From: Desmodus rotundus
Lineage: Eukaryota > Chordata > Mammalia > Chiroptera > Phyllostomidae
Assembly: GCF_022682495.2 (NCBI RefSeq)
Contig: NC_071399.1
Location: 2,895,342 to 2,959,341 of the forward strand
Reading direction: 5' to 3'
DNA: 64,000 nt
Positions within the stretch are counted from its first letter, which is position 1, and each line of letters opens with the position of its first letter. This document shows positions 1 to 64,000 of this stretch, one piece after another. Both the position numbers and the translations under genes were made by a program. The notes under the pieces were generated by a model, which was given only the letters and a program-made list of their open reading frames with translations, had not been told where the DNA came from and did no database searches.

Positions 1-2201
1 ACTTGGAGCCAGGACCCTGGACAAAGCCTGTGCCTTCTGGGTGATGGCTCTCAGTCACAGGCACTCGCTGTGCCTGACTTAGTCCCCGTGGTGAGTAGGT
101 GCTCCTCTCAGCTCTGTGGATGGGAGTCACTGTGAATGTCATGTCAGCTTTCCAGACAAGGGACCTACTGGTGAGACCGGGGTCTCCCACACATCTCCTC
201 TGCGTCCTGTAGACGGGCAGAGGCTGGTTTTGGTGCTGGAGGTGAAAACAACAAGAATTTACACATTAGAATGCCCCCTCCATCAAGGACAAAATAAGAG
301 AAAACAGTAGGAAAATGAATTTCTTGAAGTGAGACATACACAGAAATTGCTGTGCCCACAGTCAGGGTACAGGTGAGCAGGTTGCTGACCTCAGAGCTGG
401 TCACTGGGACAGAAGTCACCAAGTCCCCCCCACACCAATCCTGCCAGCAGTCAAAAAACAAAGTTCTTCCAAGCATCCCCTGTTAGCGAAGGGGAAACAA
501 GCCCTGTGCTTCCCGCGTTCAGGGGAGGGAGGACTAACTCAGGGTGTTTGAGGGCAATTTGAAAACTAATGAGCTTGGGAGGTATTTTGGGTGTAGGGGT
601 CCCAGTTTCCACATGCCCATTCTCCCCTAAGGGATCGCACCTTCTGGAAACATCTAGGGAGATCATGACCTCACCCTCCAGCAGCACACTGTCGGCCCAC
701 ATGCAAGTGTAAGGCACAATCAGAGACACCCCGGAAGGTGACATCAGAAAACTACCTTCCTGGAACCAGCCAGGTCCCAGTAGAAATCCCTCAGGAGCAC
801 ACTGAGGGGAGTCTAGGTGACCCCGAGGACAAAAAGAGATGGGACACCAGGGACACTCACCCTCACGTAGTCACAGGATTCTGTGTGATCCTTCCAGGGT
901 GCCTGCAGCCTCTCCAGGGGCCTTCTGGGAAATCTCTGGAGCAGAGCCTGTCTCTTCTGGTCATCTTGGCTACAGGACAGAATATGGTGAGTGAAAGTCA
1001 CACCACCCTTTGTCCCCAGTGGACACCAACCTTTCTGTGGCCCAGGCCCTACCCCGTTCCCATGTGAGCCCAGGAGTGAGGCCAGGGGCCTTTGCCGCAC
1101 TGGCCCTCCCCTCACCTCAGACCCTCCCTCCTTCTCTCCCCCAGGGAGCCCTCCAGACTTGTCCATGAAGGACTTTCGTTCCACACCATGGCCTCTCTGC
1201 CTGTCCATCTCAGAGTCCCAGGCACTCCCACCGCTGCCACAGACCTCCACTTCCCCAGTGATCCCCCAGGGGGAGAAAGACCGCCTGAGTGTGTCCCTGG
1301 AGAAACAGGTCTCCTTCTCTCTCTCCCTGTCCCTGTCCTTGCCTGGAGATGGCAGTGCAGATGGTGGAGGCATAAGGGACTCAGCCCCATGGATTTCCCC
1401 CAAGGTTGGGCTCCAACCCCCACAGTGCTCACCTGGGCCTCTGCTCCTTCTCCCTCGCCGGCCCTGCAGCGGACCCTGGAGTCCCGGGGTCCCGGGGTGT
1501 GCCAAGTTTCCGGTTCTCCTTCATCTTATGGGAGCCCAGGGACTGGGGGATTAGGGCCCCATCCCATCGCTTCATGGGACACCTCAAGCTGCTTGCCTTG
1601 TGCCCAAAGGCCCCACAGTCCTTGCATTTCACCTAAGGGTGGAGAATGGGGACAGTGGGTCAGCCCAAACCTCAGGCAGATTTGAAAGGAGATTAAGAGG
1701 ACTGACTTGCAGACCTTGAATATGGGTTAGGGACAAGGGCAGAAGTCTTGGGATGACCAGGTATTGGAGATATTACGGGAGGTCCCACAGCCGGCGTTAG
1801 TGAGAGGAACGCAGGAGAAACAGTTTCAAGTATAAGCAGGGACACTTAGAGCAAATGGAATCATTTGGACACAAAACGGGCGGCAAGGACCCTAGCTAGG
1901 AAGTGAGGTTGTTCCCAGGAAATCCAAGGGACCAACCTGCCTGGGGAGCATGGCCCCAGGCAGCTGTCCCTTCAGTGGAGAAGGACCCATCAGTGATGGG
2001 CACAGAACCTGCCATGTCCACACTCACTGTCTCTGGCAGTTGCCACCCCCAGGCTCCCCACAGCACCAAGCCCCTACGCACCCTGGGATCCTCCTCTTCG
2101 GCTGGGGGCACCCTGGGAGTCACCCGGGCCCTCGGCTGCTTTTGCCCCTTCTGGGCCCTCGGGGGTTGGCGGGGCCTGACCTGTGTGTGACGACCTGCCA
2201 T
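1..2201 (-). CDS. FAM90A: FAM90A-like gene, copy 1 (3' end cut by window edge)
   Basis: Coding exons on the minus strand are 2201-2082, 1632-1433, 969-861 and 235-1, the last being truncated by the window start. The first exon encodes 40 residues starting MAGRHTQVRPRQPP and ending PPAEEEDPR, the same length and ending as human FAM90A1. The second opens with the zinc knuckle CKDCGAFGH...C (CX2CX4HX6C). Exon phases are 0, 2 and 0, with GT-AG borders. FAM90A proteins are primate-amplified zinc-knuckle proteins of unknown function; no enzymatic role is implied. The copy is about 99 percent identical by eye to the two copies at 50.8-53.6 and 59.8-62.6 kb. It differs in a few residues, for example Ser for Pro in the IPQ(S/P)LGS stretch of exon 2. 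No stop codon is seen in the visible reading frame. The start is the second in-frame Met, which aligns with the human start. Confidence 0.85.
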
Positions 2202-3439
2202 CTGCCACACCCACTTGAAGCTTTGCCTCAGTCTTGCTCAGCTCTAAATGTGCAGGACTCCTGAGGGGAAAAGAGAAAACTCTTCAAAATCCCTCAGAGA
2301 GAAAAGTTCCTAAAGCAGCTTCTGCCCCAAGTGGGCATGAAGGGACCTCAGGACCACTCAGGACAACCACCTGTCCAACCCTGTCACCCCTCTTTCTCAG
2401 AACAGTGATCCCCCTCCCCTGAGTACCAACCCCCAGGGCAGGGCTCTAACCTCCCTGCCCATCCCCCATGGCGGGGCTCTAATCTGATAGCCCATCCCCC
2501 AGGGCTGCATTCACAACTGACTGCTCCACCCACCAGGGCAAGTTTCAAACAGGACTGCCCCACTCCCTGTGGCAGGGCTCTAACCTGACTGCCTACACCC
2601 AGGACCTCTGGGTCCCTAAGGAGACTTTTTATTGCCAGGACAGGACTCTAAGCTGAGGCTCAGCAGGTGAAATGGGATGAGTGATCTAAGAGCCTTTGGT
2701 AGTTGGAGCCCCTGCTCCCTTCTGGGACAGAAAGACAGTGTTCCCCACACCCACCCCGTTATCGGTGCCGCACCGACTAACGTGCCTCGCGCAGCAGAAA
2801 AGCACAGCGAAGGTGCTCTGCTCTGGGAAATTTGCATTTCCCGTCGGACAGAAGAGGAGGCAGTTTCCAATGCAATTTCACTGAGGCTAAAACATTTTCT
2901 CCTCTGCTAGACTGAAACCTTCACTGCTGAGAGGCTAATCTGCTTTTTTTAGATAAATAACTTTGCCCTCCGTTTTCTATTGTTAACGAGTTTCCAATAA
3001 ATGTGAAATGACTGTGTTTGAACTCTGTCTGAACCTGTCCGTTATGGCCCGGGCCACCCCGTTTCTATAAGGGCGGCCCCCCTGCCCCACGCCGGCTCCC
3101 ACAGATCACAGCGCTGGGTCCACTACCTTGGATATCGACTCTCGGACTAACAGTTAGCATTGACCAGATGCCTTTTGTCCACCTCTCTGCTCAGATTCAC
3201 CATGCAAGGAAGAACCCTTACCCCACTCCCTAAAGCCTCCCCATTCCTAGTTGCTAGTGTCCCCACTGTCGGAGGAACAGTTTAAGGACCCGAATGAAAG
3301 GAAACCCACCTGCAGTCGCCTGGGCTCTCGGGTCTGCCAGCGGATTGTCAGAACCGTCGGTGCCGGACCAGCTCCAGGGGAAGCGGTGCACCTTGCTGGC
3401 GCTGAGAAGTTACCCGGGCAGGTTCCAGTCCTCCTGGGC

Positions 3440-3446
3440 TTTTATA
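3440..3446 (-). promoter_or_regulatory. TATA box of FAM90A copy 1
   Basis: On the minus strand the sequence is CTCTATAAAAGCCC. About 130 bases downstream a non-coding first exon ends in GACTGCAG followed by GTGGGT, a good splice donor near 3310. The same TATA and donor occur in the other two copies. They sit just downstream of a CpG-rich stretch, so this is the likely promoter of FAM90A. Confidence 0.6.
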
Positions 3447-3539
3447 GAGGTCCCAGGTCTCGCGAGAACACGTAGCTCCCCATCCCATTAGCATACCCCC
3501 CCGGGGAGGGAGGGGCCAGGTGCTCATCACTTTAGCATA

Positions 3540-4180
3540 CCCCCCAGGGAGGGAGGCAGGTCTCGAAGGGACGCCCTGACCTTGGTCCTTCACGCTTTGC
3601 AAGGGTCTGCACCTTCTGGTCCTCAGGTGCTTCCCGCTCGGAAGCTGTGCCTCCCGTTAGAAAATCAAGCCCCTGGGGACTTCGTGCTGTTTCCTTCTGC
3701 ATCGCCTGCTGACTGCGGCGGTGGGCCCAGTGAGAGCCGAGGTCTAGGGACGCGCTGAGCGCAGAGTCCCCTGGCCCCGAGCCGGCGGCGCCGCGGCGGG
3801 GCCCCATCGCCTTCGCCTGCTCCCGCCCGCCCGGGTCCCATCCTCACTTCGGGGTCTGGGCATCAGCAGCGCCTCCGGCCTCCCCGCAGACCCTGACTGT
3901 CCGCTGTCCCCGCCGACGTCCTCGTCGTCCCTGCGCTGCTGAGCTGGGAAATGCACCTCGCGGGAGCCCGCGGTTTTGGCCTTTCGGCCTGGCTTCTTGT
4001 GCACTTTGCCTTGCCACTCAAGTCCCCGTCCCTGCGTGCGTGGTCCCCGCGTGGACACGGGGAGCTCCCTGTCCCTGCCTGTCACAGTCTGTTCCCCTGG
4101 ATGGGAGGAGACGCACTGGGGCCTGCTGGCTCCGCCGGTGCCGCCATTGGTCGGGAAGGCATTCTTCCCGCCACCTCTCG
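3540..4180. other. CpG island upstream of FAM90A copy 1
   Basis: A dense CG-rich stretch lies immediately upstream of the FAM90A TATA box and is repeated in the other two copies (about 54.95-55.59 and 57.80-58.44 kb). It contains long open frames on several strands. Their lengths change between copies: one frame of 161 codons in copies 2 and 3 is only 91 in copy 1. They look like composition artefacts rather than genes. Confidence 0.6.
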
Positions 4181-4289
4181 CACCAGCCACCTGGTCGTGG
4201 GTAGTTCGAGGGGCCCCTATTGCGTCTGTTAAGACACACTGAGGTTCTCAGATAAGGTCCAGTTAAAGGAGTTCATCATCACCAAGCCC

Positions 4290-4700
4290 TTATTACATGA
4301 AATGTTAAAGGGACTTACCTAAGAAAAAGAAGATAAAAAATATGAACAGTAAAAATGACAGCAAACTCACAGTTATTAACAACCACACCTAAAACAAAAA
4401 CAAAAGCAAACTAAGCAAACAACTAGAACAGGAAGAGAGCCACAGAAATGGAGATCACATGGAGGGATATCAACAGGGGAGTGGGAGGGGGAGAGAGGGG
4501 GAAAGGTACAGAGAATAAGTATCACAAATAGTAGGTAGAAAATAGACAGGGGGAGGGTAAGAATAGTGTAGGAAATGGAGAAGCCAAAGAAGTTATATGT
4601 AAGATCCACAGACATGAACTAAAGGGGGGGAAGGAGGGTGGGAGGGAGTGTGCAGGGCAGAGGGGAATAAAGGGAGGGGGAATGGGACAACTCCCTGGTT
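4290..4700 (+). mobile_element. L1 3'-end fragment
   Basis: A purine-rich stretch with blocks of GGGGGAGGG and GGTAGAAAATAGACAGGG resembles the 3' untranslated end of bat L1 elements. The related sequence in the duplicate at 55715-56139 ends with an AATAAATATA signal and A-rich tail, as expected for an L1 3' end. Here the tail is replaced near 4695 by unrelated sequence. Confidence 0.55.
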
Positions 4701-5561
4701 GGATGAGATTTTCGGTGGTCCTGCCCCTGCAGAGGCCGTAAGACACCCCCGAACCTTTCTGACCTGCAGGGAGGCCCGAGCAGCTGACGTAGTGTCTTCA
4801 CGCAACACAGCCTGCCCTTAGCCTCAGCCCCCGCTTCCTGTGCACCCACCTTCCCCCACTCACACTCGTGCTGCGTGGATGGCCTTGTCACAGGCGTGCT
4901 CACCTACCCTGGTAATGGGGGATGCGCGCTAAGTAGTGGCACTTTACTTGGTGGCGGAACACTTGAGACTCGTTTGTTCCTTGTCCACTGGGCTCTTCCA
5001 TGGGTGACCCGGGCCCCGCGACGCAGGCAGGGTTCCCATACTCAGCCCGGGATAACCGTGCGTGAGAGAGAACACACAGCAGAGAGCTCTCAGTGCACCT
5101 AGGTCAGCAGCCAGTATGCTGCGCGCACGACCCACAGGGGCGGTTCTGGTCTAGGCCGGGGCGCGTGGGCTGGGTGCTGCAGCTCTGTGGCCACCAAGTT
5201 TCAGTTACGCGAGGTGAGTAGTTCCCGGACTCGCTGTACCACTCGGCACCTGCAGTTAGTAGGGAGCTGTGAGCGTCAAAACAGGTTAAGAGGGGAAGAC
5301 CTTGCCGTACGGGTTCTCACCAAAGATAAAAAGAAAAAACAGACAGAACACGCGGACAGGCACAAGGAAGCTGGAGGGTGTTGGGCAGGTCTGTGCCCTT
5401 GGCTGTGCGACGGCACCACGGTGTTGGCTCGTGCCCAAACTCATCCAAATGTGAACATTAAACCTGCGCTCTTCCTTGTCTGATAACTACACCTCAATAA
5501 ACTGGACAGAAAAAGAGGAAGTGTAGGATGGATGGAGTGGGCTGGAAGTGGGGACAAATGA

Positions 5562-5635
<74 letters not shown>

Positions 5636-7847
5636 CAATGACACCAGGAAAGGGGCCCCCCATGGAGCCGGAGCACCTCATGGAAACATAGCTTTCCCTG
5701 GCGTGTCGTCACCAGCACAGCTTTTGGGACCTCTGAAACGCCAGGTTCTTCCTGATACAGACAGTCCCCCTCGGCAAGGGGAATGTTACAGGGTAAGACA
5801 GTGGGGTCAGGGCTTGAGCCTTGTCTCCCCGAAGCTGGTGCCATCGGCTTATTGTGTTACTGGGATGAGCAGCCAGGAGCCTCCTGCCCAACATCTCAAC
5901 CAGAAAATGTGCTCCCGGGGCTCAGCATCCTACTGCCCAGCCTGGACGCCTGTCCCCAAGGTGACCAGTGCAGAGAGAGCCCGGTCCCCTGGTCCTGGCC
6001 ACAGTTCCAATCTACCTGGAAACAGCAGGGCCACAAGCGGGGTGCAGGGTAACAGGAGTTGCTTCATGTGCCTGAGGGGACAGCAAGCCAGGAAGGTCCC
6101 AGTCCGAGAACATTCTCGTCCTTGCTTCTGCCTCTTTTGAAAATTATTTTGTCCATGCAACTGATAAATTGCATTGTTTGTCTTTCTGAACCTCTCAGGG
6201 TGTGAGATTTTCATTCCTTTGAGCCAAGGAGATGGGGGAGAGTAAAGTGGCAGAGGCTGCACGGCCAGCGATGGTGCTCTGCGATGCATCTGCTTGCGTC
6301 CCACACTTGCATTCCAGGGGTGCGGCAAGCGCTGCTCGGCGGGCCAGAGCGGGGGTGGCCCAGTCTGCGCTGTCACCCCTGAGCACTCCTTCTCCAATAA
6401 GGGCCTGGACGCAGAGCTGCTCAGGGGACGTTTGCGTGCTCGCTCCCTCTCATGTCCAAATCACACAAAATGTCTAAATTATAAAGTGCAATAATGTCCA
6501 AACTCAAGCCTTCCTTCTGGTGGTTTTTGTTAGCCTAGTTTCGAACGATTATCGGCCTTCCTTTCTGAACTTCTCTCGCAGGGAGTTCCGTCTCCCGCGG
6601 TGGGAGCGTCGCAGCCTCGGGGGCCGTACCCGCTGGGCGGAGACCCAGGGACCGGCTCCACCGCACGCTGGGTCTCGGGCACAGTGCGGAACACTGTGGC
6701 AGGTGGGCGTCGCCATACGAACAAGAAGCCTTGGACACAAAAGACCAAACGCCGTTCTTGGACCTTTTTAGGATCTTAATGTTCAGCACTGGCTTACGAA
6801 ACAGGGCCCTGGGAACACTCCATGGATACTAAGTTACATCAAGAAAGTGGTGTTAGTTTGTGCCGGACGTGGAAGTGGTACTGTGATTCCATTTCAGAGT
6901 CCGTTCCTCTGCGTTAGAGATTCCGAAGCCTTTTCCTAGGGAGCGCGAGGGCATCTTGAGTATTGTTGGAAATAGCTTGGGAGGCGGAGCTTATCAAGGG
7001 ATGAGGCTGGGAGCGGATGGCCCCGCGAAGGCAGGTTGTGCCGCTGTGTTTGGCCAAAGAGCACGGGTCACCCCCACAGGTCACAGGAGGCGTTGTGTAC
7101 ACGCAACGGGAGGCACCTGGCACCAGGCGGTCCTTCTGGTTTCCTGCAGCTGGCTAGCTCCGTGGTGCCCTAGGCGCCTGCCAAATAGTGACACGCTCAT
7201 TCTGTTCTCCTCTCGTCATTTATTCGCTGGGCTACTTTTGTGCGGAGAAGCTTTTCGTCATAAATCATTTGGTTACCCCGAAATACAGTTTGGACCAGAA
7301 AGCCAGGTCGGAGTTTGCCACCTCCCGCCCAGCACGGCCCGGGCAGCGCTGCTCTCTGCTGCCACCTGCTGGGTGTGCGCCTCCCAGACTCCCGCGTGGT
7401 TCACCTGCGGAGTTTGCCGGCTTCTCATCCTGTTACCATTTTCTTCCCTCCCCGAAAGCTCATGTTTGGAATTCTAGTGTATACCAAACGAGTGGCACTT
7501 AATATTGATTTATTTTCCATTTTAATGAACAAAAGACACACGTAACTGCTGAGCAGAACTTCTTTATCGGCAAACCAATGTTATCAAGATCAATTGGTAT
7601 ACTTCAGCCGCCCTGGCCCTGCATTCCCCAAAAAGACGTTCGCTTAGGCTCGTGGCTGATGAGATCGCTTTTCAGTTAAGCTTTGAAAGTGTTGCAGCTC
7701 CCAGTGCAGCTGCATCGCTAGCCTCCCTTCCCACCAAGGAGAGACCGCTGAGACCCTGTGCTCTGCTGCCCCCTGCTGCCCTGGCTCCGGCCTGGGGCGG
7801 CACCTGGACGTTCTAGCTGTGAGGCCTCATAAAGGGGAGGGTCCAGC
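4700..7847. other. Intergenic, no gene recognised
   Basis: No frame here shows a defensin motif, zinc finger or other family I know. The stretch holds a (TG)n(GA)n microsatellite at about 5565-5633. A probable old L1 3' end lies near 5400-5515, with the motif CACCTCAATAAACTGG. The CG-moderate sequence at 6.1-7.5 kb may include LTR remnants, but I cannot name a family. Confidence 0.5.
5565..5633. repeat. (TG)n(GA)n microsatellite
   Basis: About 40 bases of pure TG are followed by about 29 bases of pure GA. Confidence 0.95.
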
Positions 7848-8047
7848 TTAGGGTCCGGCTGTGGCTAGGGGCCTGGAGTCCTTGGGTTTGGGTGTCTCCC
7901 GGGCTTCAGAGAGGGGGCGCCGTCCTTTCAGACAGCACAGGTAGGTGTTGGGGCATATTCCAATCCTGAATTCCACTCCTTTACAATTCCTCCGGCAGCG
8001 GGCGGTTCCATAGCCACATATCTTGTCCGCATCGAGGTCCCCTGTCA
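7848..8047 (-). CDS. DEFB104: Beta-defensin 104, mature-peptide exon
   Basis: After the acceptor TCATTTTAG (exon starts at 8047, first two bases completing a split codon) the minus strand encodes TGDLDADKICGYGTARCRR and continues through NC...GICPNTYLCCLK. The six cysteines follow the beta-defensin spacing, and the ICGYGTARCR and CPNTY blocks are diagnostic of DEFB104. Beta-defensin 104 is a secreted cationic antimicrobial and chemoattractant peptide expressed mainly in epididymis and epithelia. The tail after the last cysteine pair (29 residues to the stop, ending ATAGP, counting from LK) is longer than the human tail. The expected signal-peptide exon was not found upstream between 8.05 and 9.4 kb. 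An entry-phase-compatible splice donor exists at 8191/8190, but the frame before it has no ATG and no signal peptide. The gene is therefore recognised but only partly modelled, and could be incomplete. Confidence 0.85.
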
Positions 8048-8689
8048 CTAAAATGACAAAGTCGGTCAGTGGGAGTAATTGTGTGGGAGGACGAGAGGTG
8101 AGACGTTTGGCTAAAGGGTTTTTTTGTGGGGAGGGACTGGAGGTCCCCCAAACTTCCTCAGGTTCCTGGGCCTGCCAGGAAGTGGCTCACCTGTGATGCT
8201 GGGAAGCCCGTAAACCAGGGGCCAGGCTGGTGTTCCCGCAAGGGCTCGGTACACCGCAGCTCCATAAAGTCGGCTGAGTTCCTTGAACTGGATTCTATAC
8301 GCAGAGTTCTCCAGCGTGACATTCCAGTCACAGCTTTGGTTATATAAACAATACACCCAATTGTGTCTTGTTACAAGGAGAACATAATGTGATTGAACTC
8401 ATGCAAATAATTGTAATGACATACAAATAAGAAGAAATAATAGTTTCCTAATTCTGGAAGGATCAGGCAGGGAGCAAAAAAAAAAAATTATTTTGGACCA
8501 GGAACCAGGTGAGTGGAGCTAGAGAGGTCCGATCCCTGAGTCCATCAGCAATATTGAATCCAGAATTACCGACGTAGAAAAAATGCATAAGCAATATTTC
8601 AATATCTCAAATTAAAGGCAGGATGTTAATTTAGACAGATGTGTGACACATGAGAGTTTTGATAAGTAGATTTTTATCTGTCTCTTTAT

Positions 8690-8850
8690 TATTAGTGTAA
8701 CTATCCATCCTGATAGATGTTCATTTCTCTACCTACCGGTATATCTATGTATCTATATCTGTATCCATCTGTATCTGTATCCATCTACATCTGTATCCAT
8801 CTATATCTCATCTCCATCTCTATCTAATGTGTCTCTACCTAATCTATCTC
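8690..8850. repeat. Imperfect tandem repeat of TATCTGTATCCATC type
   Basis: Several imperfect units of ATCTATATCTGTATCC occur in series between DEFB104 and the SINE. Simple-sequence repeat, no coding potential. Confidence 0.8.
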
Positions 8851-8940
8851 AGTGGGTTGCTCGTGGCTGACTGCCTGAGAACAAGCTAGAGGTTTGTTCC
8901 AGAGATTCGTATATTTTTAGACTCCTGGAGTCCCCTTTTT

Positions 8941-9158
8941 CAAAAAATGAAAATATTTATTTATTTATTTATTTATTTTAGAGAGAGGGCGAGGTAGGGT
9001 GACAGAGAGGGACAGAAACATCGATCAGTTAGGTGCCTCTCACACACCCTGGCCAGAGGCTGAATCCAAACCCGGGCCTGTGCCCTGACCAGGAATCGAC
9101 CCCATGACCTTTCTCTTTGCAGGATGACGCACCACCAACTGAGCCACACCGGGCAGGG
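8941..9158 (-). mobile_element. Ves-type SINE (tRNA-derived, bat)
   Basis: On the minus strand it starts CCCGGTGTGGCTCAGTTGG (A-box region), has a B-box-like GGGTCGATTCC and the body word ATCGATGTTTCTGTCC, and ends in AAATAAATAAAT repeats. It is flanked by a target-site duplication close to CTGGAGTCCCTTTT at 8925-8938 and 9159-9172. This family is characteristic of bats and supports the host assignment. Confidence 0.9.
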
Positions 9159-9440
9159 CTGGAGTCCCTTTTAAAAGAAATATCACATGGCTTTCGGACC
9201 ATTCCCTTACCAAAAAGAAGCAAAACAAAATGAAAAAAAACAAACCCAGAAAAATAACCCAGGATGGAGGGACAACCAAGCTTAGCCACTCACGTTCCCC
9301 GACTCAGTGAAGCATTTGACAAACTGAGAAAAGCCAGTTATTCACTTTTATTGAAGTGTCTTAGGGAAGGGAAGAGGCTGGGGGAAAAGAAGGCACCGCC
9401 GGGCTTCTTGGCCTCTGGGAAGCCCAGTCTTCGGGGTTCC

Positions 9441-11824
9441 TCATTTCATACACGGCTGGAGTGTGAGGCAGCATCTCAGAGCCTTCTGGCAGAGAGCAAC
9501 AAGTTCTTCATTTTTCTGACAAGAACGCACGCATCTCCCTTTAAGCTTGTAGCATTTCTCATCAAAAAATGCATTCCTGGCTACACAAGGGAAGGAGCCA
9601 CCTGGATTAATTCTCCTGTCAGGTAAGCCTCATTACCAGGCGCAGTCAGGTAGGTAACGAGTTGGTGAAGATTCTTTACAAGTTGGCACAGTGCCTTCCC
9701 CTGCCAGCCCAGGAGAGGGCAGGGGAAAGATTTCTCCCTGAGTTTTCGGCCCAGGAAGAACAGGTTTGCCCCCCAGGGTTCTGGGGGCTTGGGGAAACAG
9801 ACACTAGTATTCTTGTATCACAATGTGTCAGGGGGTAATTCATTCTCAATTTATTCCTGTAAACACCTTCCGAGTCAGGAACTTTCCAAACACTCTCAAA
9901 GTGCTCCTTGGTTAGGGGAGAGCACAGCCTTAGAAGAGGGGACAGCCCGAGATGGGGGTGAAGAGGAATAAATATGATATATAGAAGAAAAAACTTCACT
10001 GACGTGGTAGGAGTGAAGAGACTGCTAAGAAAGGGCCAATCTGACTTCTCCATTTCCTCCAGCTGTGCTCAAGAGCTGGGGGCGGAGTGTGGCGGGGGCT
10101 CTCCAAGCCTCCTCTTGTGTCTGTCTGCACAGAGGACCTGGGCTGGCCGGAGGGCTTTACCCATAGCGGCCACATCAAGTCAAGGACAGACACGTCACAG
10201 TTTTGAGTGGCCTAGTTTGGGTATTTGCAGCCAAAGGGTCAGATGGACACAGACCGAGATTAATGTCAACATGCAGCAGTGACATTCACTAAACCCGATA
10301 GACCAGTCTCAGCCTGTGCACGAATCGCATGTCTCATAAGCACACAAGTCCACAAGGAGAAACAACCCGGTACTGGAAAGCTCAGTGAGCGATGGCCACC
10401 ACCCCCCGCCCTCCTGACAGTGAGGCCGTCTCAGGCGAGAGGTGCTGGACCTCAGTGGGACAGCAGTCCTTGTCTTGGGTTCAGTTCACAGGGACAGCCC
10501 GGGAAGAGAAGGGCTCTGGAACGAGGAAGAGCGTCTGTGGCCCCAAGGCCCCCAGTGGGGGATCCCAGGCTCCTACCGAGAAGTTAATGTAGCTGTTTGT
10601 GCAGGTGTGTCTACCTCAGTCACACCTGTAAGTAAGTTTTCCTTCACTTGTATCAGGCAGCTTTATATCATGTATCTTCATGGTGTTGACTAGTGAGATG
10701 TTAAGTGTGAGTGATGTGAAAACGATATTTCGGTCAGTTTCCAATGTGCATCAGGCCAGTGGAATGAATGACTCACTGTGGTCCCCAGGTCCCCCCACCC
10801 CCACCCCCACAGGCTTCCTGCAGATCCACTCACCCAGAGGCACACACAGTGGGCGAGGAGGCTCTGAGCCCGGGAGACCTCACCAGCATCGGGTGCGAAC
10901 TTGGACTCACTGTGAATTCTGCAAAGCCCTTTCCTCTGCTCCCTGGAACCTGGCACGAGTCTAGTCTTAGACTTCAGTTTTGGGGAGGCCAAACTACAGG
11001 CATCAGAGGTTCCCAGGAGCAGGGAGAAGGGCGAGAGTTCTGATGGGGATGGCTACGTACCCTCATTTTGGCCAGCCAGAGTCGGGCTCGAACATTGGCC
11101 ACTCCTTCATATCTGTGGGACTTTGAGCAACTGCTTAGTCCTTCTGTGTCTCAAGTTCTGTGTCTGCAAAATGGATGCTATGTGGTCCTTCCAAACCAAA
11201 AGAGTTGCTCCTAATGTCACTGAACTAGAGTAGGGTGGAGTTTCCCTCAAAGGCACCGGCACTGGAGAACTATGTGAAGTCCATGTCACACTGTCCAGCA
11301 GTCCAGCACGTGATTGAGGAAGGGTAGCTGGCTTTACTCTTTCACCTACCTCCGTGGCCAGTGTGAACAGAGTGTCTCTAAGTTCCATTCCTTGCATCTT
11401 CCATCTCCTCCTGTCTCTGTCTTTCTTATGTGTCTTCATCTTTAACACAACTATTCTTTTAAAAGATTCACTGATGGTTACCTTCACTTTTAATCTTTTT
11501 TTTTTTTTTTTTTACAATTTTTTCTTTTGGATGGTAAGCATGAGACTGGGGAAAAAAGGCGTCTTTCCTGGCACACCTGCATTTCTGCACACCAGTGACA
11601 GCCCCTTGTGGATAACAATGGGAAATGCAAAGGATTTATGGGAGAGACATGAGGGGACAGTCACCCCCTGTAGCTAGTGGTCCCCTGCAGAGCTGACCTT
11701 GGCCACGTCCTCCCTGAGGCAGAGCCCCTCGCTGGGCCACCGCCTCTGATACCCTCCTGCCAAGGCGCTCATTTTACCTGGGGCCAGAAGAAGAAAACAG
11801 CAAAGAGGAAGAGGAACGTCCTCA
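9441..11824 (-). pseudogene. DEFB106: Beta-defensin 106, one-base deletion in exon 1
   Basis: Exon 1 (11824-11777) encodes MRTFLFLFAVFFFW and meets a donor CCCCAG/GTAAAA. Exon 2 (9580-9441) enters after TTGTGTAG and encodes ARNAFFDEKCYKLKGRC, then SCQKNEELVALCQKALRCC and a short tail ending PCMK. Both exons match DEFB106 closely, and exon 2 keeps all six defensin cysteines. Exon 1 is 48 bases from ATG to donor, whereas the acceptor phase (first two bases complete a codon) needs 49. The family sequence fits if one base was lost near the FFFW/FFLTP position. As written, splicing throws exon 2 out of frame, with an early stop. An in-frame alternative reads into exon 1 from an upstream ATG at 11895, but that ATG lies inside the TATA box. 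It is either a recent pseudogene or an assembly error. The gene is head-to-head with DEFB105. Confidence 0.75.
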
Positions 11825-11894
11825 TGACTTGCAGGGTCCCGAGTCGGTTTCGGGTCAGCTCGGTGTGCACGAGACAGGGAGGCAGACACCCACA

Positions 11895-11900
11895 TTTATA
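11895..11900 (-). promoter_or_regulatory. TATA box of DEFB106
   Basis: The minus strand reads GACGTATAAATGTGGG 71-76 bases upstream of the DEFB106 ATG, a normal distance for a defensin with a short 5' leader. Confidence 0.6.
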
Positions 11901-14900
11901 CGTCTTTCTGGCCAGCACTGTCTTGATCGCTGAGGTGTGTCTGGGGTATCTCTGCGCTCGGCTGCATAGAGCCCACAGACCTCAGTGGGTGTCAGTCAGC
12001 AGCTCAGCAGGATTTTTTGTTTCCTTGTTTTATTCTGGAAACTTCCCAAACCAAAAATGGGGATGGAGGGAGGATAGAGGGGGGTGTACACTGACAAGCA
12101 AGCCTACACATGTGTGTCAGTCAGCAGGAACACAAGAGCTGGAACCTGGCAGCAGGGATTCCTGACCCTTCCTATGCGCCTTCGTCTCCTCAGTGGGCTC
12201 CCGTGTATGAAGATGCCACAAGGCATTGGTGCAGGGGGTGCCCAGGGCTCAGGGGATTCTGCGTGCCAGCCACGGCGTTTATGAGCTGTGCCCACTCGGC
12301 GATTGCTTCACTGAGCATTCTCGTCACCATTTCTTTTCACAAAGGTGACTCCTCCCGTGTGCTGCACACTTTACATGCCACATGCATCACCTCAGTTAAT
12401 TCTCAAACGGATCCCTGGATAGTCGAGAACTTAGTGGATGCTTGACTGAGATTTTGTGTGTGTGTATATATAGTATTTTAACTGTGAGATATGTATATAA
12501 ACCTAAGTATTCTTCAAAATCTCACATAAGAACAGGTACCACGGTTATTAACATTAATAATTATTAACGTGGATGTTACATTAGGGGTGGGTGGGGGAGG
12601 GAACATGAGAACTCGGTGCTATCTTTGCAACTTCTCAGGAAATCTGAAATCATTCCAAACTGACCATTTTCACTTGAAAAGCCTGTTATGGACTATCCAA
12701 CCCATCTATCTTCAGCCTTGGTTGTTGCCATGACACTTTCGTCAAGCACTTTCTGTGCATATGGATTCCAATCCAGTTAAGGATGATAGGCTGAAAAAAC
12801 AGGTTTTCTCTATTCCCTTTCAGACCTCACTAAAATGGGTTAAATATACAGGAAAAGACAAACCCCAGACAGTCTCAGTTACACGCGGCTTCAGTTATCT
12901 CCCTTATTACCTCAGTGGCTCACCGATCTCCCCTGTCACAAAGTGGGTCTCCGACAGCAAGTGAGGGCTGCAAACCTGATACAGTTGGACTCCGGCACCA
13001 GTGATGGCTCCCCAGGCGACGGACATGCCCCTTCATGGTAGGATTTCCCGTGGCTTCTATTGTAAACCAGGAAGACCACTGTCTCAGTCTGTTCTGCCTG
13101 CTGGAACAAAACAGACACCAGCGGCTTATAAACACCAAACACCTGTGTCTCATAGTTCCAGAGGCTGCGGGTGCAAGATCGGGGGGCCAGGCTTCCAGGT
13201 TGCAGACTGCAACTGTTCCTTCTGTCCTCCCGTGGCCCAAGGGGACAGGAATCTCTCTGGGGTCTCTCTTATCAGGGCCTGATAGGAATCCCATTCATGA
13301 GGGAGTAGCACCTGCTCACCTCCCAAAGGCCCCGACTCCTAACACCATCACTGTGGGAGTCAGGATTGAAATGTTAGAATTGTGTATGAGTATAAGGGGG
13401 AGGGGTGTGGCACAAGCATCGGGTCACAATGTAGAGGGTCAGAGCTCACACAAAGAGCCACCTCCCCCTCCTGAAGGAAGAACAGCACTGCAATCCTCCT
13501 TGTTCACACCTCGCCACGGACGGGAAGGTTAGTTTGATGAGTGAAGGCTCTGGACAGGAGTGTGGTGAGTTCCAGGGCTGGGGGCTGACCAAGGGGGAAG
13601 AGGTCACCCAGCAAGCGTGATTGGGTTTGCATGGGGGGAGCAGCCCCTTCAGAAGGGCACCTCCTAGAAACAGTGAGCCGAGGCCATCAACCAAAGGCCA
13701 AGGGAAGGCCCAGCAGAGTCTGGGCTCAGGTGTGCAGCCAATGGTGCTCAGCAGCAAGGTGGGAGCTGGAGGTCAGAGAACTCAGAGGTGGCAGCAGTCA
13801 AGAGTCTTCCACGGCTACAGGGTTGGTTTGCACAGAGCGGGTGCAGTTTTGGGGCGTAGGCAAAGCAGGCAGCCCCTAAATGGCTAAACAAATGCTTATT
13901 TGCTCTACACTCAAAGCAATTGGACATGGAAGAGTTTGAGTTTGGAACCACAGCCCAGGTTGCTCTGAGCTAAAGAAGTAAACACTGCAAGGAACAACCT
14001 CCAGGGCACAGGTGTGGCCAGTGACCGAACAAGGAAGCCTTGTGGGGACAAGTCTTTATAGCCAGGCAGCTTCAAGACACCCACAGCCATCTTACTTTTC
14101 TGAGACTGAAAGTCCAGCCCCAGTAAAGAGCAGCTACATAATTTTCTGGGCCTAGTGCAGAGTGAAACTTCACGGTCTCGTGCTCCAAAAGCAGGGGAAA
14201 GATGCCGTCCCCCCAGAAAGTTTTCTCCCCTCCTCTAGATATTTTTTATGTTCTACTTAATCTCCCACTCCCTTCGGCCCGGGGATACTTGAGGAACACT
14301 TGCAGACCCCCACAGGTGTCTGGGAGGGGGGCCCACGTTGACACTCTGCATATAGGTGGGGCCCCACTGCCTACTGAATTGTCCCCTCCTGCCAGCTGCT
14401 GCTGGACCAGTGTGCCCCACCCCAGAGAAAGTCAGGCCAGGCATTTTCCTTCCCATGGGCTTGCCACCTCGACCATGGTGACAGGGCGGCCCCCAAGGAT
14501 AGCCCAGCCTGTGAGGCAGCAGTACTGAACTGAGGGTAGGGAGAGGCTCACACCTGCTCTGGCCCTGCTGTCTCAGGGAGGGCTAGATCAAGGCCCTGCT
14601 GTGTCCTGACACCCAGGTCCCAGCCGGGATAGATAATGGTGGTAGCTGTTCCTGGGAGGAAGTAGAAAGGAGGAGGCCATGTGGGCCCAGAAACAGGGTG
14701 GGAGCCCGCCCAGGAAGGTGAGGATGGAAGGACCACGGGAACATATGGTAGCCAAGCTCCAAGGCCCCAGCGTGCTCCTGGTCCCATCAGCCTTCATCAC
14801 AAAGCAGATCATTGAAGGTAAACTCGAGAATTTCCACGCACTGAGTGCAGAGTAGTGAGCTCCAAGGCGGGGAAGGGCTGTGTGACCACATTCATCGTGA

Positions 14901-16029
14901 CTGCCTGCTCCAGGTCGCTACAAATGCCTACATGAGGAAAAGCATTGGGCTCCTCTCTACCCCTAGCACACACATATCAGCGTGTGTTCCTGAGGCTGAA
15001 CCTCTGGCAAAGCAGCGAAGCAAACCCAGCGATCGGCTCCGTTGATTTCTCTACTCCAGAAAAGCTTCCTCAGGAATTAGTGGACCTGCAAAGCAGTTTA
15101 CAGAGCAGTTGGGCTCCATGCTGGATAGAGAGAAAAGTGAGTGGAGTCCTAGTCGAAACAGCCAGGCACTCTGATAAGCACATCACGTGATCTCAGATAA
15201 TTCCCTCCCATATCCTATGAAGGAGGTATCATTTTTACATCCTCATTTTAAGGGTGAGGAAAGTGAGGTTCAAAAAAATTAAGTGACTTGTTCAAAGTCA
15301 GGTAATTAAAAAGTCAATCTGTCTGATGTCCAAGTCTACATTTGTAAATCACCCTGTTTTTTATTCCAGAAACGAAGGACGGAGCATTGTGCAGGCATGG
15401 GCAACGGGATGGGACTGATTTGGGGGTACAGTGACGTGACTACGGCTTCTGATACCATGTTCTTAGTGAACATGAAGGATGTGGTGATCGTGCGTGATGT
15501 TGCTACAGGCTCAGGGACTCAGGCTACCTTGGTTGCTTTCCCTCCTTTCTCTGTGGGACAGGTACAAGCAGTAGAAACGAAAGGTGGGACAGGCACAGTT
15601 CACCTTGCCGGGCTCGGGCCAGGCCTCCCTCTCTGCCCTCCAGATGTTCTGACCACGTTTGTCTCGTCATCACAGTAGAGTCGAACAGCAGTCTGGAGAG
15701 GCAGTGGGCTCTCCGTCAGTAAAGGAGGGTGACACTCCTACTTCCTGGAGAGCAGGGCACTGCTTCATGTGCCCTGGTCTTCCAACTCCTGGCCTGGTGT
15801 CCCTTCCACTCCCCCAGGCAGGTCCCCCACAATGTAAGGCTTGAGGGAGGCCGAGGGCTATTATCCATCATGACTGCCCTTGAACTTGGGAAATGGAGCA
15901 TGTAAGTGTGCTCTCTTTGTTGATTCACTTCACTGACCAGGAGCAGACCACATTGCTGTCAAATATAAGTGAGCTGCTTGTCCTCTCAAAGAGGCCCTGC
16001 GCCCTTGTTCTGAAGAGTCTTTGTCAGCC
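11901..16029. other. Intergenic region between DEFB106 and DEFB105, old repeats
   Basis: No gene seen. A probable L1M 3' end lies at about 12470-12700 (GGTGCTATCTTTGCAACTTC). An old interspersed repeat occupies about 13080-13430, with the familiar mammalian words CATAGTTCCAGAGGCTG and CCCATTCATGAGGGAG. A MIR element lies at about 15165-15310. A 93-codon open frame at 15397-15678 has no recognisable domain. An AAATATAAG word near 15960 could serve as a weak TATA for DEFB105. Confidence 0.5.
15165..15310 (-). mobile_element. MIR SINE remnant
   Basis: Core words resemble MIR: ATCCTATGAAGGAGGTATCA, then AGGGTGAGGAAAGTGAGG and AAGTGACTTGTTCAAAGTCA. Confidence 0.6.
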
Positions 16030-18678
16030 ATGGCCCCGCACAGGAAGCTGTTGTATTTTGTCTTTGTCTTTTTCTTCATGTTGGTTCAATGTCCACCAGG
16101 TAAATGGGAATGGGTGGGAATTTGATGGCAGAGCATAAGGTTTGATGATTCTTCTCTGTGCCACCCTAAAACTGAGAGGAATGGTCAGCTCCCTGCTGTG
16201 CTTTGCATGGGAAAGTCTTGAACTTGCTGTGGAATTTTCTAAGAGCAAACAGCTATTCCTTTTTTTAAAAAAACACTTCTCCCTGCTTACCAGGAGTAGA
16301 ATCAATCTGCAAGCCCTATGCGGGCTCTCCCTGACAGAAGCTCTGTGGGATTGGGGATACTGTTTTATACAGTGCTATTCCCTGCATTGATCTTGATTTC
16401 CAAAATGTGCTTTGTTCTGATTTAGGGTGCCCGGCAGGACTCGAATATTCCCAGCCCTTCCCAGGAGGTAAGTTCAGTCCTGCGTGTTCTGATTTTCCTT
16501 TAGGGACTCTGGCCAGTCAGCTCCCTCTCACTTCCAGAGACAAGCGAGCGATGGAGATAGCAGTGAAGATAGAACTGCCTGAACTTCGCTAAGGCTTGAC
16601 TTTTCTTCCTCCTATTCCCAGCATCCTACTTGGATTTTCTATTTCCCAGGGAAATCTCTGTGTGACTGGATTTTAATCTTGGCCACAGAGATTTGGACCT
16701 GTTGGCTCCTCTCATTAGCTCATGGCGACCTCTAAACCCAGGTCACAGGATTAAGCTTGGACTGACTGATGAGCATTGACCTGGGGACCTGCTTGTCCAC
16801 CTCTTACAGGCTCCTTCCCAAATCCAGTGAAGCATGAAACAAATGCATGTTACTGGTCTAAGAAGGTCCAACAAAGGAGTGTTCTAGAACCATTCAGTGA
16901 AAACTCCCCCTCTTAGAGAATGGCTGTTCTTAATGGAGAGCCCATGCGTTTTTGTTTGTGTTTTTTGGTGGACTCATACAGGAATAAAGCATATTATAAA
17001 CAAAATGAAAAAAATAATGTTATTCAGGAACTGCAAACAGAATTGAAAAGTGTTCAGACAGAATTTCAGAGTGAGAAAAATTAAGGCTGATACTAGTCGC
17101 TGAGTGTTCTCACTATGCACCTGGCAGTCTATTAACAACTCGATGTGGATTATCTCATTTAATCTTCACAACTTCCCTAGGAGGTAGGTACTGTTATAAC
17201 TGCCCATTTTGCAGATAATGAAACAGGGAAGTAGGTGAGCTAGTAAGTAACTTTGCCCAGGGGTTACAAATAATGAGTGCTAAGCCAGGCTTCTGACTGA
17301 AGACATCAGAGTCCTCAGTTTTAATAGTGTGATTCTCAGCCAGGTAGAAGGGCGCCGACACTACTCCCAAGCACAGGCAGCACACAGAGTTCTCAACACA
17401 CCGTGCAGCACAGGATGTAACACTCGGACCACACACTCCCTGACAAGCGCAGACGCTGTCATTCAGAATCATTTCGCCCAACCCACTGGGTACCACCTGC
17501 ATATAAACATCTCCAGAGAGGGTTATCAGGCTGATAGGGGAAGAGTGGGTGTTCTTGTGCTGCTGCCCATGGCCTTGAAGAGATAATTCCTGGTATTGCA
17601 GAGTAGACCAGATTGGAACACCACATCATTTCATGTCTTACCTGCATCTAAGGCTGAAAATGCTGATTCTCTCCTGCCTCTCGCAGGAAGACAGGCTGAG
17701 GCCCCAAAGCACAGCCTTCAGCAAATCTAGGTGAAGAGAGGTGGAGCTTACAGAAGCAGGGACTGCATGGCAGGTACTACAGAAGATCCCAGGTGAGGAA
17801 GGACATGGACATTTAGCAGTAGAAAAATCATAAAAGTAGGAGCTAGATGTAAACAAGGAATTGAGGAGTCTGAGATTTGGCTATTGAGTGGAGGGCCCCT
17901 GGAGCCTCAGAATTGTATTGCAGAGAAGGTACAGGGTAGAGAAGAGACACTGGTTCTTTCTAGTGTCATCAGGAGACTTTTGGTGGCATCTGTGGTTGGC
18001 AGAAGGGCGTCTTCAGTAGAAGTTTAGTTTTTGTCTTTCCTCGTTTCCAAAGTAGGCTAGAGGCAAAGTCACAGGGACTTTGTTTCAGAGGCCACCGGAA
18101 TTTTTGTCCCAGTTGTGGTGAGTGCACAGCATGGAGGAGAAGAGGGGCTGATGTGAGTCTGGGCTTGCTAGAGCAGAGGTGGGGGAATGGCTTTGACTCT
18201 GACAGTGAACTTCACAAAGGGACAAACAAGGTAGTCCCCAGGGAGCACAGTAAGTTCCAACACGACATCTGTACTGTGAGGTTCTGTAATCTCTGCAATG
18301 CCGGTGGTGGCCCTTTGACCAGGCAGCCTGAGAAACACAAGGAGAACAGGGGTGCTACCTGACTCTTGCTGGAAAATGAACTGTCTCCAACTCCTTTTTG
18401 AAAACAGCAGAGCTCTTTGAAAAATCTAGGCTAGTTCTTGAAAACACGCTCTTGCATCCTAACTACACCCCCTCCCCTTGGTGGCCCCTGGCCTTGTCCC
18501 CATTCCCAGAGCCCCAGGAAAGGCACAGGAGCAGTTCTTTCTCGGTGCAGGTGAGTTTGCGGCTTGTGAGTCATGCAGACTGGGCCGGGGCAAGTGCAGA
18601 CGGATGTGCACGGAGGACGAGAAGGTGGTTGGCGTCTGCAAGCTGAACTTCTTCTGCTGCCGCCGGAGGATCGACTGA
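16030..18678 (+). CDS. DEFB105: Beta-defensin 105
   Basis: There are three coding exons: 16030-16099, 16426-16467 and 18551-18678, all joining in phase 1 with GT-AG borders, giving 79 residues. Exon 1 encodes the signal peptide MAPHRKLLYFVFVFFFMLVQ. Exon 2 encodes CPAGLEYSQPFPG. Exon 3 encodes GEFAACESCRLGRGKCRRMC and ends KLNFFCCRRRID. The order, three-exon structure, GLxxSQPFP linker and CESCxLGRGKCR block identify DEFB105; the human protein has 78 residues. The third exon carries seven cysteines, as in human, including the terminal CC pair. This is a secreted cationic peptide, mainly epididymal in other mammals. No stop, frameshift or splice defect is visible. It lies about 4.2 kb from DEFB106, transcribed in the opposite direction. 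Confidence 0.95.
17120..17270 (-). mobile_element. MIR SINE remnant in DEFB105 intron 2
   Basis: MIR-like words include TTATCTCATTTAATCTTCAC, GGAGGTAGGTACTGTTAT and CATTTTGCAGATAATGAAAC. Confidence 0.65.
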
Positions 18679-20624
18679 GCCAGACCTCAGCCCCGGAAGC
18701 AGGACTGGTAATTCGAAGAAGGTGAAGAGAAGTTCTGTGGCTTAACAAAGCCACCCAATGCATGAGTGTCAGGGTCCTTCTCCTTCCTCTTTCCCCTTGT
18801 TATGTGTCTTTGCTTATTTTTAAAGATGATCGTGAAAAACCCCAGACATGCATGGTTACCTAACAGCCTGGGGACGTGCATGTCTCCAGAGTTTCAGTCA
18901 GACACTACCACGATCTACAATATTTGGAGCATGTCTGATGAGTGATGAAAGTTCCCACACACTCCTCACATGACACATGATCACTGTAAGAAGTGTATTG
19001 TATTTCTATCTACGTTGGAAGTATTGAGACCCCAAGGTGTTTCCTCAAGGTCATAGCCGAGCCAGCGAAGGATGCACACCACACTGCCACGCAGAGTGTG
19101 TCTACCCGCGTGTAATGGTTCTCACAAAACAGGAGCACATCGGTGATGGGGAGTGATGATTCCGCGGGGCACAATAAACGGCTTTTTCCACACACTGCTT
19201 GGTGGACCGACAGATGGTCATGTCCTGATTGTGGCACTTGTGATGCACTTATAAAACAACTCGCACCACCTCAGTTAATGCCATGCCCACCTTTGTCTTT
19301 TGTGTGCCAGTGAATGAAAACATCGGAGCCACTTCAACACGTTCAGCATGGAATGTACCTGAAGGGTTGACTGTGTACGTTTTTCCTTAGGAAAAGCAAT
19401 GTGAAGCTTCATACAACAAAGGTCCAAAGTACCAGTCCTCTGAGCCGCGACCCAGACTGGATCGCTCAGTCTGAAGGACATAATAAAGAATAGAGTGGAA
19501 ATAAATGAAGTGGAGACTAAAAAACAATAAAGAAAATCACCAAAACCCAAAGCCTTTTCCTTTTTTTTTAAATGATGAACACGATAGACACACCTGTAGC
19601 TAGACTGACCAAGGAAAAAAGAGAGAGAACACTCGAATGACTGAAACCAGAAATGAGAGACCATTACTACTGACCTCACAGAAATAAAAAGTATCACAAG
19701 GGATTGCTACAAACAAGGGAATGGTGGCATTTTATATAACTTAGAGGAAATGCAGATAGTTCTAGGAAAACATATGGGGGGCCTAGAAAATATGACTACT
19801 TTTCCACCCACCTTCTAATCTCTTCTGGCTGGGCTAATAATCAGACTAGCAGAGGCCAATTAACAGGAGAAAATCAAAATTTTAATATGTGTCCATGAAA
19901 ATTCCAAAGGCAGTGAGGCAACGCTGAGTAAAAGCAATTCGGAGGAAGGAGAAAAGGCGGCAAGAGAGTGTCAGATTTCAGGGGTGAGAGTGGGTGACTG
20001 ACAGGTAGTTGAAGAGCAAGGGAACAAAACGGCAAGAAAGCAATGGGACACTGGGAGGATGTAGCCAAAAGGCCCCTACCTGACAATTCTTGCTTACCAC
20101 ACTTATTTCAACTTAGACAAGATGTCTTAAGATTCCCTTCCTGCAGCAGGTTTTTCTGTCTGAATCTCTTGGGCAGGAAAGCGGGGAGGGTCAAAAGTTC
20201 TTTCTGAGTCTGTTTCGTCATAAACAGCTCAAAACCAGCATATTAAAAAAGCAACTCCGAGATGGCAAATGTTGGTCCCTTCAACATAAATACCAACACT
20301 GACTGAAGAATAAGCAAAACAAAAAGTCTGAATAGACCTCGAACAGGAGAATGAACTAGTGTAAGAGAACACGTCTTACCGTGAGAAACCGAGCATCAGA
20401 TGGCTTCTCTGATGAATTCTGAAAATGCTACTCCATTTTCTTCTGGCTGGCATGTTTTTTCGGATGAGAAGTTTGCTTCACCCCTTCCCAGTGATCCCCC
20501 TCACACCCAGTGGTCACGGACCCCCTCTGTGCGCCTTTCCTTTGGCCAGTGACGGAGGTCTGGTGGTGGTGGTGGTTTTAAATCTCCTTTCCCCAGCCTG
20601 ATTTTGTTTCTTTTTTTTTTACAG
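18679..20624. other. Intergenic after DEFB105
   Basis: No gene recognised. It contains the L1 ORF2 fragment near 19.5-19.7 kb and otherwise AT-rich unique-looking sequence. Confidence 0.5.
19490..19735 (+). mobile_element. L1 ORF2 fragment
   Basis: The words GGAAATAAATGAAGTGGAGA, TAGCTAGACTGACCAAGG and CACAGAAATAAAAAGTATCA match the conserved start of mammalian L1 ORF2. The reading frame is broken. Confidence 0.7.
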
Positions 20625-21633
20625 GGTCTGCACGTTTGCCCTTAAAGCACTAGGAAAGAGCATTGGTTCCTTCCCACTGAATGGTAAGGCTATTTTTTCC
20701 AATATGGGAAAAGGATTCTGGCAGAATTTTGTGCCTGTCTCACTGTGGCTACTTACTGTTCCCCTCACCCCAGCCTACACGGAGGGGGGTGTTTTTTTCA
20801 GGTGATCTGTTCAGTCTGTTATGTTTTGTGTGAGCACCGGGTGAGGTCCGTGAGAAAGAACTTGGATGTCAAAGGTGTTCCATGTTCTCTTTCTAGTTTA
20901 CTCTTGCTCTCAGCAATTCCTCACAGACTTACCTGAATCGTTTCACCAGTGTCTGGTGGAATTTACCTCAGGCAAGTGAGTGCTCATGTCTTATTTTTCT
21001 TGGAGCTTCCCCCTTAATCTTAGACATGAGGAGGGTAAGCCAGCGGTGGCTCAGCTTTCTGGTGAGTTCCAGAAACTAAGTATTTGCAGCCCACCCTGCA
21101 TTTTGGTGTGTGTTGGGTTGATGTGGGAATGCATTCTTTCCATCTTTGTACATCCTAAGCAGAAGCCATCCTCTTATTAATAAAAATTCCATTTCTTAAA
21201 AAGATAAAGAGATATTCAAATTTTCTGCTAATTCATGTGTCAATTTTGGTAAGTTGAAGTTTTGAAGGAACTTTTCCATTTTTATGGAAGCTGTTGACTG
21301 TTTAGGCAGACAGGTGTTAATAATGTTTTCTTGCAGTATTTTAGGTGGGAAGGGCTTTCTCATGGGTGCAGCCCTTTGACCTCTAGTTAGCTACTCAAGA
21401 ATCGGTTTGTGACTTGGGACACTTCCTTATGGACAGGGAAGAGCTCACACAGCCTCGACCAAGATTATCAGCTTGTGTGGAAATATTTTTCCCTGTTTCA
21501 GGCCCAAAGAAGGCTCTTTTGTCTTTGCTACAGTGTGTGTGTCTCATATGGCACCTGGCCAACCCCACTGTCATTTCCATCCTCCGCCAGGAGGGGGCAG
21601 TGTTCCTGCCCCAGCAGCTTGAGAGGGGTGCAG
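20625..21633 (+). pseudogene. Three phase-linked exons of an unidentified gene
   Basis: Three exons are suggested by good splice signals and matching phases. They are 20625-20683 (acceptor after a T10 tract and ACAG, donor ATG/GTAAGG), 20897-20971 (acceptor TTTCTAG, donor TCAG/GCAAGT, a GC donor) and 21502-21633 (acceptor TGTTTCAG, donor GCAG/GTAAGC). All internal joins are phase 1 and no stop codon appears. The chain begins CTFALKALGKSIGSFPLN, continues SCSQQFLTDLPESFHQC, then KKALLSLLQCVCLIWHLANP and ends VFLPQQLERGAG. The leucine-rich helical look would suit an armadillo/HEAT-type repeat, but I do not recognise the family. No start or stop exon was found nearby. It may be a fragment of a duplicated gene or internal exons of a long gene. 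Confidence 0.45.
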
Positions 21634-22101
21634 GTAAGCCAGTGGCCCAGCATTGGCCACTTTCTAAACAGTAATTACTCCCAGCACCGATTAGTAACTG
21701 CTCTGTGAATTTTATAAGAGGGTAAGTTGTGTGTGAAATCCTAGGTAAGAAGAAAAGAAGCAGTGGTTATAGATTTTATAGAGGTAGTGGTACTTGAGTT
21801 GGGGCTTGAAGACAAAATAGGGGACGTCCAGGCAGAGATGCAGACTGGAGTATTCCAGGCAGGAAGACAGTGTTCTCTGCCGTTCTCGCCCATTAGTGCT
21901 AGCAGGTCAAATCCGATTCGCCAGCCCACGCAGTATTTAATGGGGCATGGAGCATAGTTGATTCTTAATAAACACTACAAGCCCAAGTTACTTCTCACCC
22001 CTGCGGAGCTGTGGAAGTTGTTTTAATCAACTTTCTTGTTCAAAGAGCTGAGTTCCAGTGCCAGCACCTCCCTCGCCCTCTCTCCACTGACGCCTGGCGC
22101 C

Positions 22102-25100
22102 ATGAGAATCTTCCCCTTAACCATTGCTGGCCTCCTTCTTCTTGCTCAGATCTTCTCAGGTAAGGAGGAAATTCTTATAAATGTAAGAATGACAGACTGT
22201 TCAGGATCTGTCTTTTTAGAAGAAAGTGCGGCTTTTAGAAAAGTGCACGTCTTACCCCTTATTTTAAAAAGGACCCATGAGGGACCAGTTACTGGAAATC
22301 CTTCCCTGAGGTCAGACTCAGCACGATGGGACCACACGGGCCCAGACAGTCTCTAACCAGAGAGAATCTAGTTAATTGCCCCGAAAGCTCTGCAAAGTGT
22401 TCAGACTCCTTTCCGTTCAGGGCCCTTTCCTCCTCTGCATCCTTCCACCCAGCTCCAGTGTCTGCCAAAGTGATTGCTGCAAACGGAGAGAAGCTCTCGG
22501 AGGCAAATTCCAAACACACTTGGCAACTTAAGGAACTACGGCCTTTGTAGCTTCAAGGAACTTATGGCAGTAGGTTCTTAACAGTCTATTTTAACCATGT
22601 CTCACTAATTTGTCTGAAGCTCCTAATCTTAGAGTATTTTGGGCTTTCTTTCTAGCTCTCACACACCCATGGAAAATTACATCATTTAATGCACTAACAT
22701 CTTGATTAGTTTGCTTTTAAGTTCTAGAGACCTTTGCAATGGTCTCTGTCTGTTCCGTAAGACCTGGAATCCAACCCTGAGAACATTTTCTGTCCTGCCC
22801 TGCTCAACTGTCCTTCACTCCTGTTACAAAGCCGCTCCCTACAGGACTCTCCGTGGTTCCCGGATTTCTATCTACACTTATTTACTGCGCATTTGGGTCT
22901 CAGGAGGCCTAACAAACCAATAGATACTGAATGTGTGCCTACCACTTATGGGAAGCTGTACTGGGAACCATAACAAAGACAGGTAAAATGGAAATAAAAA
23001 TGGAAGTAGAGCATGGCTTTTGCCCTTAATTTGCTTGAATTTTATTGGTCTATTATTTCTGTGTTGGTCAGAAATGGGTAATAGTAAATAGGCATTCAAA
23101 CTGTAGAAACATTTAAAACTGTTGATACATTTAAAATGTAGAAAGTGAATGTACAGGACGGGAAGATGCACAAGGACTGTAACACTGAACGGTTCTTGTA
23201 AGTGCCATATATGATGCCAAGGTCAGAGAGAAGCTGTGATGTGGAAGCGGGGTCCTCACTGGGGGGTTGGGAAGGGCTTCCTGGGTGGTGGTATTAGCAT
23301 CGCAATTTTGCAAGCAGCCAGGAGAGAAGGAAGACGGGAGCTGAGAGTGATGCCCTCGCATTTCCAAGTCTCACTTGTAGAATCAAGTCACTTAGCTTCT
23401 TCTGCAGTCTCTTTCCTTGGAGGTCACAGACTGGGTCCAGGGAGGGGAAGCACTGTCCTCTCCAACCCTTTTCATCAGGACACAGGTCCCCAAGAGCTCC
23501 CTACCCCTCACTCAGCTGAGACACATTTGAGTGCCTGCAGTAAGGACAGTGGCACAGAGCAGGACCACGGCCACCACCGCAGTGACCAGAGACTCTCAGA
23601 GGCGGAAGTGAGTTTAATGATCAACATACAACGTAATACAAACAAACTATTAGGCCAAGGTATTTGAGGTCGATCTCACTCGCAGTCCTCATAAGCTGTA
23701 TGACTCTGTCCCACAATCTCCCTTCTATAAATGGTAAGGGCAATAGGGTTGTTTGTAAGGTTAATACACTTGTTATATTAATTAGAGGCCAACTGGTCTT
23801 AACAAGGTAGAGTGGCTGAAAAAAAGAGTTTATTTCCCTCTCACGTCAAAGTCCAAAAATAGGCAAGCTGACGAAGCTGTGTCCTTCAAGTCAAGTTGGC
23901 CCTAGGGAGGAAGGCCAACTTCGCCATCCTAAATGTGTGACTGTTTGTCTGCTTTTAAAGATGCTCTACAGGAGAAGCTAAAAGGTAAGTAAAGAACATG
24001 ATGAAAAAGACCACAGAAAAGCAGCTCACATCTTTTCACTTGTACATCATTGGTCCATACAGAAACGGAGAGACAGGCACTGATGTCTTCAGCTAAGTAT
24101 CCACGAGCCCAGCCAAAGCGCACAGGACCTATTACCAAAAGTGTAAAGGGAAAGACAACTGCTTGGGGACAGTCTGACAACCTCTCTGTTTATGTGAACT
24201 GCTGAAACAGTGCCAGGCACGTGCTCTGTGCTCTGATGGAATTAACTGTCATTAGGTCTTGTTTTCACTGTGCTTGTCACTATTGTTCTCATCATCTGCC
24301 CCAAGTCACCTCATGCATGTCTCGTGTCAGGCAACTGCGCAGATGCCTGATACATTTTAATGATCTATAACTCACAATACCCCAGGTTCGACTTTGGATT
24401 GTTTAAATCTTTTCTCCTTACTTTGGGTAGAAATCTAAGTCTTCACAATTTCTTTCCTTTGATCTGAGTCCTGACTTGGACATGAATGAGCTTAATGTCC
24501 CTTCAGCGTGGTGATGCCTCAGGTATATAACAGCTAATACGCACCTTTCCCTCCCCAATTTCTCTTTCCAAGAACGAACATAGTAAACATTACTCCTTGG
24601 GAGGGTAACCTCAGTACCACATTCCTTCTGTCTGTGGACCCCAAGCTGTGAAACTCCACAACCACATGCCAACGCACACTGCTCATCATTGGCCAGCCTG
24701 CAGTGTAAACGGCACGGGCTTTACCTTTTGCTACATATCAGGGACTATGAATTTGCAGATGTTAAAAGAAACCATTTATTGGAAAGAATTGTTTATTTAA
24801 ACGAGAAAGTATATTATTTCCCTCCTAGGAAGGAACATTCTATTTCCTGTGTATTAGAAATGATTGTGAGAAAGGGAACTCTTTTCAGTTGTTGTTTGGT
24901 TTTCCTGAGTGAACATCAAGTCAGGGCATAGCTGCTCAGGTGACGTCTGCTTCTTTGAGACTTATACTCTGCCTCCAGGAGATTCATAACGGGGGGATTA
25001 TGCATTTGGTCTGGGTGATATGACTTGGTCTTTTGGCAATTAATTGCTGGATAACTGAAGAGTACTTGCTTTCTCCACTCAGCCAGGGGAGGAATTCAAA

Positions 25101-25225
25101 GGCAAATACGTTGTGAAAAGATGGATGGCCGCTGTGAGGTGGAATGCCTTTCCTTTGAAGTAAAGATTGGGGGCTGCAGAGCTGAACTGACACCATTTTG
25201 CTGCAAAAAGAGGATGAAAAAGTAA
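22102..25225 (+). CDS. DEFB107: Beta-defensin 107
   Basis: Exon 1 (22102-22159) encodes MRIFPLTIAGLLLLAQIFS. Exon 2 (25083-25225) encodes ARGGIQRQIRCEKMDGRC, then EVECLSFEVKIGGCRAEL and TPFCCKKRMKK before TAA, giving 66 residues in all. The join is phase 1 with GTAAGG donor and CTCAG acceptor. The FEVKIGGCRAEL block is diagnostic of DEFB107. Human DEFB107 lacks the first defensin cysteine, with Ser in its place; here that position is Cys, so all six are present and three disulfides are possible. The bases before the ATG read ACG CCT GGC GCC, aligning with the human MPGA start. Translation here therefore begins at the second human Met. The 2.9-kb intron holds only unique-looking and old repeat sequence, plus a frame at 24418-24672 with no recognisable domain. 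Confidence 0.95.
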
Positions 25226-26780
25226 ACACTACACACTGTGGCCACAAAAATGAAAAGGGTGGGGAGGCTCTGGCGGCTGTGACCTCCATGCACTGAGCCT
25301 CTCTGGATCTTTGTTCTTGGACCTCCAGGTTCTGGATTCTCCGAAGCGGTCAGTGCAGTTCTCGAGGCTACAGGGAAATGCCATCACCAGGATGGGAGCT
25401 TCTGGAGGGAAGGCGCTTCATCTTGTCACCTGCGCACCCACAGTGCCTGCTATGGGGCCTATTGATTATTTATTGAGAAAGTGAGATAGTGAATTAATAG
25501 GTTAAATAGGTAGATTGGAAAGGGAGGACTATGGCCCACTTGAACTGTAAAGTTATAGTCCTGGCTTCAAACACACGTGTGAGTTTGGGCCTTCTCTTCT
25601 GAGAGTCTGGTGCCTGTAATCCAGGGAGACTGAACTGTGCAGAAAACGGACCGTCCATCTGCTGGACACTCACTGTGGCTGCCTCAGCATCACCCTGTCA
25701 CATACTCCTCCTCCTCCCCTTCATCAACAGGAATTATTGAGAATATTTCCAAGTCTGATCTAGAATGTCAAGTTCCACAAAGAAACTGGCCCACACCCAA
25801 ACTCAAGCTGGCCGTAGGTGGGGTAGCATCCTCCTTCTGGCCACCACAGTGAGAATTGTCAGGTAAGGCCTATCAGTGACCCCTCATTGCAGATGAGGAG
25901 ACTCTGGCTCAGGGAGATCCTACAGTTACCGGCTCACTTACATCTGTGTGCTTTCTGGTCTGGGTGCTCAGCATGTCCAGGAAAGAGTGGGCTAGATGTG
26001 GACAGACAACAAGGGCCAATATATAACAAAGCAAAACCCTGCAGGCCTCCCCAAGCCCCTGTGGTCCTGTGACATTCTGCTCAATGGTGATGGCAAACTG
26101 AGGCTAGCCTTTGCCCTGCTTTGCCAGGATTTGGAGTCCAGAGCAAAATGTCTTTCAGGCAGAGGAAAATACCTTCCACAGGCCACTTTCATTATAGACG
26201 GTTTATACTCAACCACTCTCCAGAACCCAAGAGAAACACCCCCCCAGCTCTGCCCTAGAGAATTTCCTTCCCTAGTCAATCAGGCTTGCTTCCCGTAGAC
26301 ACGTACGTAATAAAGAAAAAAACTAAAACACAAAATCCTGGTAAATGGTTTAAAAATAAATAAAAATGTTTCTAAAATGTTTGATATTGCGACCTATCGT
26401 CCTGGTGCTGAATACTTTTTTTCTGAAAATTATGCGAGATGCGCAGCTGCAATAAGTGCTGCAATCAGAAAACGAGCCCAGGTTCTGTGCGTTGGCCACA
26501 AATTCCTCATCAATGGACTCGGGCAAAAGAAATGGCCTTTGAGAATCTAAATGTATTTAAGCCTTTTCCCTTCCCTTCCCTTCCTTCCTTCCTCTGTCTT
26601 TCACTGCCAAACGACTTGGAATGTCGTATGCATTTTCTGTCCCCACTGGTTTTGGACCGTAATCGCTTCACAGAAATGTCTTCTGCCTGCATCACGCTCC
26701 TGGAATCTGTCTCAGTAAAGAGACCAGGGACCGCTTAGGCACGGCCTCGTCACTGGTCTCTTGAGGACGATTCCAGGACC
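25226..26780. other. Intergenic after DEFB107
   Basis: No gene recognised. A MIR-like fragment (CATTGCAGATGAGGAGACTC) lies near 25885-25925, and a CCCTTCCC/TTCC-rich simple tract near 26570-26595. Confidence 0.5.
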
Positions 26781-27680
26781 AACCCCAGTGATCTGGGGTG
26801 GCGGGGGTTGGGGTAGGGTGGGGAGTATCGGCCCTCTCGGCTCTTTCTGAGAAGCGCGGCAGGGCGATCCGTCTCCTTCCTTTCTCCCTCTTTTGCACGC
26901 TAGGACCTAAGTCTCCTAGATGCCTGTCTTCCTCCTCGCTCACTCTCAGACTGCTCTGTTCCCTCCTCCCACTCCCGGAGTTCCAACCCCCCTTCCCCCA
27001 GCGGCACGAGTACCGATTTTCCAGCCTTTCTGGCTCCAAGCCCCCGTCCGCAGTCCACTCTGCGACCTTGCGCGCGGACCCGCACACTGCATTTGCCAGA
27101 GCTCCCGGTCAGGTACCTTCCTCTCGGGGACTTGGAAGCCAGGCAGGCGCAGTAAGGAGGAAATTAAGACGAGGAGGCTGGGCAGCCGTTTCCACTTCCG
27201 GTTCCGGTGGTCTGCGCTCCAATGGCAGCAGGGGTTGGCTCCAGGCTCCACTTCCTCTGCGTTTGCGGTGGACTCCCGAGCATGCTCAGAAACCGGCGCC
27301 GCGCAGACTGTCTCTCCTCGGTAGTAGGAGGACCAGCAGGGCTCTGATTTGCTTCGCCGGGCACCCTGGCTGCCCACGCCCCTCCTGGTCCACGTTTCCT
27401 GCTCCAAAGTTCGAGCCCTGGCCGCAGGTGCCTCCCCCACGTGTCTGATCCCGTGGCACAGAGTACGCCTTCCCTAGAATCTTAAGCATCCTTCCCGGGG
27501 TGCACCCCACTCAGAGATCTGAGCTCCAGACTCCCAGGTCCGACCCTGAGCTGCATGCCACTGCCTGCGCCGATCTGAGCACTAGCCCCCCAACATGGCC
27601 TTCCCCTCCCCCTCCTCCGGGCCCAGAGCGGATGACTGAGTGCAGTGGTCGTTCACCCCTGTGCCCTTTCAGCCTTCCCG
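26780..27680. other. CpG island without a recognised gene
   Basis: This GC- and CpG-rich stretch is compact, with GCGC-containing words, a TCCGGTTCCGG motif near 27195-27210 and possible Sp/ETS-like sites. Open frames of up to 216 codons occur on both strands but overlap one another in different frames, as expected for composition alone. It could be the promoter of an unannotated transcript, for example a lncRNA or the 5' end of a gene read in either direction. Confidence 0.5.
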
Positions 27681-30600
27681 TTCAGTGTAATCAAATCCCC
27701 TGCGTTCTCAATCCCCAGTGACGTTTCTGGGCACCTGGAGCGGGATGGTCTGATAAAAATTCCACACTGACTTCTAACTCCCACTTCTTGCTGAACTTTA
27801 TTAGGCTGCTGGTCTTGTCCACGTGGATTTCTGAAAGGTACTTCGAAAGCGATTTGCCTTGATTGCAAATCATCCCTTTCTCCAACTGATCTTCAGTTAA
27901 CGTTGGTCGATGTTGTTATCATTTACTTGGACACTCGGGTTAAAGATGGCTCACTCAGGCACGCTTACGTTCCCGTGTAAGTCACACAATCCACTCATTA
28001 CATAAACCTACACGAGTTGTTCATCAATATTCAGAAACCGTGTTGTAATTCTTTCCTTCCCTCTCTGTCCTCACTGACATTGACCTAGTTCAGGTCCTCA
28101 TCATCCTCAGCCCCCACTATTAATTGCTCTGTGAAACTAGTCAATCCTCATTGCCATTATCCTCCTTATAAGGTTTACTCACAGTTTGGGGATTGGACAT
28201 TACAAGGAATAAGGAACAGTTCCTGATGCGGATCCTGGCCCGCACGATCCTGTGCTGTGGCGACAATAGACCAATACACACGGACTACAGAAATCCTGTG
28301 GAGAAAAAGGGACGGCTGGCCACTGTCTAAGTGAGAGATGGCGAGAGGGCTAGAGAGAGAGCCTACCCCTGCCTGGATAGGCTTTTATTGCTTTTCTAGG
28401 CCCCTTCCATCAAAGATGGTCCTCATTTACTATGCCTAGGGTTGTTTTGGGTAGTTATCTTTTACAGACAACAAAGGAGAGGACGTCGCTAAATACATCA
28501 AAGAAGGATATTTGCAATGTAAAGGGAGAAATGGTCCAAACCGGTTCTGCTCCATACTTGGAACGTCTAGCTCAGGTTTTAAGAAGTCAAAGATACTCAG
28601 TAAACATTTGCTGCCTCAATTCAGGGTGAGGGAGTTTTAGCAAGAGCAAGTGTCATAGCAGTCAAGGTACAATGCAGGCCTGATTCCCCACGGGAGAACC
28701 TATCCATGGACGAGGGTTCTGCCCGCCAACCTCGCTCCCCACGGGCTTTTCTGAGTGGGGGCTGGGCCACATTTCCCATGCTTGCAACGGTTCCCTGTAA
28801 GTTCCACCTTCTCATGTTGTATATGTGTGCATGTATGAACACATGCATGAACGCATGCATCCCCCCTTTACACACACACACACACACCATGTCAGTTGCT
28901 CAGCCACCAAGTCTAAGGCTCACACTGACATGTATGAGAACACTTAGCACACTAAAACACTAGAGCTAGAAGCAGCGTTGGAGATCATGTAAGCCCATGT
29001 TTGCAGAACTAAATTGATTTCACTGCGTACTGACTGTTTCTAAAAATCAGTGCTCCCAGCTCCATGCGACCACCTTCAAGTTGGAAACTCTTTACACTAA
29101 GAATTGGAAATTTTCAAACAATGTATGTGGCAGTGTTCAAGCACTATCGATCCCTGAACAGAGGATCATCTGAGACTCAAAGGTGACCCACACCTCCGGT
29201 GAGGAGCAGAGAGGGACAGAAGGTCAGACTTTAGTGGCGAAGACAGACATGTGCCCAGCAAAGTAATAAACAGTGTGACACCTTTTACAACCTGATCTAG
29301 ACCCGTGGGACTCAGAACAGGCTTGGGGGCAATGGACTTGACCGGAGTTATTGGAGCCTGGAGAGGGTTCACAGACACAATGTCCTGTCCCTGTCTAAGC
29401 CAATGGCCGTAGCACCCTTGACTATTCCATTGTAACTGAAACTGAAGGATTGTTGTTGATCAATTTCCACTTTGGTGCCAATATATCATGAACTTTCGTT
29501 CCCATTTGACAATTATTTTCATGCAAAACTGCCAGTTCCATTATCCTGGAGAACTGAGCATCCAAAATAACAAGGACTCTCTGTTCTCCTTTGAAGGCCG
29601 TTCTGCCCCTAGGGAACCCCTCTGTCCCTGGACATCCTTAATGGGGAATCAAAATGTCCTTATTGCCCAAACAGAGACACTCCCCTGGTCCTAGGGAGCT
29701 GCTCACTGCAGTGAAGCCATCAGCTGTCCGTCTGTCTCTATGGACACCATCGCCCACGAGGACTATTGTCACTTGCTGCCATTTTATTCTCTTTTGAACC
29801 AAGTCTCGGGTAAACACCTTCCATAATTTCAGAGCATCTGCGAGCTTGAGAGAATCCTACACACAAGACCCAGTTCCCGGGAATACACACTAAGAAGGGG
29901 CCCCTTGGCAAAGTCAGTAACGGGCAGTGCAGTCGCCTGACCCCCGAATGACCTCTTCTGGTTGTGCCAACCACATACCAGGTCAAGCGAAAACTGATTT
30001 ATATGACACGCTGTCAGAGGCTCTCCAGGTGTTTGGAACCACCTCTGCATCACCACTGATAGGAGAGGGGTAATGGAAGGTGGGCATTTTCTTAATCATT
30101 CTGTACCTCCCAGACTCCTCTGCTTTTGTCCTCCAGGAGTTAGTGGTTCTAAGAGGCTGGCATGAGAGAGGCACGCTGAAGCTCTGTGGGTTCAAACAGA
30201 AGTGGTAGGGACCACTTGTAAGGATTACTCTGAGCTAAGAAAACTCACCTGGTATTGCTGGTCTTTGGGGCTTGCCCCTGTCCCCATGGCTTTATTTCAA
30301 CCCCTGGCTCTGCTTGTTGCCTCTCCACCCCTGGTCTTCCCAAACACAACCTACACTGAGAGATTCACCCTGAGTGAAGACTGAGTGTGCCCTTTGCACT
30401 CGAGGTAGAGACACAGACGAGAGGTATAACCCTCCTTCTCTAACAAGGCTTACGGCAGCCCCCTCAGACCTCCTGCCTGTGGCTGAGGAAAGGACTGGAC
30501 ACAGAAAGGGGAACAGGCCAATATCTCAAGCTTCTGGCCAAGTATATTCCGGGAGGCATAAGCAATTTTAATATACCTGAAATAAAATTGTTTCCGTGAG

Positions 30601-30720
30601 AAACAGGGCCTTAGGGCTCAGTAATATGTAGGTGATGGACATAGAAGTAACAATAGTACTTATTTATTTATTTTATATCTTTTAAGAGCACGGTGTTGAG
30701 AAAGTGTATGTTAGGAGAAA
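27680..30720. other. Intergenic, no gene recognised
   Basis: Apart from the possible LTR and a short (CA)n tract near 28870-28888, I see no gene or clear element. Open frames are short and overlapping. Confidence 0.45.
28180..28640. repeat. Possible LTR-like repeat
   Basis: The stretch includes CCTGGATAGGCTTTTATTGC and purine-rich segments reminiscent of an antisense endogenous-retrovirus LTR. No internal retroviral reading frame is seen nearby. Family unassigned; low confidence. Confidence 0.25.
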
Positions 30721-30906
30721 TCTTTTTTCTTTTTTTTTAAATCCTCACCAAAGGATACTTTTCCATTGCTTCCAGAGACAAAGAGGAAAGGAGAGGGAGG
30801 AACATCGATTGGCTGACTCCTGGACGCATCCCACCTGGGAATGGAACCTGAAACCTTTTGCTTAGGGGATGATGTTCTGACCAATGGAGCCACACCGGCC
30901 AGGGCC
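30721..30906 (-). mobile_element. Ves-type SINE (older copy)
   Basis: On the minus strand it begins GGCCCTGGCCGGTGTGGCTC, has a B-box-like GGTTCCATTCCC and the body word CAATCGATGTTCCTCCCTC, and ends with an A-rich tail. It is the same bat family as at 8.94-9.16 kb, more diverged. Confidence 0.85.
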
Positions 30907-32600
30907 ATAGTGTTTAATTACTAATGGCAGTGATGCAGAATCGGAGGAGAGTGAGAATGACGGTGACGATGGTGATAGTGAGTTTGCTATCTGTTCGACA
31001 TTGCAGACATACAGACGAATAAATCCCAGCCTCTGTTCTAAGGGAGACTATTAAGTCTCACCCCGTTCTGTAGAAACTTCTTCTACATCAATTCCACATA
31101 CCATTTTCCTCAGCAAAGCCATTGGGCTTACAAAGCACAGAAGAACCAGCTGTTCCTCGTCCTTGTTTTTATCACTCTGCCTCTCACTGAGGATGAGCTC
31201 AGTGGTCTTGTTATATAGCTTTGAATTCAGTCTCTGCTCACGAAGAGTGTGCAGCATTCGGGGATAGGGTGGGGGTGGCAGGTCCTGGAGCCCAGGGCTG
31301 TCGCTTCCCTACAGACTGACCGGCACCCCCAAGGCCCCTGCTCTGCCCTGCACTCTGGGTCCCGCACCTGTGCCTGGCCTCTGGAATGTCTCTTGTCCCC
31401 CTCCTGAAGCACCTACCGAGCACTGCAGGCCTGAAGCCCAGTGGAGAGTGCCCTTAGGGTGGCCGAGTCTACAGAAAAGCATCCAAGTGCACCAAATATT
31501 TCTGATTCCCCGTGGGTGCCCCGGAATGGCTTGTGCTACCCTGAAAGGGATGGAAAAGGTGTTACTAGCTGTGTAAGCACCTTCCAAGTTTTCTGCCATA
31601 GCTCAAAGCCCGGGACCCACTATGGCCTGCAAGAGAGACCTGCACAGTTGTCTGAGGCCCTCCCTGAGCCTCTCTAAATCTTCACTGTACCCTCATCCAC
31701 CCAAGAAATGCTCATGCTGCATTGCAAGCCATGGAGAAAGAGACCCACCCTCCTGATCCAGCAACTGCTGCATTTTCTAGGTCTCCAGACAGGCCTATGA
31801 AAGGCTTCCGCAGGCCTGTGATGGCCCCGGCTGGTCTGCCATGGAGGGCGGGAGGCCGGCCGGGAGGTGGTGGCTGCTGTAATGCTGGGGTGCCCAATGG
31901 GTGTAACGGGTGCTGTGACACACTTGCGGTCAAAGAGTGTGTGTGTGTCACTACAGATGTAACTACAGGAGCAAAGGGTTGGAGACCCGAATTTCTCCAG
32001 AGTGACCTACGTTTATGGGGTTCGCTGTGGATTTTTTCTTTATGGCTCAAGCTTGTCTATATTATTTGCTTCTCACCTAAAATCTGATCAGATCGACAAT
32101 AAAACTGATTTCACTTGGATCAATCATTTTGAAAAATAGATGTCTTACAGGACATCTTAATGAGGACATCTTATCGATTTCATTAGTTTCCCACGAACAA
32201 GGTGGCTTAGAAGAAATTTATCCCCTTACAGTCGGACACTGGAAGTCCAAACCAAGGTGCCAGTCGGGCCACATTCCATCCGAAGACTTCCGGGGGAATC
32301 CTGGTCTCACGCTGCTGGTCGCTGTTGACGTTCCCTGCCACAGGACAGCAAACTCCAGTCACCAGCTCCGGCATCAAAGGCCAGCCTCGCCGGGGTTCTA
32401 AGTCTCAAATCTCTTTCTCTTTCCCTGATAAGAATAACTGTATTAGGATCCCAGGTTGTGCTTGAATTCGGGATAATCTCTTCTTGAGGTCCTTAAGTCA
32501 ATGATATCTGAAAGGCGTTCCTTTGCCTCCCGGGGATGGAGGCGTGGCCACACCCTAGTGATTCATGGGGGGGCAGTTTATTGGTGGGTCGACCTTGGGC
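30907..32600. other. Intergenic upstream of the USP17-like gene
   Basis: No gene firmly supported. A 121-codon frame at 31722-32087 is cysteine-rich (GGCCNAGVPNGCNGCC), and an AATAAA lies just past its stop near 32098. The spacing is not that of a beta-defensin. An old interspersed repeat occupies about 32180-32400 (TTTCCCACGAACAAGGTGGC). Confidence 0.4.
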
Positions 32601-32724
32601 CAGGCCTTAAAAGGGCAGAGGGGCCAGCCTCACTCTTCATTGCAAGACCTGCTAGGCCTTGTAAGCTTCGCTCTGCAGCGGGAGCTTTCAGGTGGCAAAC
32701 CTCATGAAGATTGTCTCCGGAGGC

Positions 32725-34269
32725 ATGGAGGCTGCATCTCTGGACCGAGCAGAAGAGTCTCAGCTCAACGTCTCTCCAACACTCAACCCTGCTGGGTCCA
32801 ACGCAGGTGCAGCCGAAGCCCGCCCGGGACGCCTCCGCTCGGAGAACCCATCGCTGCCGCCGCCCCAGATAGTGCGCGCCCTGCGTGATGCGCTGGCTCC
32901 CACCCAGAACGGCCCGACGTGGAAGACACCCTATGGGGTCGGAGCTGGGCTGTGGAACCTGGGGAACACATGCTACGTGAATGCGGCCCTGCAGTGCCTG
33001 ACCCACACCCCGCCGCTGGCCCGCTACCTGCTGTCCCGGCGGCACTCGGAGACCTGTCTGAAGCCGACGTCCTGCGTCCTGTGTTCCATGCAAGTTCACG
33101 TGAGTCGGGCCCTCCTGCATCCCGGAGACGCGATCCAGCCCCCGGAGGAGCTGCTTGCCGGCTTCCACACACACCAGCAAGAAGATGCCCACGAGTATCT
33201 CATGTTCACCATGGACGCTATGCAGCAAGCCTGTCTGCGTGAGCTTGGGCAGCTGGCCGGGCCCTCCGCGGACGCCACCCTGATCCGTCAGATATTCGGA
33301 GGGTACTGGAGATCTCAGATCCAGTGTCTCAGCTGCCACAGCGTGTCTGACACCCTGGACCCGTACCTGGACGTTGCCCTGGATATCCAGGGGGCTCGGA
33401 GTGTGACCCAAGCCTTGGAGCTCCTGGTGACACCCGAAAAGCTGGACGGTGACAATTGCTATCAGTGCAGCGTTTGCCTCAAGAAGGTGCCTGCTTCCAA
33501 GACCTTGACTTTGCACACTGCCTCCAAGGTCCTTATCCTGGCCTTGAAACGGTTCTCGCATTTCACAGGCAGGAAGACGGAGAAGGTCGTGGACTATCCT
33601 GAGCGCCTGGACCTGCAGCCGTACCTGTCTCAGCCGAACTCAGGACCCCTTGTGTACGAGCTCTATGCCGTGCTGGTCCACGCTGGGCGGTCCTGTCACA
33701 GCGGACATTACTTCTGTTTCGTGAAAGCTGCCGACGGCCAGTGGTTCAAAATGAATGACGCGAAGGTCACTGCCTGTGACGCTTCTTCTGCCCTGCGACA
33801 ACGTGCGTATGTCCTCTTCTACGTCCAGGAGACTGAGTTGGAGAGAGGCAGTGCGAGTGTGTCTGTAAGCAGGAAACGGAGGTGCCTCAGGTCGGAGCGG
33901 AAAGTCCTGGGATCAACCCAACAGGGGCCTGAGAGTCACTCCAGCATCACAGGTCCTGGGTCGGAATGTCCTGTGCAAGAGAATTCAGTCAAGCGCAGGA
34001 CCTTAGAGCAGCGGGGACTTCTCCAGGAGCCATCCCGACCCAAGCCAGAGTTCAACCTCAGGGAAGTGGAATGTGCCCTGCCAGCCAGCGTGACTCACCC
34101 ACCCAGAAACAGGGGTGGTATGGCCAAGCATCGTCCCAGACAGGAAAACGAGCTTCTCAATGGTGCAGCCAGAGGGAAAGCCCAGGCTAACAGGAGGAGG
34201 AAGACAGGGAAGCGGTCTCTGCGTGTAGTCCAGTATTCTCCACGGCACCTTCCGAGGCCATTGGACTGA
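32725..34269 (+). CDS. USP17L: USP17-like ubiquitin-specific protease
   Basis: This is an intact single-exon gene of 514 codons when started at the ATG at 32725. That ATG has G at -3 and +4 and aligns with the human start; an upstream in-frame ATG at 32704 has a poor context. USP17-like (DUB/USP17) enzymes are cysteine proteases that remove ubiquitin and influence cell-cycle and immune signalling. The Cys box is GLWNLGNTCYVNAALQC with catalytic Cys83. The QQEDAHEYLMF and FGGYWRSQIQCLSC blocks follow, the latter with a CX2C zinc-type pair. The His box is HSGHYFCF with His328, and the acid residue is in KMNDAKV (Asp345). The C-terminal 140 residues are basic and diverged, like those of the family. 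Length is close to the human 530. The catalytic triad is complete, so an active enzyme is expected. A TTAAAAGG word at 32607 may act as its TATA. Confidence 0.93.
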   Translation: MEAASLDRAEESQLNVSPTLNPAGSNAGAAEARPGRLRSENPSLPPPQIVRALRDALAPTQNGPTWKTPYGVGAGLWNLGNTCYVNAALQCLTHTPPLARYLLSRRHSETCLKPTSCVLCSMQVHVSRALLHPGDAIQPPEELLAGFHTHQQEDAHEYLMFTMDAMQQACLRELGQLAGPSADATLIRQIFGGYWRSQIQCLSCHSVSDTLDPYLDVALDIQGARSVTQALELLVTPEKLDGDNCYQCSVCLKKVPASKTLTLHTASKVLILALKRFSHFTGRKTEKVVDYPERLDLQPYLSQPNSGPLVYELYAVLVHAGRSCHSGHYFCFVKAADGQWFKMNDAKVTACDASSALRQRAYVLFYVQETELERGSASVSVSRKRRCLRSERKVLGSTQQGPESHSSITGPGSECPVQENSVKRRTLEQRGLLQEPSRPKPEFNLREVECALPASVTHPPRNRGGMAKHRPRQENELLNGAARGKAQANRRRKTGKRSLRVVQYSPRHLPRPLD

Positions 34270-37200
34270 AGACCCAGGTAAGGGAGCATGGGGACCTGAG
34301 GGTTTGACATGGGCAGACGAAAGGAAGAGAGCAGGGGAGGTTTGGAAATGAGAGGGAAGGAAAGGAATGGGGGTGCTGGGGTACAAGGGGGCCTGGGGCC
34401 TGACCTGATGGGAGGGGTGGGGAGGGGAGAGGGGGCAGGACAGGGGCACCTGGCCCGGGTAAGGAGCAGGCACCTGGGTAACTACTGAGAAGGTGACTCT
34501 CCCGGTTTCCCGAGGTGGATCAAAGGCTAGCACGTGAGCTGTGAGGAGAGCATGGATCCAACTGGGGGGAAACCGGTGCAGAAGACAGGAGGGACCAGAG
34601 GGTGAAGAGGCTGAGAGGAAAGAGGGAACAGCAGCTAGGCCGGAGACCAGAGGGCCATGGAGGGACTGCCTTGCCCCAGTCGGCAGGCTCCTCGTTTCAA
34701 GTTGTGAGGCAGAGGTAGCCTGGACTCACCTGCGTGTGTGTCTGCCTGTGCGGGCGACTTCATCTCTTCATCAGAAAAATAGCCAACCCTCTCCCAGGAA
34801 AGGTCTGTTCAAGGTCTAATAGCCAAAACCACTGAAGTCCTTCCTAAGCAAAGTTACCATAAAAAGAGTGACACAGACCCAAAGTAACGACTGTGATCAC
34901 AGAAATAAACAACTGTAATAGTGATGTTTCAGTTAGACTCTACGACATAGTTGGAAATTAAATTTAACCCCCTACGTCAATGACAATGACCCAGTAAGGG
35001 GACCCCTGAGGTCCGTGGACTCTGTCCTAGGATTGCTTCATATCCCGCGGTCGGGCGCTTTCTACTTCATTCCCCGGACCGCGGCGCCCTCCAAAGAGGC
35101 TCGCCACCCCTCGCCCCCACTGGCGCCCACACAGGTGGGCTTCTGCAGGTCTCCATACTGTGGGCACCTGGGTGGTGGCTGCATTTCATCATTTGCACAT
35201 ATTTGACCTCCCTGTGGCTTTGCATTTACCTTATATATACTCTTGATTGACCTACCCCCAGGTCCAAATCCTGGAACAGGGACCCTGCCCTGCCGGCTCC
35301 TCACCTAGCTCCGCGGAACCAGCCCTGATTTCCCACAGCTGCTGGGGACTCCGTCTGGCCACCCCTCCCGCAGAGGCTGCCTGTTGGTGATCGTTCCCCC
35401 AATGGACTTAACTCACGCCAGGCCACCCTGCGCCTGAACGAGGTGCGATCATCCACTCTCAGTATCAGCCTTTGAGGCGCGGTTAATCGGGTCCTCTCTG
35501 AACAATATGTCCCTTTTACTGTGGGAATTAAACAAAGCTGCACCCACCGTGTGGTCTAATTTAGTTATTAATTGTTCATTTGGTTCCTAATTGTTACAGA
35601 GGGCATCTGTTAGAAATTGGAGTGTCATCAATAATGTTTTCTGGTGAAAAATTTTCTTACCTCTGAATATGTGTAATTACCCTCTATTTAATGTTTCATA
35701 TTTCAATGAGGGTGTTTTACATTTTTTTCCAAAACAGTCTCCAAAGGCTTTCCTAACGGTCCATGATGAACTGATTTTTTTGGTTGTTGTTTGTAGAGGG
35801 TATCGTCAGTAATTATTGTTCATATTATAGCATATGTTACTTAAGACTATGGGTATACAAACTTGCATTAGTTATGTAAGGCTACAATGCAGTGGCTGGG
35901 CGTTTTGAAACTCCCACTGTGCGCACCCCACTAACTGTAGGGATCGTGGTCACAGCGCAGTGTTATTGGCTGTGTCAGCGTCGCCTTTCCGCCCATCCCC
36001 CTACTGTGTAAATTGTATTTACTTATTCAAATTGGGTTGTACGTTTAGTTGTAGCTGCACCTCCCTCTTCCTCAGCCATTTCAGAGGGAGACACGGTGCC
36101 GCAGGGTATTGGGTTTTGAGTCTGGTAAATTATGAAATCCACAGTGAATGTTTGTATAATGAATGTAATGAAGCAATGACTTCTTATAGGATGATATTTT
36201 CTAAAGAAAGCCATCTTAAGATGGACATATTCTCTTTTTGTTGAATTATCAACTGGGACCCTTTTTGCAGCCCTTGGAGAGCCCTGGGTCTCAGGTCAGG
36301 GTGGGGGAGGGGGCACTACCTCTACAGGGCAGGCGGCTCTCCTGGGCTATATCTGACCCTCCCTGACTCTGAGGGTCACCTGCTTTGCACGTGATGTGTC
36401 CAGCAGGACGCCATCCTTAACTGACTGGGGTCTCTGCCCTCTGGTCCTCCTGGCAGCCTCACCTGGTCTTTTCCTCAGTTCTGGTATCTTAGCCCATCGC
36501 TTTGGCCAGCAGCTTCCTCTGGGATCCGGGACAGCAGGGGTACACTGAGCGAGCACCCAAGATCCTGGGCCTCTGTGGAGGAGCTAGACATGTCGGCCTG
36601 TTTTCAGGGGGATGGCTGCCCTCTCTGAGATTTACTGCTGAGGATGGGACCTTTCCTTGGACACCTGAGGTGACCTACAACATCCAGAGGCACAGTCCCA
36701 GGATGGCCTTTGGGCCCATTATTCATCAGAAGCAGTGGCTCCCTGTGCACCTAAGCTGACGTGGGCCTGGCTTCCAGGGGAAGCACAGAAGGGAAATCAC
36801 ACAGGTTGCTCGGTCTCTCGGGAGGTCAGAATTGCCGCTGACTTCAATGTGGGGGGTCAGAGGTGGAAACGTGTACTTTCCTAGGCAGAGGATAAAATTC
36901 CTTCCTCATCACCCTCACAGACGGCATTACATTTTCCGACCCTGCCGCTACCTTGGAGTCCCTTGGGGACATATATATACACACACACATATATATATCT
37001 GTATATAGTCCCCCTTGGAGACTGCCTTATTGGTCAGAGCACAGGTGAGCCAAGGGTATCTTGGGAGCGTTTCCCTTGGTGTTGAGGTTCAATGTTGGCT
37101 TTGCTGAAGTGCATCATTCCCAGCCCTGGGGACAGAATGGAATAATCCCCTTTGTGAGAAGCCCCGTTTTGCTCGGGGAAAGCACATTGTGTTAATTATT

Positions 37201-38767
37201 TAAAAATAAATAAGCAGCTTACGTGGGGGTTGATAGAATTAGGGACTTATCTTACTGCAGCTTTATTCTCTAGGCTGCTGCAGCAGGGAAGAAGGGCTGT
37301 GGTCTAATCAGGGATGACTCAGGGCTGGGTAAATCAGAACTTATCTAAGTAAGGGGCGGGGTTGTGGAGCTCCCTGTTTTCTCCCCCGTAGCTTAACTGA
37401 GAGGTTTTGGAACAAAATTAGAGAAACTTTCTGTGGGCCAGGTGAGCAGCGCTGTCTGTCCCTTGTCTCTGTGTTGCTTCCATTGACGGAGACATACGTT
37501 GAGGGCCCACCAAGAGTTTCACACGAGATACCTGTGATGCTGCCGCATGGCGTTCCCTGTGCGGGGACCCAGCACCACGAGACACCGAGTGTGTAGGGCT
37601 GAAGCTCGGAGAGGGATTCTGTAGGAAGGGAGGTGGAAGGGGAGAACTGAGGACTGCGGAGAGAGCTGTTGGGGAAAGGGGGTGTGTGGGCCTCAGCCTG
37701 GATCCCTACCCATGTGCTCGGGGGTGCAGGCCTCTGGGTGTGTGCTCAAAACCCAGGAAAGGAAGGACAATACCAACATTTACCTTCGGTAGCAACAGAT
37801 TTTATTGTTTAACTCTCTGCGAGCATTGCTATATTGAAAAGGTTTAATTTTGCACAAAATTCTGCACTCGATATTTTCTGACCACTTCAGTCTCCTACAT
37901 TTTATGCCACAAGTTTTATAAATGGGTGTTTTCTCAAAGTCTCGGGTATTTACTGAGTTGGGTGTTACAGGATTCTTTTGGAAGTTTTCACACACACACA
38001 TGCTGGTATTTTCTGCTATGAAATCTAACGGAACATTTCTCTACTCTGATCTCAGGATGGCTCTCTCCTTGGCGTGGGAATCTCTAGGGGACTGCGACCT
38101 AAGCCACCACGGAAGGGCTTGCCTTCCCAGTGCGGCGAGTGTCTTGCACTCCGTGATTCCTCACGGTACCGTGAATGTTGCTACACAAACGGAGGACTTC
38201 CCGTGACCTGACACTGAATAACTGCACCAGGGCAAGTGCTTGGGAAGAATGGGGGTATTCTTCCAGAAGCCTCACCCTCTGATGTCCTGTGTTAGTGCTC
38301 AGTCCTTCACTGAGTTCTCTGTGCACATCAAACCTGCCACTTGGCTGACTCTTTGCTAAGAGTGGTCACAGGCCTAGGGGCTCCTCATGTGAAGTTAGCT
38401 CAGTCTATGAAAATGATAAACGGAGCATTACAGGTAGTTCTCTGAACAAGGCATCAAGTGTCTTTAATGTTTAGCATTGTTGCTGAAAACATCTATATCA
38501 GAATATTCACTTGTAAGTTCTGTCATGGTGTCTGAGATCAGGCCAATGACTGAAGGCTTTGGCACATAGATACCATACAGAAGGATCCAGTGCCACGTAA
38601 AATGCTTTTCTGGACTGAGGAGTGTGATGATGAATGGATCTTCTGCATTGTTCACACAGCGTTTCTTTAATGCATCAGTCTGCTGTTGTGTTTAAACGTT
38701 AAGCTGTGATGGATGTTCCTCCACCTTCCTTATGTGTGTGATGCCATGTCATGTGAGGTCAGAATAT
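34270..38767. other. Intergenic between USP17-like and ZNF705-like genes
   Basis: No gene recognised. It contains the dispersed element at about 35040-35525, an AT/CA simple repeat near 36970-37007, and AT-rich sequence. The part just left of the zinc-finger stop (about 38700-38767) keeps a remnant of a further finger in another frame. Confidence 0.5.
35040..35525 (+). repeat. Dispersed element shared with the palindrome centre
   Basis: From CATTCCCCGGACCGCGGCGC through CCAATGGACTTAACTCACGC to CGGGTCCTCTCTGAACAATA this stretch is clearly homologous, with many differences, to 56160-56561 and, in reverse, to 57236-56695. Its size and GC-rich body would fit an LTR or a solo promoter-like repeat. 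I cannot assign a family. Confidence 0.6.
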
Positions 38768-43577
<4,810 letters not shown>

Positions 43578-46500
43578 GGTCAGTAAGCCTCCTGCCGGGT
43601 GTCCTTCTCTGGGTTCTCACTCACAGACGGTCCGAGCACTGAGCAGGCAAAGCTGGGCACAGAGACAGAAGCCATGAGACCCCAGTGTTGTGCATGATTT
43701 CCAGTCCCACCCATCACAAAGCCCCAGTGTTCACCTGGGTGTGTTCCCCCTCCCAGCCTGACAATGTGAAACGTGTTGCACTCTGAGAATTACAGGCAGA
43801 AGTCTCTGCTCTCCAGGGTCAATTGTAATAGGATTGTAGCTGTGGTTGCTACAAAGAAGGTCAAAACACAGATATCTTACCAGTAAGAACTTGATGAAGA
43901 CTGAGATTCCTATGTTAATGAGCTTATGATATCTACAATTGTTCCATTCCCTCCCTGATTTCCAAGCACAGCAATTGCTGACTCACGCCCTCTGTAGGCT
44001 TTGGTTTCCACCTGCAGGTAAACACTGCACAATTTCTCAGGTGTCATTATTCTTGCAGGGGTTCTCCAACCTCCATGGAGCCCTCTGGACCCTCACCCCG
44101 TCCTGTCTCAAACTCCTCATGGGCCTGGATACCAAGCAACTAAGAACCTATTTTATGGTAAAGTTCATGCACTCCACATTGTATTCCATCTGGCGGGATC
44201 AAAGGCACCAGAGGTACAGTACATCTACCTACACCTCCGTCTTGGCTACAAGTCCTGGAAATCTCTATTAACAGAAACATCTCTATATATTCACAATTAA
44301 TTGCCCTCACAATGTCTTTTCTATCTTGAAATAATACTCTCCTCTGATGAAGTTTTCTCTCAAATTTTTGCCCTTTTCCCAATCACCCCAAAGGGTCAGT
44401 TTCAATCAGAAATGAAAAACTAGCCCCAGATGAGTGCAGGATGTTCTAACTGCATGGATGCATCCAGTACCCAGGAATATTCACAGTGCCTGAGGACACA
44501 ATAAACAAGGTTAGCTAGTCATTGGAGTATAAGGAGGGAAGGGGTTGGAAAACTAATCCGGAATTGGCTGTGAGATTGTGCTTAGTTTTGACTTCAAGGC
44601 AAATTCAGATGAAATGGAATGTTACTTTTTACCATCAAATGTTTCCTTGTGTAGAATGATGGGAATCTGTCAGTCAATCCTGTTTGATATCCAGGGACCC
44701 CCTATCACGTGCTACAGTGTGGCCCTATGGGTAGAAATCAAGAATGTATGTAGGCACCCCTGAGCTGTGCCTGTGCGGGTACAGGAGGCAGGGAAGGTGG
44801 TCACAGCTCAGGTGAGACCTGCCCATAAAAGGAACACCTAGGAGCTGATCTTTCTTAGATTCTGGAAAATCCCCACCAGGTCCCACAATTTATATACATT
44901 CTGCACTAAAAATGGCCCAGCCCTATTCCAGATGCTAGGATTGAGCACTTGACACTCCTGAAATAGTGTTGCATCCCGCCTCTTAGAGTCTGAGCCTCTG
45001 GCAATTACTGCAATTACTGTATTGGGCAGCAAGATCTAGGTAAGTGGTTAAAATTGCAAATAGATTCAAAGCAAGAATGGGAAAGAAACACAAATAGTCA
45101 AATGATCAGAAATGAGGTGGATGGCATGAACATTGATGCAATAAAATGGAACGATCATGGGAAGCTTTGATATGACTTATAAAATATTAAGGGGATGAGC
45201 CAGCTCATGTCTTAGCATTGGAGAACTCACCACAACGCCAAACTGGAGGAGGTGGTGATGCCAAATGGGTGCTTGGAGGCCAGGTCCACAAAGAAGCCAA
45301 TTCCTCTTCTTCCAAATTCCCCTACTGCTCAGCGCCTGGTTTCCTGGGCAAAGGCTTTGGACCTGTTTGACTGCCTTTTATCCTGGGAAGACAGTTAGTA
45401 AATATACAGGAGGGTACATTCCGAGGACACACCCTGATTGCACTGATAACAATCAACCTCAACAGGGCTGCTATCTGTGGGCTACACTCTGTTCAATTGG
45501 ATTAGATTGTCCAGACGAGTATGAGATTATAACTCTGCCGCAAACTTGGAGCTTAGAGGGCAAAGCTGCTAAGGACATTATGAAGAGATAATAGAAAGAT
45601 CCATTAATTCCTTTATTCACTTAAAGGTTTTTCTGAGTACACTCTCTGTATAGGAAATATTACATGTCTTGGAACAGAAGCAGAGCCTCAGCCACAATGG
45701 GGTTCTGTGGACATGGGGTGAAATTTTCTGTAGGAAATGTGGACTTAAAGATAAAATGAAAGATGAAGAAATCTGAAACACCAATAATAATGTGACATCC
45801 AAGATACAGTACTGGGATGCAGAATTTGAGTGTGAGGGCACTGGCCACATAGAACTTTCAAATACATGTTAAGAATTTATTAACTATCCAAACCCTGAGA
45901 AGATGACTTTATACTTCATTTCTGTGGGTAGTGGGGAAATAGAAACATTACTAGTTAGTAAAATACAATAAATCATTTTACTTCTTTGTCATTCACAGTT
46001 GATTTGTATCTTTGAAAGAAGTTGTTACGACTGTAGAGGGAGGCTCTTCTGGCTTAAAATTCCAGGTTCCCAAGAGGAAATCATTAAACCAGAGACATAG
46101 TAAGTAGTCCATCGTATCTGAGGACACACTTCTTAAAAACTCCCTGGCCACCCTACTAGGTCAGGCAGGTCAACGTCAGATGGTTCTCGGGTGCTCACTA
46201 GAGGGCATTTCAGAGCTTTGCCATTAACATTCATTCTCCACAGGCTCCTCTTTTCTCTCACTTTCACCAGGTCGTTTAGATACTGTTTCACCGGGAAGTA
46301 GGTAACTTTGCAGGTAGATTCTTTCAAACACGCGATTTCACATATTTCTGCACTGTCATTCACTGGCTGCGCCATCTCCCTCACAACAGGAAATAAATGC
46401 TTTTAATCCCAGCTAGGTAATTTACTTCTACTTTTGAGTTTGGTTCCCATTCCCTCCTGCTATATTACTAATTTTATGTCATAGTTTAACATGTCTACAC

Positions 46501-47650
46501 TTTACCTGAAATGATTCTCTCTCAATCTGATCCATTTTCTTAGCATTTAAACAGGTTATGGTATCCACCACACCTGAAATTTGAATTAAAAATTAAATTA
46601 CTTCGTACTTCTTTTATTTCCATTTGCTGCCCTTTGGTCTCTTTTAATCCAAGTTGAAGGTATAGTTTAATCTATAAATAAAAAATATAGCATGTCTCCT
46701 CAGCTCACACCAGTCTCATTTTTGTCTCCATTCATTTGTGACATCGTTCTAGCTAGGGTGCTAATGTACTAACCACCACCAACAAATATCCATGGGATGT
46801 CATCAGTCCTTATGTTACCTTCCACCTCAGCAGACTTGGATTCCTTCTGCATATAAGCCCTATTTTCCCTGAGATCTATTTACTGTTGTCAAGTTTTGGT
46901 TCTTAGACAAGATGCAGTCAAGTGTTCTGAGCATTTATTGGGGAGTTCTGTGCAATCACGAACTTTCCCAAGTCTTCAGGATCCCAGGGCCCCTCCGAAG
47001 GCTGTGTCCTTTGTAGGATGGGAGCACCAAGGGCAACACTCCTACTGAAGGCACATCTGATCTCTTTAAATGTTTGAGGATGTGAACTGAGAAGTTGGGA
47101 GTTCCAAGGCCCTGAGAGGGAAAGATGCAGGAGAGATGTGGGCCGCGGGGCTGAGGCAGTGGTGGGGCTTAGACGTCCATCCTGGGCCGGACGGATCCAT
47201 TCCAGGTGGACACATGGAGTCCTGCCTTACATCACGGGGGCCCGACTCCTGAATCCGGTGCGTGCCCTTGCTGCAGGCAGCACCCTGACCAGGCTTCCAC
47301 ACGTCCTTGCCCCCTAAGCCTGTCCTCAAGAGGTTTGCACACAGTCCCCCAAGTTGTCCCAGACCCTCCTCCAGGCTGTGTTTCTTCTTCTTCTTCGGTT
47401 GTTCGTTTTTGCCTTCTGTAACATATTTCAGGAGCAGGCCCAGGGCTACAACCCTCACCCACCGCGTGAGGCCCAATGGAGTGACCTTGTCATGCACTTA
47501 GTGTATTCTGTACCCTGTCCTCCCTACTTATTGTTATTCTCAATAGTAACATTAGTAGAATTGATATCATTAGTATCAGGACCACTTTTGTAATTCATGG
47601 TCTTCCTACGGCATTTCTTGTCAGGAATTAATTTTACTGATGCCATACAC
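43578..47650. other. Intergenic, no gene recognised
   Basis: There are several short frames with no known domain, including 43939-44271 (+), 45265-45591 (+) and 46133-46384 (-). The last reads PVNDSAEICEIACLKESTC and has codon-like composition but no recognised family; it may be a retrocopy fragment. No defensin-type six-cysteine motif was found. Confidence 0.45.
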
Positions 47651-48104
47651 CAGCGATTTTCAATCGGTGTGCCCTGAGACTTTTTAAACATGCAACACCT
47701 GACTATTTAGTCAGAGCATTGACCTCTTTTCCCTTAGATTGTCAAGTTAAAAAATGACAATGGCCAGCACACCCGCTGCCACCGATGTGGATGCCCTGTC
47801 TGGAAGCATGAATATATAGCACACATAATAGCGTTGCATCTTATTGGTCTTGTCCATAATAAGGTGGCGTCTCATTGGTTAATTCTTGGTACCAGAAATC
47901 CTTATATACAGGCCTAGTCCCCTGATTTTTTTAAAAAGTCACTTTGGAACAAAAAGAGTAGGTAATTACTACTAGTACTATTTGTATATAAATCAAAATG
48001 ATGGCTATTTTTGTCAGATAACCCAAGATATATATATTTGATGTGCTGCAGAAATTTAGTAATCTGTTTATGTGCCATGAAAGGAAGAAGGTTGAAAATC
48101 GCTG
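47651..48104. mobile_element. Non-autonomous hAT-type DNA transposon
   Basis: The left end is CAGCGATTTTCAATCGGTG, and the right end read in reverse is CAGCGATTTTCAACCTTC, so 14 of the first 15 bases match as terminal inverted repeats. The 454-bp body has no transposase frame. The flanks CCATACAC and CCTAACAG could be a decayed 8-bp target duplication (5 of 8 match). Such short hAT elements with CAGCG-type ends are known from vesper bats. Confidence 0.75.
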
Positions 48105-48189
48105 CCTAACAGCACTAAAGTCTCTCTTTTATGAAGCCGTTTTATGAAGCCGATCAGATTTCCTTAGGTGCCTATAGAGGGTACTTTAC

Positions 48190-48860
48190 ACTCTTGTTCC
48201 CGGTCCATCCAGTGAGGGATGGAGGGTCCGAAGAGACAGCGGGGTTCTGCGGAGACCCTGCGCTGGACAACCAGGGGAGAGACGGGGTCTGCATTCCCTT
48301 CCCCAGCGGCGCTCATCCCAGCAGCGGGTGCAAAGAGGAGACCCCAGGCAGGAATACGGCAGAAAGCCCGAGTCCGAGGGCGCCGGTGCCGGAGGTTAAG
48401 CCGGCGCTGATGGGGAACACAGAACCGAAAGCGGAACCGGCACCTGGGGGCCTGCGGCGGCAGCACGGAGTTCCCCAAACGGGAGCACCGACGGCGGGGA
48501 GGGTAGTCGCTGCGTTGGCCTCTCGCCCACTCATTCCAGAAGCCGGGGCTGGGGGACGGGCGGTGAGGGCCAGAAAACCGCTGGTCGGAAAAGCAATAGT
48601 GAGAGCCACACCCCAGAGAATGACCTCGACTCGGCAACCTGGCTTCCGGTTCAGAGGGACCCTCAGAGCTCCGGGGAGGGTGACCCGGAAGCTCCAGGTC
48701 AGGGACTCGGAGCCTGGAAGGCGGGGCTGGCGGTGGGCGGGGCCTCGCTTCCATCCTCTGGCCGCGGGGCCTTTCCGGCCTTTCCACGGACACTTCCGCC
48801 CTCAGCGCTTGCGTCCCCTTGTTCCCTTGGGTCACCCAGACTCTGGGGGTCTGTGTCACA
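48190..48860. other. CpG island without a recognised gene
   Basis: CpG-dense sequence with open frames of 278 codons (+) and 231 codons (-) that overlap each other. It lies about 0.5 kb left of the known palindrome arm, and the window ends before I can tell whether it is mirrored on the right. It may be a promoter for an undescribed transcript. Confidence 0.5.
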
Positions 48861-49393
48861 TTCAGAGATTAACATACGTAAAGGAAAAACTTTGTGTGGA
48901 TCCACAAGTACCGAATGCAGGGGAGTTTCCTAGACAACAACTTGAACACAGTTGCAGTGACACTTAGCGTTTCTGAGCACGTCCCTCGAGTCCCGCAGCC
49001 GAGTGGACTCTGCCCTTGTGCTGCTCCGCTGTCCCACAAATTTATTGACAGTGACAATTAGAACCGGAACCGCCAAAAGTGGATTGGACAGGTGTGTCCT
49101 AGGAGTTCTACTCCATGGCTTCCATTTATGCACGTGTCTTTCAGGAGATCCAAGAGTGTTTCCCTAGCTGAAAGAAGGAGAGGACGTGCTACTGAGGTCT
49201 CCTCATCAAGCCCAAGAAAGTCCCTGCCACGAAGGGCACGTGAAAACCTCAAGAGATCAACCTCGGGAAGGACACCATGGCGAACAATGTCTACTAGGAC
49301 CCGCTGTGTGTACTTGGTCTGTAATGACATTGACACCCTGCAAGATAGAGAGACCACATAGAATGCTGTGTGACCTCACACACCACAATTCCC

Positions 49394-50203
49394 CCTGAGA
49401 AAAAGGGTAATGATCAAAATCACGGGAGAAGGTAACCATGATCAAAATGACCATCACTGCGACATAAATAATGAGAATTCTAATAGTGACCGTCACTACA
49501 TTCTGCAGAGGAGTAAATGATCTTGTGGAGTCTGCTAAATGCACGACGATGCACACAATGGACTATGATGGGAACTCGCCCTCCCAGGACTGCACCAGAA
49601 ATTGCTTCCTCGAGGGCGGGAGGAAGGAGCTGGCCCGTGCTCTTTCTAAGGAAATCCTCTCTATGGAGCCATAGGGTTGACCCTGACCTCGTCTGAACTT
49701 GTCCTGAAGTAGAGGATGGAGGGAGCATGACTCAGATGATAATTAGACCCTCACTTTCTGTGGCTCTCCCATATGGCAGCCCATTACCACCACCTGGGGA
49801 ACTTTGAAATACCTAGTGCCCCACCCTCTGACAGACACAGAACCTACAAATTACTTAGAGTGGGACTCAGGAATGAGTGTCTATGAAAACCGACCAACTA
49901 AGCCCAAAGTGGGCCGAAAGCACACTCAGCCTGCGCACAAGCAAATCTCATTTCCAGCTACATCAGACTCACAAGAGCAGATCTTGAATATTTAAGTACT
50001 GACGCTGTCCAGCCGAGTGCACCTGAGGTCCTGCACGGCCAGGAGCCTCTCTGTCCTACCAGACTCCCCGCCACTCTCAGTGAAATGCGCTTTGAGAAAT
50101 AATCACTGTTTTAAGATGACCGGCCATGCTCAAAAGTGAAGACCAACTACAACATATATTTGGTAGAATTTTATTAAAAATGGAAAGGACTGGTAAATAC
50201 AAC
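49394..50203. other. Arm sequence downstream of FAM90A copy 2
   Basis: No gene recognised. Only short frames that are mirrored in the right arm occur. Confidence 0.5.
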
Positions 50204-50204
50204 T

Positions 50205-50210
50205 TTATTA
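50205..50210 (-). terminator. Polyadenylation signal of FAM90A copy 2
   Basis: AATAAA on the minus strand (ATAATAAAGTTG), about 560 bases past the stop codon. Mirrored at 63185-63190. Confidence 0.5.
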
Positions 50211-50766
50211 TGACGTTTCATAGACAAATGTACAAAGTCAGCAGAAGGGGCCCCGTCCTGCTTTCCACTGAAATCACTCCGCGCAGTGGACACTCTCCCC
50301 TCAGGACAGGCGCTGCTTCCACATGCAGGTCACACAGGTGAGCCTGCCCCCAGTGTCCCCAAAGTGCGGCAGGTGCAGACCTTCTAGAAATTCATTACCT
50401 AGCTTCCTAATTACAGTAGAGTTTAAAAGCTACTATAGCAAACTTACTTAATTTCCTATATAATCAATTTAAATTTACAAACTTAACTTCACATACTAAA
50501 AAATACCGCTAGGAATATCACCTAACCTACACGACTTAATAAACAAATACCATGAGAAATATCACTTAACCCACACCATTAAAAAGAGCCATATTTACAC
50601 GTGTGTGTCCCCAAACATGATCCAGATTCCCACCAGTTGTCCACACAGCACAGCAGGGGCATGGCTGGTTGCCCAGAAACAGCTGCTCCTGGTGACTCCC
50701 CCTCCCCAGTTCCACAGTCCCCCCCAGGATGCCCAGTGTGGAGGAGAGGTCTCGCAGACGGGCGGC

Positions 50767-53614
50767 TCACTGGTCATCACTGTCTTCAGAGGAGGAGGAG
50801 ACCCGCGGGTCCTCATACAGGACACTGGAAGGGAGGTGGGCACAGGGTCCCTCTCCCGTCCCTGGGGAGGGAGCGCTTCGAGCAGGAGGGGCCAGCTCCT
50901 CAGCAGGCCACACGGAGGGAGTGGTCAGGAGCCTGGAGCTCCACTGGCCCCTCTTTAACCTTGTGAAGACCATTCTGAGGGGCTTGCCTCGTCCCTGGGG
51001 AGCCGCAGGGTGCTCGGACACAAGGCAGTTGTGGATGGTGTCCCGGGGAGCTTCCTTGTGTGGAGGCTGCAGGTCAGCACACCGTCCCCGGGCAGGTGTC
51101 TTCCTGGGTGCCTGAGGTGCCGGTGCAGGTCTGAGCGCAGGAGCACTTGCTGGAGGACAGAGGGGCTGGACACAGCCCGGGTCTGCTCTCGGCATGCTCT
51201 TCTGGGGGGGTGGGCAGGAGCCGAGTCTGGGCTTCTTTCGGGGGTTCTGGCAGGTGGGCACAGGGCTCTGTGCAGCCCTCTTGCCAGGTGCCTTGAGGCT
51301 GACCTTGGAGTCCTGGCCAGAAATGTGAGCAACAGCAGGTCTGACGCTTGGTGGCTTCACATCGGGGTGCTTGGCCTGTGCCTGAGGGATGAGGGCATCA
51401 CCTGGCCCATGTGACTTGGAGCCAGGACCCTGGACAAAGCCTGTGCCTTCTGGGTGATGGCTCTCAGTCACAGGCACTCGCTGTGCCTGACTTAGTCCCC
51501 GTGGTGAGTAGGTGCTCCTCTCAGCTCTGTGGATGGGAGTCACTGTGAATGTCATGTCAGCTTTCCAGACAAGGGACCTACTGGTGAGACCGGGGTCTCC
51601 CACACATCTCCTCTGCGTCCTGTAGACGGGCAGAGGCTGGTTTTGGTGCTGGAGGCGAAAACAACAAGAGATTACACATTAGAATGTCCCCTCCATCAAG
51701 GACAAAATAAGAGGAAACAGTAGGAAAATGAATTTCTTGAAGTGAGACATACACAGAAATTGCTGTGCCCACAGTCAGGGTACAGGTGAGCAGGTTGCTG
51801 ACCTCAGAGCTGGTCACTGGGACAGAAGTCACCAAGTCCCCCCCACACCAATCCTGCCAGCAGTCAAAAAACAAAGTTCTTCCAAGCATCCCCTGTTAGC
51901 GAAGGGGAAACAAGCCCTGTGCTTCCCGCGTTCAGGGGAGGGAGGACTAACTCAGGGTGTTTGAGGGCAATTTGAAAACTAATGAGCTTGGGAGGTATTT
52001 TGGGTGTAGGGGTCCCAGTTTCCACATGCCCATTCTCCCCTAAGGGATCGCACCTTCTGGAAACATCTAGGGAGATCATGACCTCACCCTCCAGCAGCAC
52101 ACTGTCGGCCCACATGCAAGTGTAAGGCACAATCAGAGACACCCCGGAAGGTGACATCAGAAAACTACCTTCCTGGAACCAGCCAGGTCCCAGTAGAAAT
52201 CCCTCAGGAGCACACTGAGGGGAGTCTAGGTGACCCCGAGGACAAAAAGAGATGGGACACCAGGGACACTCACCCTCACGTAGTCACAGGATTCTGTGTG
52301 ATCCTTCCAGGGTGCCTGCAGCCTCTCCAGGGGCCTTCTGGGAAATCTCTGGAGCAGAGCCTGTCTCTTCTGGTCATCTTGGCTACAGGACAGAATATGG
52401 TGAGTGAAAGTCACACCACCCTTTGTCCCCAGTGGACACCAACCTTTCTGTGGCCCAGGCCCTACCCCGTTCCCATGTGAGCCCAGGAGTGAGGCCAGGG
52501 GCCTTTGCCGCACTGGCCCTCCCCTCACCTCAGACCCTCCCTCCTTCTCTCCCCCAGGGAGCCCTCCAGACTTGTCCATGAAGGACTTTCGTTCCACACC
52601 ATGGCCTCTCTGCCTGTCCATCTCAGAGTCCCAGGCACTCCCACCGCTGCCACAGACCTCCACTTCCCCAGTGATCCCCCAGGGGGAGAAAGACCGCCTG
52701 AGTGTGTCCCTGGAGAAACAGGTCTCCTTCTCTCTCTCCCTGTCCCTGTCCTTGCCTGGAGATGGCAGTGCAGATGGTGGAGGCATAAGGGACTCAGCCC
52801 CATGGATTTCCCCCAAGGTTGGGCTCCAACCCCCACAGTGCTCACCTGGGCCTCTGCTCCTTCTCCCTCGCCGGCCCTGCAGCGGACCCTGGAGTCCCGG
52901 GGTCCCGGGGTGTGCCAAGTTTCCGGTTCTCCTTCATCTTATGGGAGCCCAGGGGCTGGGGGATTAGGGCCCCATCCCATCGCTTCATGGGACACCTCAA
53001 GCTGCTTGCCTTGTGCCCAAAGGCCCCACAGTCCTTGCATTTCACCTAAGGGTGGAGAATGGGGACAGTGGGTCAGCCCAAACCTCAGGCAGATTTGAAA
53101 GGAGATTAAGAGGACTGACTTCTAGACCTTGAATATGGGTTAGGGACAAGGGCAGAAGTCTTGGGATGACCAGGTATTGGAGATATTACGGGAGGTCCCA
53201 CAGCCGGCGTTAGTGAGAGGAACGCAGGAGAAACAGTTTCAAGTATAAGCAGGGACACTTAGAGCAAATGGAATCATTTGGACACAAAACGGGCGGCAAG
53301 GACCCTAGCTAGGAAGTGAGGTTGTTCCCAGGAAATCCAAGGGACCAACCTGCCTGGGGAGCATGGCCCCAGGCAGCTGTCCCTTCAGTGGAGAAGGACC
53401 CATCAGTGATGGGCACAGAACCTGCCATGTCCACACTCACTGTCTCTGGCAGTTGCCACCCCCAGGCTCCCCACAGCACCAAGCCCCTACGCACCCTGGG
53501 ATCCTCCTCTTCGGCTGGGGGCACCCTAGGAGTCACCCGGGCCCTCGGCTGCTTTTGCCCCTTCTGGGCCCTCGGGGGCTGGCGGGGCCTGACCTGTGTG
53601 TGACGACCTGCCAT
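50767..53614 (-). CDS. FAM90A: FAM90A-like gene, copy 2
   Basis: Complete four-exon coding sequence: 53614-53495, 53045-52846, 52382-52274 and 51648-50767, totalling 436 codons plus stop (human FAM90A1 has 464). Exon 1 ends EEEDPR. Exon 2 carries the zinc knuckle CKDCGAFGHKASSLRC. Exon 3 encodes QDDQKRQALLQRF, matching the human QRKALLHMF segment. The long last exon is proline- and basic-rich, with NPRKKPRLG (like the human FPKKPRLG) and the acidic serine end SSVLYEDPRVSSSSEDSDDQ. Phases 0/2/0 are consistent and there is no stop within. FAM90A function is unknown; the knuckle suggests nucleic-acid or protein binding, which is inference. It lies in the left palindrome arm, about 7.1 kb of coding and flank away from its mirror copy. 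Confidence 0.92.
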
Positions 53615-54853
53615 CTGCCACACCCACTTGAAGCTTTGCCTCAGTCTTGCTCAGCTCTAAATGTGCAGGACTCCTGAGGGGAAAAGAGAAAACTCTTCAA
53701 AATCCCTCAGAGAGAAAAGTTCCTAAAGCAGCTTCTGCCCCAAGTGGGCATGAAGGGACCTCAGGACCACTCAGGACAACCACCTGTCCAACCCTGTCAC
53801 CCCTCTTTCTCAGAACAGTGATCCCCCTCCCCTGAGTACCAACCCCCAGGGCAGGGCTCTAACCTCCCTGCCCATCCCCCATGGCGGGGCTCTAATCTGA
53901 TAGCCCATCCCCCAGGGCTGCATTCACAACTGACTGCCCCACCCACCAGGGCAAGTTTCAAACAGGACTGCCCCACTCCCTGTGGCAGGGCTCTAACCTG
54001 ACTGCCTACACCCAGGACCTCTGGGTCCCTAAGGAGACTTTTTATTGCCAGGACAGGACTCTAAGCTGAGGCTCAGCAGGTGAAATGGGATGAGTGATCT
54101 AAGAGCCTTTGGTAGTTGGAGCCCCTGCTCCCTTCTGGGACAGAAAGACAGTGTTCCCCACACCCACCCCGTTATCGGTGCCGCACCGACTAACGTGCCT
54201 CGCGCAGCAGAAAAGCACAGCGAAGGTGCTCTGCTCTGGGAAATTTGCATTTCCCGTCGGACAGAAGAGGAGGCAGTTTCCAATGCAATTTCACTGAGGC
54301 TAAAACATTTTCTCCTCTGCTAGACTGAAACCTTCACTGCTGAGAGGCTAATCTGCTTTTTTTAGATAAATAACTTTGCCCTCCGTTTTCTATTGTTAAC
54401 GAGTTTCCAATAAATGTGAAATGACTGTGTTTGAACTCTGTCTGAACCTGTCCGTTATGGCCCGGGCCACCCCGTTTCTATAAGGGCGCCCCCCCCTGCC
54501 CCACGCCGGCTCCCACAGATCACAGCGCTGGGTCCACTACCTTGGATATCGACTCTCGGACTAACAGTTAGCATTGACCAGATGCCTTTTGTCCACCTCT
54601 CTGCTCAGATTCACCATGCAAGGAAGAACCCTTACCCCACTCCCTAAAGCCTCCCCATTCCTAGTTGCTAGTGTCCCCTCTGTCGGAGGAACAGTCTAAG
54701 GACCCGAATGAAAGGAAACCCACCTGCAGTCGCCTGGGCTCTCGGGTCTGCCAGCGGATTGTCAGAACCGTCGGTGCCGGACCAGCTCCAGGGGAAGCGG
54801 TGCACCTTGCTGGCGCTGAGAAGTTACCGGGGCAGGTTCCAGTCCTCCTGGGC

Positions 54854-54860
54854 TTTTATA
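54854..54860 (-). promoter_or_regulatory. TATA box of FAM90A copy 2
   Basis: CTCTATAAAAGCCC on the minus strand, upstream of the non-coding first exon whose donor (GCAG/GTGGGT) lies near 54724. The nearby octamer-like word is changed to ATGCTAAACGG, unlike copies 1 and 3. Confidence 0.6.
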
Positions 54861-54949
54861 GAGGTCCCAGGTCTCGCGAGAACACGTAGCTCCCCATCCG
54901 TTTAGCATACCCCCCCGGGGAGGGAGGGGCCAGGTGCTCATCACTTTAG

Positions 54950-55595
54950 CATACCCCCCAGGGAGGGAGGCAGGTCTCGAAGGGACGCCCTGACCTTGGT
55001 CCTTCACGCTTTGCAAGGGTCTGCACCTTCTGGTCCTCAGGTGCTTCCCGCTCGGAAGCTGTGCCTCCCGTTAGAAAATCAAGCCCCTGGGGACTTCGTG
55101 CTGTTTCCTTCTGCATCGCCTGCTGACTGCGGCGGTGGGCCCAGTGAGAGCCGAGGTCTAGGGACGCGCTGAGCGCAGAGTCCCCTGGCCCCGAGCCGGC
55201 GGCGCCGCGGCGGGGCCCCATCGCCTTCGCCTGCTCCCGCCCGCCCGGGTCCCATCCGCACTTCGGGGTCTGGGCATCAGCAGCGCCTCCGGCCTCCCCG
55301 CAGACCCTGACTGTCCGCTGTCCCCGCCGACGTCCTCGTCGTCCCTGCGCTGCTGAGCTGGGAAATGCACCTCGCGGGAGCCCGCGGTTTTGGCCTTTCG
55401 GCCTGGCTTCTTGTGCACTTTGCCTTGCCACTCAAGTCCCCGTCCCTGCGTGCGTGGTCCCCGCGTGGACACGGGGAGCTCCCTGTCCCTGCCTGTCACA
55501 GTCTGTTCCCCTGGATGGGAGGAGACGCACTGGGGCCTGCTGGCTCCGCCGGTGCCGCCATTGGTCGGGAAGGCATTCTTCCCGCCACCTCTCGC
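54950..55595. other. CpG island upstream of FAM90A copy 2
   Basis: The same CG-rich block as in copies 1 and 3, located just upstream of the TATA box. No independent gene is supported inside it. Confidence 0.6.
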
Positions 55596-55714
55596 ACCAG
55601 CCACCTGGTCGTGGGTAGTTCGAGGGGCCCCTATTGCGTCTGTTAAGACACACTGAGGTTCTCAGATAAGGTCCAGTTAAAGGAGTTCATCATCACCAAG
55701 CCCTTATTACATGA

Positions 55715-56139
55715 AATGTTAAAGGGACTTACCTAAGAAAAAGAAGATAAAAAATATGAACAGTAAAAATGACAGCAAACTCACAGTTATTAACAACCAC
55801 ACCTAAAACAAAAACAAAAGCAAACTAAGCAAACAACTAGAACAGGAAGAGAACACAGAAATGGAGATGACTTGGAGGGTTATCAACAGGGGAGTGGGAG
55901 GGGGACAGATGGGGGAAAGGTACAGAGAATAAGTAGCATAAATGGTAGGTAGAAAATAGACAGGGGGAGGGTAAGAATAGTGTAGGAAATGTAGAAGCCA
56001 AAGAACTTATATGTATGACCCATAGACATGAACTATAGGGGGGGAATGTGAGAGGGAGGGGGTGGGCAGGATGGAGTGGAGTGAAGGGGGGAAATGGAAC
56101 ATCTGTAAGAGCATAATCAATAAATATATTTTTTAAAAA
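55715..56139 (+). mobile_element. L1 3' end in left arm
   Basis: Purine-rich L1 3' untranslated-type sequence ending GCATAATCAATAAATATA with a T/A-rich tail at about 56130-56139. A full mirror copy lies at 57256-57680. Confidence 0.65.
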
Positions 56140-56149
56140 AGACACCGTG

Positions 56150-56561
56150 AGGAAGGGACACGTGAATCCCCATATTCGGGCATTTCTTCTTCATTCCCGG
56201 ACCGTGGCGCCCTCCAAAGAAGCTCGCCACCCCGCACCCCCACTGGCGCCCACACAGGTGGGTGTCTGCACTTCTCAGTGGTGCGGGCATGTGACGGTGG
56301 CTGCATCCCGCCATCTGCACGTATTGGAACTCACCGTGCCCTTTGTGTTTACCTGATATTTACTATCGATCAATCTGCCCGCGTGGTAACTCAGGTCCAA
56401 GCCCTGGAACGCAGGCCCCGCCAGCGTGCCCCTCACCTAGTGCAGCAGAACCAGCCCGGACTTCCCCCAGCTGCCTGGGGCTGCGTCTCGCCTCCCCACC
56501 CGCCAGGGGCCGCCTGGCCGCGCTCCTCCCCCCAGTGGACTTAACTCATATTTATTAGAAA
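56150..56561 (+). repeat. Dispersed element copy, left arm
   Basis: Homologous to 35040-35410, from TTCATTCCCGGACCGTGGCG to CCAGTGGACTTAACTCAT. Here the element is interrupted by ATTTATTAGAAA at the arm end. Confidence 0.65.
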
Positions 56562-56833
56562 CTCTTTTACAATAGAAAATAGGGAACAGAATTCTTTTGG
56601 TTTCTGTTTTTCCTAAATAAAAAAGATGAGCGTATCACCTGTGAAGTTTTCAGTCTAGGAGAGGACAACATAAATGATTTACACCAAAAAATGTATGTGG
56701 TAGAAGGGACTTATTATTCAGACAGGACCCGGTTAACCGCGCCTCAGAGGCTCATCCTGAGAGTGGACCATCACATCGCGTTCTGGTGCAGGGTGGCCTG
56801 GCGTGAGTTAAGTCTCGTGACGAGACCAGCGCA
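56562..56833. other. Palindrome spacer, 272 bp, composite
   Basis: This is the only part of the palindrome not shared by the arms. Its left half (to about 56690) is a diverged copy of the FAM90A first-intron stretch near 58976-59100, sharing CAATAGAAAA and TTTCAGTCTAG words. Its right half, read in reverse, is the continuation of the dispersed element (GCGCGGTTAACCGGGTCC-like versus 35490-35507). A 10-base repeat GAGTTAAGTC at 56805-56814 and 56848-56857 flanks a 33-base insertion that spans the arm boundary. Confidence 0.8.
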
Positions 56834-57245
56834 TTTCTAATAAATATGAGTTAAGTCCACTGCGGGGAGGAGCGCGGCCAGGCGGCCCCTGGAGGGTGGG
56901 GAGGCGAGACGCAGCCCCAGGCAGCTGGGGGAAGTCCGGGCTGGTTCTGCTGCACTAGGTGAGGGGCACGCTGGCGGGGCCTGCGTTCCAGGGCTTGGAC
57001 CTGAGTTACCACGCGGGCAGGTTGATCGATAGTAAATATCAGGTAAACACAAAGGGCACGGTGAGTTCCAATACGTGCAGATGGCGGGATGCAGCCACCG
57101 TCACATGCCCGCACCACTGAGAAGTGCAGACACCCACCTGTGTGGGCGCCAGTGGGGGTGCGGGGTGGCGAGCTTCTTTGGAGGGCGCCACAGTCCGGGA
57201 ATGAAGAAGAAATGCCCGAATATGGGGATTCACGTGTCCCTTCCT
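56695..57245 (-). repeat. Dispersed element copy, right arm and spacer
   Basis: Read on the minus strand this is the longest copy of the element in the palindrome. It runs from the body (mirroring 56150-56561) into the spacer, so the element is continuous across the right arm boundary apart from the short insertion. Confidence 0.6.
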
Positions 57246-57255
57246 CACGGTGTCT

Positions 57256-57680
57256 TTTTTAAAAAATATATTTATTGATTATGCTCTTACAGATGTTCCA
57301 TTTCCCCCCTTCACTCCACTCCATCCTGCCCACCCCCTCCCTCTCACATTCCCCCCCTATAGTTCATGTCTATGGGTCATACATATAAGTTCTTTGGCTT
57401 CTACATTTCCTACACTATTCTTACCCTCCCCCTGTCTATTTTCTATCTACCATTTATGCTACTTATTCTCTGTACCTTTCCCCCATCTGTCCCCCTCCCA
57501 CTCCCCTGTTGATAACCCTCAAAGTCATCTCCATTTCTGTGTTCTCTTCCTGTTCTAGTTGTTTGCTTAGTTTGCTTTTGTTTTTGTTTTAGGTGTGGTT
57601 GTTAATAACTGTGAGTTTGCTGTCATTTTTACTGTTCATATTTTTTATCTTCTTTTTCTTAGGTAAGTCCCTTTAACATT
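57256..57680 (-). mobile_element. L1 3' end in right arm
   Basis: Mirror of 55715-56139. Confidence 0.65.
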
Positions 57681-57799
57681 TCATGTAATAAGGGCTTGGT
57701 GATGATGAACTCCTTTAACTGGACCTTATCTGAGAACCTCAGTGTGTCTTAACAGACGCAATAGGGGCCCCTCGAACTACCCACGACCAGGTGGCTGGT

Positions 57800-58440
57800 G
57801 CGAGAGGTGGCGGGAAGAATGCCTTCCCGACCAATGGCGGCACCGGCGGAGCCAGCAGGCCCCAGTGCGTCTCCTCCCATCCAGGGGAACAGACTGTGAC
57901 AGGCAGGGACAGGGAGCTCCCCGTGTCCACGCGGGGACCACGCACGCAGGGACGGGGACTTGAGTGGCAAGGCAAAGTGCACAAGAAGCCAGGCCGAAAG
58001 GCCAAAACCGCGGGCTCCCGCGAGGTGCATTTCCCAGCTCAGCAGCGCAGGGACGACGAGGACGCCGTCGGGGACAGCGGACAGTCAGGGTCTGCGGGGA
58101 GGCCGGAGGCGCTGCTGATGCCCAGACCCCGAAGTGCGGATGGGACCCGGGCGGGCGGGAGCAGGCGAAGGCGATGGGGCCCCGCCGCGGCGCCGCCGGC
58201 TCGGGGCCAGGGGACTCTGCGCTCAGCGCGTCCCTAGACCTCGGCTCTCACTGGGCCCACCGCCGCAGTCAGCAGGCGATGCAGAAGGAAACAGCACGAA
58301 GTCCCCAGGGGCTTGATTTTCTAACGGGAGGCACAGCTTCCGAGCGGGAAGCACCTGAGGACCAGAAGGTGCAGACCCTTGCAAAGCGTGAAGGACCAAG
58401 GTCAGGGCGTCCCTTCGAGACCTGCCTCCCTCCCTGGGGG
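57800..58440. other. CpG island upstream of FAM90A copy 3
   Basis: Mirror of 54955-55595. The open frames of 148 and 161 codons overlap in different frames on the same strand and are not stable among copies. Confidence 0.6.
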
Positions 58441-58500
58441 GTATGCTAAAGTGATGAGCACCTGGCCCCTCCCTCCCCGGGGGGGTATGCTAATGGGATG
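58436..58500 (+). promoter_or_regulatory. Paired GGGGGTATGCTAA motif upstream of FAM90A TATA
   Basis: The word GGGGGTATGCTAA occurs twice about 48 bases apart, each next to a CCTCCCTCCC-type tract. TATGCTAAT resembles an octamer (POU) site with one change. Position 35-100 bases upstream of the TATA box is suitable for a proximal promoter element. Function is inferred only. Confidence 0.35.
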
Positions 58501-58534
58501 GGGAGCTACGTGTTCTCGCGAGACCTGGGACCTC

Positions 58535-58541
58535 TATAAAA
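58535..58541 (+). promoter_or_regulatory. TATA box of FAM90A copy 3
   Basis: CTCTATAAAAGCCC. A non-coding first exon (about 58565-58671) follows and ends at GACTGCAG/GTGGGT. The next acceptor, TTTCCCTCAG, places exon 2 at 59721 with a 59-base leader before the ATG. Confidence 0.65.
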
Positions 58542-59779
58542 GCCCAGGAGGACTGGAACCTGCCCCGGTAACTTCTCAGCGCCAGCAAGGTGCACCGCTT
58601 CCCCTGGAGCTGGTCCGGCACCGACGGTTCTGACAATCCGCTGGCAGACCCGAGAGCCCAGGCGACTGCAGGTGGGTTTCCTTTCATTTGGGTCCTTAGA
58701 CTGTTCCTCCGACAGAGGGGACACTAGCAACTAGGAATGGGGAGGCTTTAGGGAGTGGGGTAAGGGTTCTTCCTTGCATGGTGAATCTGAGCAGAGAGGT
58801 GGACAAAAGGCATCTGGTCAGTGCTAACTGTTAGTCCGAGAGTCGATATCCAAGGTAGTGGACCCAGCGCTGTGATCTGTGGGAGCCGGCGTGGGGCAGG
58901 GGGGCCGCCCTTATAGAAACGGGGTGGCCCGGGCCATAACGGACAGGTTCAGACAGAGTTCAAACACAGTCATTTCACATTTATTGGAAACTCGTTAACA
59001 ATAGAAAACGGAGGGCAAAGTTATTTATCTAAAAAAAGCAGATTAGCCTCTCAGCAGTGAAGGTTTCAGTCTAGCAGAGGAGAAAATGTTTTAGCCTCAG
59101 TGAAATTGCATTGGAAACTGCCTCCTCTTCTGTCCGACGGGAAATGCAAATTTCCCAGAGCAGAGCACCTTCGCTGTGCTTTTCTGCTGCGCGAGGCACG
59201 TTAGTCGGTGCGGCACCGATAACGGGGTGGGTGTGGGGAACACTGTCTTTCTGTCCCAGAAGGGAGCAGGGGCTCCAACTACCAAAGGCTCTTAGATCAC
59301 TCATCCCATTTCACCTGCTGAGCCTCAGCTTAGAGTCCTGTCCTGGCAATAAAAAGTCTCCTTAGGGACCCAGAGGTCCTGGGTGTAGGCAGTCAGGTTA
59401 GAGCCCTGCCACAGGGAGTGGGGCAGTCCTGTTTGAAACTTGCCCTGGTGGGTGGGGCAGTCAGTTGTGAATGCAGCCCTGGGGGATGGGCTATCAGATT
59501 AGAGCCCCGCCATGGGGGATGGGCAGGGAGGTTAGAGCCCTGCCCTGGGGGTTGGTACTCAGGGGAGGGGGATCACTGTTCTGAGAAAGAGGGGTGACAG
59601 GGTTGGACAGGTGGTTGTCCTGAGTGGTCCTGAGGTCCCTTCATGCCCACTTGGGGCAGAAGCTGCTTTAGGAACTTTTCTCTCTGAGGGATTTTGAAGA
59701 GTTTTCTCTTTTTCCCTCAGGAGTCCTGCACATTTAGAGCTGAGCAAGACTGAGGCAAAGCTTCAAGTGGGTGTGGCAG

Positions 59780-62627
59780 ATGGCAGGTCGTCACACACAG
59801 GTCAGGCCCCGCCAGCCCCCGAGGGCCCAGAAGGGGCAAAAGCAGCCGAGGGCCCGGGTGACTCCCAGGGTGCCCCCAGCCGAAGAGGAGGATCCCAGGG
59901 TGCGTAGGGGCTTGGTGCTGTGGGGAGCCTGGGGGTGGCAACTGCCAGAGACAGTGAGTGTGGACATGGCAGGTTCTGTGCCCATCACTGATGGGTCCTT
60001 CTCCACTGAAGGGACAGCTGCCTGGGGCCATGCTCCCCAGGCAGGTTGGTCCCTTGGATTTCCTGGGAACAACCTCACTTCCTAGCTAGGGTCCTTGCCG
60101 CCCGTTTTGTGTCCAAATGATTCCATTTGCTCTAAGTGTCCCTGCTTATACTTGAAACTGTTTCTCCTGCGTTCCTCTCACTAACGCCGGCTGTGGGACC
60201 TCCCGTAATATCTCCAATACCTGGTCATCCCAAGACTTCTGCCCTTGTCCCTAACCCATATTCAAGGTCTAGAAGTCAGTCCTCTTAATCTCCTTTCAAA
60301 TCTGCCTGAGGTTTGGGCTGACCCACTGTCCCCATTCTCCACCCTTAGGTGAAATGCAAGGACTGTGGGGCCTTTGGGCACAAGGCAAGCAGCTTGAGGT
60401 GTCCCATGAAGCGATGGGATGGGGCCCTAATCCCCCAGCCCCTGGGCTCCCATAAGATGAAGGAGAACCGGAAACTTGGCACACCCCGGGACCCCGGGAC
60501 TCCAGGGTCCGCTGCAGGGCCGGCGAGGGAGAAGGAGCAGAGGCCCAGGTGAGCACTGTGGGGGTTGGAGCCCAACCTTGGGGGAAATCCATGGGGCTGA
60601 GTCCCTTATGCCTCCACCATCTGCACTGCCATCTCCAGGCAAGGACAGGGACAGGGAGAGAGAGAAGGAGACCTGTTTCTCCAGGGACACACTCAGGCGG
60701 TCTTTCTCCCCCTGGGGGATCACTGGGGAAGTGGAGGTCTGTGGCAGCGGTGGGAGTGCCTGGGACTCTGAGATGGACAGGCAGAGAGGCCATGGTGTGG
60801 AACGAAAGTCCTTCATGGACAAGTCTGGAGGGCTCCCTGGGGGAGAGAAGGAGGGAGGGTCTGAGGTGAGGGGAGGGCCAGTGCGGCAAAGGCCCCTGGC
60901 CTCACTCCTGGGCTCACATGGGAACGGGGTAGGGCCTGGGCCACAGAAAGGTTGGTGTGCACTGGGAAAAAAGAGTGGTGTGACTTTCACTCACCATATT
61001 CTGTCCTGTAGCCAAGATGACCAGAAGAGACAGGCTCTGCTCCAGAGATTTCCCAGAAGGCCCCTGGAGAGGCTGCAGGCACCCTGGAAGGATCACACAG
61101 AATCCTGTGACTACGTGAGGGTGAGTGTCCCTGGTGTCCCATCTCTTTTTGTCCTCGGGGTCACCTAGACTCCCCTCAGTGTGCTCCTGAGGGATTTCTA
61201 CTGGGACCTGGCTGGTTCCAGGAAGGTAGTTTTCTGATGTCACCTTCCGGGGTGTCTCTGATTGTGCCTTACACTTGCATGTGGGCCGACAGTGTGCTGC
61301 TGGAGGGTGAGGTCATGATCTCCCTAGATGTTTCCAGAAGGTGCGATCCCTTAGGGGAGAATGGGCATGTGGAAACTGGGACCCCTACACCCAAAATACC
61401 TCCCAAGCTCATTAGTTTTCAAATTGCCCTCAAACACCCTGAGTTAGTCCTCCCTCCCCTGAACGCGGGAAGCACAGGGCTTGTTTCCCCTTCGCTAACA
61501 GGGGATGCTTGGAAGAACATTGTTTTTTGACTGCTGGCAGGATTGGTGTGGGGGGGACTTGGTGACTTCTGTCCCAGTGACCAGCTCTGAGGTCAGCAAC
61601 CTGCTCACCTGTACCCTGACTGTGGGCACAGCAATTTCTGTGTATGTCTCATTTCAAGAAATTCATTTTCCTACTGTTTTCTCTTATTTTGTCCTTGATG
61701 GAGGGGGCATTCTAATGTGTAAATTCTTGTTGTTTTCGCCTCCAGCACCAAAACCAGCCTCTGCCCGTCTACAGGACGCAGAGGAGATGTGTGGGAGACC
61801 CTGGTCTCACCAGTAGGTCCCTTGTCTGGAAAGCTGACATGACATTCACAGTGACTCCCATCCACAGAGCTGAGAGGAGCACCTACTCACCACGGGGACT
61901 AAGTCAGGCACAGCGAGTGCCTGTGACTGAGAGCCATCACCCAGAAGGCACAGGCTTTGTCCAGGGTCCTGGCTCCAAGTCACATGGGCCAGGTGATGCC
62001 CTCATCCCTCAGGCACAGGCCAAGCACCCCGATGTGAAGCCACCAAGCGTCAGACCTGCTGTTGCTCACATTTCTGGCCAGGACTCCAAGGTCAGCCTCA
62101 AGGCACCTGGCAAGAGGGCTGCACAGAGCCCTGTGCCCACCTGCCAGAACCCCCGAAAGAAGCCCAGACTCGGCTCCTGCCCACCCCCCCAGAAGAGCAT
62201 GCCGAGAGCAGACCCGGGCTGTGTCCAGCCCCTCTGTCCTCCAGCAAGTGCTCCTGCGCTCAGACCTGCACCGGCACCTCAGGCACCCAGGAAGACACCT
62301 GCCCGGGGACGGTGTGCTGACCTGCAGCCTCCACACAAGGAAGCTCCCCGGGACACCATCCACAACTGCCTTGTGTCCGAGCACCCTGCGGCTCCCCAGG
62401 GACGAGGCAAGCCCCTCAGAATGGTCTTCACAAGGTTAAAGAGGGGCCAGTGGAGCTCCAGGCTCCTGACCACTCCCTCCGTGTGGCCTGCTGAGGAGCT
62501 GGCCCCTCCTGCTCGAAGCGCTCCCTCCCCAGGGACGGGAGAGGGACCCTGTGCCCACCTCCCTTCCAGTGTCCTGTATGAGGACCCGCGGGTCTCCTCC
62601 TCCTCTGAAGACAGTGATGACCAGTGA
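59780..62627 (+). CDS. FAM90A: FAM90A-like gene, copy 3
   Basis: Complete coding exons are 59780-59899, 60349-60548, 61012-61120 and 61746-62627, giving 436 residues. The start ATG follows a 59-base leader from the acceptor at 59720, and the 40-codon first coding exon matches the human exon in length. The zinc knuckle CKDCGAFGHKASSLRC opens exon 2. The KKPRLG and VLYEDPRVSSSSEDSD blocks in the last exon are family hallmarks. There are no frameshifts or stops. It is transcribed away from the palindrome centre, head-to-head with copy 2 across about 6.2 kb between start codons. Some variant sites match copy 1 and others copy 2, which suggests gene conversion. Protein function is unknown. Confidence 0.92.
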
Positions 62628-63184
62628 GCCGCCCGTCTGCGAGACCTCTCCTCCACACTGGGCATCCTGGGGGGGACTGTGGAACTGGGGAGGGGAAGTC
62701 ACCAGGAGCAGCTGTTTCTGGGCAACCAGCCATGCCCCTGCTGTGCTGTGTGGACAACTGGTGGGAATCTGGATCATGTTTGGGGACACACACGTGTAAA
62801 TATGGCTCTTTTTAATGGTGTGGGTTAAGTGATATTTCTCATGGTATTTGTTTATTAAGTCGTGTAGGTTAGGTGATATTCCTAGCGGTATTTTTTAGTA
62901 TGTGAAGTTAAGTTTGTAAATTTAAATTGATTATATAGGAAATTAAGTAAGTTTGCTATAGTAGCTTTTAAACTCTACTGTAATTAGGAAGCTAGGTAAT
63001 GAATTTCTAGAAGGTCTGCACCTGCCGCACTTTGGGGACACTGGGGGCAGGCTCACCTGTGTGACCTGCACGTGGAAGCAGCGCCTGTCCTGAGGGGAGA
63101 GTGTCCACTGCGCGGAGTGATTTCAGTGGAAAGCAGGACGGGGCCCCTTCTGCTGACTTTGTACATTTGTCTATGAAACGTCAT

Positions 63185-63190
63185 AATAAA
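63185..63190 (+). terminator. Polyadenylation signal of FAM90A copy 3
   Basis: AATAAA in CATAATAAAGTTG, about 560 bases past the stop. A second TAATAAAAT follows near 63218. Confidence 0.5.
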
Positions 63191-63229
63191 GTTGTATTTA
63201 CCAGTCCTTTCCATTTTTAATAAAATTCT

Positions 63230-64000
63230 ACCAAATATATGTTGTAGTTGGTCTTCACTTTTGAGCATGGCCGGTCATCTTAAAACAGTGATTATTTCTC
63301 AAAGCGCATTTCACTGAGAGTGGAGGGGAGTCTGGTAGGACAGAGAGGCTCCTGGCCGTGCAGGACCTCAGGTGCACTCGGCTGGACAGCGTCAGTACTT
63401 AAATATTCAAGATCTGCTCTTGTGAGTCTGATGTAGCTGGAAATGAGATTTGCTTGTGCGCAGGCTGAGTGTGCTTTCGGCCCACTTTGGGCTTAGTTGG
63501 TCGGTTTTCATAGACACTCATTCCTGAGTCCCACTCTAAGTAATTTGTAGGTTCTGTGTCTGTCAGAGGGTGGGGCACTAGGTATTTCAAAGTTCCCCAG
63601 GTGGTGGTAATGGGCTGCCATATGGGAGAGCCACAGAAAGTGAGGGTCTAATTATCATCTGAGTCATGCTCCCTCCATCCTCTACTTCAGGACAAGTTCA
63701 GACGAGGTCAGGGTCAACCCTATGGCTCCATAGAGAGGATTTCCTTAGAAAGAGCACGGGCCAGCTCCTTCCTCCCGCCCTCGAGGAAGCAATTTCTGGT
63801 GCAGTCCTGGGAGGGCGAGTTCCCATCATAGTCCATTGTGTGCATCGTCGTGCATTTAGCAGACTCCGCAAGGTCATTTACTCCTCTGCAGAATGTAGTG
63901 ACGGTCACTATTAGAATTCTCATTATTTATGTCGCAGTGATGGTCATTTTGATCATGGTTACCTTCTCCCGTGATTTTGATCATTACCCTTTTTCTCAGG
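63230..64000. other. Arm sequence downstream of FAM90A copy 3
   Basis: Mirror of 49394-50165. No gene recognised. Confidence 0.5.

Follow-up and report, generated by a model that had tools for sequence, protein, structure and literature searches.

The DNA analysed here, referred to as the window, is a 64-kb stretch of the genome of the vampire bat Desmodus rotundus in which FAM90A genes lie together with members of three other gene families. A USP17L deubiquitinase ORF with a UCH domain occupies positions 32704–34269 of the forward strand and agrees with a D. rotundus protein in 467 of 472 aligned residues. On the reverse strand, a C2H2 zinc-finger ORF at 38768–39736 shares 260 of 262 residues with the D. 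rotundus protein P0042, which is listed with a KRAB domain and is matched again at 41651–41523 (43 of 43 residues). A pattern scan returned five beta-defensin-like matches, and all four that were tested in Pfam exceeded the beta-defensin cut-off; these exons lie at 18574–18660 and 25112–25204 on the forward strand and at 9468–9554 and 7932–8018 on the reverse strand. The fifth match, a beta-defensin-like cysteine pattern at 31352 on the minus strand, comes from the regex scan only. A scan of the 64-kb window with Rfam at gathering scores gave zero matches, and a bat-type SINE pattern was found once, with three mismatches.

The four defensin exons confirm the original prediction that the locus is defensin-linked. 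In humans, the part of PMC4255768 available describes FAM90A, USP17L, KRAB-ZNF and beta-defensin genes as a copy-variable set consistent with a core duplicon, and in primates, rodents, horse and dog USP17 is reported alongside FAM90A and beta-defensin genes (PMC2874809, in part). Since this core is known in human and other mammals, linkage of FAM90A to defensins is to be expected (PMC4255768, PMC2874809), and the suggestion that a palindrome is unusual at a defensin locus is a weak one. In the bat, the same four families occur together and with a recent segmental duplication, as in a core of the 8p23.1 type.

Some bat proteins join parts of these genes. P0042, named 'zinc finger protein 124-like', is a fusion of exons derived from FAM90A with a KRAB exon and with the zinc-finger ORF found in the window. 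It touches 38768–39736, 41523–41651 and 52274–55221, and its FAM90A part differs from all three FAM90A copies described below (A, B and C), which suggests another copy or haplotype, plus read-through or an annotation fusion. Near 34.1 kb, a D. rotundus USP17L protein, P0107, departs from the long ORF; it resumes downstream to about 35472, and its C-terminal part matches 35030–35472 and, weakly, both arms of the palindrome. In Sturnira, protein P0073 consists of USP17L joined to FAM90A exons.

The last part of the window is a large inverted repeat. The repeat pairs 49394–54495/58899–64000 and 54491–56561/56834–58904 were detected, with inner ends 272 nt apart, and blastn joined them into a single alignment of 49394–56561 with 64000–56834 (7,168 columns, 99.55% identity). 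The left arm (copy B, forward) thus spans 49394–56561, the spacer 56562–56833 and the right arm (copy C, inverted) 56834–64000, where the window ends. The arms differ by 31 substitutions in 7,167 ungapped columns, 19 of which are transitions, and by one 1-bp indel, an additional base at 54489 in the left arm. This indel shifts the coordinate sum of paired positions from 113394 on its outer side to 113395 on its inner side. These data agree with the arms of at least 7.17 kb, the identity of about 99%, the 272-bp spacer and the sums of 113394–113395 that had been predicted. Since the arm match reaches base 64000, the true arms are probably longer than 7 kb, as was also foreseen for a right arm truncated by the window. 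Chance cannot account for inverted similarity over such a length.

Each arm carries an intact FAM90A gene. Gene B lies on the reverse strand at 50767–53614, with coding exons at 53614–53495, 53045–52846, 52382–52274 and 51648–50767, and gene C on the forward strand at 59780–62627, with coding exons at 59780–59899, 60349–60548, 61012–61120 and 61746–62627. In both genes, the four exons have GT/AG borders and join into a frame of 1,311 bases, in which B and C differ at two positions, both silent, so that the 436-aa proteins are identical. The protein contains a zf-CCHC_6 zinc knuckle (PF15288) near the N terminus, at residues 40–81 (80.7 bits, Pfam cut-off 22). A Pfam search with four single ORFs from the arms gave zero matches, which is explained by the location of the zinc knuckle in a spliced exon. 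A protein search returned 106 matches at E ≤ 0.001 among 7,987 scored; most of the named ones are FAM90A, and among named full-length matches the best is FAM90A26 of Phyllostomus discolor, with 65% identity over 100% of the query. The zinc knuckle, the full-length similarity and the intact frame with consensus splice sites identify both as FAM90A genes, in line with the intact FAM90A-like gene anticipated for each arm. One 278-aa homologue, P0001, has a residue that is absent from copies A, B and C; further FAM90A copies or alleles therefore exist.

A TATA-like string, TATAAAAG, is located upstream of gene B at 54853–54860 on the reverse strand, and C has its mirror image. Windows of 500 bp that are rich in CpG begin at 54750–55250 in the left arm and at 57750–58000 in the right arm. 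The string and the CpG-rich windows are in place and compatible with the promoter and CpG island proposed earlier for each gene, which remain candidates. Judging solely from the intact reading frames, the FAM90A pair would probably act through the dosage of the zinc-knuckle protein.

USP17L 3' relics make up the centre of the palindrome, and the junction there is rearranged. The innermost ∼370 bp of each arm are a relic of USP17L downstream DNA, aligning at 71% and 76% to 35051–35519, the 71% alignment including a 43-base gap. In the left arm the relic extends over 56176–56548 (forward strand, 75.6% to 35051–35415) and is mirrored at 57219–56847. Within the spacer, 56700–56814 is 87% identical to USP17L downstream DNA at 35405–35519, and the left spacer part, 56546–56727, which runs across the left junction, is 67% identical to 54252–54419, a segment of the FAM90A unit that follows the TATA string and precedes the first coding exon. 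The USP17L-related DNA at 35030–35519 (forward strand) is a non-inverted paralogue of the centre. Here, at 35.4 kb, the two homologous parts are joined directly, without 43 bp that are present at the right junction; among these 43 extra bases are 13 forming the inverse of the left junction, together with an 11-bp motif that occurs in both orientations at the centre. A single simple fold-back at the junction was considered and dropped, since both junctions carry additional rearrangement.

In addition to the two arms, the window contains a third FAM90A copy (copy A), which the original prediction did not report and which changes the interpretation of the palindrome. Copy A lies on the reverse strand at 1–4692 and is cut by the window start (coding exons at 2201–2082, 1632–1433, 969–861 and from 235 onward). 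It is collinear with 51414–56104 and oriented like the left arm, about 50 kb away and outside the palindrome. The three copies were compared over 51414–55852, in 4,438 ungapped columns with one gapped column excluded. Private differences numbered 10 in A, 8 in B and 12 in C, and the distances were 0.41% between A and B, 0.50% between A and C and 0.45% between the two arms. The arm-to-arm distance minus the mean of the two distances to copy A is 0 (95% interval −0.22% to +0.22%, block bootstrap), and a chi-square test on the private counts in 51414–55537 (4,123 columns) gave p = 0.67. Measured against copy A, one outside copy that covers 4.4 of the 7.2 kb, there is no excess likeness between the arms over the 4,438 sites.

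Beyond these columns, divergence of copy A from both arms leaps from 0.4–0.5% to ∼12%, with 29 private differences in the 251 columns of 55853–56104. The segment concerned, at 4440–4692, is the end of copy A, which we take to be an L1-like tail, and the jump at 55853 is a probable recombination junction. Taken over its whole length, copy A appears more distant (98.8–98.9% identity), which is misleading since 29 of the 39 substitutions private to it are concentrated in those 251 columns.

The rival explanation, that of the original prediction, is an older palindrome in which gene conversion from one arm to the other preserves the likeness, as happens in ampliconic regions of the sex chromosomes. 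The 99.55% arm identity, the coding part with just two silent differences and the outer portion of the arms are what this explanation would lead one to expect: in the outer part, for which copy A has no counterpart in the window, the arms differ at only 5 of 2,020 positions (0.25%). By itself this 0.25% would suit arm conversion; the inner part from 55853 onward, with 6 differences in 709 positions (0.85%), would not. Where the comparison can be made, however, copy A and the two arms are all about equally distant from one another, and arm-to-arm conversion is not supported. The types of change point the same way. Of the 14 changes private to C, 10 run from G/C to A/T, as for fresh mutation and unlike GC-biased conversion, and the eight private to B have no lean (two in each direction and four neutral). 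Clustering of the differences along the arms falls short of significance (p = 0.06 raw, 0.17 once neighbours are merged), as does their depletion from coding bases (2 of 32, indel included; p = 0.11). At 60959–60974 of the right arm, corresponding to 52420–52435 of the left arm, four substitutions private to the right arm fall within 16 bp; this group may reflect a short tract converted from an unseen copy, or else an error in the consensus.

The level of divergence can also be set against palindromes for which conversion has been described. In the available portion of PMC8981503, the median arm identity of conserved primate X palindromes is 99.953%, or about one difference in 2,200 bases, whereas the bat arms carry one substitution in ∼231 bases. 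If the bat arms are assumed to be at conversion equilibrium and to share the human X mutation rate of PMC8981503, their divergence would imply conversion at ∼4.9 × 10⁻⁶ per base per generation, about one tenth of the X-palindrome rate of 4.5 × 10⁻⁵ given in that source. We therefore regard upkeep of an older palindrome by conversion between its arms as quite unlikely. Near-identity of palindrome arms is no evidence of conversion between them as long as no copy from outside the palindrome has been compared.

Copies of hairpin reads are near-identical to their source, and the commonest error of long reads is the indel. An assembly artefact at this locus, in the form of a fold-back (hairpin) read or of two alleles joined tail to tail, would draw some plausibility from the ease with which repeat-rich loci are misjoined. 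A hairpin copy should, however, nearly equal its source, with a second arm identical save for sequencing error, mainly indels; what was found instead are the 31 substitutions and only one indel. Two alleles would need to differ at the level of paralogues, and the spacer is unpaired DNA with its own paralogues in the window. Since the divergence between the arms matches that of dispersed paralogues, a hairpin artefact is unlikely, and we consider an artefact of either form highly improbable; a misjoin of genuine paralogues, or of alleles of unusual divergence, keeps a small probability.

Because the arms are no more alike than either is to copy A, they look like the product of an ordinary recent duplication and not like a self-repairing palindrome. 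In our view the structure is likely the result of a young, inverted segmental duplication in the beta-defensin/FAM90A/USP17L/KRAB-ZNF core of the vampire bat, by which a FAM90A unit of at least 7 kb was copied; the likeness of the arms would be due mainly to their youth and not to maintenance by the palindrome. The FAM90A unit would have been copied at least twice within a short period, with one copy inverted, leaving two divergently arranged FAM90A genes and a collinear copy about 50 kb off. The inverted copy may have arisen in a fold-back or template-switch event at the short inverted homology in the centre, and the inner end of copy A by recombination inside the L1-like tail. With a mammalian substitution rate of 2.2 × 10⁻⁹ per site per year, the arm distance of 0.45% corresponds to an age of about 1 million years. 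What counts against a recent duplication is that the comparison has a single overlapping extra copy, reaching over 4.4 of the 7.2 kb, that the remaining parts of the arms depart from its distances in both directions (0.25% outside, 0.85% inside), and that the spacer falls below the lengths given in PMC3907307.

The same distances also fit conversion among all copies of the family. Under such concerted evolution by ectopic conversion, the apparent youth of the copies would be the time since their last exchange. All three copies would then be equidistant, as they are, and the sharp shift in divergence at 55853 in copy A resembles the boundary of a tract as much as a breakpoint. Three copies cannot, however, reveal conflicts of shared alleles, and one recent burst of duplication takes fewer events, so that we hold concerted evolution of the entire FAM90A family to be unlikely. 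The duplication we favour is thus a recent inverted one, at a locus that is already known for such events.

A larger event may also be envisaged, in which the 7-kb arms are only the innermost portion of a duplication that mirrors the entire defensin/USP17L/ZNF/FAM90A block. This extension fits the arm that runs off the window, and it fits P0042, in which the zinc-finger part is almost that of the window (260 of 262 residues) and the FAM90A part is unlike all three copies; we put it forward tentatively, as possible but doubtful. If true, the mirrored block would be a large locus prone to inversion, comparable to human 8p23.1 but of independent origin in vampire bats, and a natural second case of that architecture beside immune genes. 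For the FAM90A core itself, the favoured duplication would mean that copying is still recent in a bat. Bats appear in no title among the 40 listed of 95 FAM90A papers, and FAM90A is absent among the best 15 of 5,235 matches to mixed bat terms. The sole match for FAM90A and palindrome concerns, by its title, somatic gene conversion in human disease, and the portion of a bat antimicrobial peptide paper that was available (PMC10562630) contains nothing on the FAM90A/defensin locus.

Three known systems resemble the bat palindrome in part. With the ampliconic palindromes of mammalian X and Y chromosomes it shares inverted arms of more than 99% identity, a spacer and genes within the arms, but its arms are ∼9 times more divergent than the primate X median (PMC8981503, in part) and no closer to each other than to a dispersed copy. 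Human fold-back inverted duplications, for which short spacers and inverted microhomology are reported in the available part of PMC3907307, likewise have an inverted duplicate, an unduplicated spacer and short inverted homology at the junction. These human cases are of megabase scale with spacers of 766–70,466 bp (PMC3907307), whereas the bat palindrome has arms of at least 7 kb, a spacer of 272 bp and extra rearrangement at both junctions. The closest parallel in gene content is human 8p23.1, where FAM90A, USP17L, KRAB zinc-finger and beta-defensin genes are likewise adjacent, multicopy and duplicated (PMC4255768, PMC2874809) and where, according to the part of PMC3942070 at hand, the two defensin clusters are oppositely oriented in the hg19 assembly. 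The bat locus differs from it in that its copies are those of a bat, with a closest named full-length homologue at 65% (Phyllostomus discolor), and in the small 272-bp centre that lies between its two inverted units.
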